Origin: a gamma proteobacterium symbiont of Stewartia floridana
GTDB lineage: Bacteria > Pseudomonadota > Gammaproteobacteria > Chromatiales > Chromatiaceae
NCBI GenBank assembly: GCA_003676145.1
Contig: NAUB01000017.1
Span: 1-64,000, forward strand
Reading direction: 5' to 3'
Length of the DNA stretch: 64,000 nt
This document shows, in pieces, positions 1 through 64,000 of the stretch (positions are counted from its first letter, which is position 1; each line of letters opens with the position of its first letter). The notes beneath the pieces were generated by a model, which was given only the letters and a program-made list of their open reading frames with translations, was not told the DNA's origin and searched no databases. Position numbers and translations under genes: made by a program.

Positions 1-399
1 GACATACTCCGCGGGAACGGCTATGTCCCGATGCCAAATGCTTTGTACAAAAAGTACCCATCCGCCTCAAAATCACTGGGCTGGCAGTATGTCTTCCCAT
101 CAACACTGGTTCGCCCCTGGCTTGATACGGGTCATATGGCACGTTGGCATGCGTCTCCGAGTACGCTGAGGAGGGCCTTCAAACGTGCCGTCAAGCAAGC
201 AAAGATCTATAAACACGTAGGACCGCATACGCTCAGACACAGTTTTGCCAGCCACTTGTTGGCAGCAGGAACGGATATCAGAACCATTCAGACGCTGCTC
301 GGGCACAAAAACGTTGAAACCACGATGATTTATACGCACATCACACCTGATCATAATAATGTGTGCAGTCCACTTGATCAGATAAAGGGTCTACGCTAA
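1..399 (+). CDS. intI: Integron-type tyrosine recombinase, C-terminal part (5' end outside window)
   Basis: Catalytic C-terminal part of a site-specific tyrosine recombinase; the frame is open from base 1, so the N-terminal core-binding domain and the first catalytic arginine lie to the left. The visible part holds the box II motif [12 protein letters not shown] (His-x-x-Arg) and LLGHKN followed by the nucleophile region TTMIYTH (catalytic Tyr). The stretch [18 protein letters not shown] resembles the extra helix region that separates integron integrases (IntI) from XerC/D and phage integrases. IntI recombines attC sites of gene cassettes with attI. In known integrons the cassettes start beyond the 5' end of intI, so any array would lie left of this window. 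Family assignment is good; whether an array exists cannot be seen here. Confidence 0.8.
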
Positions 400-411
400 T
401 TAGTCACCGAC

Positions 412-442
412 TCGATCGGCCCATCTTAGATGGACCGATCGA
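412..442 (+). terminator. Hairpin directly after the integrase
   Basis: Arms at 412-425 and 429-442 pair over 14 bp with one mismatch around a 3-base loop, starting 12 bases after the integrase stop codon. There is no long T-run (only CCTCTTT follows), so this is a likely but not textbook intrinsic terminator. Confidence 0.55.
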
Positions 443-883
443 TCCTCTTTAAAACCCATCACGATGTCTGCTATCAATTGATTTCGGTATACGATTTCTT
501 CCGAAGTAAACTTCTGCTCTTGGCCGATAGCTGCCTTTAGGAACACAACAATCAATGGTCGTTTTATTCTATTACACTGCTGCATAACTACTTATCAGTA
601 TTTATTAAATCCAGAGATAGCCACTAATCACCAGCAAAAATGGGCACCCTACGAACCCACATCAGGTCTTTGCCATGTCCAGACAGGACAGCGACAGATA
701 TTTATTAGCTCCTAATCCGACGAAAAAGACAATCCAGATATCAATGAGCCGCTACGCTATTTTCTTAACGGTATAACAGTGACAGGCTATACCACTGCAT
801 GGGTTCAATCCAACCCAAACACCAATACAATTCGCGACTCTTATTTGCGTTCATTAGCGTTCATTTGCGGACTAATAAAAACT
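443..883. other. Intergenic, no supported gene
   Basis: AT-rich spacer between the integrase and the convergent kinase gene. Near 840-868 it holds a partial copy of a dispersed short repeat (TTTGCGTTCAT...TTCATTTGCGG) also seen near 3355, 22120, 49075 and 49200. No ORF here resembles a known protein. Confidence 0.5.
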
Positions 884-3256
884 TCAAGACTTAACCGCCA
901 ACACAATCTGATTCCGCAAAGACTTCAGCAGATTCAATCGCTTTTTATCAATCGCCAGCCCATGCGGCTTGGCATGATCCGCATAGATCAAACCAACAGC
1001 GCGTTTATTCACCACAATGGGAAAGATCAAAAAGGAGCCCGCCTTTGAGATTTTTTTATACCAGTCCGGGATGTCGCCCTGTATTTTCTTATCCGTGGCA
1101 TCTGCAATATAGACATCAACCGCGTTTTTCATGGCGCCATGAAAGACATCGACCCGGTACTTGGTGGAGAAATGAAACGCCTTGGTAAAAGCATCGGCCG
1201 AGTCGCCGAATCCGAGCCGCCCCACCATCTCGCCCTGCTTGGGATTCAGCAACGCCAGGATCACCCGTTTGAAACCGACCGCCCGATACATGGTCTCCAA
1301 TACAACATTGAAGATTTCCGAGACGCTATGGTCTCCCACCAGCATACCGGTAACCTCCTGCAGACCATCCATCAGCAGTGCTTCCGTATCCTCTACACTA
1401 GGCACGGCTTGCTCGACACTCTTTTCATCAAGTGTCTGGGTAGACTCATCGAGTATCTGTGTATTATCCAAACCATCCTGAGTGATCGCGCCGGTTTTTT
1501 CCCGCTTTTTTGCACTACCCTTGGCTGGTGTTTCCTGACCGTCCTTGAGTTTTTTGACAAAACTGCTCGACACATCGGTGGCAATGGCCTCGGCCAACTC
1601 CTGAAAATCCTCAACCGACTGCTTTGTCAGCTTTGCCACTTTCTTACTGCCGAGCTTCAGGCTCTTGGAATACTTTTTTGTCAAATCATCCAAAGCGGCC
1701 TTATCGTCAGAGCCGTTCTCGACAATCACCTTCATCGCCTCATCGGCAAACAGGGAAACCAATCGACGCTTCTCAGTCCGGTTGACCGGCGAGTGATCCC
1801 CCTGCCAGGACTTCAGACTGTCGGTTAGCGGTTTGGGAAAATTCCACTGCTTGGCAATTTCAATACCGATGGTTTCAAAACTGACGCCAAGCACGGTGTG
1901 CTGTACCGATACCGGTTCCTTCTTCTCAACTTCGATCAGCCGTTCAATCTCTTTCGACTCTTCCGGCAGATAGAAGGCAACCAGCACTTTGCCGAGATCA
2001 CTGAGCAAGCCGGTGAGAAAGTACTCCTCAGCCTCCTGCTGATCGATCTCATCCGCCACATTCTGCGCCAGGGTGGCGCGAAACAGTGCCGATGAGACCA
2101 ACTCCCGCAGATAGTCGGCCTGCTGTTTATTCTCAATATGCTCAAAAAATATCAATGAAGCCGCCAAAGAGCGGATCGCCTGGGTACCAAGTACCACAAC
2201 CGCTCTGGAGACGGTTCCAATATGGCCGGAGAAGCGGCCATAGTAGGCGGAGTTGACCACCTTGAGTATCTTGTTGGTTAATGCGAAATCCTTGACGATC
2301 ACACCGGCCATCTGATTGACACTGCGATCGCTCACATCCGACATGGCATTGATGCTGCGAACCGACTGGGACAAAGCGGGAAAGTCACTCTTGCGCTTCA
2401 TCCGTCGCAGTAGAAAATCGACGGTACCGCTCGCCTCCACATCGGATGCCGGCTCCGCTTCAGGCGACTTGAAGATCTGTTTGAAGGCATCCCGCATCTC
2501 CTGGGCATCGCTGTAGCGCAGCGCCGGATCCTTCTCCAGGGATTTGAGGATGAAACGGTCGAGCTTTTCATCCACGGCGGAGTTGAACTGGGACGGCGGC
2601 TTGGGCTCCAGTTTGAGAATCGCATCGATGACGATCTGTTGATTCTGGCCGCTGAATACCGGCATGCCGGTCAACATCTCGTCCAGAATCAATCCCAAGG
2701 CAAAGACATCCGCCTGTGGGCCCACTTCTCCCGCCTGGATATACTCGGGAGCCAGATACCTGGGTGTGCCAATCAGCTGTTTGTCGGGGCCTTTCGCCTC
2801 AGAGAGCAGTCTGGCGATACCGAAGTCCATGATCTTCGGCTGCTTATCCTCTCCAATGATGATGTTCGACGGTTTCAGGTCCCGATGGACGATGCCTGCC
2901 CGGTGAGCCTGGCTCATGCCATCCAGCAGACCTTCGAAGATCTTCAACGCCAAAGGGAGCTCCAGCGGTTCACCCTGAATATGGTCCGAAAGCAGTTTAC
3001 CCTGAGCGTATTCGAAGACCAGAAATGGCGTACCCTGATGCTCACCCGCTTCGTAGATCGAAACGATATTGGGATGCTGCAGCTTACTCATGGTACGCGC
3101 TTCATCACGGAACGAAGCGTCCTGCAATACCTTATCGAGCAGTTTTATCGCTACCTGGCGTTCCAGCTGACTGTCGTGACAGAGATAGACGGTACCCTGA
3201 TTACCCGAGCCCAGCTCTTTGCCCACCTGAAAACGCCCGATCTGTTTCAGCCTCAT
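884..3256 (-). CDS. Ser/Thr protein kinase - HDOD - GAF signalling protein
   Basis: 790-residue cytoplasmic signalling protein with three modules. Residues ~8-265 form a Hanks-type Ser/Thr kinase with a GSGNQG glycine loop, lysine K38, an HRDLKPSN catalytic loop (D126, N131) and DFG (D144), so it should be active. Residues ~285-490 match an HDOD domain (VIVKDFALTNKILKVVNSAYY...), a degenerate HD-like domain that generally lacks phosphohydrolase residues and acts in signalling. Residues ~625-790 resemble a GAF sensor. A charged, low-complexity linker rich in T, E and K (~555-620) joins HDOD and GAF and could be phosphorylated. It stands alone, convergent to the integrase. The ligand and target are unknown. 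The start follows from the kinase domain beginning at residue 8. Confidence 0.88.
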   Translation of the reverse strand: MRLKQIGRFQVGKELGSGNQGTVYLCHDSQLERQVAIKLLDKVLQDASFRDEARTMSKLQHPNIVSIYEAGEHQGTPFLVFEYAQGKLLSDHIQGEPLELPLALKIFEGLLDGMSQAHRAGIVHRDLKPSNIIIGEDKQPKIMDFGIARLLSEAKGPDKQLIGTPRYLAPEYIQAGEVGPQADVFALGLILDEMLTGMPVFSGQNQQIVIDAILKLEPKPPSQFNSAVDEKLDRFILKSLEKDPALRYSDAQEMRDAFKQIFKSPEAEPASDVEASGTVDFLLRRMKRKSDFPALSQSVRSINAMSDVSDRSVNQMAGVIVKDFALTNKILKVVNSAYYGRFSGHIGTVSRAVVVLGTQAIRSLAASLIFFEHIENKQQADYLRELVSSALFRATLAQNVADEIDQQEAEEYFLTGLLSDLGKVLVAFYLPEESKEIERLIEVEKKEPVSVQHTVLGVSFETIGIEIAKQWNFPKPLTDSLKSWQGDHSPVNRTEKRRLVSLFADEAMKVIVENGSDDKAALDDLTKKYSKSLKLGSKKVAKLTKQSVEDFQELAEAIATDVSSSFVKKLKDGQETPAKGSAKKREKTGAITQDGLDNTQILDESTQTLDEKSVEQAVPSVEDTEALLMDGLQEVTGMLVGDHSVSEIFNVVLETMYRAVGFKRVILALLNPKQGEMVGRLGFGDSADAFTKAFHFSTKYRVDVFHGAMKNAVDVYIADATDKKIQGDIPDWYKKISKAGSFLIFPIVVNKRAVGLIYADHAKPHGLAIDKKRLNLLKSLRNQIVLAVKS

Positions 3257-3354
3257 GCACCAATCCCGGAATCAAATGATCCAACCAAACTCTTCAACCT
3301 CTGGAAATCATAGCGGCACTCGCCGGAATTTCTTATGGGCCACTTACAGGTCTT

Positions 3355-3394
3355 AGCCGCAAATGACACGAATCACCGCAAATTACCGCGAATC
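3355..3394. repeat. Dispersed GCCGCAAAT...CACCGCAAAT...CGCGAAT repeat
   Basis: Short intergenic repeat GCCGCAAATGACACGAATCA followed by CCGCAAATTACCGCGAAT. Related copies lie at ~840, 22120-22197, 49075-49110 and 49200-49240. It fills most of the gap between the kinase and hydrogenase operons. Confidence 0.6.
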
Positions 3395-3502
3395 GGTAAG
3401 CATCTGCATCGACCACTCTCTATCCGACAGTAAGGGCGTTATGCCACGGCATTCTAAGCCAGCAATCTCTATGATGGTGCTTAAAAACCGTTAGCCTTGA
3501 GC

Positions 3503-3928
3503 TCAGCCATCCGCCAGCAGGGTTTGCAGTTGCTGTTCGAGAGAGACCACATCCAGTGAAGGCGGTCCATTCAGATCACCACCGACATGAATACCGAGCA
3601 ACGAGACCTGTTGCGGCAACTCCCCTAACTGTTCGGCCAGCGCCAGGGCTTCCGATACGCCGAAGCCATGGGAGGATGTGAGTTCCTGACACTGGGCCAA
3701 CGCCTGCCGACTGATCAGTGACACCTCACCGGCCCTGCCGGTCGATTTCAAGGCATCGATGAGCACCACCTGATCCGCATCCCGCAGGTAGCTCAACAAT
3801 CCACTGCCTGGACGATCCAGCTTGATCAGTTCCCAATCTGCCAGCTGACAGCGCTGCAGGTGATCGATCGCCAGCCAGCCAGCCTGATCCGCACCAAAAG
3901 GGGAACCCACGCCAATGATTCTGTTCAT
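3503..3928 (-). CDS. [NiFe] hydrogenase maturation protease
   Basis: About 141 residues, HyaD/HycI family endopeptidase that removes the C-terminal peptide of the hydrogenase large subunit after Ni insertion. It opens with the family signature MNRIIGVGSPFGADQAG (G-x-G-N/S-x-x-x-x-D type) and has the inner acidic region VVLIDALKS and the GIHVGGD segment. The start at 3928 is chosen because its ATG overlaps the stop of the large subunit as ATGA (3925-3928), the usual sign of translational coupling; a longer frame would begin inside the large-subunit gene. It is the last gene of the hydrogenase operon and so should process that enzyme. No hyp assembly genes are in the window. Confidence 0.85.
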   Translation of the reverse strand: MNRIIGVGSPFGADQAGWLAIDHLQRCQLADWELIKLDRPGSGLLSYLRDADQVVLIDALKSTGRAGEVSLISRQALAQCQELTSSHGFGVSEALALAEQLGELPQQVSLLGIHVGGDLNGPPSLDVVSLEQQLQTLLADG

Positions 3929-5223
3929 CCGCGATTGACGTTCAGCTTGAGGAAATGGGTCGCACAGGAGATGCACGGGTCGTAGTTGCGTATCACCTGC
4001 TCGGCTCGCAGCCGCAGCTTTTCATCGGTTTGATCCAGGCCGAATTTCTGTAGCGACAGGGCAATATCCTCTTCTATGCGGCCCTGATTCTGACTGGTTG
4101 GCGGTACGATTCGCGCGTAACGCACAATACCCGCATCATCCACGTCATACCGGTGCCAGAGGATCCCTCTCGGCGCCTCGGTACAGCCAAAGGCATTCCC
4201 CTCCACCGCTTCCACTTCCCGGTAAGGCTGTGCCGGAGTCTGATAATCCTGCAACAAACGAATCGCCTCGAAGATGGCAAAGTAGAGTTCGATTGCACGG
4301 GCCACGATACTATGGAACATATTGTGACTCGGGAAACTGATACCGCAGCCTTCCATCAACCGGCGCACCTCTGGCGGCAGCTGATGGAAATTCAGATTCA
4401 ACCTCGCCAGTGGGCCTGTCAGATAGGCTCGCTCTTCCAGTTCGCAATGCAGGGCGGTCGAATGGGGCGACTGAATCTCCTTGAAGTGGCTGTCGAAATA
4501 GCAGATATCGATATCCAGCCCCTGCCCGGAAATCAGCCTTCCCTGACCAATCGCATACTCATCCGGGTCACTCAGCGCCACGCTGATGAAGGATTGATCG
4601 TCATCGGGAAAACTCAACCCGGCAGTCCAGCCGATCAGCGCCTCGGCTTCCGGCAGAGCCGCCTGCAGCCGCTGCAGCATCATCTCCACCGCAGAGCCAT
4701 CGGGCGCCCGATAGAAGCCACCCAGCCTGATCCCAACCGGATGTACCGAGCGGCCGCCAAACATGGCGATCAGATCATTGCCCAGGGTTTGCAGTTGCAG
4801 ACCGCGGCGCACCGCATCCGGATAGTCTGCCGCCATGGCGATAGCGGATTCGAAACCGAGAAAATCCGGTGCCGCCAGCAGATGCACATGCAGGGCATGA
4901 CTCTGCAGCCATTCACCGCAATACATCACCCTGCGCATCCTCTGAACCCAGGGGTCCGGGGTAAAGCCCGAGAGACGCTCGAATGCCTGCACGGCACTCA
5001 TCTGGTAGGCAACCGGGCAGATCCCGCAGATCCTCGCCACCATGTCGATGACCTGGTTGCGTTCATAGCCTTCGACAAATTTCTCAAACAGTCTGGGGGG
5101 CTCGAAGATACGCAGATTGAGCCGCTCGATCTCACCACCGACAATGTCCAGCTCCAGGGCGCCTTCACCCTCGACACGGGTCAATACCGGTACATTGATA
5201 TGGATATCGCGATGCTCAGCCAT
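3925..5223 (-). CDS. hydA: Group 3b [NiFe] hydrogenase, large (alpha) subunit
   Basis: About 432 residues; carries the NiFe active site. Both cysteine pairs are present: RICGIC near residue 65 and DPCISCATH at the C-terminus, followed by a short tail ending NVNRG that the protease is expected to trim after the conserved His. The four-subunit context (Fe-S beta, FAD/NAD(P) gamma, small delta, large alpha) matches the soluble bidirectional NAD(P)-linked group 3b enzymes (Pyrococcus hydBGDA type, also called sulfhydrogenase). The start at 5223 overlaps the small-subunit stop by 8 nt (ATGGCTGA); an upstream start would lie well inside the small-subunit gene. Cytoplasmic. Sulfur-reducing activity known for some family members cannot be inferred here. 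Confidence 0.9.
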   Translation of the reverse strand: MAEHRDIHINVPVLTRVEGEGALELDIVGGEIERLNLRIFEPPRLFEKFVEGYERNQVIDMVARICGICPVAYQMSAVQAFERLSGFTPDPWVQRMRRVMYCGEWLQSHALHVHLLAAPDFLGFESAIAMAADYPDAVRRGLQLQTLGNDLIAMFGGRSVHPVGIRLGGFYRAPDGSAVEMMLQRLQAALPEAEALIGWTAGLSFPDDDQSFISVALSDPDEYAIGQGRLISGQGLDIDICYFDSHFKEIQSPHSTALHCELEERAYLTGPLARLNLNFHQLPPEVRRLMEGCGISFPSHNMFHSIVARAIELYFAIFEAIRLLQDYQTPAQPYREVEAVEGNAFGCTEAPRGILWHRYDVDDAGIVRYARIVPPTSQNQGRIEEDIALSLQKFGLDQTDEKLRLRAEQVIRNYDPCISCATHFLKLNVNRG

Positions 5224-6004
5224 CGGTATCACCTCGCAGCCCTTCACTGGCTGCTTTGAAGCCGGCTGCACTGTTGGCAATAAAGCGGAAACGTCTCAGT
5301 ACCGCTTGTGCATCCAGGCCAAGTTGTTCAAACCGATCGGAGATGGAACGATCATTGAGCTGCTCTGCCGGCCCGTAGCAGCCGTAGCAACCCCGACCGG
5401 CAGCGGGACACAGGGCGCCACAACCGGCCAATGTGACCGGCCCCATACAGGGCTCCCCTTGCGTCACCATCGTGCAGATCAGACCTTTACGCTTACACTC
5501 CATGCAGACCGAGTGAACTTCGGGTCTTGGGGCAACCCCTGAGAGCAGATCCCTCAATGCGCCGATCACCTGCGTGGAGTTGACCGGACACCCCTGAATC
5601 TGCAGATCGACTTTGACATGTTTCGAGATGGGATCGGAACTGTTCAGAACTTCGATCTTTTCAGGATCGCTATAGACCGATGTCATCCACTCATGACGGT
5701 TGGCAAAGTTGCCCAGCGCCTGCAAACCGCCACTGGTGGCGCAGGCCCCGATACTCACCAGCAGCTTGCTGTTTTGTCTGACCTGCTGAATCCGTTGAAT
5801 ATCCTCCGGGGTGGAGACACTTCCCTCAACCAGTGAGATATCCACCGCCTGGTTCGGCGAATTCGGGCCTGCTTCAGCAAAATGGACGATATCCACCAGC
5901 CCGGGCAGCGCCAGCAGTGGCTCCCCAAGATTCAGCAGCGCCAGTTGGCAGCCATCGCAGGAACTGAATTTGTGTACAGCGAGTTTCGGTTTATCTGTGG
6001 CCAT
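5216..6004 (-). CDS. hydD: Group 3b [NiFe] hydrogenase, small (delta) subunit
   Basis: 262-residue electron-transfer subunit binding Fe-S clusters. The proximal-cluster cysteines are visible in SSCDGCQLALL (N-terminus), GACATSGG and QGCPVN; further cysteine groups (VCMECKRKGLIC, GEPCMGP, GCGALCP, GCYGCYGP) supply the other clusters. There is no twin-arginine signal peptide, which fits a cytoplasmic group 3 enzyme rather than a membrane-bound group 1 enzyme. It lies between gamma and alpha subunit genes in a tight minus-strand operon, with 61 bases to the gamma stop and an 8-nt overlap with alpha. Confidence 0.9.
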   Translation of the reverse strand: MATDKPKLAVHKFSSCDGCQLALLNLGEPLLALPGLVDIVHFAEAGPNSPNQAVDISLVEGSVSTPEDIQRIQQVRQNSKLLVSIGACATSGGLQALGNFANRHEWMTSVYSDPEKIEVLNSSDPISKHVKVDLQIQGCPVNSTQVIGALRDLLSGVAPRPEVHSVCMECKRKGLICTMVTQGEPCMGPVTLAGCGALCPAAGRGCYGCYGPAEQLNDRSISDRFEQLGLDAQAVLRRFRFIANSAAGFKAASEGLRGDTDG

Positions 6005-6065
6005 AATCGTTGCCCAGCTCTATGGGTTGCTCAATACAGCGGATAGGGTTTAAGCCATGGAGCGA

Positions 6066-6899
6066 TCAAAAGCCTTTCGCTCCCATTAAATCAGCCAGTT
6101 CGGAGTAACAGAACACAGGCCCATCCCGACAGACGTATTTGGGCCCGATCTGGCAGTGACCACACTGTCCGATACCACACTGCATATTGCGCTCCATACT
6201 GAACCAGATCTGGTGATCGGCAATCCCTAGATCCCGCAGATTGGCGATCGCCGCCAACATCATCATCTCCGGTCCGCACAACATCGCGATGGTGCGACCA
6301 TGACGCAGATTGAGCTGTCCGATCAGTTCGGTAACCATCCCCTGCTGACCATGCCACTCACGGGTTACCACATCGGCGGCCAGCAGCACATTGACATCCG
6401 GTTCCCTGGCCCAGGTGTCGTATTGTTCACGCCAAATCAGATCATTCGAATGTTTGACCCCTTGCAGGATATGCAGATGACCGAACTGATTGCGTCGCTT
6501 CATCAGATAGCGGATCACCGAAACCAATGGCGCACAACCCAGACCGCCGGTAACCAGCAACACATCGCGTCCCGCCGCATCCGCTACCGGCCAGCCTCTG
6601 CCGAACGGCCCGCGTATCCCCACCCGATCACCCGGCTGCAGGTTCGACATCGCTTCTGAGACCCGGCCAACCACCCGTATCGTATGGTCGAAATAGTGGC
6701 TGTCCTTGGGATCATTGACGATCGAGATCGGGATCTCTCCGGCGGCGAAATGGGTCACCATGTTGAACTGCCCGGGCGCGAACTCAAACACCTCCTGGGC
6801 GGCCGCATCCTCGAATCTCAACCTGAGGGTAAAGATGGTCGGCGACTCCTGAATACGCTCATCGATGATTGCTGTACGGGGCAGATGCAGATCACTCAT
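6066..6899 (-). CDS. hydG: Group 3b hydrogenase, FAD/NAD(P)-binding (gamma) subunit
   Basis: About 277 residues from the chosen start MSDLHLPRTAII. Ferredoxin-reductase fold: FAD-binding barrel (APGQFNMV, then the GDRVGIRGPFGRGWP segment), nucleotide-binding half (VLLVTGGLGCAPLVSVIRYL) and a C-terminal cysteine cluster NMQCGIGQCGHCQIGPKYVCRDGPVF as in dihydroorotate-dehydrogenase electron-transfer subunits, which holds a [2Fe-2S] cluster. It passes electrons between the Fe-S chain and NAD(P)H. The start at 6899 overlaps the stop of the beta subunit by 8 nt, the same arrangement as between delta and alpha, which argues against the longer 309-residue reading. Confidence 0.88.
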   Translation of the reverse strand: MSDLHLPRTAIIDERIQESPTIFTLRLRFEDAAAQEVFEFAPGQFNMVTHFAAGEIPISIVNDPKDSHYFDHTIRVVGRVSEAMSNLQPGDRVGIRGPFGRGWPVADAAGRDVLLVTGGLGCAPLVSVIRYLMKRRNQFGHLHILQGVKHSNDLIWREQYDTWAREPDVNVLLAADVVTREWHGQQGMVTELIGQLNLRHGRTIAMLCGPEMMMLAAIANLRDLGIADHQIWFSMERNMQCGIGQCGHCQIGPKYVCRDGPVFCYSELADLMGAKGF

Positions 6900-8016
6900 C
6901 GAGACTCCCCTCCCACAGAATGGCGTCGGACTCTTTGGTGAGATCGATTCCCACCGGACACCAGGTGATACATCGACCGCAACCGGTGCATCCAATCCGC
7001 CCCTGCTGCTCCTGCCACCCCGCCAGCTTATGGGTCAGCCACTGACGATACCGGCTGAGGATATTTCCACGCACCTTGAAACCGCCCATACTGCTGTGAC
7101 TGGCACTGAAGCAGGAGTCCCACTGACGAACATTCTGTGCCGACAGGCCATCCAATGAGACTTCATGCTGAGTGTCGTAACAGAAGCAGGTGGGACAGAC
7201 AGCCGTGCAGTTACCGCAACCCAGACAGCGTTCGGCAATCTGCTGCCAATGGGCATGTTCAAGCCGTTGATAGAGACGCATCAGCTCTTCAGCTGATGGC
7301 AGTTTGCGCTGCTGCTCCTGCGCCGCCTGATCCGACTGGTGCTCCATCTGCTCCAGCTGTTGCGTTTGCGCTGCGGCCAAATCGATCTGCTGCAGAACAG
7401 CCTCTCCCCGGTCACTTCCGGACCAGACCAGAAAACCGTCATCAAGTTCTGACAACCCGATATCGACGGCCTGATTGACACTCGGCCCATCACCGGTTGA
7501 GGCACAGAAGCAGCTCTCAGCAGAGTGGGCGCAATCGATGCCGATCAAGAATAACTGTTCACGCCGCTCTCGATAGTGGGGGTCGGCGCCAGCGGCATGC
7601 AGAAAGTGCCGGTCCTGGATCGCCAGTGCGGCCAGGTCACAGCTCCTCACCCCAAGCACAGCGGTCGGTTTCACATCCGGTAGACGGGTCGTAAAACTCA
7701 AAGGATCCTTCTGTTCAACCCATAACACTTCATGGGGGGCAAAACAGAGCGGCTTTAGCCCCTGCGGACCATGATTCCAGTCAAACAACCGTTCACCAGC
7801 TGTCTGTTGCAGCCGATAACGACCGGGCTGCTGTTCATTGGTCAGCCCTTTTACCAGTTGCGTGGCATCGGAGATCTCCATCAACTGGATCGCCCCATCC
7901 TTCACAACCGGTCCCAACAGCTGATAACCGGATTTCACAACCCCATCCAGCAACCGCTGAAAGTCGGCGCGGGGCAGAAAGCCCGGTTGTCGTTCAATCT
8001 TAGCGCTCTGTTGCAC
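6892..8016 (-). CDS. hydB: Group 3b hydrogenase, 4Fe-4S (beta) subunit
   Basis: 374-residue Fe-S subunit, first gene of the hydrogenase operon. Two ferredoxin-type motifs are seen: CLGCGNCTAVCPTCFC near residue 245 and CTGCGRCITWCPVGID near residue 345. It is homologous to the beta subunit of soluble group 3b hydrogenases and to anaerobic sulfite reductase subunit A, and links the FAD subunit with the catalytic dimer. The promoter must lie in the ~790-base region between this start and the exporter operon, both transcribed leftward. I saw no clear FNR-type palindrome there. Confidence 0.87.
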   Translation of the reverse strand: MQQSAKIERQPGFLPRADFQRLLDGVVKSGYQLLGPVVKDGAIQLMEISDATQLVKGLTNEQQPGRYRLQQTAGERLFDWNHGPQGLKPLCFAPHEVLWVEQKDPLSFTTRLPDVKPTAVLGVRSCDLAALAIQDRHFLHAAGADPHYRERREQLFLIGIDCAHSAESCFCASTGDGPSVNQAVDIGLSELDDGFLVWSGSDRGEAVLQQIDLAAAQTQQLEQMEHQSDQAAQEQQRKLPSAEELMRLYQRLEHAHWQQIAERCLGCGNCTAVCPTCFCYDTQHEVSLDGLSAQNVRQWDSCFSASHSSMGGFKVRGNILSRYRQWLTHKLAGWQEQQGRIGCTGCGRCITWCPVGIDLTKESDAILWEGSLDE

Positions 8017-8809
8017 TTTAACAGCCTCAGATTCGCGGTGCTGATCAGTCAGACCGCTGTTTATTGTTCGGCGCCCGGTAACCTCTGATTGACAGATTAT
8101 CTTTCAAGGCCGTTAAGAAACGCTTCCCGTGATAGAGATAGCCCCTTATGGACGACAGCGAGTGCGTCACAGGCCCTCTGACTCACTCGGGTCATCCATT
8201 CTTTCAGAGATCACCCTGTCCATACATGGCCTCAATATCTATCCAGCTGCATTAACCGCAGCGGACCAGGGTACACCCCAATACATGCAGACGATTTGTT
8301 TGAGGCGCATATGGAATCAGGTTTCGTCGTCATACCCTCAAAAGCGAATGTCGCTATATAAAAAACTAGCATAAAACCAAGCGGACAATAGGCATCGAAG
8401 AGAGTTTTTTCACACTTCCTCAAAGCCGTAAATCAATTGTGTTTTATTCCACCGTATAACCATAAATTAACTACGGCTTTTGTTGTACAAAAGCATCGTT
8501 TTTTATCAATAAACTGAAACTGAACAGCCATATAAAAAAGCTCGACGCGCCATCTCATAATGCGGTTTCTCAATCCGCACAGTTCATCTCCTGTAACTGC
8601 GATTGATCAATGCATTAATAATTGAACAGTGAGACTATTATTCGGATATGGCTGATGGGATGTTCGGCAATTTCCGCCTTAAACAGACCAACGAACGACT
8701 TGACCAGGGAAGCAAGGACAGGTGGCACTCTCTTGTTACCATCGATGGCAACAAGAGAGTGCTGCGGGGGCCATCCACGCAGCCCTGCAGACCTGCATGC
8801 AGTCACAAA
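8017..8809. other. Long intergenic region upstream of the hydrogenase operon
   Basis: About 790 bases with no convincing gene. Seen in it: a separated inverted pair AAAGCCGTA (8422-8430) and TACGGCTTT (8472-8480), which could bracket a small RNA or a degenerate mobile element, and a very strong palindrome at 8725-8762 (separate entry). The hydrogenase promoter is expected near 8020-8200. Confidence 0.45.
8725..8762 (-). terminator. 38-bp near-perfect palindrome after the exporter operon
   Basis: Arms GCACTCTCTTGTTACCATC and its complement pair over 19 bp with a single mismatch and essentially no loop. It lies about 50 bases beyond the stop of the last exporter gene (stop at 8810 on the minus strand). 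No T-run follows on the minus strand, so it may act as an RNA 3'-end stabiliser or protein-binding site rather than a classic terminator. Confidence 0.45.
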
Positions 8810-10054
8810 TCACTCCCGCCGCAGCGCTTCGACCGGCAGAAAATCTGCCGCACGACGAGCTGGATAGTAACCGGAAGCCAACCCCACCAGAACCGATACG
8901 ATCAAGCCGGTCAATACACCGCTCAATGTCGGCATCAACGGAAACCCGGTTAACAGATCGAGGGTTCCACCGAGCAACAAGCCAAACAGTAGACCCGCCA
9001 TACCGCCGGCCAGACTGATCAATACCGCCTCGGCGAGAAACTGAAACAGAATATGGCGACGATTTGCGCCGATCGCCATGCGTACACCGATCTCACGGAT
9101 TCGTTCCACCACCGCCGTACTCATGATTCCCGCCACACCGATGCCACCGACCAGCAGCGCGGTGGAAGCGGCCACCACCCCCATCGCAGTGATTCCACCC
9201 AATATCCGGTCCACGGTTTTCAGATAGGAGGCCAGGGTGATCTTGGTGTATTGGTAGCTGCCCCGGTAGCGCCTCTGCAGCGTCAGCCTCAGTTGATCGG
9301 CCGCCTGTTCGGCCTTGGCGATGGAGACCGCTTCCGCCTGCAGATAACTGACCTGTTGATTGCCATTCATCTGTTGCACCAGGGTATAGGGCAGCAGGAT
9401 TCTGTTATTCGCATCCTCTCCCCCATCCGATCCAATGCTTGCGAGCAGATCCCGGCTCTTGTATTCCAACACCCCGATCACCTGGTATCGACGTCCCCCG
9501 ATACGCAGATCCCGACCGATCGGGTTTTCCGACTGGGGATAGAGATCCTGACTCACCGTTTCTCCAATCAGAGCCACCGGACGACGGCCCTTGATATCCC
9601 CAGGTCGAAAACCGCGTCCCATGGTCAAGCGGTCATTGTTGATCCCGGTATAGTTGGCATCCACACCTTTCAACTGGGCACTGCTGTAGCGATTGCCGTT
9701 TTGCACAATCGGTCGATTGGCAGCGAGCAACACCGGGCTCAGGCGCTTCACCGCGGGACAACAGGCCCCTTTCAACAGCTTCAGATCGCGGCTGTCGATT
9801 CCGGAGCTGTCTCTGACCCGCGACTGGGGATCTTTATCCTTATAGTCCCGAAACACCCAGAGTGATCGTAAACCGAATGTCTCCAGCTCTTTCAGTACAA
9901 ACTGTTTACCACCACTGCTCACCGCGCTGACCGTCATCACCGCGGCGATGCCAATGGCAATACCCAAAACACTCAGCAGTGATCTCAAGCGGTTCTGCCA
10001 CAATGCGATCACCGCCTCGCCGGTCAGCTCGATAAACACCCGCAGCCGGTTCAT
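8810..10054 (-). CDS. MacB-like ABC exporter, permease (FtsX domain)
   Basis: 414 residues with the MacB/FtsX layout: N-terminal transmembrane helix (SLLSVLGIAIGIAAVMTV), a large periplasmic domain (~45-275), then three transmembrane helices near the C-terminus (TALLVGGIGVAGIMSTAVVE, the GGMAGLLFGLLLG region, the GLIVSVLVGLASGYYPARRA region). In canonical MacB the ATPase and permease are one chain; here the ATPase is a separate gene overlapping by 4 nt. Such exporters move peptides, lipoproteins or macrolides by a mechanotransmission mechanism. Substrate unknown. Confidence 0.85.
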   Translation of the reverse strand: MNRLRVFIELTGEAVIALWQNRLRSLLSVLGIAIGIAAVMTVSAVSSGGKQFVLKELETFGLRSLWVFRDYKDKDPQSRVRDSSGIDSRDLKLLKGACCPAVKRLSPVLLAANRPIVQNGNRYSSAQLKGVDANYTGINNDRLTMGRGFRPGDIKGRRPVALIGETVSQDLYPQSENPIGRDLRIGGRRYQVIGVLEYKSRDLLASIGSDGGEDANNRILLPYTLVQQMNGNQQVSYLQAEAVSIAKAEQAADQLRLTLQRRYRGSYQYTKITLASYLKTVDRILGGITAMGVVAASTALLVGGIGVAGIMSTAVVERIREIGVRMAIGANRRHILFQFLAEAVLISLAGGMAGLLFGLLLGGTLDLLTGFPLMPTLSGVLTGLIVSVLVGLASGYYPARRAADFLPVEALRRE

Positions 10055-10710
10055 ACCACCATACCGTCGTGCAACATGACCACCCGATCCGCCCGCTCAC
10101 CGATCAATGGATCATGGGTCACCATCACCAGCGTATGTCCTTCCTTATGCAGGTCGCTGAAGAGTTGCAAAACCTGATCTCCATTGCGACTGTCCAACGC
10201 TCCGGTCGGTTCGTCCGCAATCAGCAGGCTGGGGCGATTGACCAGTGCCCTGGCAATCGCCACCCGCTGCTGTTGCCCGCCGGAGAGCTGGTTTGGCTGA
10301 TGCGAGGCCCGATCCAACATGGCGACTCGCTGCAGCGCCTGTGTGGCAAGACTGATACGCTCTTCCCGGGCAACACCCTGATAGAGCAGCGGCAGCGCCA
10401 CATTCTCCAACGCACTCCGATTGGCGATCAGATTGAAGGACTGAAATACAAAACCGATGGTCTGCCCCCGCAGCTCGGCCAAGCGGGAAAACGGCGCACC
10501 CGAGACCCTCTCCCCGTCCAGCCGGTAGTCGCCACGGTCCGCCAGATCGAGACAGCCGATGATATTCATCAGAGTGCTTTTACCCGATCCGGAAGGCCCC
10601 ATGATGGCGACAAATTCACCCGCTGAAATGTTCAAGTCGATGCCGCGGATCACGGGTAGCTCAGTGCCACCCCGCCAATAGGATTTATGCACCCCCTGCA
10701 TCTGGATCAT
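10051..10710 (-). CDS. MacB/LolD-type ABC transporter ATPase
   Basis: 219-residue ATPase with Walker [10 protein letters not shown], the Q-loop region FVFQSFNLI, signature [15 protein letters not shown], Walker [13 protein letters not shown], and the switch histidine in VMVTHD. It overlaps the membrane-fusion gene upstream and the permease gene downstream by 4 nt each, so all three are translationally coupled. It should power the FtsX-type permease encoded next. Confidence 0.92.
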
Positions 10711-11783
10711 TGCTCTGTTGCCTCCTGCACAGCAATTCCGGACTCAAGCTTGGCGGACTCCAGCAGCACCACTTTGTCACCTTCCCGGATGCCGGACAGC
10801 AACTCCACATGACTGTCCCCCTGCAGACCGAGCGCCACCTCCCGGTAACTTAAGAGACCCGCTTCGATCATCCCCACCTGGAACCGCTCCTGATCCTCTT
10901 TCAGAGCCGTAAAGGGCAGTTTCAGCACAGCCTGACGCTGTGCCACCAGAATCTCCAGGTCCACCTGCTGACCCAACAGCAGTGCCGGCGCTGCCTCTCC
11001 CGGATCCAACCGCACTTTGAAGGTGTTGAGTCGACGCTCCTGCTCCTGTTCCACATTGGGTCCGATCCAGCTCACTTCCGAGTGCCACTCTCTTCCAGGG
11101 AAGGCATCCGATTTCAACTCAATCGGTTGACCGAGCTTGATGCGCCCACTGTCCACCGCATCCACATGGGCCTCAATCTGCCACCCATCCAGAGCCACCA
11201 GGGAGAAAAGCGGGGTGCCCGCCTCAACCCACTGCCCCATCTCGGTGGATTTCTTCACTACCACCGCATCGAACGGGGCGCGGATTACCTGCCACTCCTG
11301 GGCCACCTCCGTCAACAGCAGTTCTGCCTTGGCCACTTGCCATACCGCAGTGGCGGCCTGCCACTCCAGTTGTGCATCCTCCAGCTGCTCCTCGGTTACA
11401 GCACCCTTGGCAACCAGCTTGCTCAGTCGCTGATAGCGCAGATCCGCCTCTTTACGTAAAACCGCATGCTGCTGTACGAACGCCTCTGCCCTTTGACGAT
11501 TGGCGGCAGCGGCACGATTGTCCATCTTCGCCAGTATCTGACCGGCGCTGACCCGATCGCCGACACCCGCGTCGACGCCGATCACCTGACCATCCACCAA
11601 CGCAGTCAATTCCACCCGGCGATCGTTGATCACTTCACCGGTTACCCGGATCAGCAGTGACAGATCACCCCGCTCGACCTGAACGGTTTCGACCTGCCTG
11701 GGTTGATCCCAGTACCCGGTCAGAAACAGGCCGAGAGGCAGCAGCAGAATCAACAACCCGCTTGCGATGGATTTCAGTCGCAT
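10707..11783 (-). CDS. MacA/HlyD-type membrane fusion protein
   Basis: 358-residue periplasmic adaptor: N-terminal membrane anchor (LLILLLPLGLFLTGYW), lipoyl-like half motif (DGQVIGVDAGVGDRVSAGQILAKMDN), an alpha-helical hairpin (~95-150), the second lipoyl half (APFDAVVVKKSTEMGQWVEAGTPLF) and beta-barrel/membrane-proximal domains. It should connect the ABC permease to an outer-membrane channel. It begins 11 bases after the stop of the MipA/OmpV gene, so that outer-membrane protein is probably expressed with it; no TolC homologue is in the window. Confidence 0.88.
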   Translation of the reverse strand: MRLKSIASGLLILLLPLGLFLTGYWDQPRQVETVQVERGDLSLLIRVTGEVINDRRVELTALVDGQVIGVDAGVGDRVSAGQILAKMDNRAAAANRQRAEAFVQQHAVLRKEADLRYQRLSKLVAKGAVTEEQLEDAQLEWQAATAVWQVAKAELLLTEVAQEWQVIRAPFDAVVVKKSTEMGQWVEAGTPLFSLVALDGWQIEAHVDAVDSGRIKLGQPIELKSDAFPGREWHSEVSWIGPNVEQEQERRLNTFKVRLDPGEAAPALLLGQQVDLEILVAQRQAVLKLPFTALKEDQERFQVGMIEAGLLSYREVALGLQGDSHVELLSGIREGDKVVLLESAKLESGIAVQEATEQ

Positions 11784-11794
11784 GAAAAGTCCGC

Positions 11795-12601
11795 CTAAAA
11801 ACGGTAAACCGCCCCGACAAAGCCACCGGCCAGATTGCGCCCATCGACGATCGGACTGTCACTGATGCCATCCCCCAGACGACCGATACCGGCACCACCG
11901 ATCAAGCGTATCTGCTTGGACCAGGCATACTCAGCCTGAATACCCAGGAAGGGTGTCACGGTGGACTTGGCTTCGTAGCTTTCCAGCCCGCCCCCCGTCT
12001 CATCGTCATCCACGCCGAAGTAGTAGTCGCTCAGTCTGCTGCTCTGCCAACTGACACCCACCTCAGGTCTGAACGACCAATCCCCATGTTTCAGGGGATA
12101 GGCGTAACTGACCACCAACTCCTGACCTTTCGAACGATTGCTGACATCGCTAAGCAGTTGACCGTTGAGCTCACCCAGATCACCGCCCCACAGAACATCG
12201 AGACCAACATCGAAACCCGGCTTACGTTGATCCAATCCCTCCAACTCGTCGTTATCATCCGGATCTATCCCCATGGCGCGAACCCGCCCGACCAGATCGA
12301 GTTTGAAATCATCCTGTTTAATCAGGCTGTAACCCAAACCGCCGAAATTTGTAGTGCCATTGAAGTAAGTGAGACCGGGATTACCCAGATTGGCATGGAA
12401 ACGTTCGCCCCGATAGGCAATCACCGGTATGGCGGCAAGATAGTTATCTTCACCGATGATTGGATTTCGCCCGGCTCCGAGGTTGATACCGGCTGTCCAC
12501 TCACCCGCTGTAGCAAGGCCGGGTAGCAGCATGCAACCAAAGGCAAGAATCCATGGTGCTGCCAGCCTGGGTCCATTAACCACCGACTCTTCGTTTGACA
12601 T
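11795..12601 (-). CDS. MipA/OmpV family outer-membrane protein
   Basis: 268 residues, first gene of the exporter operon. An N-terminal hydrophobic segment ending CMLLPGLATAG looks like a signal peptide preceded by an unusually long charged start (MSNEESVVNGPRLAAP), so the true start may be slightly downstream. The rest alternates amphipathic strands and ends in GGFVGAVYRF, an outer-membrane barrel terminus with final Phe. MipA/OmpV proteins are outer-membrane scaffold or porin-like proteins often next to two-component systems or exporters. Here it may provide the outer-membrane partner of the MacAB-like complex, which is inference from spacing alone. Confidence 0.78.
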   Translation of the reverse strand: MSNEESVVNGPRLAAPWILAFGCMLLPGLATAGEWTAGINLGAGRNPIIGEDNYLAAIPVIAYRGERFHANLGNPGLTYFNGTTNFGGLGYSLIKQDDFKLDLVGRVRAMGIDPDDNDELEGLDQRKPGFDVGLDVLWGGDLGELNGQLLSDVSNRSKGQELVVSYAYPLKHGDWSFRPEVGVSWQSSRLSDYYFGVDDDETGGGLESYEAKSTVTPFLGIQAEYAWSKQIRLIGGAGIGRLGDGISDSPIVDGRNLAGGFVGAVYRF

Positions 12602-12783
12602 GATGATGCTCCCTGTTGTTTTGTTGACATCATCAGGTTAAGAAACAGGCGTGTTAATGTCTGTGGGGATATTGTTTGGATATGTATCCTTCTGTAACAA
12701 TCGTCACAACACCAGCGTACCTGGTAACAGCAACCCAAAAGTCGACTTGAACAATGTTTACTCATTCCACTTGAAATGGATTG

Positions 12784-13629
12784 ATGCCAACAAATGAAAA
12801 TGCTCTCAACAACGGCAGATCGATGGATACCATAGAGTACAAACAGACCCTGCAGACCACCTTTGACAAAGTCTCAAGCCGATATGACCAAAACAGCTTC
12901 TTTGGCATCTCCGCAAAACGATTGGCAGCGCTTTTGCCTGCGGCTGAGGGGCTGCATGTACTGGATCTATCGACAGGCACCGGCAGTGTGGCAATTGAAA
13001 TCGCAATCAACTATCCGGATGCAAAGATCGAAGCCATCGACCTATCCCGGGAGATGCTCGATATTGCAGCTGAAAAAGCCCAAGAACGGGGGCTCACTAA
13101 TATTCGTTTCATTCAAGCCGATGTGGATGAGCTGAGTTACCCGGCGGGCAGGTTCGATGTGGTCACCTGTGGCTATGCCATGTTCTTCTACCCGGACATG
13201 GAAGCCTCATACAGGGCAATTTGCAAAACCGTCAAGCCGGGCGGTCAATTGATCTGCTCCTCCTTTACAGACGCGGCCTTCAATCCCCACGCTGAACTGT
13301 TTTTGCATCGTCTTAAAACAGAGTATGACGTGTCACCACCTGGAGATTTAAAGGATCGACTGAAAACCACTAAAAATTGGCAGACACTCGTGGAGAGCTC
13401 TGATTACACGGATCTGGAGATCATTGAAGAGCCGATTCGCTATCCGGTGTCGGTCGATGAGTGGTGGGGGCTGCTCAACAGCGCCGCCTATAAATCACTG
13501 CTTGATCAACTCAAGCCTGAACAGCTGGAGGCGTTCAAGAGAGAACATACCGCCGAAGTCACAGCGATCTCAGATAACGGAATGATCGAACTCAATAGTG
13601 ACACACTGTTTTGCAAAGTGACGTTTTGA
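12784..13629 (+). CDS. Class I SAM-dependent methyltransferase (UbiE/COQ5-like)
   Basis: 281-residue cytoplasmic methyltransferase. Motif I is VLDLSTGTGSVAIE, motif II region IEAIDLSREML, motif III ADVDELSYPAGRFDVVTCGYAMFF, and the post-motif PGGQLICSSF; the fold resembles menaquinone/ubiquinone methyltransferases. A second ATG at 12823 (MDTIEYKQTL) is an equally possible start because neither has a strong ribosome site. It stands alone, divergent from the exporter operon. The substrate cannot be told; it is too diverged and isolated to call UbiE. Confidence 0.8.
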   Translation: MPTNENALNNGRSMDTIEYKQTLQTTFDKVSSRYDQNSFFGISAKRLAALLPAAEGLHVLDLSTGTGSVAIEIAINYPDAKIEAIDLSREMLDIAAEKAQERGLTNIRFIQADVDELSYPAGRFDVVTCGYAMFFYPDMEASYRAICKTVKPGGQLICSSFTDAAFNPHAELFLHRLKTEYDVSPPGDLKDRLKTTKNWQTLVESSDYTDLEIIEEPIRYPVSVDEWWGLLNSAAYKSLLDQLKPEQLEAFKREHTAEVTAISDNGMIELNSDTLFCKVTF

Positions 13630-13796
13630 GTTGGTTGACACTATTAACTCTGTTTGGACTTATTCTAAAACGCTACTGAACCATTGACCAGGATCGATAT
13701 GATACTGACGGATTAACTTCAGTTGCATTCTCCAGGAGCTGTTAACAACTAACCCAATACGCCTGCTGGGCGCAAAAACAGTCCAAAAGAGTAGCT

Positions 13797-13821
13797 CCCC
13801 TCTCCCATTAAGGGAGAGGGG
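13797..13821. repeat. Intergenic hairpin repeat, intact copy
   Basis: Perfect 10-bp stem CCCCTCTCCC/GGGAGAGGGG with loop ATTAA, flanked by GAGTAGCT and CTTTT. Same family, reverse orientation, as the copies at ~48993 and ~49124 and as the site into which the casposon-like element inserted at 49260. It lies in the ~300-base gap between the methyltransferase and the acetyltransferase; nothing else was seen there. Confidence 0.8.
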
Positions 13822-13927
13822 CTTTTCCTCCGCTCCTTGGCTAATATTGAGTTAACGCGACAGCAGTAACTTAAGAGTGAATTCCTTGTCGAATGTTCTT
13901 TAGATTTGAAAACGCAAACAGCGAGCG

Positions 13928-14380
13928 ATGCTTATGATTATCCGCCCTGTTGAAGCATCTGATCTGGCAGACTGGATCAGTATGAGAAGCCAACTCTGGC
14001 CAAAGGATCAGAATCAACACCCAATAGAGCTTGCTGAATACTTTGCCGGTGAGTCGATTGATATTGTTGAGACCTTTGTGGTTGAGATCGCCGACCGGGA
14101 GCTGGCCGGATTTATCGAGCTTAACATCCGCAACTTTGCCGAAGGCAGCAGGTCATCCAGGGTACCCTATATCGAAGGCTGGTTCGTCAAATCCGGATAT
14201 CGTGGCAAAGGCTATGGCAAAGCGCTGATGCAGCAAGCGGAATCCTGGGCCGCCAAGCAAGGCTTCAAGGAGATCGCCAGTGATACGGAGAGCCACAACC
14301 AGACAAGTATCACGCTGCATAAAAAGCTCGGTTTCATCGAAACCGAAAGGATTGTCTGCTTCCTCAAGCCACTTAAATAA
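13928..14380 (+). CDS. GNAT acetyltransferase, aminoglycoside 6'-N-acetyltransferase-like
   Basis: 150-residue GNAT enzyme. The pattern MIIRPVEASDLADWISMRSQLWP, then FAEGSRSSRVPYIEGWFV, the acetyl-CoA loop SGYRGKGYGKALMQQAESWA, and EIASDTESHNQTSITLHKKLGF follows the AAC(6')-I family closely. Those enzymes transfer acetyl to the 6'-amine of aminoglycosides, but chromosomal members of environmental bacteria may have other amine substrates. The start could be either ATG at 13928 or 13934. It stands alone between repeat-rich spacers. Confidence 0.78.
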   Translation: MLMIIRPVEASDLADWISMRSQLWPKDQNQHPIELAEYFAGESIDIVETFVVEIADRELAGFIELNIRNFAEGSRSSRVPYIEGWFVKSGYRGKGYGKALMQQAESWAAKQGFKEIASDTESHNQTSITLHKKLGFIETERIVCFLKPLK

Positions 14381-14831
14381 ACCTCGCTAATGAGCTATCA
14401 TCTCAAATTGAGTGCGCAGAGAAGCTGACAATCCCAACAAAAAAACATCAGGCAAAATCCCCGCAACGCGGGTAATATCTTGTCTGATTTTTTTCCAAGG
14501 AAATTTATCAGCCGCATCATGTTCGATGAAGCTGTGACGGAGTTCGATTTTTCAGCTTGTATTGACTCAATAGTGACCCAATCCACATCAATCTTAAGCC
14601 TCTCTTAAAAATGCTTTGATCTACTTGAGAAGAAGGCAATTGGTTCACTAATCCATAACAGCGCAAACCCGATAGATTTATTACATACAAATTAGAACCT
14701 AAAACAAAAATAACAGTTCGGAATCAGATCCATAAAACACCGAACCCAAGTACGACCAACCAGTGGCATGTCTACAGATCTTCAGTGTGCAAACAGAGCG
14801 TCACACTGCTTTGTAATGGAGTGATAAACGA
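14381..14831. other. AT-rich intergenic region
   Basis: About 450 bases. It holds the terminator described separately (14439-14495) and presumably the promoter of the DsrL-like gene toward its right end. No supported ORF. Confidence 0.5.
14439..14495. terminator. Bidirectional intrinsic terminator
   Basis: An outer imperfect stem (AAAAAACATCAGGCAA against TTGTCTGATTTTTTT) encloses an inner CCCGC-AAC-GCGGG hairpin; A-rich on the left and T-rich on the right, so it can end transcription in both directions. It lies ~60 bases after the acetyltransferase stop. Confidence 0.65.
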
Positions 14832-16763
14832 ATGAGTGACACCGATCCAACATATCGTCGTTACAACGACGGCGACAACGAACACTACGACTGGAACAGC
14901 GATGTGATCAATCAAGGCGAGTCCTACCTCTGCCCGACCTACATCCAGCGTACTCCACCCTGCCAGAACGCCTGCCCATCCGGTCATGACATTCGAGGCT
15001 GGCTGTCGATCGTCCGCGGTCTGGACAAGCCTCAGACAGACAAGCCCTGGCAGCAATACGCTTTCGAGCGCATGACCCAGGCCAACCCCTTTCCCTCAAT
15101 CATGGGTCGGGTATGCCCCGCCCCCTGCCAAAGTGGCTGTAACCGCAATACGCTTGATGGCTTTGTCGGCATCAATTCCATTGAACAGTACATAGGTGAC
15201 TGGGCACGGGAAAACAATCTCGCTTTCGACAAACCGGAGACGGATTCGGGTAAGCGGGTAGCCATCATCGGAGGAGGCCCTGCCGGATTGGCCGCTGCGC
15301 TTTTCCTACGCCGCCTGGGCCACAACTCAACCATCTATGAAGCTCATGATGCGTTGGGAGGGCAGATGGTATTCGGCATTCCCGGCTACCGTATTCCACG
15401 GGATGTACTGGAATATGAGATCCAGCGCATCCTCGACCTGGGCGGCATCGATGTGCAACTCAACACACGGGTAGGTGACAACGTAAAGGTCGAAACCCTG
15501 GAGCGTGACTACGACGCCATCTTCTGGAGCGTTGGCACAGTCATCGGTAAACCACTGCGCGTCGAAGGTGGCGAGGCGCCCAACTGCGTCGATGGCATGA
15601 CCTTCCTCAGGTCCTTCAACGACGGCTCCCTGAAATACCTCGATGGTCGTATCCTGGTGATCGGTGGCGGTGATACCGCCATGGACGTGGCGGCGGTTGC
15701 GAAACGCATTGGCGAGGTGGCTGAACTCGATCATCCGGAGCGCCCGGAGGCGGTATTTGATGGATCGGGTTCTCAGCGGGAAGATCGGGCGGCATTGCGC
15801 ACCGACTCCGACTGCTGGCTGGTCTATCGCCGCCCGATTGAAAAGGCTCCCTGTACCAAGCATGAACTGGAGGCCTGTATCACTGAGGGGGTGGAGATCC
15901 ACGACAGTCTGGCACCCCTCGAGGTAGTGCTGGATGAGCAGGGCCGCGCCTCTGCCCTGAAGGTCCAACCAGTGGATTGGTCGAGCGGCAAAATGGAAGC
16001 CAATGGAGAACCCTTCGAGATCGAGTGCGCCCTGATCGTCGCCGCCACCGGTCAGACCGGTGACTACGACGGCATTGACGGGATCGCCAACGAGTGGAAT
16101 CAGATCGATGCGGATCGAACCATGCAGGTGAAAGGCAAACAGGGTCACTTCGTCGCCGGTGACGCCATCGATCCCCACCTGCTGACCACTGCGATTGGCC
16201 AGGCCTCGGTGGCCGTCCAGGGAATCGACAAATATCTCAGCGGTCAGTCGCTCGATGACCGCCCCAAGGTGGAAGGCCATCACTTCGATCTGCTGCAGGA
16301 GCTGGATGAAAAATCCCTCTCACCGGATGAGTACAAGCATGGCTCGACCTGGGGCACCAGCAGTGCCAAATGGTCTGTACACAATTTTGAGAACCGGGCC
16401 GAAGCAGACGTGATCAATTGCAAATCCCTCTACACCGGTCACTTCGACTACGAGACGGTCAATGCCCGGGATGAGGTGGATGTCAACGTCTCCAACGTGT
16501 TGGGCAGTATGATCGAGCGCTTCAATGGCCTTACCCAGGAGTCAGCGGTCAGCGAAGCCAAACGCTGCATGAGCTGCGGATTCTGCTTCGAGTGCGACAA
16601 CTGCGTCATCTACTGCCCGCAGGATGCGGTCACCCGGGTGAAAAAGGATCAACGGGTCATGGGACGCTATGTGGAGACCGACTATGCCAAGTGTGTCGGT
16701 TGCCACATCTGTAAAGAGGTCTGTCCCACCGGTTACATCGAGATGGGGCTGGGGCAGTACTGA
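14832..16763 (+). CDS. dsrL-like: DsrL-like NAD(P)H:acceptor oxidoreductase (GltD-type flavoprotein with 4Fe-4S domain)
   Basis: 643 residues. The N-terminal Fe-S domain has CPTYIQRTPPCQNACPSGHD and VCPAPCQSGCNR; two Rossmann folds follow, for FAD (RVAIIGGGPAGLAAALFLRR) and NAD(P)H (RILVIGGGDTAMDVAAVAKR). A C-terminal ferredoxin domain has CMSCGFCFECDNCVIYCP and CVGCHICKEVCP. The extra C-terminal ferredoxin is typical of DsrL, the partner of reverse-acting sulfite reductase in sulfur oxidisers, and absent from plain glutamate synthase small subunits. Unlike dsrL in dsr operons it stands alone here, so it could be a paralogue serving another acceptor. Domain content is certain, exact subfamily less so. 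Confidence 0.72.
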   Translation: MSDTDPTYRRYNDGDNEHYDWNSDVINQGESYLCPTYIQRTPPCQNACPSGHDIRGWLSIVRGLDKPQTDKPWQQYAFERMTQANPFPSIMGRVCPAPCQSGCNRNTLDGFVGINSIEQYIGDWARENNLAFDKPETDSGKRVAIIGGGPAGLAAALFLRRLGHNSTIYEAHDALGGQMVFGIPGYRIPRDVLEYEIQRILDLGGIDVQLNTRVGDNVKVETLERDYDAIFWSVGTVIGKPLRVEGGEAPNCVDGMTFLRSFNDGSLKYLDGRILVIGGGDTAMDVAAVAKRIGEVAELDHPERPEAVFDGSGSQREDRAALRTDSDCWLVYRRPIEKAPCTKHELEACITEGVEIHDSLAPLEVVLDEQGRASALKVQPVDWSSGKMEANGEPFEIECALIVAATGQTGDYDGIDGIANEWNQIDADRTMQVKGKQGHFVAGDAIDPHLLTTAIGQASVAVQGIDKYLSGQSLDDRPKVEGHHFDLLQELDEKSLSPDEYKHGSTWGTSSAKWSVHNFENRAEADVINCKSLYTGHFDYETVNARDEVDVNVSNVLGSMIERFNGLTQESAVSEAKRCMSCGFCFECDNCVIYCPQDAVTRVKKDQRVMGRYVETDYAKCVGCHICKEVCPTGYIEMGLGQY

Positions 16764-16808
16764 CGCAGACTGATCGAAGCGACGACCTCTCCGCTCAACT
16801 TCAACCAC

Positions 16809-16840
16809 CACACAGGCCCGGCGCGAACCGGGTCTGTGTG
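16809..16840. terminator. Hairpin between convergent genes
   Basis: Arms CACACAGGCCCGG (16809-16821) and CCGGGTCTGTGTG (16828-16840), 13 bp with one G-T type mismatch and a 6-base loop, between the DsrL-like gene and the convergent sensor kinase. No T-run; probably serves both strands. Confidence 0.6.
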
Positions 16841-16844
16841 TGGC

Positions 16845-18431
16845 TTAATCCTGGGATAGCGGCCAGCTGATCATAAAACGGGCACCACCACCGGCCGCCT
16901 CTTCAACCCAGGCCTGTCCACCATGCCAGCGGGCAATCTGCTGCACGATCGCCAACCCCAATCCCACACCACCGGACTCCCGATCACGCGCCGTATCGAG
17001 TCGCGCAAAGGGTTCAAAGATACGTTGGCGCTCTTTTTCAGGCACACCACTGCCATCATCCTCAACCAGAATGATCGCCTGCCCCTGTCGACAGTCGGCC
17101 GATACGATCAGCCGCTGTCGGGCATGCCGCTGTCCGTTTCTGAGTAGATTCTTGACCGCCCGGCCCATCAACTTGGAATCCACACTGACCTGTAAATGGG
17201 TGTTGACCGCCTCAGTGACCAGTTCAGGTTTGATCCCGTCATAGTCATCCTCGGCCTCGATCAGCAACGCCTCTAACCAATCCTGCAAATAGACGGTATC
17301 CATCACCAGCTCCGGGCGTTCCCGGTCGAGCCGTGAATAACTCAGGGATTCACTCACCAACTCTTCCAGCTCCAGGATATCTTTGCGCATCGCGGTGATG
17401 TGCCGCTCTCTGTCCTCTTCAGCCAGCGGATCTTCCAGCATATCGATGCGAAACCGCAGCCGGGCGATCGGGGTACGCAGCTCGTGGGAGACGGCACCGG
17501 TCAAATCCCGGTGGGATTGAATCAACTTTTGAATCCGTTGGGCCATGCCATTGAAGGTCTCTGCCAGCGGCTTCAATGCAGCGCCGTTACTGACGATCAG
17601 GCGGGTGTTCAGATCACCGGCGCCGAGTCGCGTCACACCCTGGTCGAATCGACTCAACTCCCGCCATACGGGACGAACCCAGAGATAGACCGCCAGGGCG
17701 ACCAGCAGGGCAAACAGGATCAGCAGAATGGTATTGAAGTTGCGCAACACAAACGGTGCTTCATATGGACCGGCACGGAACACCAGGTCGGAGTCATGCA
17801 CCCTTGCATAGTAGGTATCCCGGCTCTCCTCATAGCCAAGCACCACAACTTTCCCCGCCTCGATATCCGCGAGGCGATCCGCAGGCAGCGAGGGGTCATC
17901 CAGGGGCAACAGTTTCAAAGGCATTTTGAACCGCTTCCCCAGAGTCTGCAGTATCTGCGGCCACTCCTCCCTCTGCCGATCCAGAAACAGTTCACCGATC
18001 AGCTGAACAATCCCTTCAACCTCCTCAACCTCCCGCTGTTCCCGGCTCTTGCCCAGGGCCAGCATCAGATAGTGATCCGAGCCGGGTATCTGTTTGTAGA
18101 AGCGGGTCAGATTGTCATCGTCGGTAAAAACGAACTTGCCCCGTGCCAGCGAGGAGCGCTCATCATCGTTGAGTGGTAACTGGTCATGCTCCATCAACAC
18201 CAGGCCGCTCTTGAAATTGGCTTTCAACTCTTTCACCGTCTGCGGCCACTCACTCTGCGGCTGGCTCAACAGGCGATCCTCGACCAGACCGAACACACCG
18301 AACATCGAGCGCTCGTAATAGTCCCGAATGGTGCCTTTCAGCGCCATTTCCGGTAACCAGACGATGCCCAGCACAAACAGTGCGCCGGTAATGAAGAGAA
18401 TGCCGTAGAGTGTGATAAACAGACGCGCCAT
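16845..18431 (-). CDS. Sensor histidine kinase, RstB-like
   Basis: 528-residue membrane sensor. TM1 at residues ~5-27, a ~200-residue periplasmic domain, TM2 (LLILFALLVALAVYLWV), HAMP (LGAGDLNTRL), HisKA with the phospho-accepting His in GAVSHELRTPIARLRFR, and HATPase boxes EDDGSGVPE and GGVGLGLAIVQQIARWHGG. The DLTGAVSHELRTPIARLRFR stretch is characteristic of the RstB group. It starts 2 bases after the stop of its response regulator, so the pair is one operon. The signal is unknown; it is not adjacent to an obvious target operon. Confidence 0.88.
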   Translation of the reverse strand: MARLFITLYGILFITGALFVLGIVWLPEMALKGTIRDYYERSMFGVFGLVEDRLLSQPQSEWPQTVKELKANFKSGLVLMEHDQLPLNDDERSSLARGKFVFTDDDNLTRFYKQIPGSDHYLMLALGKSREQREVEEVEGIVQLIGELFLDRQREEWPQILQTLGKRFKMPLKLLPLDDPSLPADRLADIEAGKVVVLGYEESRDTYYARVHDSDLVFRAGPYEAPFVLRNFNTILLILFALLVALAVYLWVRPVWRELSRFDQGVTRLGAGDLNTRLIVSNGAALKPLAETFNGMAQRIQKLIQSHRDLTGAVSHELRTPIARLRFRIDMLEDPLAEEDRERHITAMRKDILELEELVSESLSYSRLDRERPELVMDTVYLQDWLEALLIEAEDDYDGIKPELVTEAVNTHLQVSVDSKLMGRAVKNLLRNGQRHARQRLIVSADCRQGQAIILVEDDGSGVPEKERQRIFEPFARLDTARDRESGGVGLGLAIVQQIARWHGGQAWVEEAAGGGARFMISWPLSQD

Positions 18432-18433
18432 GC

Positions 18434-19168
18434 TCAGTCCCAGGCATCCGGCACAAACAGATAACCCCGCCCACGCACCGTCTTGATGCGAAAGGGCCGA
18501 TGAGCATTGTCGTTGAGCTTTCTTCTCAACCTCGAGATACCGATATCCACCGACCGGTCGAGGCCGTCGTAGGCAAAGCCACGCAGTGTCTTCAAGGCAC
18601 TGTCCCGATCCACCACCTGACCCGCGGTCGAGGCCAGTAGCCAGAGCAGATCGAACTCACCGGTGGAGAGCTCAATGGTCTCGCCATTCAGCGACAGGGT
18701 TCTGCCTCGCGCATCGATCTGCAACTTGCCGAATACGAGCTGATCCCCCTGGGCATCCGGCGCAGTGGAACCAATCGCACGATAGCGTCGTAACAGGGAA
18801 CGCAGACGAGCCAGCAGAACCCGGGGTTCCACCGGTTTGGTGAGATAGTCGTCCGCCCCCAGTTCGAGACCCACAACCTCATCCACATCCTCGTCCCGGG
18901 CGGTAAACATGGCGATCGGGCCGCTGAAGTCGGATCGGATCTCGCGACAGATCTCCAAGCCATCCTTACCGGGCAGGTTCAGATCCAGCACCAGGATATC
19001 CGGCTTGAGTGAACTTACCCGTTCAGTCGCCCGGTCACCACGATGCTCCAGATGCACTTCGAACTCATATCGCTGCAGATACTCCTGTACCAATCCGGCA
19101 AGCTGTATATCATCTTCCACCAGCAGCACCCTGGGAGGTCCGGCAGTCATGTTCCCATCATTCATCAA
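18434..19168 (-). CDS. OmpR-type response regulator, RstA-like
   Basis: 244 residues. Receiver domain with the acidic pair EDD, phospho-acceptor Asp in DILVLDLNLPGKDGLE, the T/S of MFTARDED and Lys of YLTKPVEPR; then an OmpR winged helix (STGEFDLLWLLAS..., DRSVDIGISRLRRKLND..., IKTVRGRGYLFV). Transcribed with the RstB-like kinase. An alternative start MTAGPPRVLLVEDD is seven residues in. Confidence 0.9.
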   Translation of the reverse strand: MMNDGNMTAGPPRVLLVEDDIQLAGLVQEYLQRYEFEVHLEHRGDRATERVSSLKPDILVLDLNLPGKDGLEICREIRSDFSGPIAMFTARDEDVDEVVGLELGADDYLTKPVEPRVLLARLRSLLRRYRAIGSTAPDAQGDQLVFGKLQIDARGRTLSLNGETIELSTGEFDLLWLLASTAGQVVDRDSALKTLRGFAYDGLDRSVDIGISRLRRKLNDNAHRPFRIKTVRGRGYLFVPDAWD

Positions 19169-19866
19169 TCCTCTCCCATTGACACTCCTGACCTTAGCAT
19201 GCCCACAGCAGAAAGGGTGTTACGCTGGGTATTCGACTGTAACACAGTGTAACAAGCGAAAACCGCCTGGCTGAAAACACGAAATTGACCAACCCACGAC
19301 GTTGATCCGGCGATCAACAAAAAAATGGCCGAAACTAGAAGCATGGATCGGATCCACATGCAGAACTCTCAATAGAATAGCGATGACAAACCTCTGCATC
19401 TGCCGGTTATCTGTCCGGTACGGGAATCGCTTTGAGGACAGCTTCAGTTTCGACCCAGGTGTACGAAGCCAGACGATTGCCGCATACTAAGAGCAGTCAA
19501 CACGAAACCAATACGTCCTGCTGGGACTTTTTTCTCTCCGGCAAGGCAGAATGAGCGAATGATCACGCCGCTGGGTGCAAAAAAAAGACCCAGCCCTAAA
19601 TGGCATTGACATAAGGTGGGGCAGGGCCCCGCCCTACTGTTGAATTCAGAGTGTAGGATGGGGCCGAGCCCCACCAAAAACCCTTTGATAGACGAGTACG
19701 CTGTCTCATACAATCCGAGGTGTTGAACATCTGGAGCTGGGGAGATTTTGAAAAAATGATAACCGCTGCACCCATTACCACAACCATCGTGTTAGCAGTC
19801 AGGTGCGAGCCCTGACATAATAGGCCGCTATCTATCTACTCCGCCTGACGGGTTGAACTAAATCTC
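19169..19866. other. Repeat-containing intergenic region
   Basis: About 700 bases between the divergent two-component system and zapD. It carries the inverted repeat pair at 19615-19675 and traces of another interspersed sequence (TACGTCCTGCTGGGAC..., ~19509, resembling TACGCCTGCTGGGCGC at ~13758). No supported gene. Confidence 0.5.
19615..19675. repeat. REP-like inverted repeat (GGTGGGGC...GCCCTAC)
   Basis: Arms at 19615-19637 and 19653-19675, 23 bp each with 19 pairing, 15-base spacer. GC-rich palindromic units with the GTAGG...GGGGC...GCCCCACC pattern are frequent extragenic repeats in gammaproteobacteria. Confidence 0.65.
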
Positions 19867-20634
19867 GTGACAGATCAGATTCACTACGAACATCCTCTGA
19901 ATGAAAGGATCCGTACCTTTCTGCGATTGGAGCACCTGTTCATGCAGGTGGACCACTTTCGCCCCCTGGCCGACATCTGGAGCAACCGGGCTGCGATTGA
20001 GGGCTTGCTGAGCATCATGAGCGTATTCGGTCGCTCCGACCTGAAAACCGAGATCCTCAAGGAGCTGGAGCGCCATGTCAGCAATCTGGAGAGGGTGCGT
20101 CAACAGCCCGGCGTCAACATGCAGGCCCTGGGGCTGGTGCTGGACGATCTGGAGCAGGCGATCCATCAGGTCTACCGCATGGATGGCCAGATCGCCCGCA
20201 ATCTGCGCAACAATGAGTTTCTGACCTCCATCATGCAACGCAGCAGCATCCCCGGAGGAGGCTGTAATTTCGATCTGCCCCAGTATCATCGCTGGCTCAA
20301 CCAGCCCCATGAAGTACGTCAGGATCAAATGAGTGAATGGATGCATGAACTGCATCCGGTGCGGGAGGCGGTTGTTCTGCTGCTCAATCTGGTTCGCGGC
20401 AGCAACCTGCCCAGCGAGGAGATGGCCCAACAGGGCTTCTTCCAGAAAAGTCTGGAACCCTCGTCACCGGCCCAGCTGGTACGGGTCGGCCTGCCGAGAC
20501 ACACCAATGTCTTCACCGAGATCAGCGGCAACAAGCACCGCTTCAGCATTCGCTTTCTGGAGTCCATCGACACGGGGAAACCGACCCAGTCCAAGCAGGA
20601 CATCCCTTTTCAACTGACCACCTGTATCTTCTGA
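19867..20634 (+). CDS. zapD: Cell division protein ZapD
   Basis: 255 residues, GTG start (aatctcGTGACAGATCAG). Full-length ZapD/DUF1342: [21 protein letters not shown] at the N-terminus and the family core [12 protein letters not shown], ending FQLTTCIF. ZapD is a cytoplasmic dimer that crosslinks FtsZ filaments and stabilises the Z ring. It is followed by yacG with a 1-base TGATG overlap, the usual zapD-yacG pairing, but the coaE and pilD genes that often precede it are absent and replaced by repeat-rich DNA. Confidence 0.95.
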
Positions 20635-20825
20635 TGGAAAAAACCGCCCCGACCACAGTCCCCTGTCCGAACTGCGGAAAGCCGGTCCTCTGGCAAGAGA
20701 GCTCGAAGTGGAAACCCTTCTGCAGTGAACGCTGCCGACTGATTGATCTGGGTGACTGGCTGGATGAGAACCACAGAATCTCAGAGCCCCTCAACGGTCA
20801 ATTCGAAGAAGAGCCCTTCGACTGA
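20634..20825 (+). CDS. yacG: DNA gyrase inhibitor YacG
   Basis: 63-residue zinc protein with the Cys4 site CPNCGKP...[17 protein letters not shown]. YacG binds the GyrB C-terminal region and inhibits gyrase. Its start codon overlaps the zapD stop (TGATG). The last 28 bases overlap the 3' end of the convergent coiled-coil gene. Confidence 0.95.
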
Positions 20826-21493
20826 GCCTCACCTTTCAAGCCACTTGAGACTCTCTTACAGAGCTTGAGAACCTCCTGATACCAGCCTGCCGCCTGCTTA
20901 TTGCTGTGGGACCAGGGTTCAAGCAGGGTTTTCATCTGGCTGCAGTACCATTGAGCCTGGTGCAGCTGCTGGCCTTTTATCAGGCGTTCAGCCTGTCGGA
21001 TGTGGTGGTGATAGGCGGTTTCGACCCGCCTGAACTCCAGTTTTGTCATCAGCTGTTCCCGCACACTGTCACTCACCGGGGTCAACAGGCGCTCCTCTTT
21101 CAACAGCCAGCTGATCTCCTTCGACAGCCGGGAGAACTGCTCCAGTCGCGCTGTTTCGAGCAGCCGCTCCTCACTCTCAGGCTTGACCTGACCGATTCCC
21201 TGCTCCGCAGTCTGGATCATCTGACCGATGCCTTCATACTTTGGATGAATCTTCTGCAGAGCCATTAGACGGGCATGAATATCCCGGCGCAGCAGGGTTT
21301 CCGCCTCGGCAGGTATGGGCAATCCGGGCATGCGCCCGATCAGCGCCTCGATTTCAGTTACCCGGTTGAGAATACGCTGTACCTTCTGATTACGCTCTTC
21401 AACAAAGTCGTTATAACGCTGAATGATGCTTGCCAGCACCAAGGTGAGGACTAACAGTCCACCAACCACAATAAAGAGCGTTGTCTGTTCCAT
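20798..21493 (-). CDS. Membrane-anchored coiled-coil protein, unknown
   Basis: About 231 residues from [12 protein letters not shown]; the upstream Met would add a charged stretch before the membrane helix. One N-terminal TM helix ([20 protein letters not shown]) is followed by a long, charged, mostly helical domain predicted from sequence to form coiled coils ([39 protein letters not shown]). No catalytic motif. Its 3' end overlaps yacG by 28 bases, convergent. I do not recognise the family; location near zapD suggests but does not prove an envelope role. Confidence 0.6.
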
Positions 21494-21735
21494 CGATGGG
21501 ATTTCTACCTGATGTGTAGGGATTTTCAGGCACAATAATAGGCAATCAATCTCACTTCAAGGGTAATCGGTGCTGCACCGGGTCCGGCCGATGGGATTTG
21601 ACAAAAGTTTGCCGGATCAATAACCGCAGCTTGCATTTGAGCAAGGCGTAAGTATCGTGCTGTTTCAAAGAACTGACACAGAAAAAAACAGCCTAAACTA
21701 GGGCCTGTTAACGAAACTCCACTGGAGATAGCCTA

Positions 21736-22116
21736 ATGTCCTGGGTGATGATCATTCTGCTGCTGATAGCCAGCTATCTGATTCTGGTACCGCTGCTCAC
21801 CTACCTTTCTGCGAAACGACAGATTGGCCACAAGGTGACATCGGAGAACGGGGAAACGGAGGACCGGCTACTCTACTTCTACAGTGAAAGCTGCCCACCC
21901 TGCAAACAGATGACCCCGATTATCGACGATCTCTCTACGCAGCACGGGAAGATCAGCAAAATCAACATCAGCGATGACCCGGACGCGGCCAGAACGTATA
22001 AAATCCGCGCCACACCGACGCTGATTCTGGTAAAAGACGGGGTAATCGATGATATCCTTCTGGGCGCCAAAAAAGCTACCCAGATTGAAGCCCTGTTGAA
22101 CAAGATCAACCGCTAA
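21736..22116 (+). CDS. Membrane-anchored thioredoxin-like protein
   Basis: 126 residues. N-terminal TM helix (MIILLLIASYLILVPLLTYL), then a thioredoxin fold with active site YSESCPPCKQMTPII (CPPC rather than the usual CGPC), and the cis-Pro loop RATPTLIL. Anchored with the domain most likely in the cytoplasm or periplasm depending on topology, which the sequence does not settle; the positively charged SAKRQIGHK after the helix favours a cytoplasmic domain. Ribosome site CTGGAGA upstream of the ATG. Confidence 0.82.
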   Translation: MSWVMIILLLIASYLILVPLLTYLSAKRQIGHKVTSENGETEDRLLYFYSESCPPCKQMTPIIDDLSTQHGKISKINISDDPDAARTYKIRATPTLILVKDGVIDDILLGAKKATQIEALLNKINR

Positions 22117-22119
22117 TGG

Positions 22120-22197
22120 ACGCCAATCACCGCAAAATGCCGCAAATGGCTTTTGCGATAGAGTCTCTATTTTACGTTGATTCGCGGTGATTGGCGT
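22120..22197. repeat. Inverted pair of the GACGCCAATCACCGC dispersed repeat
   Basis: Perfect 14-bp arms ACGCCAATCACCGC (22120-22133) and GCGGTGATTGGCGT (22184-22197) enclosing ~50 bases, right after the thioredoxin stop. Single-arm relatives occur at ~840, ~3355, ~49075 and ~49200. May double as a terminator. Confidence 0.7.
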
Positions 22198-22261
22198 TCA
22201 TTTGCGGCTCTATTCTCTAATAAGTTAAGTGTCATTCGACACCAGGAACCTGTTTACACCG

Positions 22262-22900
22262 ATGCAATACAAAGTCATACCCGTAACCCCCTTCGAGCAG
22301 AACTGCACCCTCTTCTGGTGTGAAAACACCCGGGCAGCCGCGATCATCGATCCGGGCGGGGAGAGTCAGCGGCTGACCGCCATCCTTGAGGATCTGGAGC
22401 TGAAACCAGAGATGATTCTGCTCACCCATGGCCACCTGGATCATGCCGGTGGCGCAGTCGAGCTGGCGGAGCGGCTTGGCGTACCGATCCATGGACCACA
22501 CAAGGAGGATGCCTTCTGGCTCGACAACATGGACCAGCAGGCGGAGATGTTCGGTTTTGGCGACGCTAGAAAATGCACGCCGGACCAATGGCTGGAAGAT
22601 GGGGATCAGATCTCCCTGGGGGATGAGAAGCTGGAAGTCATCCACTGTCCGGGCCATACCCCAGGCCATATCGTATTCTTTCACCGGGAGAGCCGGGTCG
22701 CCCAGGTTGGCGACGTACTGTTCAAGGGTTCCATTGGCAGAACCGACTTCCCCCGCGGCGACCACCAGGCCCTGCTGCGCTCCATCAGAGAGAGGCTCTG
22801 GCCGCTGGGGGATGACGTCCGCTTCATACCCGGCCATGGACCCGATTCCACCTTTGGCGAGGAGCGCCAGACCAATCCATTCGTTGCGGACGGACTCTAA
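22262..22900 (+). CDS. Metallo-beta-lactamase fold hydrolase (YcbL/glyoxalase II-like)
   Basis: About 212 residues from MQYKVIPVTPFEQNC. Metal-binding motif THGHLDHAGG (HxHxDH), the later His in HCPGHTPGHIVF, Asp in VGDVLFKGSIGRTD and final His in IPGHGPDSTFGEER are all present, so it should bind two metals. The sequence follows the YcbL group of glyoxalase II-like thiolesterases; the exact thioester substrate is unknown. The start at 22262 is preferred because homologues begin with MxYxxxPVTPFxQNC. Confidence 0.85.
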   Translation: MQYKVIPVTPFEQNCTLFWCENTRAAAIIDPGGESQRLTAILEDLELKPEMILLTHGHLDHAGGAVELAERLGVPIHGPHKEDAFWLDNMDQQAEMFGFGDARKCTPDQWLEDGDQISLGDEKLEVIHCPGHTPGHIVFFHRESRVAQVGDVLFKGSIGRTDFPRGDHQALLRSIRERLWPLGDDVRFIPGHGPDSTFGEERQTNPFVADGL

Positions 22901-22996
22901 ACCCGCAGCAGCACCACATTCCGGCAGCAGATTCCTGCTGCCGCCCCCCTTTTCTGCATTCATTCCAGCGGGCAAGCCAGAGATTTCGTCAGAGTT

Positions 22997-23010
22997 TTGA
23001 CATCAGTCAA
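22997..23010. promoter_or_regulatory. FNR/Anr-type palindrome upstream of nrdD
   Basis: TTGACATCAGTCAA, a perfect TTGAC-N4-GTCAA inverted repeat, one base per half-site from the FNR consensus TTGAT-N4-ATCAA. It lies ~95 bases before the nrdD start, fitting anaerobic activation of class III RNR. Inferred from sequence only. Confidence 0.7.
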
Positions 23011-23025
23011 TTACTGACCTTGAAA

Positions 23026-23041
23026 ACACAATATATTGTGT
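23026..23041. promoter_or_regulatory. NrdR box upstream of nrdD
   Basis: ACACAATATATTGTGT, a perfect 16-bp palindrome matching the NrdR repressor box (ACACWATATATWGTGT). A weaker second box could sit around 23058-23073, one expected spacing away. NrdR represses RNR operons when dATP is high. Confidence 0.85.
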
Positions 23042-23105
23042 TTGAATTATTAATCACTCGCTACATATAGATAAACATTGATAATAACGCCGGAGGGCTA
23101 CCGAG

Positions 23106-25151
23106 ATGCAAGCCACCATTGGGCGACAGAGACTCCGCACACCCAGCAAAATCGTCAAAAGAGATGGCAGCGAAGCGGTTTTCGATCCCGCAAAAATTCA
23201 CAACGCCATTCTGCTGGCCGCGCAAGCCAGCGGTGAATTTGACGATCAAGAGGCCGCCCTGATCACCGCCCAGGTGGTGAAAGTCCTGACCCACACCGGC
23301 TATCGGCAGAGTAACCCCGACATCGAGCGGATACAGGATGTGGTGGAACAGGTACTGATCAGCGCCAACCACCTGCAGACCGCCCGGGCCTATATCGTCT
23401 ACCGGGAGCAACATAAAAAGCTGCGTCAGGATCGCCGCACCCTGCTCGACGTCGCCAGCTCGGTGAACGAGTATCTGCAGCGCAGTGACTGGCGGGTCAG
23501 CGCCAATGCCAACCAGGGCTACTCCCTCGGTGGCCTTATTCTCAACACCTCCGGCAAGATGATCGCCAACTACTGGCTCAATCATGTCTATCCACCGGAG
23601 ATCGGCGAGGCCCACCGAAACGGCGCTCTGCATGTTCATGACCTGGATATGCTGGCCGGCTACTGCGCAGGTTGGTCGCTGCGAACCCTGCTGCACGAAG
23701 GACTCAACGGCGTTCCAGGCAAGGTCGAGTCCTCGCCCCCCAAACACCTCTCCAGCGCTGTCGGTCAGATCGTCAACTTTCTCGGAACCCTGCAGAATGA
23801 GTGGGCGGGAGCCCAGGCGTTCAGCTCCTTCGATACCTACCTGGCACCCTTCATTCGCAAGGACAATCTCAGTTACAGCCAGATCAAACAGGCGATCCAG
23901 GAGCTGATCTACAACCTCAACGTCCCCTCCCGCTGGGGCACCCAGACCCCGTTTACCAATCTCACCTTCGATTGGGTCTGCCCGGAGGACCTGCGCCAGC
24001 AGGTTCCTGTGATCGGCGGCGTGGAGATGCCCTTCGCCTATGGTGATCTGCAGACCGAGATGGATCTGATCAATCGCGCCTATATCGAGGTGATGACCGA
24101 GGGGGATGCCAAAGGCCGGGTCTTCACCTTCCCCATCCCGACCTACAACATCACCGCCGATTTCCCCTGGGAGAGCGAGAATGCCGAACGACTGTTCCGC
24201 ATGACCGCCAAGTATGGTCTGCCCTATTTCCAGAACTTCCTCAATTCCGAGCTGAGCCCGCACCAGGTACGCTCCATGTGCTGCCGACTGCAACTCGACC
24301 TGCGGGAGCTGCTGAAACGGGGTAACGGTCTGTTCGGATCGGCTGAACAGACCGGTTCCATCGGCGTGGTCACCCTCAACTGCGCCCGTCTCGGTCAGCA
24401 GTTTGCAGAGGATGAAGCCGGGCTGCTGAAGGCCGCCAATGATCTCCTGCGCCTGGCCCGCAACAGCCTGGAAATCAAAAGAAAGGTCATCCAGCGCCAC
24501 ATAGACGCCGGTCTCTTCCCCTATACAAAAAGATATCTGGGCACCCTGCGCAATCACTTCTCCACCATCGGCATCAACGGGGTCAATGAGATGATCCGCA
24601 ACTTCAGCGCCGATCGCTGGGATATCGCCGATCCGGAGGGCAAGGCGCTGGCAGAACGGTTTCTCGACCACATCCGCGAACGGATGGTGAACTTCCAGGA
24701 GCAGAGCGGTCATCTCTATAACCTGGAGGCAACCCCGGCAGAAGGCGCCACCTATCGCTTCGCCAAGATCGACCGCCAACGGTTTCCCGCCATTCTGCAG
24801 GCCGGAACCCCGCAGACACCCTACTACACCAACTCAACCCAACTGCCGGTCGGCTACACCGAGGATCCGTTTGCTGCCTTACAACATCAGGAGTCCCTGC
24901 AGTGCAAATATACAGGTGGGACCGTTCTTCACCTCTATATGAATGAACGCATCAGCAGCACTCAGGCCTGCAAGAATCTGATCAAACGATCCCTGCAGAA
25001 GTTTCGTCTCCCCTATCTGACCATCACCCCGACCTTTTCCATCTGTCCTGTTCACGGCTACCTGAGTGGCGAACATGAGTTCTGCCCGAAATGCGACCAA
25101 CGCCTGCGAGAACAGAAACTACAGGAGCAACTCAATGAACAAAACAATTGA
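23106..25151 (+). CDS. nrdD: Anaerobic (class III) ribonucleoside-triphosphate reductase, catalytic chain without its glycyl-radical tail
   Basis: 681 residues. An N-terminal ATP-cone (KIVKRDGSEAVFDPAKIHNAIL...) for allosteric activity control is followed by the ten-strand barrel core (HVHDLDMLAGYCAGWSL, FNVPSRWG-like NLNVPSRWGTQTPFTN) and, near the C-terminus, a zinc-type site CPVHGYLSGEHEFCPKC. It stops at NEQNN with no glycyl-radical motif. That motif is encoded by the next, overlapping gene. The enzyme makes dNTPs without oxygen using a glycyl radical introduced by NrdG. An FNR-type palindrome and an NrdR box precede it; the ribosome site is CGGAGGG. Confidence 0.93.
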   Translation: MQATIGRQRLRTPSKIVKRDGSEAVFDPAKIHNAILLAAQASGEFDDQEAALITAQVVKVLTHTGYRQSNPDIERIQDVVEQVLISANHLQTARAYIVYREQHKKLRQDRRTLLDVASSVNEYLQRSDWRVSANANQGYSLGGLILNTSGKMIANYWLNHVYPPEIGEAHRNGALHVHDLDMLAGYCAGWSLRTLLHEGLNGVPGKVESSPPKHLSSAVGQIVNFLGTLQNEWAGAQAFSSFDTYLAPFIRKDNLSYSQIKQAIQELIYNLNVPSRWGTQTPFTNLTFDWVCPEDLRQQVPVIGGVEMPFAYGDLQTEMDLINRAYIEVMTEGDAKGRVFTFPIPTYNITADFPWESENAERLFRMTAKYGLPYFQNFLNSELSPHQVRSMCCRLQLDLRELLKRGNGLFGSAEQTGSIGVVTLNCARLGQQFAEDEAGLLKAANDLLRLARNSLEIKRKVIQRHIDAGLFPYTKRYLGTLRNHFSTIGINGVNEMIRNFSADRWDIADPEGKALAERFLDHIRERMVNFQEQSGHLYNLEATPAEGATYRFAKIDRQRFPAILQAGTPQTPYYTNSTQLPVGYTEDPFAALQHQESLQCKYTGGTVLHLYMNERISSTQACKNLIKRSLQKFRLPYLTITPTFSICPVHGYLSGEHEFCPKCDQRLREQKLQEQLNEQNN

Positions 25152-25317
25152 ACTGAAAGATGAAGAACGCACCCGTTGCGAAGTCTGGACCCGGGTGATG
25201 GGGTATCACCGCCCGATCTCCGCCTTCAACCCAGGTAAACAGGCGGAGCAGGCTGAACGCCTCTGCTACCAGGAGCCGCTATCCAGCAAAACCGATGGGC
25301 TCACTCCGCAGCTCTGA
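25135..25317 (+). CDS. nrdD (C-terminal chain): Separate glycyl-radical domain of anaerobic RNR
   Basis: 60 residues: MNKTIELKDEERTRCEVW then TRVMGYHRPISAFNPGKQAE. The segment RVMGYHRP (Gly23) is the glycyl-radical loop expected at the C-terminus of NrdD. It is in a different frame from nrdD, overlaps it by 17 bases and has its own strong ribosome site AGGAG seven bases before the ATG, inside the end of nrdD. It therefore appears to be an independently translated small subunit rather than a sequencing frameshift. It would have to dock into the NrdD barrel, as the spare radical protein GrcA does for pyruvate formate-lyase. I cannot tell how widespread this split is. Confidence 0.85.
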   Translation: MNKTIELKDEERTRCEVWTRVMGYHRPISAFNPGKQAEQAERLCYQEPLSSKTDGLTPQL

Positions 25318-25323
25318 CAGGCG

Positions 25324-25962
25324 ATGCTCAAATCATGCACGGAAGCGGAAGATCCCTCACAACTGCAGGTGGGAGGGATCACACCGCTGACCACGATCGA
25401 CTACCCTGATGCTCTGTCAGCGGTGATCTACTGCCAGGGCTGCCCTCTAAAGTGTGACTACTGTCACAATCCTGAGCTTATCCCGAGAGAGGCGACGACC
25501 CCTATCCCCTGGCATGAGATCGTGAGTTTTCTGGATCAGCGGCGAGGACTCCTCGATGCGGTGGTATTCAGCGGCGGTGAACCGACACTTCAATCCGCGC
25601 TGCCTGCCGCGGTGAAAACCATAAAAAAAATGGGCTTTCTGGTCGGCCTGCACAGCGCCGGCCCCTATCCACAACGCTTTGTCGCGCTGCTGCCCTACCT
25701 GGATTGGGTAGGCCTGGATATCAAGGCGCTGGCTGAAGACTATGCGGCACTAACCGGCAGCGCCAACAGCGGCAGAGCCGCCTGGCAGTGCGCTGAGATG
25801 TTGATAGATAGCGGTATTCCCCACCAGATCAGAACCACACGCCACCCCCTCAACAGCCCGCCAGACAAGCAAAAAATGCTTATTAAAAGGCTTTCAACAT
25901 TAGGCAAAACCGATCATAAATGGCAAACTTGCCGCTCATCTGACGGTCAGAATACCCAGTAA
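25324..25962 (+). CDS. nrdG: Anaerobic RNR activating protein (radical SAM)
   Basis: 212 residues, starting 6 bases after the glycyl-radical gene. Radical SAM cluster motif CPLKCDYC (CxxxCxxC), preceded by LSAVIYCQGC, and the GGEPTLQ segment. It uses SAM and a [4Fe-4S] cluster to create the glycyl radical on the NrdD tail. The family is the PflA-like one-step NrdG variant (TTIDYPDALSAVIYCQGCP). Its operon position supports the pairing. Confidence 0.93.
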   Translation: MLKSCTEAEDPSQLQVGGITPLTTIDYPDALSAVIYCQGCPLKCDYCHNPELIPREATTPIPWHEIVSFLDQRRGLLDAVVFSGGEPTLQSALPAAVKTIKKMGFLVGLHSAGPYPQRFVALLPYLDWVGLDIKALAEDYAALTGSANSGRAAWQCAEMLIDSGIPHQIRTTRHPLNSPPDKQKMLIKRLSTLGKTDHKWQTCRSSDGQNTQ

Positions 25963-26156
25963 GAGATAGCGGGTTCCTGATTAGTTTCTACTAATACAGT
26001 CATATGAGTTTGTTTACAGAGTATTTTTTGCATTGGCTAACGAGTTGACGTAACATCCCACAGTCAAGAAAAATGCCTCTTCTTGTATGGAAATAGGGGA
26101 GACAACAAACAAACGACAAGGAAAAGGACAAACTTTTCCGACACAGAGGGTGGAGT

Positions 26157-26723
26157 ATGTTCAGAGAGCGCGCGGCGAGAGAGTCCGCAGGCAAGATATC
26201 TTTGATACTGGTTGGCATCGTTTTTATTGCCGGCATCATCTTTTCTGGGCTATTCAGCATGGGGATGGCCTATACCAATGAAATGGAATTCTGCACCTCC
26301 TGTCACTCCATGAAGGTCAATTTGGAGGAGTACAAGGAGACGTTGCACTACAAGAACGCTTCAGGCGTCCAGGCAACCTGTGCAGACTGCCATGTACCCG
26401 AGCCTTTTATTCCAAAGATGATCGCCAAGGTAATGGCCGCCAAAGATGTCTATCACGAGATCATGGGTACCATTGATACCAAAGAGAAGTACGAGGCCCA
26501 CCGTTGGGATATGGCCAACCGGGTATGGGACAAAATGCGTGCTTCGAATTCCAGAGAGTGTCGCTCGTGCCACGAGTTTGAGAATATGGATCTGAGCGAA
26601 CAGGATCGCAGTGCCCGTAAACGACACCCGAAAGCCATGGATGAAGGCAAGGCATGTATCGATTGTCATGCAGGTGTTGCGCACGTGGAGCCGGACGAGC
26701 CCGAAGAACCTGACACACCATGA
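26157..26723 (+). CDS. NapC/NirT-type tetraheme cytochrome c
   Basis: 188 residues. N-terminal TM anchor (ILVGIVFIAGIIFSGLFSMG), then four CxxCH heme sites: CTSCH, CADCH, CRSCH, CIDCH, ending in an acidic, proline-rich tail (EPDEPEEPDTP). Family members oxidise quinol in the inner membrane and pass electrons to periplasmic reductases, or the reverse. No nap, nir or other terminal reductase is adjacent; instead it precedes an ankyrin protein and the fcc genes, so a link between the quinone pool and sulfide-derived electrons is possible. A leucine- and isoleucine-poor ~190-base leader holds a short inverted repeat ATTAGT-TTCT-ACTAAT at 25980. Confidence 0.88.
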   Translation: MFRERAARESAGKISLILVGIVFIAGIIFSGLFSMGMAYTNEMEFCTSCHSMKVNLEEYKETLHYKNASGVQATCADCHVPEPFIPKMIAKVMAAKDVYHEIMGTIDTKEKYEAHRWDMANRVWDKMRASNSRECRSCHEFENMDLSEQDRSARKRHPKAMDEGKACIDCHAGVAHVEPDEPEEPDTP

Positions 26724-26775
26724 TTGTCGTTATCTGACACAACCGATTTTTTATACCAGGTATTGTAGATAATTC

Positions 26776-27708
26776 ATGAAAACAACCAGACTGTTAATTG
26801 CCACACTCACATTGCTGCTGACTGCACAGGTTATGGCGGGAAGCGCTGAAGATGAGAGGGAACTGCGGCTTGCAGCGGATGTTGGTGACGTGGAAACCGT
26901 CACCCAGCTTCTGGACAAGGGCGTTTCACCCGACAGTGCGAACAAGTTCGGTAAAAACGCCTTGATGATTGCTGTAGAGAACAACAATTTCGAAACCGTT
27001 GTCATCCTGTTGAACCGGGGTGCCAATGTGAATGCCCGCACCGTAGCCGGTTGCAGCGCATTGACCTTCGCAGCGGAGAACGGTCACCCGGCACTCACCG
27101 CCATGCTGCTGGAGCGGGGTGCCAATCTGCACGACCGAACCCGTGCCGGATGGGACGCCTTGATGATTGCGGCACGCTATGGGATCACCGATATGGTTGA
27201 GCAGCTGCTGTTCAAAGGCGCCGACCCCAAAGCATCGGACAAGCATGGGCATAATGCGTTGATGATGGCTGCGGAAAAAGGCCATGCAGAGACTGTGGCC
27301 ATGCTGGCCAAACACCATGCAGATTTGAACAGCCGGGACAAGAACGGCTCCACCGCACTGATCCTGGCGGCTGATCAGGGTCACGTGGAGACGATTAAAA
27401 CCCTGCTCTCCTATAAAGCCGAGATCGACAAGCAGGATAACGATGGCGCGACAGCACTAATCTGGGCGGTAGGCCAGGATGAACTGGAGAGCGTCAAACT
27501 GCTGATCGACGCCGGCGCCGATGTCAATCTGGCCGATAGTGATGGTGTCACACCATTGATGGAGGCGGCCCGTACCGGCTCGGAAGAGATTGTCACGCTG
27601 CTGCTGCAGCACAACGCAGACAAAACGAATAAAGATAACGAAGGACATACCGCGGCCGATATCGCGGTGAAGAAGAAACACAATAAAGTTTCAGGCCTTT
27701 TAAAATAA
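26776..27708 (+). CDS. Secreted ankyrin-repeat protein
   Basis: 310 residues: signal peptide (LLIATLTLLLTAQVMAGS) and then about eight ankyrin repeats covering the rest (units such as GKNALMIAVENNNFETVVILLNRGANVNA and DGVTPLMEAARTGSEEIVTLLLQHNAD). Expected in the periplasm as a protein-protein scaffold. Bacterial periplasmic ankyrin proteins can sit beside cytochrome or catalase genes; here the gene lies between a NapC-type cytochrome and fccAB, which suggests a role in assembling or protecting these redox proteins. The partner is unknown. Confidence 0.87.
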   Translation: MKTTRLLIATLTLLLTAQVMAGSAEDERELRLAADVGDVETVTQLLDKGVSPDSANKFGKNALMIAVENNNFETVVILLNRGANVNARTVAGCSALTFAAENGHPALTAMLLERGANLHDRTRAGWDALMIAARYGITDMVEQLLFKGADPKASDKHGHNALMMAAEKGHAETVAMLAKHHADLNSRDKNGSTALILAADQGHVETIKTLLSYKAEIDKQDNDGATALIWAVGQDELESVKLLIDAGADVNLADSDGVTPLMEAARTGSEEIVTLLLQHNADKTNKDNEGHTAADIAVKKKHNKVSGLLK

Positions 27709-27901
27709 GAAGAGCATAAGCCTGGGTGGAGACCGGCACGTCTTTGTAAAAAAAGACGGCTTATAAACGAGCAATAACGCCTCCTTCCAAGCTGAACGCA
27801 ACAGGAACAGTCCCATATTACTGCTCCGGTTCGTGTGACAGGGTTCGTCATGTTCCCTGTTGAAACTAGTGTAAGCCTGTTTAAATACCAAAGGAGGTAA
27901 C

Positions 27902-28516
27902 ATGGCGTACAAAAATCTCAAGAGAGCCCTGATCGGCGCACTGGCCCTCAGTGCATCATCTGCGGCTTTCGCTGCTGACAAACCCCTGATGTCGGGTGCC
28001 AGTGCTGCCATGCTGGCAAACACCTGTGCCGGCTGCCATGGTACCAATGGCGCCAGTATCGGTCCCGCTTCACCCAGTATCGGCGGCATGTCTGCCGTCT
28101 ATTTCGAAGAAGTCATGCAAGGCTTCAAAGCGGGTGATATCAATTCCACCATCATGACCCGTATCGCCAAAGGCTATACCGATGACGAAATCAAGGCAAT
28201 GGGTGAATTCTTCAGTAAACAGCCCTTTGTCATGGCCAAGCAGGACTTCGATCCCGCTAAAGCCAAAAAAGGCGCCAAGCTGCACGACAAATATTGTGAG
28301 AAGTGTCATGCGGACAACGGCACCTCTCCCGATGATGACTCCGGCATCCTGATGGGTCAGTTAGTCCCCTATCTGGAATACACCATGGCCGACTTCAAAT
28401 CTGGTGATCGCGAGATGACCAAGAAGATGAAGAAGAAAGTTAATGAACTGCTGAAGAAAGAGGGCGACGCCGGACTCGACGCTCTGAACCACTTCTACGC
28501 CTCAGGCCAAAAATAA
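27902..28516 (+). CDS. fccA: Flavocytochrome c sulfide dehydrogenase, diheme cytochrome subunit
   Basis: 204 residues with signal peptide ([17 protein letters not shown]) and two CxxCH hemes, CAGCH and CEKCH, each in a class I cytochrome c fold. Ribosome site AAGGAGGT at 27891-27898, very strong. It lies 16 bases upstream of the flavoprotein gene; together they form the periplasmic FccAB complex that oxidises sulfide to sulfur or polysulfide and reduces cytochrome c. The length and lysine-rich C-terminal helix agree with FccA. Confidence 0.9.
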
Positions 28517-28532
28517 GAGGGGAATGAGAAAC

Positions 28533-29831
28533 ATGAAGATTACCCGAAGAGGTTTTGTTAAAGGCGCAGGTGCAGCTACCGCTGTCGGCATGATGGGGAC
28601 CCCCTATATCGCCCTCGGCGCTTCCAAGAAAGTCGTGGTCGTCGGTGGTGGTACCGGTGGTGCAACTGCTGCCAAATATCTGCGTATGGCCGATCCGACC
28701 ATTGAGGTCACCCTGATCGAAGCCAATAAAGACTACTACACTTGCTATCTGTCCAATGAAGTACTGAGCGGCGACCGTAGCATCAACTCCATCAAGTTCG
28801 GTTACTCCGGCCTTGGCAAACACGGCGTCAAAGTCGTCCATGATGTGGTTACCGCCATCGATGCCAATGCAAAGACCGTTAAAACCGCAGGCGGTCAGAG
28901 TTTCAACTACGACCGTTGTATCGTTGCCCCAGGTATCGACTTCAAATGGGAGACCCTGGAAGGCTATGATGCCAAGGTTGCCGAGAAGATCCCTCACGCC
29001 TGGAAAGCCGGTTCACAGACCGTAGCCCTGCGCAAACAGCTTGAGGCCATGAAAGATGGTGGCACCGTGGTAATTGCCGCTCCAGGTAACCCATTCCGCT
29101 GTCCGCCAGGACCTTATGAGCGTGCTTCCCAGATCGCTCACTATATGAAACAGCACAAGCCTAAGTCGAAGGTCATCATCCTTGACTCTAAGCCTAAGTT
29201 CTCCAAGATGGGTCTCTTCACCCAGGGTTGGAAAGCACTCTATGGCTATGAGACCGACAACTCCATGATCGAATGGCGCGGCAGTGCTCAGGGCTCCAAC
29301 GACAACGCGGTTGTCAAAGTGGATGCCGGTTCAATGAGTGTGACCACCGGTTTCGACGATACCATCAAGGCTGACGTACTGAATGTCATTCCAAACCAGA
29401 AAGCGGGCAAGATCGCCTTTGCCGCAGGTTTGACCAATGACAGCGGCTGGTGTCCGATCGATCTGCACACCTTCGAATCCACCATTCACAAAAACATTCA
29501 TGTGATTGGTGACGCGTCTATCGCCAAAGGTATGCCGAAGTCCGGTTATGCGGCCAACTCTGAAGCCAAGGTCTGTGCAGCCAGCGTTGCTGCTCTGCTG
29601 AATGGCCAGGAGCCAGGCACACCGGCTTACGTCAACACCTGCTACTCCATCATTGGCAAGGATTGGGGCATCTCCGTTGCTGCGGTCTACAAGCTGGCAG
29701 AAGACGGCTCCAAGATCACCAAGGTTTCCGGTGGTCTGACCCCAACCGACGCTACTCCAGAGATGCGGGCGCGCGAAGTGGCTTACGCCTACAGCTGGTT
29801 CGACAATATCACTGCTGATAGTTTCATGTAA
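28533..29831 (+). CDS. fccB: Flavocytochrome c sulfide dehydrogenase, flavoprotein subunit
   Basis: About 432 residues. Twin-arginine signal [18 protein letters not shown], so exported folded with FAD. FAD-binding Rossmann motif [19 protein letters not shown]; the cysteine of [10 protein letters not shown] corresponds to the residue carrying covalent FAD in characterised FccB, and [11 protein letters not shown] holds one of the redox-active cysteines, with a later one in VNTCYS. It oxidises sulfide and passes electrons to FccA. An ATG at 28524 is also in frame but lies too close to the GAGGGG ribosome site, so 28533 is preferred. A strong terminator follows. Confidence 0.95.
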
Positions 29832-29863
29832 TCCAGCTCGGAATCAGGGATCGATTCCAAAAT

Positions 29864-29894
29864 AAAAAAAGCGGGGCATTGCCCCGCTTTTTTT
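29864..29894. terminator. Intrinsic terminator after fccB
   Basis: A-run, GCGGGGCATTGCCCCGC hairpin, T-run: a textbook bidirectional terminator ~35 bases after the fccB stop, also serving the convergent cytochrome gene. Confidence 0.95.
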
Positions 29895-30016
29895 GTATCG
29901 TCAAGCCAATGATTTCACAACACCGATCTCATGGCAGCTAACCTTTCAAAACTGACATTCTGTCATGTCACCCAGTTTCAGGCTCAAGACAACTCAAACC
30001 TGAAGCACGCCGAACA

Positions 30017-30790
30017 CTAGGGCCGTGGTGGCCTGGGTGGACGCTTATCGATGGTGTAGCCCGCTCCGGAGTGGAGGTTCGCCGGTCTGGCAAACTTCGG
30101 AAAATCCGGATTACGCCAGCCAGGTTCAGCCAGTTTCTCTTTCGGTGGTTTGATGCGCGAAACATAATCGAGCACCGCACGAATGTCCCGATGGGTGAAG
30201 CCGTGGATCTGTTTGACCATCTTCTTGTCCGCATTACGACGGCGTTCATTTTTGATCCACTCGAACTGTCGCAGCAGATAGCGATAGTGCTGACCATAGA
30301 TCAACGGGATATGGTCATCCAGGATACCCTCGCCATGCTCCCCATGACACTCAACGCAGTTATCTTTATAGAGCTTTTCACCCAGAGCAAGATCATTACC
30401 CGGCCCCACACCATTAAACGGGCTCATTGGCAGCTGGGAGATATAGGCAGCCACATCTGCAATCTCCTGAGCGCCGCCAAGCAGTTGTGGTGAGGTGAAG
30501 GGCAACATGGTTGGATTGTCACGGTTTCTCGCGCGTATGTCCGCCAACTGCTTGATCAGAACGGTGGGCAACTGACCCGCCACCTGAGGATAGGCGCCAC
30601 TCTCCAGCCCCCAGCCTTCCGGCGTATGGCAGACTGCACAGATCTTGTAGACCTTTTTGCCACTCTCCAGATTCGGGCTGAGATTCATCGCCTGCTCATA
30701 CTCTCGCATTGCGTCATCCGCAGGCTGAGCCATGCTCAGTGCCGGCGTTAAAACGCAGACCAGCGAAGCGACTAAAATAAACTTTCTCAT
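30017..30790 (-). CDS. Periplasmic diheme c-type cytochrome (c4-like)
   Basis: 257 residues: signal peptide (FILVASLVCVLTPALSMAQ), heme 1 in CAVCH (~residue 51) and heme 2 in CVECH (~145), then a C-terminal basic and proline-rich tail ending DKRPPRPPRP. Each half resembles a class I cytochrome c, as in cytochrome c4 or the SoxXA/TsdA-type partner cytochromes. Methionine axial ligands are likely but not assigned. It points toward fccAB and is divergent from a second diheme cytochrome, so the cluster is rich in electron carriers that could accept from FccAB. Confidence 0.82.
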   Translation of the reverse strand: MRKFILVASLVCVLTPALSMAQPADDAMREYEQAMNLSPNLESGKKVYKICAVCHTPEGWGLESGAYPQVAGQLPTVLIKQLADIRARNRDNPTMLPFTSPQLLGGAQEIADVAAYISQLPMSPFNGVGPGNDLALGEKLYKDNCVECHGEHGEGILDDHIPLIYGQHYRYLLRQFEWIKNERRRNADKKMVKQIHGFTHRDIRAVLDYVSRIKPPKEKLAEPGWRNPDFPKFARPANLHSGAGYTIDKRPPRPPRP

Positions 30791-31150
30791 TGAAACTCCT
30801 GATTCAAATTCGCTTGCACGCCACTGCTTAGATCCTACTCGCAGTCAGAATGTTCTTTCACATCTATTTATAACGTGATAAACAATTTTATTGCGCACAA
30901 CCATATCTAATTTAATCTTCTCAGTGTTTAATATAGCGAGGCATATGCCGCGGCACAATAAAGAAAACAACACAACCTCAAGTATAGGGGTCCGCAGTTT
31001 GCCGAAAAAGAATAAGAAGACTGAAACAACTGACATTCACACAGTTTAAGCGGGGAAAATTATATTTCCTGCTAAGGTTAGAATGTTCGGGATTTGCCCT
31101 GCAATTCCCACCCTCAAAACAACGACCAAACAATACAGGTGCCGACAAAA
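30791..31150. other. Divergent intergenic region between two cytochrome genes
   Basis: About 360 bases, AT-rich, expected to hold promoters for both cytochrome genes. A short palindrome GCCGCGGC (~30949) is visible. No convincing ORF or recognised operator. Confidence 0.45.
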
Positions 31151-31768
31151 ATGAACAGGCTACTATTACCCCTCATGTTATTGCTCATAACCCCATTTGC
31201 ATCCCATGCAATTGATCTGGAGAACGGCAAGAAGCAGGCCCGAAGCTGTGCACTCTGCCACGGACACTACGGCCAGGGAACACCCGGCCCGGCCTCACCC
31301 CGTCTGGCTGGCACGCCGGCCGGTTATATGATCAAACAGATAGAAGCCTATATCAACGAAGAGCGGATCAACCCGCGTATGGTAATCACCTCATCCCTGC
31401 ACTCACTCAGCGAAGAGGATATCGACGACATCGCCGCCTATTACGAGAGTATCAATCTTGATAAGATTAACCCCAGGTTGGGCCATATCCCGCTTTGGCA
31501 GGGAGATGTCGCACTTGGCAGAGAACTCTACGAGGGAGACTGTAAAAGCTGTCATCGTAAAAACGGCATGGGTAAATCCCGCAAGGGCATCCCGGCCCTG
31601 GCGCTGCAATATCCCCGCTACCTGTTCCGCCAGATCAAAATGTTTCAATGGGACAAACGAGTACACGACGACGATCCGGAAGATGACACCTTCGACGCCC
31701 TGTCTGACAAAGAGATCGAAGCACTGCTCTCCTACGTCTCATCACTGGCGCCCAATAACAAAAAATAA
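31151..31768 (+). CDS. Periplasmic diheme c-type cytochrome
   Basis: About 205 residues from MNRLLLPLMLLLITPFASHA, a clear signal peptide; an upstream in-frame ATG would place 19 polar residues before it. Heme sites CALCH and CKSCH, in two class I cytochrome domains (GHYGQGTPGPASPRLAGTPAGYMIKQ, then GNGMGKSRKGIPALALQYPRYLFRQ-type second half). It is related to the divergent cytochrome and to cytochrome c4/c553-type proteins. The DUF302 gene follows ~50 bases downstream, probably in the same operon. Confidence 0.85.
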   Translation: MNRLLLPLMLLLITPFASHAIDLENGKKQARSCALCHGHYGQGTPGPASPRLAGTPAGYMIKQIEAYINEERINPRMVITSSLHSLSEEDIDDIAAYYESINLDKINPRLGHIPLWQGDVALGRELYEGDCKSCHRKNGMGKSRKGIPALALQYPRYLFRQIKMFQWDKRVHDDDPEDDTFDALSDKEIEALLSYVSSLAPNNKK

Positions 31769-31819
31769 ATTGGACACCATATACATAACGCAGATAAAGA
31801 ATATAACTGGGAGAACCCT

Positions 31820-32329
31820 ATGAAATCACTCAAAGCGGTGGGATTTGCTCTGCTGGTCAATCTGGCCTTTCTGAGCACCGTAGTTGCCGGCGAACAACCC
31901 GAAATCAACATCACGGATATCAACCAGACCGTGGTGCAGATGAGCGTTAAAGATGGTATCACCAAAGAGGATGCGGTCCAGGCTCTGATGTCCAGAGCGG
32001 CTGAAATCAACCTCAAGTTCGTTGCCCGTCAACAGGTCTCCAAAGAACTTGAAGCGCGTGGACTGAAAACCCCATACCTGGACATTTTCCAGTTCTGTAA
32101 CCCGGAAGACGCCAGAGAGATGATCCTGCACGATCCGATCTATGCCGCCTACATGCCCTGCCGTATCGCCATGGTGGAAGACAAGAAAGGGCAGCTCTGG
32201 CTGATGATGCTGAATCTGGATATGCTGATCAACAGTGCCCTGCTGCCACCGGATCTGACTGAGATTGCGATCCGAGTCAATCAGGCCATGCTGGATGTCA
32301 TGGTGGCTGGTGCAACCGGCGAGTTCTAA
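31820..32329 (+). CDS. Secreted DUF302 domain protein
   Basis: 169 residues with signal peptide (VGFALLVNLAFLSTVVAGEQ). The segment LDIFQFCNPEDAREMILHDPIYAAYMPCRIAMVEDKKGQLWL is the DUF302 core. Two cysteines are retained (FQFC and MPCR). The function of DUF302 is not established; such proteins often accompany cytochromes and sulfur-oxidation genes. Followed by two hairpins, the second a clear terminator. Confidence 0.82.
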   Translation: MKSLKAVGFALLVNLAFLSTVVAGEQPEINITDINQTVVQMSVKDGITKEDAVQALMSRAAEINLKFVARQQVSKELEARGLKTPYLDIFQFCNPEDAREMILHDPIYAAYMPCRIAMVEDKKGQLWLMMLNLDMLINSALLPPDLTEIAIRVNQAMLDVMVAGATGEF

Positions 32330-32356
32330 GCGAATACAACAATAATAACAATAAAT

Positions 32357-32414
32357 CCGTACCCGTCAGGGTACGGGGCACAGCCTTTCGAACCGGCCTC
32401 GATGCCGGTTTTTT
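32357..32414 (+). terminator. Double hairpin terminator after DUF302 gene
   Basis: First hairpin CCGTACCC-GTCA-GGGTACGG (32357-32376), second AACCGGC-CTCGAT-GCCGGTT followed by a T-run (32391-32414). Confidence 0.88.
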
Positions 32415-32482
32415 ATTGCCGGTACGATTCAGCTGCGTGGTGCTCTGGTTTACCACTCCGGTGGGAATTTCTTACAGGCAAT

Positions 32483-32513
32483 AAAAAACCCGAGCACTTC
32501 AGGCACGGGTTTT
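32483..32513 (-). terminator. Intrinsic terminator after the CBS gene
   Basis: Read on the minus strand: AAAACCCGTGC loop GCTCGGGTTTTTT, a stem of ~10 bp with one mismatch and a T-run, 30 bases after the CBS-protein stop. Confidence 0.8.
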
Positions 32514-32542
32514 CATCGCTACTGACAGATATTGGTCTGAAA

Positions 32543-33001
32543 CTAACTCAAAACTATGCTGTGCGCCAGATTGCTCTGGAAGATCGCTTTATGGATATCG
32601 CCCAGACTCAACATGCCAACCAGCTGACCCGCATCCGCAACAGGAATACGACGGAACTTATGCCGCACCATCACCGTGGCTGCTTTCAGGATATGCATAT
32701 CGGGACTCACTGTGATGATATTGGAAGTCATCACATCGGAGACCTGCAGGTTCACCACATCCTTATACTGCATCATCATATCGTCGTAATCGGGTGACGA
32801 GAGCCCATCCATCACCTCTTCAAGGGTGGGAAACAGTCTGTGCAGGACATCCTTTTCAGCGATAATCCCGGACAGCTTGCCATCAGTCACGACTGGAAGG
32901 CCGCTATAACGGAACAGGCACATCAGCGAGACCACCTCCAGCAGCTTCGTGTCTGGAGTCACCGTTTTCGGTGATTTTGACATTATTTCGCTTACCAGCA
33001 T
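32543..33001 (-). CDS. CBS-pair domain protein
   Basis: 152 residues made of two CBS motifs: VSEIMSKSPKTVTPDTKLLEVVSLM and VSDVMTSNIITVSPDMHILKAATVM, with an inserted acidic loop (SSPDYDDMMMQ) between them. Stand-alone CBS pairs bind adenosyl nucleotides and regulate a partner. It is divergent from nrdA across a ~650-base spacer. A second CBS protein is encoded at 44284. Target unknown. Confidence 0.85.
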   Translation of the reverse strand: MLVSEIMSKSPKTVTPDTKLLEVVSLMCLFRYSGLPVVTDGKLSGIIAEKDVLHRLFPTLEEVMDGLSSPDYDDMMMQYKDVVNLQVSDVMTSNIITVSPDMHILKAATVMVRHKFRRIPVADAGQLVGMLSLGDIHKAIFQSNLAHSIVLS

Positions 33002-33383
33002 CGAAACAACTCCTCATCTTCGGTTAATTAATCATTATTCTTCGGGGTCTACCCCAGAACCCAACCATACGCATTCTCTTGGGCTATGCCAATAGTTTTA
33101 TCGCCAAGCGGCTGATCATTGGGAATATTCTCCCCCAAATCCACCACCTTCATTCCACCAGCGGAAAAACCGGCCAGCCTCCCCTAACAGGAAGCTCATT
33201 CCCTGAAATAACGGAGAAACACAATCAACCCCAACAGAGCCCAAACAATTCCACACCCACACCAGGTTGGGGATAAAAATTGAACATCATCATAACCCAA
33301 TGATTTGCCGTGAAAAGCAGACTTCTATCCAGAAGTTATCCACAAAGAGCACACAGATTGGAGACCCTTTTCCACAAGGTAAT

Positions 33384-33399
33384 GCACAAGATGTTGTGG
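33384..33399. promoter_or_regulatory. NrdR box 1 of nrdAB
   Basis: GCACAAGATGTTGTGG, an imperfect palindrome resembling the NrdR box; 32 bases start-to-start from box 2, about three helical turns, the usual spacing of paired NrdR sites. Confidence 0.6.
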
Positions 33400-33415
33400 T
33401 TGACATCCGTCAGAT

Positions 33416-33431
33416 ACGATATATATTGTGT
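33416..33431. promoter_or_regulatory. NrdR box 2 of nrdAB, overlapping the -10 element
   Basis: ACGATATATATTGTGT; its right half is identical to the perfect NrdR box before nrdD (ATATTGTGT). Confidence 0.65.
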
Positions 33432-33649
33432 TTACTGGTTTTGAACATCACCACCCTGATTTCACCAGCCAGACAATAAGACCGGCAATCAAACCCGGCC
33501 TGCAGGGTTGTTAACCTGCGTATAAACGGCGGACAACGAATCGCCGGCAAGTACGACCAACAGAATTACCACAAGATTTAAAAAGTTAGGCCACGGCCCG
33601 GCCATCCTGTACGACGATGACCGCCAACGAAAAACAATTAGGAGATGAC

Positions 33650-36535
33650 ATGGCGACACCAGTAGCCGATAGCGACGTGACAGTTGCAGTGCCCCAACCC
33701 CCTGAGATGCACCAACCTACAGGCCAGAGTCAATCCACCCCCAGTAGCGGCATCCAGGTGATTCGTCGCAACGGCAAGGTAACCAACTTCGACCCAAGCA
33801 AGATCAGCGTCGCCATGACCAAAGCCTTTCTTGCCGTGGAGGGTGGCAGCGCGGCCGCTTCAAGCCGGGTTCACGACACCGTACGGGATCTCACCGACCA
33901 GGTGGTCAGCGCCCTGACCCGCCGCCTGGCGGACAACGGCACCGTCCACATCGAGGATATTCAGGATCAGGTGGAGCTCTGCCTGATGCGCTCCGGCGAA
34001 CACAAGGCGGCGCGTGCCTACGTCCTCTATCGTGAACGTCAGAATCTGAAGCGCCAGGAAGAGGCCGCCAAGCGCGCCGAGACCGAAGGCATTCCGGAAG
34101 AGCACCGGGTCAACGTCACCCTGGAAGATGGCAGCCAGCGTCCATTGGATGTGGAGCGCCTGCACGCCCTGGTGGAAGAGGCCTGCAACGGTTTTGAAGA
34201 GGTGGACGCCCCGCGCATCCTGCAGGACGCCTGTCGCAACCTGTTCGACGGGGTCAAGGAGAGCGACGTCTCCCAGACCCTGGTGATGAGCGCCCGCACC
34301 CTGATCGATCAGGAGCCCAACTACTCCCAGGTCGCCGCCCGCCTGCTGCTCGACATCCTGCGCCGCGAGGCCCTCGGCTTCCTCGATATCCACGCCCCGG
34401 TGAATACCCAGGCCGACATGGCCGGTCTCTATGGCGACTACTTCAAACGCTATATCAAACAGGCCGAGGATCTGGAGCTGCTCGACACCCGTCTCGGCCA
34501 GTACGATCTGGACCGCCTCACCAGCGCCATCAAGCCGGAGCGGGATCTGCAGTTCACCTATCTGGGCCTGCAGACCCTCTACGACCGCTACTTCATCCAC
34601 AGTGAGAGCGGCACCCGCTTCGAACTGCCCCAGGCCTTCTTCATGCGCGTTGCGATGGGTCTGGCGATCAATGAGATCGACCGGGAAGGCCGCGCCATCG
34701 AGTTCTACAACCTGCTCTCCTCGTTCGACTTCATGAGCTCGACCCCAACCCTGTTCAACTCCGGCACCCTGCGTCCGCAGCTCTCCAGCTGCTACCTGAC
34801 CACTGTCGCCGACGATCTGGACGGCATCTACAGCAGCATCAAGGACAACGCCCTGCTCTCCAAGTTTGCCGGCGGTCTGGGCAACGACTGGACCCGGGTG
34901 CGCGGTCTCGGCGCCCATATCAAAGGTACCAACGGCAAGTCCCAGGGTGTGGTTCCCTTCCTCAAGGTGGCCAACGACACCGCCGTGGCGGTCAACCAGG
35001 GCGGCAAGCGCAAAGGCGCGGTCTGCGCCTACCTGGAGACCTGGCACATCGACATCGAGGAGTTCATCGAGCTGCGCAAGAACACCGGTGACGAGCGCCG
35101 TCGCACCCACGACATGAACACCGCCAACTGGATCCCCGATCTGTTCATGCAGCGGGTCGCCGAAGAGAAGGAGTGGACCCTCTTCTCCCCCAACGAGACC
35201 CCCGACCTGCACGACCTCACCGGCAAGGCCTTCGAAAAAGCCTATAACGCCTACGAAGAGAAGGCGGCCCGGGGCGAGATGGATATCTACAAAACCGTCA
35301 GTGCGATGGACCTATGGCGCAAGATGCTCGGCCTGCTGTTCGAAACAGGTCACCCCTGGATCACCTTCAAGGATCCCTGCAACCTGCGTTACAGCAACCA
35401 GCACATGGGCGTGGTGCACAGCTCCAACCTCTGCACCGAGATCACACTGCACACCAACGATCAGGAGATCGCGGTGTGTAACCTGGGCTCGGTCAACCTG
35501 ACCGCCCACACCACCGAGGATGGCCTCGACATGGCCAAGCTGGAGAAGACGGTGACCACCGCGATGCGCATGCTCGACAACGTCATCGACTACAACTACT
35601 ACAGCGTGCCCCAGGCAAGAAACTCCAACCTGCGTCACCGTCCGGTGGGGCTCGGCATCATGGGTTTCCAGGACGCCCTCTATAAACAGCGTCTCGCCTA
35701 CACCTCGGAAGAGGCCCTCGACTTCGCCGACCGGTCCATGGAAGCCGTCAGCTACTACGCCATCCAGGCCTCATCGGATCTGGCGGAAGAGCGTGGCCGT
35801 TACTCCACCTATGAAGGTTCGCTGTGGAGCCAGGGCATCCTGCCCATCGACTCCCTCAAGCTGTTGAAAGCGGAGCGTGGCGACTACCTGCAGGTGGACG
35901 AGAGCCATACCCTCGACTGGGCCAGCCTGCGTGACAAGGTACAGCTGCAGGGGATGCGCAACTCCAACACCATGGCGATCGCCCCGACCGCCACCATCTC
36001 CAACATCTGCGGTGTCAGCCAGTCGATCGAACCCACCTACCAGAACCTGTTCGTCAAATCGAACCTCTCCGGTGAGTTCACCGTGGTCAATCCCTACATG
36101 GTCCACGATCTGAAAAAGCTCGGCCTGTGGGACGAAGTGATGATCAACGATCTGAAATACTACGACGGCTCCCTGCAGCCCATCGATCGTATCCCCGCAG
36201 AGCTGAAGGCGATCTACGCCACCGCCTTCGAGATCGATCCGCGCTGGCTGGTGGAAGCCGGCTCCCGTCGTCAGAAGTGGATCGACCAGGGCCAGTCCCT
36301 CAACCTTTATATGGCCGAACCCTCGGGCAAGAAGCTCGACAATCTCTACAAGCTGGCCTGGGTGCGTGGACTGAAGACCACCTACTACCTGCGCTCCATG
36401 GGCGCCACCGGTGCGGAGAAGACCTCGGTGCAGGAGAGCAGCGGCGGCAACGGGGTCGACCTGATCGGCGCCAACGGCGGCGACACCCCCAAGGCCTGCT
36501 CGATTCTCGACCCGGACTGTGAAGCCTGCCAATAG
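33650..36535 (+). CDS. nrdA: Class Ia ribonucleoside-diphosphate reductase, alpha subunit
   Basis: About 961 residues from MATPVADSDV, preceded by ribosome site AGGAG at the right distance; an upstream ATG at 33617 lacks one. Two ATP-cone-like regions occur in tandem at the N-terminus (IQVIRRNGKVTNFDPSKIS... and VNVTLEDGSQRPLDVERLH...), then the ten-strand barrel with FNSGTLRPQLSSCYLTT (active-site Cys), NLCTEI and PTATISNICGVSQSIEP. The C-terminal redox pair is in DPDCEACQ. It reduces NDPs using the tyrosyl radical of NrdB. The ~50-base gap to nrdB indicates one operon. Confidence 0.95.
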   Translation: MATPVADSDVTVAVPQPPEMHQPTGQSQSTPSSGIQVIRRNGKVTNFDPSKISVAMTKAFLAVEGGSAAASSRVHDTVRDLTDQVVSALTRRLADNGTVHIEDIQDQVELCLMRSGEHKAARAYVLYRERQNLKRQEEAAKRAETEGIPEEHRVNVTLEDGSQRPLDVERLHALVEEACNGFEEVDAPRILQDACRNLFDGVKESDVSQTLVMSARTLIDQEPNYSQVAARLLLDILRREALGFLDIHAPVNTQADMAGLYGDYFKRYIKQAEDLELLDTRLGQYDLDRLTSAIKPERDLQFTYLGLQTLYDRYFIHSESGTRFELPQAFFMRVAMGLAINEIDREGRAIEFYNLLSSFDFMSSTPTLFNSGTLRPQLSSCYLTTVADDLDGIYSSIKDNALLSKFAGGLGNDWTRVRGLGAHIKGTNGKSQGVVPFLKVANDTAVAVNQGGKRKGAVCAYLETWHIDIEEFIELRKNTGDERRRTHDMNTANWIPDLFMQRVAEEKEWTLFSPNETPDLHDLTGKAFEKAYNAYEEKAARGEMDIYKTVSAMDLWRKMLGLLFETGHPWITFKDPCNLRYSNQHMGVVHSSNLCTEITLHTNDQEIAVCNLGSVNLTAHTTEDGLDMAKLEKTVTTAMRMLDNVIDYNYYSVPQARNSNLRHRPVGLGIMGFQDALYKQRLAYTSEEALDFADRSMEAVSYYAIQASSDLAEERGRYSTYEGSLWSQGILPIDSLKLLKAERGDYLQVDESHTLDWASLRDKVQLQGMRNSNTMAIAPTATISNICGVSQSIEPTYQNLFVKSNLSGEFTVVNPYMVHDLKKLGLWDEVMINDLKYYDGSLQPIDRIPAELKAIYATAFEIDPRWLVEAGSRRQKWIDQGQSLNLYMAEPSGKKLDNLYKLAWVRGLKTTYYLRSMGATGAEKTSVQESSGGNGVDLIGANGGDTPKACSILDPDCEACQ

Positions 36536-36584
36536 GCGATTAGCGGAACCACCAAGCGAACCAGAATATAAAGAGGAATAAGAG

Positions 36585-37748
36585 ATGCTGAATTGGGATG
36601 ATCCACTCGCCAAGCCAAAGCTCCAGGAAGCCGCCCCTGCTCCGGCGGTAACAGAGACCGCACCGGCCCATCCTCACGTGGTGGAAGAGGCGGCCCGTGC
36701 GTTGCAGATCGAAGAGCCGACACCGGAACCGGAACTCACCTCCATGGAGCCGGTCAACCCGGACGACAAGCGGGTGATCAACGGCATGACCGACATCAAC
36801 CAGCTGGCGCCCTTCAAATACCCCTGGGCCTGGGAGTACTTCCTCAACGCCAACAAGAACCACTGGACCCCGCTGGACATCAACATGGCCCAGGACGTCC
36901 ACGACTATCAGCACAAGCTGACTCTGGAAGAGCGTCACGTCTACGAGAACGTACTCTCCTACCTGACCACCTCCGACATCCTGGCGATGCGCAACATCGG
37001 CCTGGCGGTAATGGAGAAGATGTCCGCGCCCGAGCTGCAGATCTACCAGGCCCGTCAGGTCTATGAAGAGTCCCTGCACACCTGGACCTACCAGCACTGC
37101 ATCGAGACCATCGGCCTCGACCAGGGCGAGATCTACAACCGCTATCGAGTGGTCCCGGAGATCAACAAAAAGATCCAGATCACCAACCGCCGTCTCTCCT
37201 CGATCCTGCGCGCCGACATCAACCTGCGCGATCCGAACGAACTGCAGAACTTCGTCATGGCCTACATCTACTTCGCCGCCATCTTCGAAGGCTGCTGGTT
37301 CTACAACGGCTTCAGCCCGATCTTCGCCCTGCAGCGTCGTGGACTGATGAAAGGCACCGCCGAGCAGCTGCAATACATCATGCGTGATGAAGTGATGCAC
37401 GCCTCCTTCGGCATCCGTGTGGTGAAACAGATCATCCTCGAAGAGAACATCACCCTCGACCCACAGGCGATGCGCGAAATGTGGGACGAAGCGGAAGCCG
37501 CCGAGATCGGTTACGCCGGCTACATCCTGCGCGATCCGATCCTGGGTTACTCCAAAGAGGACCACATCGGCCAGTTCCGCTTCACCGCCAACCGTCGCGC
37601 CAGACAACTCGGCATCGAAGAGCCCTTCCCCGGTGCGGAAGCGACCCTGCCCTGGCTCGACGAACAGGCGAACCTGCGCAAAGAGAAAAACTTTTTCGAA
37701 ACCCGTGTCACCGAATACCAGACCGGCGGCGCGTTGAAATGGGACTGA
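36585..37748 (+). CDS. nrdB: Class Ia ribonucleoside-diphosphate reductase, beta subunit
   Basis: 387 residues. Diiron ligands are recognisable: Asp in LTTSDILAMRN, Glu and His in YEESLHTWTY, Glu in IFEGCWFYNG, and Glu/His in MRDEVMHASF. The radical tyrosine is present four residues after the first His (ESLHTWTY), so this is a standard Tyr-radical class Ia protein, not class Ic. A ~55-residue Pro/Ala/Glu-rich N-terminal extension precedes the conserved fold and is probably disordered. Confidence 0.95.
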   Translation: MLNWDDPLAKPKLQEAAPAPAVTETAPAHPHVVEEAARALQIEEPTPEPELTSMEPVNPDDKRVINGMTDINQLAPFKYPWAWEYFLNANKNHWTPLDINMAQDVHDYQHKLTLEERHVYENVLSYLTTSDILAMRNIGLAVMEKMSAPELQIYQARQVYEESLHTWTYQHCIETIGLDQGEIYNRYRVVPEINKKIQITNRRLSSILRADINLRDPNELQNFVMAYIYFAAIFEGCWFYNGFSPIFALQRRGLMKGTAEQLQYIMRDEVMHASFGIRVVKQIILEENITLDPQAMREMWDEAEAAEIGYAGYILRDPILGYSKEDHIGQFRFTANRRARQLGIEEPFPGAEATLPWLDEQANLRKEKNFFETRVTEYQTGGALKWD

Positions 37749-37778
37749 ACTGAAGAGCTGCAACAAGGGGTAAACAAC

Positions 37779-37970
37779 ATGCACTGTTCACACTGCGCTT
37801 CTCTCATGGCCAAACTCGAAACCCAGCAGGAAGGGCACACCGAGCAATCGAGATACGAATGCCCGGTATGTGGACGGACCCAATTGACCACCAAGACAAT
37901 TGATCAATGGAAAGAGCATTTATCGTTACAGATGGGACGTTTGCCGGGGCAGACGCTTCGGCACACCTGA
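37779..37970 (+). CDS. Small zinc-ribbon protein
   Basis: 63 residues, 30 bases after nrdB with ribosome site AAGGGG. Two CxxC pairs, MHCSHC and YECPVCGRTQ, form a likely zinc ribbon. Probably co-transcribed with nrdAB. I do not recognise a family; a role tied to RNR is suggested only by position. Confidence 0.65.
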   Translation: MHCSHCASLMAKLETQQEGHTEQSRYECPVCGRTQLTTKTIDQWKEHLSLQMGRLPGQTLRHT

Positions 37971-38259
37971 AAAGGGTTTTATTCCTCTCCTCACTTCCCG
38001 CGCTTGCGGGCGGGCTTTGGCGCTTTGCGCCATTGCCTGGTTTTTCAGCTCTCTGTCGATCACTTTCCTCCAGCACAAGAACCTTCATTAGTATGGCTCT
38101 TGAATTTTACTTCGACCGTCTAAGACCAAGAAACATGCTGTTGCCACCTATGAATCAGATAGTGTTGCTTTTAAATTTGGGTTCAGATGTTGATGTGATG
38201 CGATATAACATGTCTTTTAGGCCATCTAATTCTAATTATCAGTAAAATGGAGAAAGCAT
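37971..38259. other. Intergenic region with hairpins
   Basis: Contains GC-rich hairpin-forming sequence near 38005-38035 (CCCGCGCTTGCGGGCGGG and GGCGCTTTGCGCC) that may terminate the nrdAB operon, then AT-rich DNA marking the start of a degraded region. Confidence 0.5.
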
Positions 38260-38607
38260 ATGGATGAAATTGAGACAATATTTCGATAATTGAAGACAGG
38301 AGTTTCAATTGAGGGTATTCGAGAGGATGTATTTAATTTAATCCATAAGCTTTTAGAGGAAAGAAGAGATGCTTTAGGGTATTGGAAAAGATTCCATTTC
38401 ATTGATGCAATTTCCGCATTAGCTTGGAACCTTAATTCCAAATCTAATCCACCAATTGGATTACACTTAAGCTTGGTAAGCCTGGGCAATATTTTGATTC
38501 ATAGAAACGAAAGTAATAGGGATTATGCAAGGAAAGATGAACTAATAGAATCTCTTACACATGAACAAGTAGCCAAGGCATTAAGAGACGTCATTGCAAA
38601 TCACTGA
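38260..38607 (+). pseudogene. Hypothetical gene interrupted by an in-frame stop
   Basis: ATG at 38260 with upstream TGGAGAAAG encodes MDEIETIFR, a TAA at 38287-38289, then continues in the same frame for 105 residues (LKTGVSIEGIREDVFNLIHK...ALRDVIANH). Codon and base composition are AT-rich compared with nrdAB. Either a nonsense mutation inactivated the gene or translation restarts at the TTG following the stop. No family recognised. Confidence 0.5.
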
Positions 38608-38648
38608 TAACAAGGAACTGCAGCCGATCCCAACGCCAGCTTCAATTG

Positions 38649-38847
38649 ATGACTAAATTAACCAACGAGGAAGTAAAGAAAGGTGCAAGTCTCAGTATAG
38701 ACAATGCGCAGGAGCTATATTCAGTCGCTGAGGGGCTATAAAGAAAGTTATGCCATAGCTGCAGCGCTGATGGTTTTAAGTGCTGAAGAAAGTATAAAAA
38801 CCTTTGGATTGCTAACTAGAGGGATTTTTTATAAAGAATGGAATTAA
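38649..38847 (+). pseudogene. Frameshifted fragment of an AbiV-like (HEPN) abortive infection protein
   Basis: Frame 1 from ATG 38649 reads MTKLTNEEVKKGASLSIDNA then QELYSVAEGL and stop; after a one-base shift it continues YKESYAIAAALMVLSAEESI then KTFGLLTRGIFYKEWN. Joined, this resembles the N-terminal helices of AbiV proteins (Asn-Ala-x-x-Leu..., then A-L-x-L-S-x-E-E). The rest of the gene is missing: the fragment ends directly at an AAAGGGGTCAGAGCCCTTT repeat. Probably the remains of a phage-defence gene. Confidence 0.5.
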
Positions 38848-38864
38848 AGGGGTCAGAGCCCTTT
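38846..38864. repeat. AAAGGGGTCAGAGCCCTTT short palindromic repeat, copy 1
   Basis: Exact 19-mer with AAAGGG/CCCTTT arms; other copies at 39850-39867 (AGGGGTCAGAGCCCTTTT) and 40861-40879 (exact), plus a partial inverted relative near 40895 (TTCTGACCCTATT). Confidence 0.75.
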
Positions 38865-39013
38865 ATCATCAATGATGCCTCACTACAAAAGCGCTAAGCC
38901 GCCTATCATTGATGAATAACAAAACGATGTATTTGATTAAACTCGGGAATCAGTTGTAACAATTTCCGCAGGTGAATCGATGGAAACCTCCATTTTCATC
39001 GATTCAGACAGAA

Positions 39014-39280
39014 CTAACGTCGTTTACCGCCACGTCCTTTTTTACCTCGATCGGGTCCCACACGTATCAGACTTCCTTTGAGTTCGCTGCTGTCGAGTGC
39101 GGCAATCGCTGCACGGGCCTCATGGCCTTCCATGTCGAGGGTTGCAAAGCCTTTGCACTCGCCGGAAAAGAGGTCTTTTACCAGTTTGAGGGAACGCACA
39201 GTTCCGTATTCAGAAAACATGGCGGTGAGAGAGGCTTCGGTCGTCGATTTTGGCAGTCCGCGTACTGAGAGGGTGATCAA
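39014..39280 (-). CDS. RRM-type RNA-binding protein
   Basis: 88 residues forming a single RNA recognition motif: RNP2-like ITLSVRGLP, RNP1-like CKGFATLDM, followed by a basic Gly/Lys/Arg tail (RGKKGRGGKRR). RRM proteins of this size in bacteria bind RNA and are often cold-induced; a cold-shock protein gene lies ~120 bases upstream on the same strand. The ~165 bases downstream hold only the 38846 repeat. Confidence 0.88.
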   Translation of the reverse strand: MITLSVRGLPKSTTEASLTAMFSEYGTVRSLKLVKDLFSGECKGFATLDMEGHEARAAIAALDSSELKGSLIRVGPDRGKKGRGGKRR

Positions 39281-39403
39281 TGTGAGTGGCCTTTGTTGAA
39301 TGAATGTTGGTCAATCGATCTCGGAAAGACGGGATTGATGCGACTCGGAGAGAGGAGGAGGAACTTACCTCGTGAGTGAGGCAAGTTCTTTCTGGACTGC
39401 GGA

Positions 39404-39613
39404 TTACAGTGGGACGACGTTTTCCGCCTGTGGCCCTTTGGGACCCTGGGTCTCGGTAAATTCAACCTTTTGACCGTCCATCAGGTTGCGGTGGCCTTCA
39501 CCGACGATGGAGCGGAAATGGACGAACAGGTCTTTTCCTGATTCCCTTTCAATAAAGCCAAAACCTTTGCCACTATCGAACCACTTGACGGTTCCGGTTT
39601 GTTTTTCAGACAT
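39404..39613 (-). CDS. Cold shock protein (CspA family)
   Basis: 69 residues from [15 protein letters not shown]-binding motifs KGFGFIER (RNP1) and DLFVHF (RNP2) are intact. A nucleic-acid chaperone that melts RNA structure. An upstream in-frame ATG would add only five residues and lacks support from the family. The ~370-base leader/spacer upstream could carry a structured 5' leader as in other cold-shock genes. Confidence 0.93.
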
Positions 39614-39987
39614 CACTATATACCTCAAATATATTAATATTTATCCGACTTTAAGACGGACGTTCACCACAAATCTTGGAAAAACACTGTACAACATGAT
39701 TCGGGTGTATCTAGCGAGGAGACAGCGAATATCAGGTTTTAAAGGAAGGACTAAGATCTTGCAGAACCTCACACCTTATAGAGCCCTACTGTGAATTGCA
39801 AATCTTGTCGGCAATAATACACAATAAACTGGGACGCAATAACAATTGTAGGGGTCAGAGCCCTTTTCAATCACAAGCAGATTGATTTATTGGTTTAAAG
39901 TGCTTTACCCCCCTTTAATCTTGTTGAGGGATCGTGAAACTTAAGCTGAAATGGGCAAGCAATCGGCACTAATCTGCCAAACAAGGC
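39614..39987. other. Intergenic region upstream of the cold-shock gene
   Basis: Contains an AT-rich likely promoter region for the cold-shock gene (~39620-39720) and copy 2 of the GGGGTCAGAGCCC repeat at 39850-39867. No gene seen. Confidence 0.5.
39850..39867. repeat. GGGGTCAGAGCCC short palindromic repeat, copy 2
   Basis: AGGGGTCAGAGCCCTTTT, same core as the copies at 38846 and 40861. Confidence 0.7.
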
Positions 39988-40731
39988 TCAGTGATACTTC
40001 TCTGTGGTAAAGTGCCCCGGCTCCTTTTTGCGATGTTTGCGCATGCCCCGGGACTCCAGAGCTGCAGAGACCTCCCGGATCATACCCATGTTCCCGCATA
40101 GCATTACGTGTGACTTCTCCGGGGTGAGCGCAGCACCCGCGTACTTCTCAAGACGACCATCCTCGAGGGCAGCCAGAATGCGCCCCTGGAGGGCATCATC
40201 CACCTGCTCCCGGCTGATGATCGGTAGATAGCGGAAACGCTCGCCATAACACCGTGTCAGATTGGTGATCTCCTCACCATAGCTGAGTTGATCCTTGTAG
40301 CGGACGTTGTGCACCAGGACGATCTGCTGGAATCGCTGCCATGGAAGCTCGGTACGCAGAATGGAGAGATAGACACCCAGCGCTGTTCCAGTGGCGATCA
40401 GCCAGAGGTTTTCACTCTGTGGCAGTTGATCGAGGGTGAAAAAGCCATTGGCTTTGGCAGAAACCCAAACCTGATCACCCGGCTTCAGTGCAGCTAGCCT
40501 AGGACTTAATGGGCCATTCTCCACTTCGTTGAAATGGACTTCGAGCAGCTCATCCTGCGGTGGGTTGACGAATGAGTAGGGTCTCGCCACACGCTCGCCG
40601 TCGATTTCGAGGGCCAGACGGGTGAACTGCCCAGCAGTGAAGGCATCCACCGGGGCCTGGAGGCGTAGCGAGTAGAGCTTATCACTCCAGTGACGCTTTT
40701 CGACTATCGTGCCTTTTAACCATTTCTCCAT
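39988..40731 (-). CDS. fpr: Ferredoxin--NADP+ reductase
   Basis: About 247 residues from MEKWLKGTIVEK. FAD site RPYSFVN, then PGDQVWVSAKANGFFTLD, the NADP-binding half LWLIATGTALGVYLSIL, CGNMGMI, and a C-terminal HFTTEKYH of the bacterial Fpr type ending in an aromatic-His tail. It exchanges electrons between NADPH and ferredoxin or flavodoxin and supports oxidative-stress responses and Fe-S biosynthesis. Stand-alone gene between two copies of the 19-bp repeat. Confidence 0.92.
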   Translation of the reverse strand: MEKWLKGTIVEKRHWSDKLYSLRLQAPVDAFTAGQFTRLALEIDGERVARPYSFVNPPQDELLEVHFNEVENGPLSPRLAALKPGDQVWVSAKANGFFTLDQLPQSENLWLIATGTALGVYLSILRTELPWQRFQQIVLVHNVRYKDQLSYGEEITNLTRCYGERFRYLPIISREQVDDALQGRILAALEDGRLEKYAGAALTPEKSHVMLCGNMGMIREVSAALESRGMRKHRKKEPGHFTTEKYH

Positions 40732-40860
40732 GATCGAACGCTCCAACCATTATTGCTTACCTGGACTGCCGGCATCTGCAGTGGTTTCTCTCTAATATTG
40801 GGATGTATAACCCTAAATCAGAGTTCCTTCATCGCGGTAATAACTAGGGTTAATGAGTTT

Positions 40861-40879
40861 AAAGGGGTCAGAGCCCTTT
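40861..40879. repeat. AAAGGGGTCAGAGCCCTTT short palindromic repeat, copy 3
   Basis: Identical over 19 bases to copy 1 at 38846-38864, ~2 kb away. Confidence 0.75.
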
Positions 40880-41084
40880 TTTTGCTCATATAAAAGTTCT
40901 GACCCTATTGGCTCTTCCCAGAAGATAACATTAATTGAAACTTATTTGTTATTTTTTCCCTAACATACCCCCCGCTGCGCACAAACTTCTGCACCAGACC
41001 GAGATCACACCACTGTGGGTGAAAATACAGTAACACATTGTTTTAATTAGTAATTATAAATTTCTCTAAGTGACTTTCAAAAAG

Positions 41085-41102
41085 TTGGCACTGTTTCTGC
41101 AA
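41085..41102 (+). promoter_or_regulatory. Sigma54 (RpoN) promoter
   Basis: TTGGCACTGTTTCTGCAA: GG (-24) at 41087-41088 and GC (-12) at 41099-41100 with the required 10-base gap, one deviation from TGGCAC-N5-TTGCA. Predicted start near 41112, giving a ~40-base leader to the peptide gene. Confidence 0.78.
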
Positions 41103-41153
41103 TTACCTAAGTGCTACTCAAGCAACCCTATACAAAACAACTTGGAGAATGAC

Positions 41154-41396
41154 ATGACTATCAAAATCGAAGATCTGAACATGGATACTGAAATGACTGC
41201 AAAAGAACTGGCTGCAAAACAGGGCGGTAGATACGGTTACAACTCACCAGCACAGGCACTTGCTGCACAGCGGATGTTAACCAGACGATATACCACCTCT
41301 TATAGCACGGCACGTTACAACGTGAACCCCTACTCAACAAGTCGTTACAACGTAAACCCTTATTCAACCAGGCGTTACAGCTTCTACTCATTTTAA
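41154..41396 (+). CDS. Tyr/Arg-rich peptide with double-glycine leader, RiPP-precursor-like
   Basis: 80 residues. An acidic leader (residues 1-25) ending EMTAKELAAKQGG resembles the double-glycine leaders cleaved by C39 peptidase/ABC exporters. The remaining 55 residues contain ten tyrosines and a tandem repeat, RYNVNPYSTS then RYNVNPYSTR, repeated at DNA level too, and no cysteine. Ribosome site TTGGAG upstream. Expression is expected from the sigma54 promoter just upstream, so an enhancer-binding activator is needed. No modification enzyme, peptidase or exporter is adjacent. It could be a secreted structural or signalling peptide. I recognise no family; that the ORF is real is supported by promoter, ribosome site, leader, repeats and terminator. 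Confidence 0.72.
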   Translation: MTIKIEDLNMDTEMTAKELAAKQGGRYGYNSPAQALAAQRMLTRRYTTSYSTARYNVNPYSTSRYNVNPYSTRRYSFYSF

Positions 41397-41423
41397 TTCC
41401 TCTCATCCCTGAAAACCTGATAA

Positions 41424-41454
41424 GCGGGCCGTGAACTCAATGCTCACGGCCCGC
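41424..41454 (+). terminator. Hairpin after the GG-leader peptide gene
   Basis: Perfect 11-bp arms GCGGGCCGTGA (41424-41434) and TCACGGCCCGC (41444-41454), 9-base loop, weak T-tail (AACCGTTT). 28 bases after the stop. Confidence 0.8.
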
Positions 41455-41748
41455 AACCGTTTACTAGATAAAAATTTGAGTGATTCGTGAAACCAAGGGA
41501 TTACGATGCGATAGGCATATCCCAATCTCTCAGAAGGTGGAAGGCCATCTTAACTTTGACCCTGCAATCTGCAGTCAAAAGTGTACAAAGCGCCCGATTC
41601 TTCCTATTTAGCTGATCGATGCCAGATCACCTGGTTGGTTGGACCTCGTTGGCGATTAAACTTAAGGTCAGTCTATTAAGTTAAGAAATAAAGGGCCCTG
41701 ACTTCTTTAAGCTCTTTTAGTCTCTTCCGCTATCGAACCAGACTCCAA
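41455..41748. other. Intergenic, nothing recognised
   Basis: About 290 bases between convergent genes. A diverged relative of the GGGTCAGAG repeat (AAAGGGCCCTGACT, ~41690) is the only visible element. Confidence 0.4.
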
Positions 41749-42207
41749 TCAAAACTCAAACGCTGTTTTGTTACAAATGGTACGCAGTGCAAAACTGGTC
41801 TTGATATGCGCTACGTGAGGCAGACGGCTCAGCTGGCTCTTGTGAATCCGCTCATAATCCTTGGCATCGGCAACAGCCACCCGCACCAGGTAATCGAAAT
41901 TCCCCGCCATCAGATGGCACTCCTGAATATCAGGACTCTCAGCGGCCTGGCGTTCGAACGCTTCCAGCGCCTCCTCACTCTGGCGATTAAGGGAGATCTC
42001 CACGAAGACGTTGCTCGGCTTGCCCGCTGCTTCCTGGTTGACCAGTGCAGTGTAGCGTTCGATGACGCCACGCTCTTCCAGGGCATGCACCCGGCGCAGA
42101 CAGGCTGAGGGGGAGAGATTGACCCGCTCCGCCAGCTGAGCATTGGTGATGCGCCCATCCGCCTGGAGCTGGTTCAGGATGGTGCGATCTATACGGTCAA
42201 AAGCCAT
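41749..42207 (-). CDS. Lrp/AsnC-family regulator, probable regulator of ald
   Basis: 152 residues: N-terminal HTH (IDRTILNQLQADGRITNAQLAERVNLSPSACLRRV), linker, and C-terminal RAM effector domain (ECHLMAGNFDYLVRVAVADAKDYE). Divergent from ald across 145 bases that carry two direct CGAATATT copies (42212-42219, 42254-42261) 42 bases apart, suitable for an Lrp octamer. By analogy with AldR/PutR-type pairs it likely controls alanine dehydrogenase in response to alanine. Confidence 0.9.
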   Translation of the reverse strand: MAFDRIDRTILNQLQADGRITNAQLAERVNLSPSACLRRVHALEERGVIERYTALVNQEAAGKPSNVFVEISLNRQSEEALEAFERQAAESPDIQECHLMAGNFDYLVRVAVADAKDYERIHKSQLSRLPHVAHIKTSFALRTICNKTAFEF

Positions 42208-42211
42208 TTTT

Positions 42212-42261
42212 CGAATATTCTTTCAATAATTAGGTTTGATATAGTGTTTTCTACGAATATT
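42212..42261. promoter_or_regulatory. Paired CGAATATT sites between lrp-like gene and ald
   Basis: CGAATATT at 42212-42219 and 42254-42261, four helical turns apart in the divergent promoter region. Proposed operator of the Lrp-type regulator; not otherwise supported. Confidence 0.5.
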
Positions 42262-42352
42262 AAAGGCCTTCACGGCTGATTTTGCAATCCAATTCAAACG
42301 CTTTTTCACTACAGTTTCCATCATCAGCCCAACAATTGATGAGGAGAGCGAG

Positions 42353-43471
42353 ATGCTTGTCGGTGTACCCAAAGAGATCAAGAACCATGAATACCGGGTC
42401 GGCATGACTCCGGCCAGTGTGCAGGAGATGGTTGCCCATGGACATCCGGTTATCGTTGAGACCCAGGCCGGTGCCGGCATCGGTTGCAGTGATGAAGATT
42501 ATGCCATGGCAGGCGCCAGGGTGGTTGCCGACGCGGCCGAGGTGTTCGCCCAGGCGGATATGATCGTCAAGGTCAAGGAGCCCCAGGCGATCGAACGTCA
42601 GATGCTGCATGAGGAGCAGATCCTCTTCACCTATCTGCATCTGGCACCCGATCCGGAACAGACCCGCGATCTGATCGACAGCGGCGCGGTCTGCATTGCC
42701 TATGAGACCGTACTCGATGGTCATGGCGGCCTGCCCCTGTTAGCCCCCATGTCCCAGGTGGCGGGTCGTATGTCGATCCAGGCCGGAGCCAGCGCACTTG
42801 AGCGCGCCCATGGCGGTGAAGGTATTCTACTGGGCGGTGTTCCCGGTGTGGCGCCGGCCAAGGTGGTTGTGATCGGCGGCGGCGTGGTGGGCGAAAACGC
42901 CATCCAGATGGCCCTGGGCATGGGCGCTGATGTGACGGTGCTGGATCGCAACATCGAGGTACTCAATCGCCTCTCCGGTCGCTTCGGCGCAGCTCTGAAG
43001 ACGGTCTACTCCACCCGCGCTGCTCTGAATGATCATGTACTCGGCGCCGATCTTGTCGTGGGCGGTGTACTGGTTAAAGGAGCAGCAGCACCCAAGCTGG
43101 TATCCCGTGAGATGCTCAAGTCGATGAAGACCGGTTCGGTACTGGTGGATGTCGCCATCGACCAGGGAGGCTGCTTTGAAACCTCCAGACCCACCACCCA
43201 TGCCGATCCCACCTATGTAGTGGATGGCGTGGTCCACTACTGTGTCGCCAATATGCCGGGAGCGGTACCGCGCACCTCCACCTATGCCCTTAACAACGTC
43301 ACCCTGCCCTATGCTCTGTCACTGGCGGACAAGGGTTACACTGCCGCACTGTTGGAGAACCCCTCTTTCCTCGAAGGGCTCAACATCTACCGCGGCAAGG
43401 TGACCTGCGAGGCGGTGGCTCATGACCTGGGGTACGACTATGCTGTACCGGCTGAAGCACTGGCGGCTTAA
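42353..43471 (+). CDS. ald: Alanine dehydrogenase
   Basis: 372 residues, full length. N-terminal [26 protein letters not shown] with catalytic Arg, the active-site region [16 protein letters not shown] (Lys/His), and the NAD site [29 protein letters not shown]. It interconverts L-alanine and pyruvate plus ammonia with NAD(H). Strong ribosome site GAGGAGA. Followed by a perfect 12-bp hairpin. Confidence 0.96.
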
Positions 43472-43518
43472 GTCATAACGCCTGTTTGTTATCAGATGTT
43501 ATATTGACCCTGAACAGA

Positions 43519-43544
43519 CAATGGCCGCATCTATGCGGCCATTG
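43519..43544 (+). terminator. Hairpin after ald
   Basis: Perfect arms CAATGGCCGCAT and ATGCGGCCATTG separated by CT, 48 bases after the ald stop. Confidence 0.8.
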
Positions 43545-43647
43545 CATTTCTGGCGCAATCACCCGTTCAGCCCATCCTTCAATGGTATTGGGTATTTTTC
43601 GTTTTGGTTATGATAGTGTCACACTCACCGACTGGTAAGAGTGATAC

Positions 43648-44121
43648 GTGAAAGCTTCCTTTGGCACACTTCTGACTGTTTTCAGCACCCTGGGGATCCT
43701 TGGTGCACTCATTTTTCCAATTGACAACTTCAGCTATGTTGCAGCTTCCATCACAGCAAGCGGAGTTAAAACTGCCCGTCCGCTACAGCTTGCCGTGGAG
43801 GAGTATCAGGCCAAACACGGCCTCTTTCCCGATGCCGCCATGGATTCAAGCTTAACCTCAGAAGTAACCATTGAGGATCGCCACATTCGTTCGATTCGCC
43901 TCAAGCATGGAGGCCGTATCGAGATTAGCTACGATACCCAGGATATCGATTGGGGAATCTCCTGGTGGCATCAATTACTGTTGATCGAATCCAATGATCT
44001 GAGTGATAAAACTCTGGTATTGGTTCCATCACTGACAGAAGGCAGGATAGTCTGGGATGAATGCAGCGAAGGCACAGTACCTAAACGCAGTCGTCGCTAT
44101 CAGTGCTCTGGACATCAGTAG
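43648..44121 (+). CDS. Pilin-like protein
   Basis: 157 residues. N-terminal hydrophobic helix (LLTVFSTLGILGALIFPI), then AVEEYQAKHGLFPDAAM and a C-terminal GRIVWDECSEGTVPKRSRRYQC with two cysteines, resembling the globular part of type IV pilins, where these cysteines form the D-loop disulfide. The canonical prepilin cleavage site (G-F-T-L-x-E) is not seen, so it may be a divergent pseudopilin or an anchored pilin-domain protein. Stand-alone gene, GTG or ATG starts nearby could alter the N-terminus. Confidence 0.55.
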   Translation: MKASFGTLLTVFSTLGILGALIFPIDNFSYVAASITASGVKTARPLQLAVEEYQAKHGLFPDAAMDSSLTSEVTIEDRHIRSIRLKHGGRIEISYDTQDIDWGISWWHQLLLIESNDLSDKTLVLVPSLTEGRIVWDECSEGTVPKRSRRYQCSGHQ

Positions 44122-44283
44122 CACCAATCCGATTCAACGTCTGGCGACTGATATCTCTTTGCATTGACGAATGTTCAGGACACCCATGGTTTACCGATGG
44201 AAAGAATCAAAAAAATAATCGGTACAACAGGATTCTTTAATCAAACATTAGGTGTCCCGTAGTTCGCCTCATTGACCTGATTT

Positions 44284-44667
44284 TCAGTTCTTCAATAGGT
44301 CAGTCAATGCCCGGAACAGATCCGTTTCAGTCAGCATACCGGCGACATGCTGGTCGTCGCTTAGAACCGGTAGGCAGCCGATTCGATTGTCATTCATCTG
44401 CTGTGCTGCTGTGGCAAGTGAAGTGCCAGCTGAGGTTGTCAAGACAGGCGTATGCATGACTTCTGAAATCTCTACGGGTGCCTCCTTGAAATAGCGTGCG
44501 GCCAACTGCAAATCTCGCCGGGTAACGATGCCAACGACCTGGTTTCCCTCGTCAACAACCGGTAGATGATGCATGTTCTTCTCTTCCATGATCTCAAATG
44601 CCAGATCATAGTTATCTTCCTGCTGAACGGTAACGGGGGATGAACTCATATAGTCACTTACCAGCAT
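44284..44667 (-). CDS. CBS-pair domain protein
   Basis: 127 residues from MLVSDYMSSSP, preceded by ribosome site AGAGGAG; a longer frame starting 13 residues earlier lacks one. Two CBS motifs: SDYMSSSPVTVQQEDNYDLAFEIM and SEVMHTPVLTTSAGTSLATAAQQM. Probable adenosine-nucleotide-binding regulatory protein, partner unknown. Paralogous in type to the CBS protein at 32543. Confidence 0.87.
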   Translation of the reverse strand: MLVSDYMSSSPVTVQQEDNYDLAFEIMEEKNMHHLPVVDEGNQVVGIVTRRDLQLAARYFKEAPVEISEVMHTPVLTTSAGTSLATAAQQMNDNRIGCLPVLSDDQHVAGMLTETDLFRALTDLLKN

Positions 44668-45127
44668 TGCTTTCTCCTCTGGGGTATAGTTATTTTGATT
44701 CACCATAAGACATGGCTATCGAGTTAGAATAAAAGCAACCTACCGGCATATCAAGGGAGCAAAAAACAGGTTTAGAGTGTAATTTTTTAATAATTTTCTT
44801 AATAACCTGCAGAGTAAAACTTACAGTTATTCTGCAGTACCACTCTTGGTCTCTGTGATTATTTACACCATATATCATCTTTATCTTATCGTTTTATATG
44901 AGATTTACAGAATTCAGACGCAACTGATCCTGGCATATGTCTGGCTGTTTGCCATAAATACTCCCACGCAAAAGCCACCTGTAATCAACAGGTTTCGACG
45001 AAATAACCGTATTGCCAATACTGATTATTGATAACACAACGATGATCAGCATGATCTCAATAATTAAAAAAGATATTTTAAATAATTATGATGCTGATAA
45101 TACCGAACCATTCATCGTGAACTGCTT
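44668..45127. other. AT-rich intergenic region
   Basis: About 460 bases, unusually AT-rich, between divergent genes. No convincing ORF, hairpin or operator; presumably promoters of both neighbours. Confidence 0.45.
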
Positions 45128-45889
45128 ATGATTCAAGAGACGATAATCAGCACAGGCAAGCTGACTGGAGCCTTCATCCACCAATACCTAAAGGCAACAA
45201 TCTGCCTTGTCACCCTACTATGCCTGCCCGCCTGTTCAGATAAACCCAATGTCGTTCAACACACGGATGACTATCGCGCAATCGGAGTTCATCAGGTCTA
45301 TGTCGTCAGTCACGAATGGCATACCGGCTTTGTCATTCCCTCGACTGAAGTCTATGGCTCCATTCCCGCTCTACAGGAGCGCTTTGGAGTCAGCAGCAAT
45401 ATCGAGTTCGGCTGGGGTGACAAGAAATTTTATCAGGCCGAGGAGATCACCGCTGCTCTTGCCTTAAGAGCACTCTTCTGGCCAACCGAAACCGTGGTTC
45501 ATGCGGTGGCCGTACCGGAAAACGTCCGAGGTTATTTCGGCAATAGTGAAATTGAACAGCTCTGTTTGAATGATAAAGAGATCGACTCATTGGTGGCGTT
45601 TATCTCAAACAGTTTCAGTGTGAGCAGTTCGGCTGAAGTGGAACCACTCAGCGAAGGCATCTATGGTGACAGTCAATTCTACAAAGGTGCCGGTAGCTAT
45701 CATATGCTGAACACTTGCAACGAATGGACCGCAAAAGGCTTGAAGAGCATCGGCATGGATATCTTTCCTGCAACCAAGTTCACAGCAGAAAGCGTGATGA
45801 ACTATCTTCGCGATAAGCAATTAATCCAGAACCGCCCATTCGAAACCGGGACTAATTCAAAGTGCCTGTCTGATTCAGAGACACCGTGA
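45128..45889 (+). CDS. DUF2459 family lipoprotein
   Basis: 253 residues. A hydrophobic segment ending LVTLLCLPACSDKP looks like a lipoprotein signal with lipobox Cys. The core VYVVSHEWHTGFVIP, IEFGWGDKKFYQ and SYHMLNTCNEWTAKGLKSIG matches DUF2459 (sometimes annotated urease-associated TIGR02117), with conserved His and the N-T-C-N motif suggesting a papain-like NlpC/P60-related fold. Function is not established. Convergent with the large acyl ligase gene. Confidence 0.78.
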   Translation: MIQETIISTGKLTGAFIHQYLKATICLVTLLCLPACSDKPNVVQHTDDYRAIGVHQVYVVSHEWHTGFVIPSTEVYGSIPALQERFGVSSNIEFGWGDKKFYQAEEITAALALRALFWPTETVVHAVAVPENVRGYFGNSEIEQLCLNDKEIDSLVAFISNSFSVSSSAEVEPLSEGIYGDSQFYKGAGSYHMLNTCNEWTAKGLKSIGMDIFPATKFTAESVMNYLRDKQLIQNRPFETGTNSKCLSDSETP

Positions 45890-45938
45890 ACAACCAATAG
45901 AGGTTTAAGGCTCTTATAGATGGTTTATTGCTAGAGGA

Positions 45939-48863
45939 TTACTCTTTCAGATCGACCTGATCATCCAATCCAAGACTCCGCTCGTTGCAATCGCCGGCAA
46001 TCACCTCTCTGGCCGCATCTTTGAGACGAACCGCCTCTGCCCAATCATCACCTTCTGGTTCAATGGCGGGTGCTATGATGATCCGCACTGCCCCGTGTTG
46101 AGGGAAATTGGTATCGTCCTGCAGTATGGCGCGGGTTCCTCTGATCGTAACCGGCACAACGGGTATCCCATTCTGGGTCGCGGCAACAAACGCGCCCATG
46201 CGAAACGGTAATAGTCCCGGTTCCGCCCGAAAGGTGCCTTCCGGGTAGAAGACCAGCGATCGTCCGGCAGCAAGCTGGCTGGCAAACTCACCAACAGCCA
46301 TCACACTGCGCCGGCTGTCGGTGCGTTCGACAAACAGCGTGTCGAGTCGCTGCAGGAATAGCCTGACATAAGATTTGTTTGCCAGCTCCTGTTTCGCCAC
46401 ATAGATAAAATCCCGTGGTAGGCCATCGATCAACGCCAGCGTATCGAGATAACTTGAGTGGTTGGCTACCAGTATGACTGGATGGTTTTCTGTCGGAAGG
46501 TTTTCAACCCCCTCCACACTGAGCGGTGTGGCTGTAAACCAACGCAGCACGCGAATCGCCCTACGCACCACTGCCCAACGCCAGGAGAGGCGTGGCAGCA
46601 ACAGGACACTGAGCCAGACCAGCGGTGCCAGGATCATGAAGACGATCCAGGCATAGGATGCAAACAGATAGCTCTTGGCACGCTGATAGAGACTGCGCAA
46701 GCCACGCCCCATGCCCGATAACAAAAGACTCATCACCTGCAGCACCAGCGGGCGTTGGCGACGCCCCAGGTCTCCCCGCTCGTAGAGTTCCCGCATCGCA
46801 CCCCGCCGTAATTTTCCGCTCGAGGTCTTCAGCACTGTGTGCGGTGGCGCCAATAACAGATCATCCGGAGGCATTCCCAACAGGTCGGTGGAGCGCTCCA
46901 GGATCGCCTGGCGAAGTTGTGCCTTGCGTTGTGGGTCTGTCTCCCGTGTTTCTGCCAGAACGATCAGACGTTCACTTCCTGTGGCGGGATCGTTGCTTGG
47001 AAAGAGTGCCACACACCCCTTGCGAATGCCCTCCAACTCGCCCAACTGCTGCTCCAACTCATAGGGATAGATGTTGCGTCCGCCGCGGATGATCATCTCC
47101 TTCAGACGTCCTGTAATATAGATCTCCCCATCCGCCAGGTAGGCCCGGTCGCCGGTATCCACCCAGCCGTCGCGGTAGAGCTTCGCTGTGGCTGCCGGGT
47201 TGTTGAAATAACCACTTGTGGCCGAAGGCCCCTGAAACTCCAAGCGTCCCTCCATGCGGTCCGGTAGAGTCTGATTGTTACCATTGACAACCTGAACTCG
47301 ATAACCGGGGAGCACTCGACCACAACCTACCACCGCCATAGGTTCTGAATCGTTCTCCGCTGCCGGAACCGCTTCCCCATGGAACATGAATCGATCCCTG
47401 TTGATTCGATCGATGACCGGACCGCGTTGGGATGGCGGGAAAGCCAAACCCACCGCCGACTCCGCCAGACCATAGACGGGAGCCAGTGCAGCCCCATCGA
47501 AGCCATAGGCTGCAAAGCGCTTGCTAAACCCCTGCAAGGTCACTGCAGTGACAGGCTCTGCACCATTGAAGGCATAGCGCCAGCTACTCAGATCGAGTCC
47601 GGCGATCTCCTCGTCCGGGATCCTGTTGAGACAGAGCTCATAACCAAAGTTAGGGGATGCGGAGAGGGTACCCCGGTGGTGGTGGATCGCCCACAACCAG
47701 CGGGATGGGCGCGCCAGAAAACGCAGTGGCGACATCACCACCAATGGCACGCCGAAGTAGAGGCTGCCGAGCCAGGCACCGATCAGCCCCATGTCGTGGT
47801 AGAGCGGCAGCCAGCTGATGAACACATCTTCGGGGGTAACCTTAACCGCCTCCCCCATGGCTCGGATGTTGGCCAGAAGATTGGCATGGCTGAGCATCAC
47901 TCCCTTGGGATCTCCCGTACTCCCGGAGGTGTACTGCAGAAAGGCGATGTCATCGGTCTGCCTGACGACGGATGGGGGCGCATCCGAGCCCCTGTCGAGT
48001 TCGCTCCAGTCGACGATATGCCGCAAAGATGGCACTTGCATCTTGAGTAGATGGGCCACCTTGTGGGCCTCTGGTATGGTAATCAGCAGACGCACACCCG
48101 CATTCTCAAGGATGCGACTGTGGCGAGTCAGATGCTCTTCCAGTTGAGAGGCGCGTGTCGGTGGATAGATGGGCACCGGTACCGCGCCTGCCAGCAGAGT
48201 GCCGAAAAAGCTGTAGAAATAGCTCTCTCCGGTCGGCAGCATCAAGGCGACCCGGTCTCCCGGCCTGATCGATCGTTGCCATAAACTGGAGGCCACCCTC
48301 GACGCACCAGACCAGAGAGCCTGATAGCTCAGCTCAACGGGATTATCATCACTGCCGTAATAGAATATATGAACCCGCTGCGGCTGATGATGCAGATGCC
48401 ACGACAATACCTCCATCAGGGTGGATGCAGTGGTGGGAAAAGGCACATCACTATCCGGGAGAGAAGGCCTCGCCTCTGTTGCCTGAGTTACTGGCAAACC
48501 GGCAACTTGGGTCATCAGGATCAATAAGGTGCGGGGCGTTTCCGCAAGCAGCGCCTCATCGGGCATGAGCAGATTGAATCGTTTATTGATCCTGGAAATC
48601 AACTCAGTACGTGCAAGGCTGTCCAATCCCAGGTCCCGCTCCAGACGACACTCCAGATCCAGCCTGGGCCGTTGATCTTCAGCCGCAGGCATTTCATCGA
48701 TCAATCCCTGAATCAGATCCAATAGGGCATCGGCCGTGACTTCGGCTTCCCGTTTGACCATCTTCCCGGTGAGTCGATTATCCATAGGCTTGAAACCTTT
48801 TGATCCTGCCTCATAAACGTTGCGATAACGCTGAGCCAACCGGGTTGGCCAACTCATCGCCAT
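45939..48863 (-). CDS. ACP - acyl-CoA/ACP synthetase - 1-acyl-glycerol-3-phosphate acyltransferase fusion
   Basis: 974 residues with three parts. An acyl-carrier-protein domain (~45-120) has the phosphopantetheine site DLGLDSLART (Ser82). An adenylate-forming acyl ligase (~155-690) shows FLQYTSGSTGDPKGVMLSH, YGLAESAV, the TGDRAYLADGEIYITGRLKEMI signature and the C-terminal Lys region TSSGKLRR. A C-terminal PlsC acyltransferase (~760-960) has NHSSYLD (H-x4-D) and FYPEGTFR. The layout suggests fatty-acid activation, loading on its own ACP and transfer to a lysophospholipid, comparable to Aas but with an added ACP domain. TM segments (~700-745) anchor it to the membrane. Confidence 0.88.
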   Translation of the reverse strand: MAMSWPTRLAQRYRNVYEAGSKGFKPMDNRLTGKMVKREAEVTADALLDLIQGLIDEMPAAEDQRPRLDLECRLERDLGLDSLARTELISRINKRFNLLMPDEALLAETPRTLLILMTQVAGLPVTQATEARPSLPDSDVPFPTTASTLMEVLSWHLHHQPQRVHIFYYGSDDNPVELSYQALWSGASRVASSLWQRSIRPGDRVALMLPTGESYFYSFFGTLLAGAVPVPIYPPTRASQLEEHLTRHSRILENAGVRLLITIPEAHKVAHLLKMQVPSLRHIVDWSELDRGSDAPPSVVRQTDDIAFLQYTSGSTGDPKGVMLSHANLLANIRAMGEAVKVTPEDVFISWLPLYHDMGLIGAWLGSLYFGVPLVVMSPLRFLARPSRWLWAIHHHRGTLSASPNFGYELCLNRIPDEEIAGLDLSSWRYAFNGAEPVTAVTLQGFSKRFAAYGFDGAALAPVYGLAESAVGLAFPPSQRGPVIDRINRDRFMFHGEAVPAAENDSEPMAVVGCGRVLPGYRVQVVNGNNQTLPDRMEGRLEFQGPSATSGYFNNPAATAKLYRDGWVDTGDRAYLADGEIYITGRLKEMIIRGGRNIYPYELEQQLGELEGIRKGCVALFPSNDPATGSERLIVLAETRETDPQRKAQLRQAILERSTDLLGMPPDDLLLAPPHTVLKTSSGKLRRGAMRELYERGDLGRRQRPLVLQVMSLLLSGMGRGLRSLYQRAKSYLFASYAWIVFMILAPLVWLSVLLLPRLSWRWAVVRRAIRVLRWFTATPLSVEGVENLPTENHPVILVANHSSYLDTLALIDGLPRDFIYVAKQELANKSYVRLFLQRLDTLFVERTDSRRSVMAVGEFASQLAAGRSLVFYPEGTFRAEPGLLPFRMGAFVAATQNGIPVVPVTIRGTRAILQDDTNFPQHGAVRIIIAPAIEPEGDDWAEAVRLKDAAREVIAGDCNERSLGLDDQVDLKE

Positions 48864-49259
48864 AAAGTTCTGAACCAGCCAGCGAAGTGGCTACTCACTA
48901 CCTCCTGACAATCAAAGCTCCTTGATAAAGACAAGTATAGGAAGTCACTGCAATCCCGTTAACTCAAATTTAGCCTGGGAGATTCATTAAAGCCCCTCTC
49001 CCATAAGTGGAGAGGGGAGCTACTCTCTCATTTGTAGTACCAGTGCTGAAGAGTTTGGCTTTCGGCAATTGGCCGCAAATGGACGCCAAGCACCGCAAAC
49101 GATCGCGAATGACTGATTAAAAGCCTCTCTCCCTCAAGGGGAGAGGGGAACTACTCCCTCATTTTTAATACTCGTGCTGATAACTCTGGATTTCTACAAT
49201 TGGCCGCGAATGGACGCCAAGCACCGCAAATGCTCGCGAAATAGTGCTTAATAGCCCCT
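48864..49259. repeat. Tandem ~131-bp units with hairpin and GCAAAT-type repeat
   Basis: Hairpins CCCCTCTCCC...GGAGAGGGG begin near 48993, 49124 and 49255, 130-132 bases apart. The DNA between them repeats too (GAGCTACT-CTCTCATTT..., then AATTGGCCGCAAATGGACGCCAAGCACCGCAAA and TCGCGAA). The third hairpin is split by the casposon-like element. Units contain the dispersed GCCGCAAAT repeat seen elsewhere in the window. Confidence 0.8.
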
Positions 49260-49274
49260 CTCCCACAAGGGGAG
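49260..49274. repeat. Left 15-bp target site duplication
   Basis: CTCCCACAAGGGGAG, identical in the same orientation to 59429-59443. The loop ACAAG is not palindromic, so this is a true direct repeat. The bases just outside differ between the two copies (T and C; G and A), fixing the length at 15. Confidence 0.92.
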
Positions 49275-49306
49275 GGGGTATAGATATATCCGATCAAAAA
49301 TATCAC
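49275..49306 (+). repeat. Left terminal inverted repeat
   Basis: Begins GGGGTATAGATATATCC (17 bp, perfect match to the complement of the right end), then GATCAAAAATATCAC against CTCCAAAATTATCAC; 28 of 32 positions match. Confidence 0.93.
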
Positions 49307-49524
49307 AAACATTAGAGATCATCTTGTTATTTCATAACTGAAATCTATTATTTTTATCTATCGGTGTTGATTGGCTAGGAATTTCTCTAAGATGTTGTTA
49401 TGGGTCTATTGTACAGCTCAACAGCAACAGATGATTGCCATAACTTTTAGAGAATTCGTTTAAGTTTAGAGATAAAAAAACAGGATAGATTATACACAGC
49501 AAAAAAAATACTCATAGTAACTTC

Positions 49525-51159
49525 TTATATTGCCAATACGGGGTTAACTAGTACGGCAATAGATTTAGAGCATATATACAATAACTGAAACACTAATTCT
49601 ATTAACTCGGTTGAGTGCAGAAAAAAAGAAGAGATTACAATTAATGACAACGTTGGACCTACAATTGGCATCGATGAAATGTAAAAGACGCTAAAAAGTC
49701 TATTGCGTATATTGTTTTCGTCATTATTTAACCATCTTTTTCTAATAGACAATGGTACAACAAAAATAAATGCGCTAGATGCTAGTATGAAATGTATTAA
49801 AGTCCAGAGAAGGGTGGACAAGACCATTGCATGAATCCATAATAAGTTTGGGTCATATGGATCAGCTTCCATCATGACATAGAGCCCCTGTAAGTCAAAT
49901 AGATATTCGCTTGTCGCACGAAAATAAATAGCATCCATGTAGGCTATGATAACAGTTAACAGGCTTGTTATTGTTAATAGTAAAAGGATTGCAACAAGGC
50001 CATCGCCAAATGCCCAAATTACATCCCATATTCCACTATGCTTTTTAATTTTTATAGCATAAAGAAGCCCTCTAGTGAATCCAAGTGATATCCAATCTAC
50101 AAACGCATTTACTAAGGGTAATATTATTATAAGCACTATTAAAGCAATACGCTCAGTATTTCCTGATCTATCTCCAATCCATCCTATAGTTAATACATAA
50201 ATTGCAACTATCGATGCCGAAAAAAGTAATGTAAATATGATTCTCTTATTTTCAGTGTCATTTAGCAAAGCAATTCCTGTCATAGTGATAGTAAATGCAA
50301 CTGCATACCAAATGCTGAGCGTAATCGAAAATAAAATATTACCAGCATGCTCAATTACCAATAAAAGAACCATCACTGCCGCAGTCGCTATAATTGATTG
50401 AGAAACCCCTGTTATTCTGATGTTGATTAACGCTATAACAAATAAAAAAAGCAAGAAAACTAATACAATTCCACCCATTCCTGCACTTGGAATTACATCA
50501 ATGCTAACACTGAAAAGAATAGAGAGGCCTAAAATTACAATTGCCATTAGGAATATACCTTTCAGGATTCCTATAGCACCCTCATTAAATCTCTTAGTAA
50601 TGAATTTTATCCACTTGAAAACCAGTTTATGGCCAATAGATAGTATACTTAGTACTGATAGTGAAATCATGAAAGTAATCTTATCGCTCTCACTAGCACT
50701 TAGAATGGATCTATTACCAAGATTACCTTCTCCTCCCATAAGCCATCCAAAAGTAAAAAAGGCTGCTGGATAAATGAATGCCAATGCGACAGAGAAATCA
50801 TATGAATTCGCAGTAAACGGATTGCAACCGAAAAATTTCGCTAATCTTGTTTCATTTTTCGATGATGCATTTATTGTTTCGAGATCACCAATAAAATTGG
50901 TTGAGAGTTTATTAAAAAACCAATTTAGACCAATACGATATATAGATTCCCATTTCGGAGTTTCTATACTCTCTCGCATTTTTGTTCTTTCATTTTCTAA
51001 CTGCGTTCGAGTCTTGCGAGATGGATTGGGGTTGCTTTCTTCTAAAAACTCAATTTTATAATAGTAAATAAATCTAATTTTTATTATCCAAGCTAAAAGT
51101 ACAAATATGGCAACAGTTATCCCATATTTTGATATTAATACATTAATGACAGCATCCAT
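49525..51159 (-). CDS. Polytopic membrane protein, casposon cargo
   Basis: 544 residues, AT-rich gene. An N-terminal TM helix (YGITVAIFVLLAWIIKI) is followed by a charged cytoplasmic-looking stretch (~35-110), then about ten further hydrophobic helices (such as ILFSVSIDVIPSAGMGGIVLVFLLFLFVI and IIATAAVMVLLLVIEHAGNILF). No transporter or enzyme motif is recognised. It starts 53 bases after the Cas1 stop on the same strand, so it may be co-transcribed with cas1. Compact size and location inside a mobile element suggest cargo such as a membrane-acting defence or immunity protein, but this is inference. Confidence 0.7.
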   Translation of the reverse strand: MDAVINVLISKYGITVAIFVLLAWIIKIRFIYYYKIEFLEESNPNPSRKTRTQLENERTKMRESIETPKWESIYRIGLNWFFNKLSTNFIGDLETINASSKNETRLAKFFGCNPFTANSYDFSVALAFIYPAAFFTFGWLMGGEGNLGNRSILSASESDKITFMISLSVLSILSIGHKLVFKWIKFITKRFNEGAIGILKGIFLMAIVILGLSILFSVSIDVIPSAGMGGIVLVFLLFLFVIALINIRITGVSQSIIATAAVMVLLLVIEHAGNILFSITLSIWYAVAFTITMTGIALLNDTENKRIIFTLLFSASIVAIYVLTIGWIGDRSGNTERIALIVLIIILPLVNAFVDWISLGFTRGLLYAIKIKKHSGIWDVIWAFGDGLVAILLLLTITSLLTVIIAYMDAIYFRATSEYLFDLQGLYVMMEADPYDPNLLWIHAMVLSTLLWTLIHFILASSAFIFVVPLSIRKRWLNNDENNIRNRLFSVFYISSMPIVGPTLSLIVISSFFLHSTELIELVFQLLYICSKSIAVLVNPVLAI

Positions 51160-51212
51160 AGTAGGGCCACTTCCAATTCGCTTCTTTTATTATTTTGTAA
51201 AGAAATATATAT

Positions 51213-52373
51213 TTATATCTTATTTACTAAAGTATCATTCTCTATACATGACAAATGTGCCTTTGTTAGCTGAACTACTCGACGAGCAAGATTAGGATTT
51301 AACCGGCACACCCCGTCATGCTGAATAGGAAAATCATTGCGCGTGAACGTTACCGTATTGATTATATTCAGAATGCCTCTATCTACAATCGGCCGCATAG
51401 GCTCCATAGTATCGAGTGCAAATGCCGGGTATTTACCCCGAGTTTCTTTATCATCATGCATTATACCTATAGTCGGATCATACCCATCCGCAATCAGTTT
51501 CATTTGTGTACGCGCTGTTAACACACCATAGGCATAATTCAACATAGCATTGATTGGATGTGTAGCCCGATAGGCGCGTGGACAGCCACTTCGGACAGCA
51601 GCACGTGAAGTAAACTTTCGCCAATCATCAGGTATTGGATAATGTTTGGTGGCTTTCCATTTTATAGGTATTGCAGACCAGGTCCTGAAGTATTCTGAAG
51701 CGATAGCGCCTTCTACTCCAAGAAGGCCTTGAAAATCTCTAGGTGGTTGCTCTACGACAGATTGTGTCTGGGTGGAAATATTTTGGTAAGCTTTCTCCCA
51801 GATTCGTGACCTGGGAACATACTCTTCCATGGTTGTTAGAGTGTTTCTGGCCTTTTTTATCAGCAACTTAAGTCCAAACTCTGCTCTCAATTCTGGATTC
51901 TTTCGCGTTTCATGCTGCCATAGGATGTTTTCAATAGAAGCGGCCTGACCACCCGAACTGAGAACAGAATTAAATTGGCCATCCCAGCGAAGACGGATTA
52001 GCTGAACACTCTGTCTGGCTAACCAATCCATGGCATCCAGGGTGATTTCTCCTGATCCATCGATTATGACAATCGCAGGCGGGATATCTAGTCCACCATT
52101 GAAGAAGCGCCAATGCCGTTGTTCAGCAGGAAAATGCGTGTTTCCGTCTCGTATGGATAGGCTACCTTTCTCAACCCGTAGAGAAAGACCATGCCCTGTC
52201 AAGATCAAAGGATTTTTTTCTCGATCTCGTCTACGACGATATCCTGTATCTAATGTCTTATTTAGCCAGTAACGTGAGCGAGCTTCATACGTCTCACAAG
52301 GTGAATCTAGTTCGCAATCTGCTCTGTTGTCGCTTTCCAGATTTGAAATAGGTTTTCTCTGACTTTTAGCCAT
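51213..52373 (-). CDS. cas1: Stand-alone Cas1 (casposase), integrase of the element
   Basis: 386 residues. A ~50-residue basic N-terminal extension precedes the Cas1 beta domain (NPLILTGHGLSLRVEKGSLSIRDG). The helical catalytic domain keeps all active-site residues: E221 in LLGVEGAIASEYF, H306 in GYDPTIGIMHDD, D321/E324 in FALDTMEPMRPIVD; the family motif HPINAMLNYAYGVL is at ~272-285. No Cas2, other cas gene or CRISPR array is nearby. In casposons this protein cuts and joins the TIR ends into target DNA, making 14-15-bp duplications. Its start (ribosome site GGGAG) overlaps the upstream winged-helix gene by 67 bases, implying coupled expression. Confidence 0.95.
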   Translation of the reverse strand: MAKSQRKPISNLESDNRADCELDSPCETYEARSRYWLNKTLDTGYRRRRDREKNPLILTGHGLSLRVEKGSLSIRDGNTHFPAEQRHWRFFNGGLDIPPAIVIIDGSGEITLDAMDWLARQSVQLIRLRWDGQFNSVLSSGGQAASIENILWQHETRKNPELRAEFGLKLLIKKARNTLTTMEEYVPRSRIWEKAYQNISTQTQSVVEQPPRDFQGLLGVEGAIASEYFRTWSAIPIKWKATKHYPIPDDWRKFTSRAAVRSGCPRAYRATHPINAMLNYAYGVLTARTQMKLIADGYDPTIGIMHDDKETRGKYPAFALDTMEPMRPIVDRGILNIINTVTFTRNDFPIQHDGVCRLNPNLARRVVQLTKAHLSCIENDTLVNKI

Positions 52374-53329
52374 TCGCTACGCACTCCCTGAGAAACAGTA
52401 TAGGTGCCATCATCCGTTTGGGATATATCACTTAATTCTACATTATTTAAGAAGCTATGCATTGCAGAAATACTCGTTGCAATCGGTAAGTTAGGAAGCA
52501 TTCGATTTTCCATAATCATTACCTTAGTTATAAAAGGCCCTATAAAATCCTTCATTAAAAAGGCAACTTGTCCAACTGGGTCTATGGCTTTTTGTGCTTC
52601 GGCGTCCTGCAATTCCAAAAGATGTTGAATTATTTGCCTGATAAGGCCCAAAGATTGATGCGCATACTCAAATTCTGACTTCGATACTGATTTTGTGAAT
52701 TCAATTAACTCATCGCTCCTAAACAATCTCGGTATCTCTAGTTCGCTCCAAACCACACTAACAATTTTGTAGAGTTCTTTACTAGCTGGTTCCTGGTTTG
52801 GATTATCGAATCTATTCAGTATCTCGACAATAAGATCCTGATACGCGATATCATCACGCTCATCGTCATCATATAGCCATTCAAGTGTTTCACGCATGAA
52901 GCTCAAGTACGATTCAAGAATTGACTTATCAGATGTTGACTTTTTACGTAGCCGTCGAGACCAACTTAAACCCAAGCCCAAAAAGTTATCTCTATATTGC
53001 GAAGCGGTCTGTTGCCTACGATTTTGGATGTGTTTGAGATGCTTGAGCCAAGCTTTTTGAGCTTTATTCGAAGAAATTGTGAAACCTGAAAGCCAGAGGC
53101 CCAAAAGTGCCTCATCAGCACGTCCATATCTATCGAGTAGCCAGTGCGTTGCAATGGCCTGTTCTAAAACGTCTTCATCCCACCCATAGATCGAGCCTTT
53201 ACCTCGGCCCCGACCCTGTCGTCTGAGCGGTGGTAGCAACCCCCGCTCACGCCAGTCCGTTAGCACTCTTGACTCTCGATTGATACCTGCATCCTTGAGT
53301 TGGGTGATTAATTGAGCAGGTGTGATCAT
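52307..53329 (-). CDS. MerR-like winged-helix protein of the casposon
   Basis: 340 residues. The N-terminal ~70 residues look like a MerR-type winged helix (TPAQLITQLKDAGINRESRVLTDWRERGLLPPLRRQGRGRGKGSIYGW), with the wing rich in Arg/Gly. The rest is helical with no known motif. It precedes and overlaps cas1 by 67 bases and is divergent from the HTH-HNH-PolB unit with 95 bases between, so it is well placed to regulate both units or to bind the element ends with Cas1. I do not recognise the C-terminal region. Confidence 0.75.
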   Translation of the reverse strand: MITPAQLITQLKDAGINRESRVLTDWRERGLLPPLRRQGRGRGKGSIYGWDEDVLEQAIATHWLLDRYGRADEALLGLWLSGFTISSNKAQKAWLKHLKHIQNRRQQTASQYRDNFLGLGLSWSRRLRKKSTSDKSILESYLSFMRETLEWLYDDDERDDIAYQDLIVEILNRFDNPNQEPASKELYKIVSVVWSELEIPRLFRSDELIEFTKSVSKSEFEYAHQSLGLIRQIIQHLLELQDAEAQKAIDPVGQVAFLMKDFIGPFITKVMIMENRMLPNLPIATSISAMHSFLNNVELSDISQTDDGTYTVSQGVRSEWLKVRENLFQIWKATTEQIAN

Positions 53330-53424
53330 TTTTACAGCTTACATTGAAACGTCGGATTTCGGTTTATACGTACGCGCAATATAGCACTACCGAACGCACT
53401 TATGCGCGCATACCGAGACCCGAA
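53330..53424. promoter_or_regulatory. Divergent promoter/operator of the casposon core
   Basis: 95 bases between the two divergent units. Contains inverted TTCGGT (53358-53363) and ACCGAA (53389-53394), and related motifs TATACGTACGCGCA (~53365) and the perfect 12-bp palindrome TATGCGCGCATA (53401-53412). Likely autoregulatory operator, possibly bound by one of the two flanking HTH proteins. Confidence 0.6.
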
Positions 53425-54000
53425 ATGCCCAGAAAACGTAACTACAGAGACGAATACCAACGCCGCATTACTAGTGGTCTAGCCCGAGGGCTATCCCGGT
53501 CCCAAGCAAGAGGCCACCCCAAACCCGGTGAGCCTTCGATCCGTCCCAAGAAATCTGAGCCTGATTCCCGGCTGGATGATGCCCTACTAAGCATGAATCG
53601 TGGTCTATCCCTGACCTCGGCAGCAAGGAGTCATCACGTCTCGGCAAATCGACTATCGCGACACCTCTCCGAAAAAGGCCTGGCAGAGCTAAAGGGTCGT
53701 CGCTGGATTCCTACAGATTCTCGACCTCGACAGATACAAGTCATGACGAAAGGCGAGATGAAAGTACTGACCATCGTTGGGTTCCAGCAAGCCAGTCTGA
53801 TTGGCGAACATCACTATGCTGCTGGTCGCTTTGTTCGCACCAATGACATCGAATGGCTCAGCCCCTTCGAAGGCAGGTTTGTGCGCGACATCAATGGTCG
53901 TAAATACCCCTTAGAAACAGATCCCAATGCCATTCACCGAATAGCATCGATGGATGATCCACCATTTCATGAAATTTATGAAATCACCTCAAACGATTAG
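53425..54000 (+). CDS. HTH protein of the casposon
   Basis: 191 residues from MPRKRNYRDEYQRRI. An upstream in-frame ATG at 53344 would put the start across the operator palindromes and is less likely. A basic N-terminal region (ITSGLARGLSRSQARGHPKPGE) is followed by an HTH of the Psq/transposase type (GLSLTSAARSHHVSANRLSRHLSEKG). A C-terminal ~90-residue domain (WLSPFEGRFVRDINGRKYPLETDPNAIHRIA) is not recognised. First gene of the HTH-HNH-PolB unit, 11 bases before the HNH gene. Confidence 0.72.
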   Translation: MPRKRNYRDEYQRRITSGLARGLSRSQARGHPKPGEPSIRPKKSEPDSRLDDALLSMNRGLSLTSAARSHHVSANRLSRHLSEKGLAELKGRRWIPTDSRPRQIQVMTKGEMKVLTIVGFQQASLIGEHHYAAGRFVRTNDIEWLSPFEGRFVRDINGRKYPLETDPNAIHRIASMDDPPFHEIYEITSND

Positions 54001-54011
54001 GAGAAAATAGC

Positions 54012-54368
54012 ATGAAAAATAGATACTTAGATGCTGAAGATCGAAAAGAGCAACGATATAGGGCTCTCGGAACACGCAAACCGGTTTGCGTGGTCTGTGG
54101 AGAAGACGATTCAACCTGTCTGGAAGCCCACCATATAGCAGGTCGAAAACACCACGAAGATATTGCAATCGTGTGCCGCAACTGTCACCGAAAATTGTCA
54201 GACCAACAGCTCGATCACAACCCACTTGATGAGCAGTATCCACAAAATCAGTTGGTAAAAAAAGGCCATTTTCTACTCGGTTTAGGTGATCTATTTGAGC
54301 TGCTCAGCAAACGCCTGCGGGAGTTTGGTCATTTCCTGATCAAGAATGCTGAGACTAAGGAGTTGTGA
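54012..54368 (+). CDS. HNH endonuclease of the casposon
   Basis: 118 residues. HNH/zinc motif CVVCGEDDSTCLEAHHIAGRKHH then IAIVCRNCHRKLSD: two CxxC pairs hold zinc and the AHHI plus NCH residues form the beta-beta-alpha metal site. Compact HNH nucleases are part of the known casposon core, where their role is unproven (end resolution, target nicking or host interference). It lies between the HTH and polymerase genes; the polymerase ATG follows its stop by one base. Confidence 0.9.
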   Translation: MKNRYLDAEDRKEQRYRALGTRKPVCVVCGEDDSTCLEAHHIAGRKHHEDIAIVCRNCHRKLSDQQLDHNPLDEQYPQNQLVKKGHFLLGLGDLFELLSKRLREFGHFLIKNAETKEL

Positions 54369-54369
54369 T

Positions 54370-57105
54370 ATGGCTACTTTAGAAACAAAAATCGCGATTC
54401 GTGCCTACAGTGAACGCCCTGATAAGCCCTCACTCGGCTCAAGACCATTCGCAAAAGAGCAAGAATCATCACCATGGACCCTAATATTCGACTGTGAAAC
54501 AACCATCGACGCTGCACAACAGCTACGAGTAGGATTTTTTCAGGTTCGGAATGGTAAAGCACTAAAAATTGAAGGCGTTTTTTTCGATCCCGTAACCATT
54601 TCAGCGTCTGAAGAGAAGCTGACTCGGGACTATGCGGCTTCCAACAGCCTAACTGTTCTGACTGTCGCTGAGTTCCGCTCCAAAATCTTTCTGAAATACG
54701 GATATATACGGCGCGGGATCGTGGTTGGCTTTAACCTGCCCTTTGACCTCTCACGAATTGCACTCAGCCATAGTCCAGCACGACGATCAATGCGAGAGGG
54801 ATTCAGTTTTACATTAACCCAATATAAGCAGGACCCTCGAGTACGGGTCAAACATTTAAGTCCACGTGCAGCGATTATTGATTTTGCGACACCTGGCGAC
54901 CAGGATACGCCCCGAGGTATGCGTAATCGTGAATTAAAAGTACCCCCATTTCGTGGGCACTTCGTCGATGTAAAAACCCTGGCGTCAGCACTCACCAGCC
55001 GTCGATTCAATCTTCGAAGCCTGGCGCAGTACCTACAGACACCAACGCAGAAGCTCGACACCGATGAGCATGGTGAAATCACAATGGATTATCTGGATTA
55101 TGCACGAGCCGATGTACAGGTTACCTGGGAATGCTTTGATGAGTTGTCTCAACGATATGCCGAGCATGGGCTTTCGAAGGGCATGGATCGAATTTTGAGT
55201 GAGGCCAGTATTGGTAAAGCCTATTTGCAAGAGATGGGGATACGGCCTTTTCTTAGTTGTGAGCCTTCGTTCCCACGTGAGCGGTTTGGTGAAATCATGA
55301 GCGCCTATTATGGCGGTCGCGCTGAGGTACGGAATCGTCGTGAGATACACGAGACTTGTTATTGTGACTTCAAATCCATGTATCCAACCGTCAACACATT
55401 GATGGGATTATGGCGATTTGTTGTAGCGGATGGTTTGATGGTCCACGATTCAACAACAACGACTCGTAAGCTTCTAGAGTCAGTAACGATCGAGGATCTT
55501 CAAAACCCGAGCATCTGGCGAAATCTGACAACACTGGTCTGTGTAAAACCAATGGAGGACCTTTTTCCGGTTAGGGCAAAATACAACGATAAAACTTATA
55601 CCATTGGTTTGAATTTTCTAACATCGAATGACCCCCTCAGGTTTACCCTGGCAGACTGTATTGTGTCGAAGCTCTTAACGGGAAAGTGTCCAGAAATTGT
55701 ACAGGCAACAACCTACGAACCAGGCCCAGTCCAGAGTGATCTCAACAACATAGACATACTCGGAAACGACCAATACCGAATCGATCCGGCCACTGATGAT
55801 CTTTTCAACCGATTGATAGATCTGCGAGACGAGGCGAAAGAAAAGGGTGACCCTATCGAGAAAACTCTCAAGATTCTAGCTAATTCAACAAGTTACGGGA
55901 TTTTTATCGAGGTCAACCGTGATAATGCACCCAAATCAGAACCAATCACCGTATTTGGCCCAACGGGCGAAAAACATGAGTTAACAACCAAAGCCATTGA
56001 AGAGCCGGGCCGCTATTTCCACCCGCTACTTGGTGTTCTTATCACTGGGGCAGCTCGATTAATGCTCGGTATTGCAGAGAAACTAGTGCTCGATGAGGGA
56101 TTAGACTGGGCATTTTGCGATACAGACTCCCTGGCAATGATTCGCCCAGATGGGATGACGAGAAGAGACTTTCACCAGAAAGCAGATGCGGTCATAGATT
56201 GGTTTGGACCTCTCAATCCCTACAGAAAACCTGGTTCGATCCTCAAGATTGAGGATGTCAATTACGCAATTGATTCAAGGAATCGTGAACCGCTCTATTG
56301 CTTTGCTATTTCTGCAAAGCGGTATGCTTTATTTAATCTTGATGAGAATGGCAATCCTATTTTAAGGAAAGCCTCAGCTCATGGACTGGGGCATTTAATT
56401 GATCCATATAATGGTGACGAAGCACCAGCAAATATACGTCCACCTCAATTACCACTAACTCAGATTGGCGTGAAACGCTGGCAGCATGATTTTTGGACTA
56501 AGATTATACAAGCCGCGCTGACTGGTAAACCTGATCAGGTAATTCTGGATTGGCATCCAGGCCTAATGAGTCCAGCGGCATCACGCTATACTGCTTCTAG
56601 TCCTCAGATGTTGTCCTGGTTGGATAGCTGGAATGAAGGTAAAGAGTACAAAGCGCAGATCCGACCATTCGGATTCTTGCTATCATTTATGGCTAGAACG
56701 GGTCTATACGAGCCAGCACCATGCCTCGATCAATCAGCTGTTGATACACCTAAGCGTGGCAGGCCGAAGAAAAAGGCAAATTGTAAACCAATTGCGCCCT
56801 ATGCTAGCGACCCAGCAAATGCCGTGCCGAGTGTATTTGACAGAGTCACAGGAGAAAAGATAGAACTCAAGCAGCTGAAGACTTATGCAGAGGCTCTTGC
56901 TCAGTATCATCTCAGTTGTGAGGATAAGTTTTTGAATGGACAATTTCTTGATCGTGGACGGACTGAGCGAAGGCACGTATTAGCAACTGGAATTGAATTG
57001 AGTGGGAAGGAGGCAAATCGTGTCGGTGAGAGTGGGCAGGCAGATCAAATTGAATCGGCGGTTGTTCGTTTTTATACAGACTCTTGTAGGTATAGAAACC
57101 CTTGA
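54370..57105 (+). CDS. polB: Family B DNA polymerase of the casposon
   Basis: 911 residues from MATLETK, chosen for the AGGAG ribosome site. Exonuclease motifs: Exo I FDCET (D41, E43), Exo II GFNLPFD (N122, D126), Exo III YARAD (Y244, D248). Polymerase motifs: A DFKSMYP (D333), B KILANSTSYG (K501, N505, Y509), C CDTDS (D584, D586), and a KRYALF motif after C. All catalytic residues are intact. A C-terminal KRGRPKKK AT-hook-like stretch (~800) may bind AT-rich DNA. In casposons the polymerase is thought to copy the excised element or repair the gaps left by integration. Spacing between motifs A and B does not obviously show the insertions of protein-primed polymerases. Confidence 0.95.
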   Translation: MATLETKIAIRAYSERPDKPSLGSRPFAKEQESSPWTLIFDCETTIDAAQQLRVGFFQVRNGKALKIEGVFFDPVTISASEEKLTRDYAASNSLTVLTVAEFRSKIFLKYGYIRRGIVVGFNLPFDLSRIALSHSPARRSMREGFSFTLTQYKQDPRVRVKHLSPRAAIIDFATPGDQDTPRGMRNRELKVPPFRGHFVDVKTLASALTSRRFNLRSLAQYLQTPTQKLDTDEHGEITMDYLDYARADVQVTWECFDELSQRYAEHGLSKGMDRILSEASIGKAYLQEMGIRPFLSCEPSFPRERFGEIMSAYYGGRAEVRNRREIHETCYCDFKSMYPTVNTLMGLWRFVVADGLMVHDSTTTTRKLLESVTIEDLQNPSIWRNLTTLVCVKPMEDLFPVRAKYNDKTYTIGLNFLTSNDPLRFTLADCIVSKLLTGKCPEIVQATTYEPGPVQSDLNNIDILGNDQYRIDPATDDLFNRLIDLRDEAKEKGDPIEKTLKILANSTSYGIFIEVNRDNAPKSEPITVFGPTGEKHELTTKAIEEPGRYFHPLLGVLITGAARLMLGIAEKLVLDEGLDWAFCDTDSLAMIRPDGMTRRDFHQKADAVIDWFGPLNPYRKPGSILKIEDVNYAIDSRNREPLYCFAISAKRYALFNLDENGNPILRKASAHGLGHLIDPYNGDEAPANIRPPQLPLTQIGVKRWQHDFWTKIIQAALTGKPDQVILDWHPGLMSPAASRYTASSPQMLSWLDSWNEGKEYKAQIRPFGFLLSFMARTGLYEPAPCLDQSAVDTPKRGRPKKKANCKPIAPYASDPANAVPSVFDRVTGEKIELKQLKTYAEALAQYHLSCEDKFLNGQFLDRGRTERRHVLATGIELSGKEANRVGESGQADQIESAVVRFYTDSCRYRNP

Positions 57106-57212
57106 ATAGCTAGCCATTTTATTTACAGACACACTAAAATGATATATGTTTTATGTCCAGCGATTTGTATGTCAGCTGCAGCGAATCGATCACCCTATTT
57201 AAAATGATTTTT

Positions 57213-58016
57213 TTAAGTCATCAGTTTAATTAGATCTACTTCAAATTCATTTTGAATATACTTCACTGTAACAGGTTGATTGTCTAAAGATGCCTTCACT
57301 TTCTGTGGAGTGTACAAACCAGATTTTCGTTTAAATTTAGCTTCTTTTCGATCTAACGTTTTGATCCACTTTACAAGAGCAACATATTCTGATTTTTCAT
57401 CAGACTCTGAATTTATAGCCATACCACCACAAACTAGTGGCAAGTCTAGTAAATAGTTGTTATTTACTATTACTTGTTGAATAGGTTTAGCTTCTTGCGT
57501 GATTTTTCCAATACCAAGAAAACCATGCTGCGGTAAATAAGCAGCAATAACATCTCCGATTTCAAAACTCAACATAGCGTCTCTAAATCTTGGTGCTTGA
57601 CCTGCAGAAATAAAGCCGTATTTCCTATAGTCGTCCCAATTTCTGTGCTCTCCCTCACCGATGTTGTAATAATACAAGCCATTTTTATAATCAAAGCCTG
57701 ATAACTTTTTATATAAAGTATCATGGGGTCTAAAATTGTTTGAGTAGTGTCCCGAAGAAACGTTGGTTAACTGCTTACCCAATTTCCATAGCAAGGTTTT
57801 TTCTACTAAGAGTGCATCATGCTCAGATAGCCCACGCGCTATGACTCTAATGATCGGCTCTAGACCAGCTTTTTTTATCGCCTTTATCCTTTTTGATTTT
57901 TCGCTATCACTATCTTCAAATAAATGTGCATCCTTACGAGAACCTTTACCTTTTCCATAGTAAAACTCTTCAAAATTACGGGGATCGATGTAGACGTATA
58001 CGTAATATTCATTCAT
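57213..58016 (-). CDS. GIY-YIG nuclease fused to an EVE/PUA-like domain, probable defence cargo
   Basis: About 267 residues from MNEYYVYVYIDP; a GTG start 14 codons upstream is less convincing. The N-terminal GIY-YIG nuclease (~2-95) has YVYVYID, FYYGKGKGSRKDAH and the conserved Glu in LLVEKTLLWKLG. The C-terminal part (~115-230) has NWDDYRKYGFISAGQ and GDVIAAYLPQHGFLGIGKI, the pattern of EVE-like domains that read modified bases. A nuclease joined to a modified-base reader suggests a modification-dependent restriction enzyme. Very AT-rich, opposite in strand to polB. Nuclease domain fairly sure, EVE-like call tentative. Confidence 0.68.
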   Translation of the reverse strand: MNEYYVYVYIDPRNFEEFYYGKGKGSRKDAHLFEDSDSEKSKRIKAIKKAGLEPIIRVIARGLSEHDALLVEKTLLWKLGKQLTNVSSGHYSNNFRPHDTLYKKLSGFDYKNGLYYYNIGEGEHRNWDDYRKYGFISAGQAPRFRDAMLSFEIGDVIAAYLPQHGFLGIGKITQEAKPIQQVIVNNNYLLDLPLVCGGMAINSESDEKSEYVALVKWIKTLDRKEAKFKRKSGLYTPQKVKASLDNQPVTVKYIQNEFEVDLIKLMT

Positions 58017-58208
58017 ACCTAATTTATTAGTAGCTTTATTGGTGAAAAAACTTGGCACATTATCGATTTTATCCCATATAGTTACCTCGATGTTTTGTTG
58101 TCACTACCATTGTTCTTTGTGTAAAAAAAAAGAATGTGTCTTAGTGAAAATTAGAAGCCCATGTAAATGAAAAGAGTCAATTTAGTCTATTTTTCCAAAA
58201 GAAAAAAA

Positions 58209-58541
58209 CTAAAACTTCAATAGAGCAACCTTATCCCCACCAACTGTAATAGTGCATGTTCTTTTCTCATCATTGCCACCACATTCTGCGGCTACAGGCT
58301 TACCTTCCAGTTCGCTGGTCATGGTCAGTCTTTTTGACCAATAGTGTGCTTTCCCTGCCATTAGTTTATGCCCATTGACGTAGATAATAATCAGTCGGCC
58401 TGTGGTGCCAGTTCTGTACTCTGCATTGAATTGATAAATTATTTCACTATCAGGGCTTGTCCAGGTATCTGCTGTCGAGTAAAGGGCTGTGCAACCTGAA
58501 GATAGGAAAAGAGCTAGAAGTAATATCAATGGGCGAAGCAT
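58209..58541 (-). CDS. Small predicted lipoprotein, casposon cargo
   Basis: 110 residues: signal LRPLILLLALFLSSGC with lipobox-like LSSGC, then a small, probably beta-rich domain with two cysteines (AECGG, KRTC) that may pair. No known family. Inside the element between two GIY-YIG genes; an envelope protein here may be an exclusion or immunity factor, which is speculation. Confidence 0.6.
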   Translation of the reverse strand: MLRPLILLLALFLSSGCTALYSTADTWTSPDSEIIYQFNAEYRTGTTGRLIIIYVNGHKLMAGKAHYWSKRLTMTSELEGKPVAAECGGNDEKRTCTITVGGDKVALLKF

Positions 58542-58693
58542 TATTTATAATTCCTGTATTGAAGGTTGGGGTCGAAATATATGATTGTTAATCAAAGGTG
58601 CCTCAGGATTATGTTTAAAAAAATCGCATGAAGACCTTTGCGTTTACGAGTACTTATTTAGACTACCAAGAAAGATATCGACATTGAATAACA

Positions 58694-59146
58694 TTAGGTA
58701 TCTAGTGGGTTGAGAATTGGTTTTTTCCCAAATATCTCACCTCTCCGGGCACGACTTTCGACATGGTAAGCCTCAGAACTGCTTTCTACTATGACATATT
58801 GGTAATCTAGGTAATCGTGAATAAATGTCTTTGTTAAGTGATCAAGTCTCAACTCCCCAGATGCAAACTTATGCAAATCACCATGTTTAAGTGTTGGTAT
58901 AACTAGGCGATTAGCTACATAAACACAGAATTGGTCGCCGCTGAGACGGCCAGAGGCGTGGCTATTTAGCCTGGTGATCAACCCGAATTTGTGCTTTCCA
59001 CTCGCAATAGCGTGCTCAATTTGACGCCCAGACATTCCGCAGTAAAAAAGGTCATCGCCATTCCAGATAGCATACACACCAGCGGCCACAAGCGGTATTT
59101 TCGAATTTGGCCAATCGGCAAATCGAAATCTTTCTGAAAACTCCAT
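58694..59146 (-). CDS. GIY-YIG domain protein, casposon cargo
   Basis: 150 residues, a stand-alone GIY-YIG fold: AGVYAIWNGDDLFYCGMSG (the G-x-Y and Y-C-G halves), GLITRLNSHASG with Arg and His, and a Glu in YHVESRARR as expected for the catalytic acid. May be an active homing-type or restriction nuclease. It is the last gene before the right end of the element, pointing inward. Confidence 0.72.
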   Translation of the reverse strand: MEFSERFRFADWPNSKIPLVAAGVYAIWNGDDLFYCGMSGRQIEHAIASGKHKFGLITRLNSHASGRLSGDQFCVYVANRLVIPTLKHGDLHKFASGELRLDHLTKTFIHDYLDYQYVIVESSSEAYHVESRARRGEIFGKKPILNPLDT

Positions 59147-59396
59147 TTGAAGCCTTTCTGCACATAACTGTTTTTATATTATGGTAACCTATCTCACTTT
59201 ACAGGTGTAGATACGCCTCCAGGTTACACGAAAATATTGTAATTACAATGACTTACAATTATTCTGTTTGGTAATGCACACTCGAAAGTCGTGAGTCTAT
59301 AGACTACATATCAAAATGCTCGCTATCCATCATGTCGATGGAGCCACAAGAATCAGGTTATCTATACAAGCACCTCTTGGCTGTCAGTCTAGATGA
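59147..59396. other. Right subterminal region of the casposon
   Basis: About 250 gene-free bases inside the right end, with a perfect 14-bp palindrome ATTGTAATTACAAT (59236-59249). A similar gene-free stretch of ~220 bases (49307-49524) lies inside the left end. They may hold transposase-binding sites. Confidence 0.5.
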
Positions 59397-59428
59397 GTGA
59401 TAATTTTGGAGGGATATATCTATACCCC
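59397..59428 (-). repeat. Right terminal inverted repeat
   Basis: Ends GGATATATCTATACCCC (59412-59428), the exact complement of the left tip; 28 of 32 positions match over the whole repeat. Confidence 0.93.
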
Positions 59429-59443
59429 CTCCCACAAGGGGAG
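59429..59443. repeat. Right 15-bp target site duplication
   Basis: CTCCCACAAGGGGAG, followed by AGGGGAGCTATTTTCTC, which continues the host hairpin repeat interrupted at 49274. Confidence 0.92.
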
Positions 59444-59653
59444 AGGGGAGCTATTTTCTCTTTCTGTTTGGTATGCTGATACCTGGTGCTTTTTTCAGGT
59501 ATAACAAGAGGCACTGGAGAAACCAACTGAAACTAACCTGTATCTATCCTATGGATCAATGTTGATCGGTCAGAAATAATAAACCCGTTATCATAAATAT
59601 GGTTAGCTGCCATATGATGAGTTTCTGCCGCTGATGCGGCGCATCGGACAAGT

Positions 59654-60877
59654 ATGACCACAATTGAAATCAAATCTTCACAAGCGTCTGCTCGTTTACG
59701 ACGCCATGCCTTGGCTGCTCAAGGTTTGCTGCAGGTTAAGCCCTATGGGAGTGGATTGTCAGGTGCTCGCAAAGCGATCAACCACATCGGCTATGTACAG
59801 ATTGACACCATATCGGTGGTGGAAAGAGCGCACCATCATGTTTTTCACTCCAGAGTACCTGGCTTCAAGCCATCCATGACCAATCAAATGTTGATCGATG
59901 GCGATATTTTTGAGTATTGGGCACACGCGGCGGCTTTTTTACCCATCTCCGATTTCCGTTTCTCTCTACCCTATAAACACGCGATTAAAAACGGTCAAAC
60001 CCATTGGTACAAAGAGCCTGACAAGAAGCTCATGAGCGAACTGTTGGGCCGTATACGTTCAGATGGCCCGCTACGCTCCCGGGATGTAAAAACGAATACC
60101 ACAAAGCGCGCAGGCTGGTGGGATTGGAAGCCTGCCAAAAAAGCACTCGAACAACTCTATATGGAAGGCGATCTGATGGTAAGCAGTCGGGAAGGTTTCC
60201 AGAAAACCTATGACCTGACCGAGCGAGTCGTGCCCTCTCACATCAATACACAAATGCCCAGCATGGAAGAGTTTGCATCACACATTCTGGACAGACAGTT
60301 GCAATGTCATGGATTGATCTCCCTCAAGGGACTGACCTACCACCAGCGTCGAAATAAAGAGTTACAAAAAACAGTCAATGAGCTGGTAAAGGAGAGGTTG
60401 GCGCAGCGCACTTTGGAACAGATCAAAGTAGCCAACGGTGAAGTTTTTTTATTGAAAAATGGCGTACTTGAAGAACGGCTTCCCCGACTCAACAACCGCC
60501 TGTTGATTCTTTCGCCGTTTGACAACAGTGTCATCCAGCGTGCGCGGCTGAAAACGTTGTTTCAGTACGACTATCAGTTGGAGTGCTATCTACCCGCAGC
60601 CAAACGGATCTATGGCTACTTTTGCTTACCGCTACTCTACCGAGATCGATTTATTGGACGAATGGATTGTAAAGCTCATAGAAAAACCGGCCAGTTGGAG
60701 ATCAAATCACTCCATTTCGATCAGCACAATTTTGAAGAGGATTCAGTCATTGCAGAATTTGTAAAGGCGATTAAAAAGTTCTGCCATTTCCAACAGTGTA
60801 CCTCTGTGGTCTTGACAAAATCTCATCCTAAACATTTAACCGGGAATTTACGCCGAGCGTTAAAAGCAGTTGGTTGA
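59654..60877 (+). CDS. ycaQ: YcaQ-type DNA glycosylase (HTH_42/AlkX family)
   Basis: 407 residues. Winged-helix glycosylase family protein: QASARLRRHALAAQGLL at the N-terminus, YVQIDTISVVERAHHHVFHSRVPGF with the conserved Gln-x-Asp catalytic region, EYWAHAAAFLP, and ILSPFDNSVIQRARLKTLFQYDYQLECYLPAAKRIYGYFCLPLL. Characterised members unhook interstrand crosslinks and remove alkylated bases. First gene right of the element and convergent with dnaE2, so DNA-repair genes border the insertion. Confidence 0.9.
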   Translation: MTTIEIKSSQASARLRRHALAAQGLLQVKPYGSGLSGARKAINHIGYVQIDTISVVERAHHHVFHSRVPGFKPSMTNQMLIDGDIFEYWAHAAAFLPISDFRFSLPYKHAIKNGQTHWYKEPDKKLMSELLGRIRSDGPLRSRDVKTNTTKRAGWWDWKPAKKALEQLYMEGDLMVSSREGFQKTYDLTERVVPSHINTQMPSMEEFASHILDRQLQCHGLISLKGLTYHQRRNKELQKTVNELVKERLAQRTLEQIKVANGEVFLLKNGVLEERLPRLNNRLLILSPFDNSVIQRARLKTLFQYDYQLECYLPAAKRIYGYFCLPLLYRDRFIGRMDCKAHRKTGQLEIKSLHFDQHNFEEDSVIAEFVKAIKKFCHFQQCTSVVLTKSHPKHLTGNLRRALKAVG

Positions 60878-60995
60878 TGGCAAGCTCAAATGAGTAAAAC
60901 CAATCTGCACAGCTACTGTTGAATTGCCCTAGTCAAAACAGAATACGATTGACTTAAATTTTGGATCGCTGAAGTTGATTTTAAACCCATCACAC

Positions 60996-63900
60996 TCAAT
61001 GAAAATCTCTCGATTTTGTCTCCAGCTCCCCCAGCCAGTCAGTACGATCTTCCAACCGCCCGGCGATTAAATGCAACACCCCATCCTGCTGTTGTACGAT
61101 ACCGCTGACGATCAAGAGCTGTGACTGCAACAATGGCTTACGTTGCGCTTCGGCGATCTTCGGCCAGACGATGATATTGGCTTGACCGGTTTCGTCCTCC
61201 AGGGTGACAAAAATAACGCCGGAGGCCGTGCCGGGACGTTGACGACCGATAACCAGTCCGGCTGTCCTGGCGACGGCACCGTTACGCACCGACCAGAGCG
61301 CCTGTGCCGTATGAACCCGCCTTTTTTCCAGGCGGGCTCTCAACAGAGCCACAGGATGGCGCCGCAGGCTCACACCACTACTGGCATAATCCGCAATGAT
61401 CTCCTCCCGCTCATCGGGTTTGGGCAACATGACTTCAGTAGTTTCGGTGTGGTACTCCTGGAACAGGGGCAAGGGTTCCTCCACACCACTCACCTGCCAC
61501 TGGGCACGATAGCGATCCCCTGAAAAACCCTGCAGTGCATCGGCACTGGCCAGGGCTTGCAGATCGGCACGATGAAGTTTGGCCCGATTGGCGAGTTCAC
61601 CCACATCATTGAAAGCGTTCTGTTTACGTTCATCAATCAGGTTTTGAATCCCCTCCTCTGAGAGGCCTTTGACCATATGCAATCCCAACCGCAAGGCGGG
61701 TTGGGTGTTGGACTCTTCACTCCGCTCCCCGCTGGTATCGTATTCAAGGCTGGATTCCGCTTCACTGAAGCGCACGTCAATGGGACGCACTTCCACTCCA
61801 TGTCGTTTGGCATCCTGTATCAGTTGCGCCGGTGCATAGAACCCCATCGGTTGACTATTCAAGAGTGCGCAAAGGTATACGGCCGGGTGGTAGAGTTTTA
61901 TCCAAGCCGAGGCATAGGCCAGCAAGGCAAAGCTGGCTGAGTGGGACTCGGGAAATCCGTAATCGCTGAAACCGCGAATCTGACGGAAGATCTGTCGCGC
62001 AAATTCACCGCTGTAACCTCGTTTGCACATGCCGCTGTGGAGTTTTTTCTGAAACGGCTCCAGCCCACCTTTGCGTTTCCAGGCCGCCATGGCACGACGT
62101 AACTGGTCCGCTTCACCCGCACTGAAACCGGCCGCCACCATGGCTATCTGCATCACTTGCTCTTGAAAAATCGGCACGCCCAGGGTGCGCTCCAAGACCG
62201 AACGAATCGCCTCGCTGGGATAGGTGACGGGTGCCTTGCCGCTGCGACGCAAGAGATAGGGATGCACCATCTCGCCCTGTATGGGGCCTGGACGAACGAT
62301 GGCGATCTGAATCACCAGGTCATAGTAATTGCGCGGTTGCAAGCGGGGCAGCATCGACATTTGCGCCCGGGATTCGATTTGAAACAGACCCACGGTATCG
62401 GCACGGCTGATCATTTCGTAGACTTTAGGATCTTCCGCTGGAATATCCGCCAGAGAGAGTTCCCGTTTCTGCGACGCGCCAATATAACCCAACGCCTTGC
62501 GCAGGGCCGTCAGCATACCTAGTGCCAATACGTCCATTTTCAGTAACCCAAGGGCTTCCACATCATCCTTCTCCCACTGGATCACCGTTCGATCCTGCAT
62601 CGCGGCATTTTCAATCGGTACAAGTTGGGTCAAGGGCCCGGCCGAGATGATAAAACCGCCAACATGCTGGGAGAGATGGCGAGGAAACCCAAGCAGCATC
62701 TCCACCAGGGTGATCAGTCGTTTGATCAAAGGATTCTCTGCGGAAAAACCCATTTCAGCCAGGTGCTCGGGGATCAACACCTGACTGTCCCACCAGCGGG
62801 TGGATCTGGCCAGGCGCTCTACCTGCACTGGGCTGAACCCCAACGCCTTGCCTACGTCACGTATCGCGCTGCGTGGCTGGTAGGTAATCACGGTGGCAAC
62901 CAGGGCAGCACGATCACGTCCATATTTTCGATAGATGTATTGAATCACCTCTTCGCGCCGGGCGTTCTCAAAATCCACATCGATATCCGGTGGCTCATTG
63001 CGCTCCTTGGAGATGAATCTTTCAAACAACAGCGCCATGCGGGCCGGGTCGACAGCGGTAATGCCGAGACAGTAACAGACCGTGGAGTTGGCCGCCGAGC
63101 CTCGACCCTGGCAAAGAATCTTCTGGCTGCGCGCAAAACAGACGATGTCATAAATGGTGAGAAAATAGGGCTCATAGTTCAGTTCGGCAATCAATGTCAG
63201 TTCATGTTCGATCGCTTCTCTGACTTTACCAGGCACCCCTTGCGGCCATCGCTCTTTAGCGCCGGCTTCAACCTGGATGCGCAACCAGTCGGTGGCGTTG
63301 TAACCTTCAGGTACCAATTCACTGGGGTATTCGTAACGCAACTCATCCAGTGAGAAGGTACAGCGTTCCGCAATAGCCAGGGTCTCCTGCAACAGGGCTT
63401 GGGGATAGATTTCTGCCAGGCGCTGGTAAGGGCGCAGGTGACCTTCTCCATTTGCGGCCAATCGTTTACCCAGTTGCGTCAAGGGCATGTTGAAACGAAT
63501 TGCGCTAAGGGTATCGTGCAGGATACGCCGATTGCGTTGGTGCATCTGTACATTGCCGCTAGCCGTTAGGGGGATATCGTGTTGCTGAGAGAGACGCTGC
63601 AGATGTTCCAGGTGCGCCCGATCCTTGCCGCTCAATGACAGCTCTACCGCGATCCATAACCGTTTGGGGAAAAGCTCGTTGAGAAAAACAACCTCCTGCG
63701 CTTCTCCCGGTAGCCATACAGCGAGGCAGTAACTCAGGCTATGCCGGGTCATATCGAGTCGGGTCAAGTGATAGTCGCCTTTGTCCGCATTGCGACGTGC
63801 CGTTGAGATCAAGGTGGAGAGCTGACCGTAGCCCTTACGGTTTGTCGCCAGGAGTAAAAATGACAGACCGTCATCCAGCCTGAACCGGCTGCCGATAATG

Positions 63901-64000
63901 AGCTGGAGTTGCTGCCGCTTGGCCTCCACGTGGGCACGTACCACACCGGCCAGTGTGCACTCGTCGGTGATGGCCAGAGCGCGATAGTTGAGCAGCGCCG
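60996..64000 (-). CDS. dnaE2: Error-prone DNA polymerase III alpha (DnaE2/ImuC), 5' end outside window
   Basis: At least 1001 residues visible; the frame is open to base 64000 (upstream codons read [19 protein letters not shown], part of the PHP domain), so only a short N-terminal piece is missing. Family signatures: [22 protein letters not shown] (catalytic aspartates), [53 protein letters not shown], and a C-terminal OB fold ([27 protein letters not shown]). It performs translesion synthesis, normally with ImuA and ImuB under SOS control; those genes would lie right of the window. Confidence 0.93.

Follow-up and report, generated by a model that had tools for sequence, protein, structure and literature searches.

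A probable family 3-type casposon centred in a host palindrome of a gammaproteobacterial symbiont

The element and its insertion site

The DNA analysed here (the window) is a 64,000-nt stretch of contig NAUB01000017.1 from a gammaproteobacterial symbiont of Stewartia floridana, in which a casposon of 10,154 bp spans positions 49275–59428 (Table 1). Its ends were called from the terminal inverted repeats (TIRs) and the flanking direct repeat. The two TIRs are identical at 28 of 32 nt, with a perfect 17-nt tip at 49275–49291 (forward strand) and 59412–59428 (reverse strand), and identical 15-bp copies of the target site duplication (TSD) flank them; we recovered all of these features as the initial annotation had described them. 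The ten 1-kb windows of the element have a GC content of 34–50%, and most host windows lie at 50–60%.

Table 1 Features of the casposon and its host site (positions in the window).
Feature	Position	Strand	Remarks
Tandem pair of 131-bp host units (82% similar)	48989–49250		Each with REP-type palindrome CCCTCTCCC..GGAGAGGG
TSD, left copy, CTCCCACAAGGGGAG	49260–49274		Middle of host palindrome
Left TIR, tip GGGGTATAGATATATCC	49275–49306	+	
Cargo: 544-aa protein, membrane-like by eye	49525–51159	-	No family match in four libraries
Casposase (Cas1), 386 aa; E221, H306, D321/E324	51213–52373	-	Pfam, PDB match, tree, motifs
MerR-like HTH protein, 340 aa	52307–53329	-	Immediately upstream of cas1, strand shared
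Core HTH-type protein, 218 aa from TTG start	53344–54000	+	Conserved in relatives
HNH endonuclease, 118 aa	54012–54368	+	Weak Pfam, PHROG, relatives
Family B DNA polymerase (PolB), 919 aa	54346–57105	+	Motifs, relatives
Cargo: GIY-YIG protein (LEM-3-like)	57213–58058	-	Matches candidate anti-phage families PDC-S11, PD-T4-3
Cargo: small protein, lipoprotein-like signal by eye	58209–58541	-	
Cargo: 150-aa protein, GVY...YCG, GIY-YIG-like by eye	58694–59146	-	No Pfam match
Right TIR	59397–59428	-	
TSD, right copy, CTCCCACAAGGGGAG	59429–59443		Palindrome runs on as AGGGG to 59448

The core genes proposed at the outset (a stand-alone Cas1 with all catalytic residues, a family B polymerase, and HNH and HTH genes) were borne out. 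Cas1 matches Pfam PF01867 (7.3e-36), and among the 45 aligned casposon Cas1 rows of at least 330 aa, E221, H306, and D321 are kept in every row and E324 in 44. In PDB, it matches the M. mazei casposase best (6opm, 1.1e-22), followed by a CRISPR Cas4-Cas1 fusion (1.1e-15). The polymerase contains FDCETT, DFKSMYPT, ANSTSYG, and CDTDS, which we read as the exonuclease motif and polymerase motifs A, B, and C; its match to PF03175 (protein-primed PolB, a trait of casposon family 1) is partial and just below the cut-off, and no solved polymerase was matched among PDB sequences. The HNH protein matches Pfam at 0.0025 (below the curated cut-off) and PHROG HNH families at 8e-6, and is conserved in relatives. 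The core HTH protein has no significant family match (best Pfam 0.048), yet it too is conserved in relatives. A scan of the nine element proteins gave no cas2 match.

The casposon occupies the third palindrome in a row, after the two tandem host units, and its insertion point is the exact centre of this dispersed REP-type host palindrome. Empty sites in related genomes had been suggested as a check, and the unoccupied target is present in two congeners. In one of these (G010), the 15-mer occurs once, in an uninterrupted palindrome, and the adjoining flank is 94.8% identical over 877 bp; since the single 15-mer lies in an unbroken palindrome beside a matching flank, the insertion event is independently shown. 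For a relative, L071, the syntenic regions of genomes G834 and G823 are element-free, with too diverged a spacer; the palindrome is not conserved at these sites, and no matching palindrome was found there.

A search of the 4.55-Mb host genome for further copies, also suggested initially, placed the exact 17-nt tip only at the element's own two ends and found no further copies or solo ends. The seven inexact tip matches all have 3 mismatches, and a reversed control pattern gave three matches at up to 3 mismatches. The element was also absent from the 21 congeners searched, four of which gave weak Cas1 matches (E 8e-10 to 4e-5). The single copy and the absence from these congeners would suit a casposon that has lost its mobility and persists as the carrier of a defence gene, but such a history is unlikely given the perfect TSD, perfect 17-bp tips, open frames, and intact catalytic residues. 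We consider it highly probable that the locus holds a whole and seemingly intact family 3-type casposon, centred on the dyad of a host palindrome and integrated by the Cas1 route proposed below. The casposon with exact ends claimed in the initial annotation is backed by the TIRs, TSD, core genes, empty sites, lack of any other Cas1 in the genome, and Cas1 phylogeny.

Palindromic targets among relatives

The new result is the dyad-centred palindromic target, found for the window element and for many relatives; it is the feature of most interest here and went unremarked in the initial annotation. A 2014 commentary reportedly did no more than hint at palindromic targets. Both ends were called in 24 elements. 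For 18 of them, reconstructing the target gave a GC-rich hairpin with 7 or more matched pairs, a quality reached in each case by no more than 7 of 1000 random sites. In 14 of the 18, no more than 0.5 bp separates the symmetry axis from the middle of the duplication. Four targets (L101, L103, L112, and L129) contain no palindrome, and two others (L133 and L080) have weak ones only. In a tip-anchored test, which does not use the duplication, the outer five pairs were all complementary at 29 of 68 tips, and five complementary pairs occurred at 0.68% of 8,855 random positions and 0.84% of 6,440 positions after CCCC. Below five of five pairs fell 24 of the 43 loci, where some tips are chance matches. 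The outer 5-bp arms comprise twelve different sequences: dyad symmetry is the targets' common trait, and arm sequences differ. Runs of G at the tips blend into C/G-rich targets, which leaves 1–4 bp of uncertainty in TSD length for many elements; a link between TSD length and the length of the loop (5 bp + loop + 5 bp) was dropped as too ambiguous for this reason.

We suggest, tentatively and as a possibility that is itself doubtful, that what guides target choice by the bacterial casposases of this clade is dyad symmetry or a hairpin (cruciform) structure, not sequence, so that each insertion duplicates a short palindrome. If so, reuse of one site (as at L079) would yield palindromic repeats with foreign DNA between them, a present-day equivalent of the event through which CRISPR acquired palindromic repeats. 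The preference could instead be indirect, with elements settling in harmless intergenic spots rich in REP sequences and terminators and the casposase reading something else. Consistent with this, targets mix terminator-like sites with T-runs (L085, L087, L091, and L097) and REP-like repeats without them, and at four loci of another branch the insertion lies just before recA, so that casposons use a wider range of targets than tRNA and aEF-2 genes alone. In addition, the A. boonei and M. mazei casposases require sequence upstream of the TSD (PMC6614799, PMC6977970), and symmetry alone may therefore not suffice. Still, an indirect preference is improbable, because a mere preference for intergenic DNA gives no reason for the cut to fall on the dyad, as it does in the 14 centred targets.

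Cas1 phylogeny and family placement

The initial annotation had proposed a Cas1 phylogeny as a check, and the tree placed the window Cas1 in a 21-row proteobacterial casposon clade (100/100) with Henriciella (four elements), Hyphomonas, and Rhodobacteraceae, not inside a CRISPR subtype. It groups with casposon Cas1s and the M. mazei casposase, the sole archaeal casposase reference and itself on a long branch, apart from 18 of the 19 CRISPR references. In the same tree, L132 and L020 sit together as strays with long branches. L132 resembles a CRISPR Cas1 and is not regarded as a casposon, although it is counted among the 63 entries. The notion that the locus is left over from a CRISPR adaptation module, with a CRISPR-type Cas1 between chance repeats, draws on matches to generic and several CRISPR-subtype NCBIfam Cas1 models (of which the generic alone passes its cut-off), but is extremely improbable and is rejected on the lone Cas1 in the 4.55-Mb genome and the Cas1 tree, with the TIRs, TSD, PolB, and empty sites also against it and no array among the 20 of 34 direct-repeat families listed for 48500–60500.

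The window element is most likely a bacterial casposon of family 3 as defined in 2014, a description that already included bacterial elements from Streptomyces, Henriciella, Nitrosomonas, and Acetothermum (PMC4046053). The family 3 combination, in which HNH and conserved HTH genes accompany Cas1 and PolB in a bacterium, is present, the HTH protein being matched to relatives, not to the 2014 proteins. The family 2 trait, a C-terminal HTH fused to Cas1, is absent: the Pfam match reaches residue 368 of the 386-aa protein. In the tree, four other Henriciella elements of the same clade stood in for the 2014 family 3 members, which it does not contain.

The suggestion that gene order, the MerR-like partner, and the cargo may define a separate bacterial family is not supported and was rejected, because the Cas1 falls inside the proteobacterial casposon clade and the gene order is standard there: HTH-HNH-PolB divergent from cas1, with all three genes found in 42 of the 63 entries. 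The MerR-like protein occurs in 13 further loci (14 in all); an unrelated protein of ~226 aa fills its slot in 26 others, and profile comparison found no homology between the two. Pfam supports the MerR-like call weakly (0.098 here, 0.0022 in relative L101). The protein's predicted model is confident over residues 1–100, and a fold search of both protein models against solved structures returned nothing at E 0.001 or better.

The clade often carries genes matching anti-phage or restriction families, and cargo with such matches occurs in 12 of 23 other elements. A tip-guided search for further ends in 24 entries gave single tips only and no new two-ended element, the viral contigs searched held no relative of the element, and the phages searched gave one weak match. 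Among plasmids, 50 records matched; the 20 listed were mostly annotated CRISPR Cas1, and only Bradyrhizobium pBsp2S1b among them looked casposon-like (45% identical across 31% of the query, without an annotated gene). The pBsp2S1b match is a broken-looking fragment close to IS elements.

Proposed integration and comparison with known systems

We propose that PolB, with host enzymes, makes or frees a copy of the element, whose CCCC-3' tips would be bound by the Cas1 casposase in a two-fold symmetric assembly like the tetramer of M. mazei. The casposase would join the tips by two staggered strand transfers ~14–17 bp apart; these would span a target with dyad symmetry that can form a hairpin, for instance a REP element or a terminator, and host repair would then complete the duplication. 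A part in end processing or target choice is probable for the HTH, HNH, and MerR-like proteins (or for the 226-aa protein that takes the place of the last), and the cargo is accessory, often with anti-phage family matches. In the studied archaeal systems, the A. boonei casposase efficiently incorporates the TIR-end pentamer TCCCC (PMC6614799), and the M. mazei casposase is a pseudo-two-fold tetramer for which a symmetrised TSD equals the natural one as target (PMC6977970).

Family 3 (HenMar-C1 of Henriciella, NitAL212-C1, StrAlb-C1, and AceAut-C1) shares with the window element a bacterial host, PolB, HNH, a conserved HTH, TIRs, and a TSD of ~15 bp, and in HenMar-C1 a Cas1 without extra domains (PMC4046053). 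The window element differs in its MerR-like partner, and its dyad-centred palindromic target goes unmentioned in the available text of the 2014 description, in which ten casposons were intergenic (PMC4046053). Archaeal casposons (A. boonei, M. mazei, and Thaumarchaeota) likewise combine a Cas1 integrase and PolB with a 14–15-bp TSD. In contrast to the site of the window element, their described targets include the 3' termini of genes for tRNA and aEF-2, with an upstream leader, and the window Cas1 carries no C-terminal HTH.

Insertion sequences that target REP elements use transposases unrelated to the casposase and are far smaller. Like the casposon, they hit dispersed extragenic palindromes (PMC1525189; ISPpu9, PMC8450116).

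Whether CRISPR repeats arose from casposon TIRs or from a duplicated target site is left open in the available text of PMC6452270. A bacterial clade whose elements often land precisely in the middle of natural palindromes speaks for the target-site route. In CRISPR Cas1-Cas2 acquisition, a homologous integrase likewise joins two ends across a duplicated repeat, and CRISPR repeats are often palindromic; the window element differs in that none of its nine scanned proteins matches cas2 and the repeats listed for the region include no array. With palindromes on both sides of this comparison, one proposed origin of CRISPR repeats can now be put to the test, and natural palindromic targets provide simple substrates for doing so.

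The window element and its insertion site

The window element is a sound casposon of an already described sort, and the ends and gene set claimed for it in the initial annotation were borne out by our analysis. Inverted tips (GGGGTATAGATATATCC) lie inside a direct repeat, with 28 of 32 terminal positions agreeing, and the element encodes Cas1 (PF01867, 7.3e-36; catalytic residues conserved), a MerR-like HTH protein, a further HTH protein, an HNH protein, a family B DNA polymerase (PolB) with its polymerase motifs present, and cargo. Further copies of the tip were sought in the 4.55-Mb host genome, where exact matches occurred at the two element ends only, and no second Cas1 was found in that genome. 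The GC content of the element is below that of the host; a second GC dip (0.39) occurs at window 38001-39000.

The insertion target, CCCCTCTCCCACAAGGGGAGAGGGG, is a palindrome of REP type. In the form CCCTCTCCCNNAAGGGGAGAGGG it occurs with at most one mismatch at 22 distinct places in the host genome, of which four surround the element. Allowing up to three mismatches gave 53 strand-hits, many of which are one place read on both strands, while the reversed pattern gave 0 matches in the host genome at this threshold. A short distance to the left of the element are two tandem 131-bp units, each carrying the same palindrome. Downstream of the insertion site lie an AlkZ-like glycosylase gene (59654-60877, Pfam) and a DnaE-type polymerase gene (60996-63944, recognized by eye).

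Empty sites in related genomes, sought with the right flank against 22 genomes of the genus (the host's own included), were found in two congeners, G010 and G016. The right flank had some match in 7 of the 22 genomes (in several to the repeat alone, and in G001 to a 137-bp piece), and the orthologous gene region was present in three: the host, G010 and G016. G010 carries a single uninterrupted full palindrome beside the flank (94.8% identity over 877 bp), on a contig that stops short of the left-hand gene. In G016, an uninterrupted, slightly different palindrome lies between both flanks (left, 85.7% over 1,219 bp; right, 85.8% over 730 bp). The congeners thus hold the site without the element and the duplicated core once, as expected for insertion with duplication.

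Coordinates of insertion features and examples of partner proteins
Feature	Locus	Coordinates	Remark
Direct repeat CTCCCACAAGGGGAG	Window	49260-49274; 59429-59443	Flanks the element
Casposon	Window	49275-59428	10,154 bp
MerR-like protein	Window	52307-53329	Slot example
226-aa protein	L105	9194-9853	Slot example
recA-side insertion	L101	4495-4508; 19267-19280	
recA-side insertion	L112	near 367; near 15552	
recA-side insertion	L118	near 6123	One end
recA-side insertion	L107	near 13796	One end

Relatives, partner proteins and cargo

Relatives of the window element were sought by Cas1 search. Among 56 genomes of the genus, family and class, 15 matched at E 1e-3, none better than 2.6e-13 except the host's own. 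Among 369 class genomes, 21 matched at E 1e-10, with the host and G246 standing out (the latter at 2e-38, with the other core genes absent), and among 398 phylum genomes there were six matches at E 1e-16, of which five are casposon-type relatives. Querying 84,980 species genomes with an alignment of five Cas1s yielded 58 named loci, chiefly from Hyphomonadaceae, Robiginitomaculum, Maricaulaceae, Rhodobacterales and Sphingomonadales, with a minority from Nitrosomonas and Chloroflexi. HTH, HNH and PolB genes occurred together in 42 of 63 entries, and contig ends cut many of the others.

The Cas1 phylogeny (69 rows, including 19 CRISPR references and the M. mazei casposase) agreed with the proposed casposon identity: the M. 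mazei casposase and 48 bacterial rows formed one group (98/87) that excluded 18 of the 19 CRISPR references. The window Cas1 grouped (100/99) with its nearest relatives, the MAG fragments L077 (Proteobacteria) and L094 (labelled Gammaproteobacteria), at 55-56% identity, nested in a 21-row proteobacterial clade (100/100); L132 and L020 strayed on long branches. Since the family 3 elements described in 2014 lie outside our set, probable membership in family 3, the bacterial group of that description, is argued from gene content and from the presence of four Henriciella elements within the clade.

Several loci drew separate attention. Marinicauda salina carries two different complete casposons (L082 and L083), both inside palindromes; a single Chloroflexi MAG holds three casposon-type Cas1 loci (L114, L121 and L126), two with HTH, HNH and PolB; and a conjugative-type plasmid, pBsp2S1b of Bradyrhizobium sp. 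2S1, contains an unannotated and apparently broken fragment of a casposon-like Cas1, close to IS elements (L034, 12001-12352).

The slot between the two operons held a MerR-like protein in 14 loci and an unrelated protein of ~226 aa in 26, never both. Structural models (mean confidence 72.7 and 90.0, respectively) had no significant match among solved folds, nor did a Pfam scan of four 226-aa members return a match. One possibility is that the two proteins serve as interchangeable modules for targeting or regulation.

The GIY-YIG cargo of the window element matched PADLOC PDC-S11 (2.8e-33) and PD-T4-3 (1.1e-14). The cargo of 23 other elements comprised 120 ORFs, of which 118 were scanned jointly and 30 singly; single scans gave at least one match at 1e-20 or better in 12 elements, and none at that level among the singly scanned proteins of the other 11. 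Matches to anti-phage or restriction-modification families (L082, L083, L084-L087, L097, L101, L103, L104, L108 and L112) included type I, II and IIG restriction-modification, Drt3, LmuB, Argonaute-associated Aga, PD-Lambda-4 and PDC candidates. Each match supplies a family name only, and the functions are predicted.

Palindromic and recA-proximal targets

A search for element ends covered 60 entries, from which we chose by eye 24 elements whose terminal inverted repeats (TIRs) and target site duplications (TSDs) were clear. Anchoring the tip at GGGG gave TSDs of 14-17 bp in 20 of the 24; this anchor failed in L097, L101, L112 and L129, where raw exact repeats measured 14-16 bp. The rebuilt target reached a stem score of at least 7 in 18 of 24 elements; for each of these stems, no more than 7 in 1000 random sites from the same locus did as well or better. 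In 14 of the 18 the dyad fell within 0.5 bp of the TSD centre, and in the remaining four it fell within 2 bp. The L133 target was weaker (70/1000 random sites as good), and that of L080 failed on its stem (454/1000), yet its folding energy was rare (5/400). No palindrome fitted at L101, L103, L112 or L129, the last of which stops at a contig edge. Targets at L085, L087, L091 and L097 were terminator-like, with T-runs, and some others were REP-like.

A palindromic target makes the TIR look longer than it is, which might bias the choice of elements; a second test therefore used the 8-mer TATACCCC as its sole anchor and gave 68 tips (chance matches included), spread over 43 of the 63 entries. At 29 of the 68 tips, all five outer pairs were complementary, versus 0.68% of 8,855 random positions and 0.84% of 6,440 control positions after CCCC. 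Per locus, five of five pairs were found at 19 of 43 and at least four at 27. Twelve different outer arms were seen, most commonly CCGGC and CTCCC, and the one visible tip in G496 (L074) was adjoined by a 15-mer identical to the window's. At L079 (3820-3880), one palindrome has a casposon end on each side, back to back, apparently a remnant left where a second element had entered this target.

A second target lies directly upstream of recA (identified by eye). L101 and L112, with both ends, and L118, with one, insert there at GAACAAAAAAAGAAC; L107, with one end visible, does so at another sequence. The GAAC-N7-GAAC motif at this target resembles the alphaproteobacterial SOS box, and in L101 and L112 a complete box remains on the recA side after duplication. 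The Cas1s of L101, L112 and L118 are closely related: those of L101 and L112 pair in the tree (100/99), and that of L118 is 65-66% identical to them (over its larger piece). The recA-inserting elements are a different branch from the window casposon.

Comparison with known casposons

Casposons, bacterial family 3 and the core genes have all been known since 2014, as the portions consulted of that description record (PMC4046053). The casposon literature searched held no earlier account of dyad-centred insertion into REPs or terminators, or of insertion before recA; palindrome targeting and recA insertion are thus new within the searchable literature, in which one group refers to an unpublished casposon survey of its own. 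It is palindrome targeting, common to many relatives, that makes the window element deserve attention, and it offers a testable link to CRISPR repeats.

In the mechanism we consider most likely, Cas1 would join the two 3' CCCC tips across the palindrome at a spacing of 14-17 bp, after which repair would duplicate the palindrome, with replication by PolB and excision as further putative steps. According to the sections consulted of the respective reports, the A. boonei casposase accepts the TIR-end pentamer TCCCC (PMC6614799), and the M. mazei casposase, which acts as a pseudo-two-fold tetramer, can use a symmetrised TSD but additionally requires sequence upstream (PMC6977970). A natural dyad target fits a pseudo-two-fold assembly of this kind.
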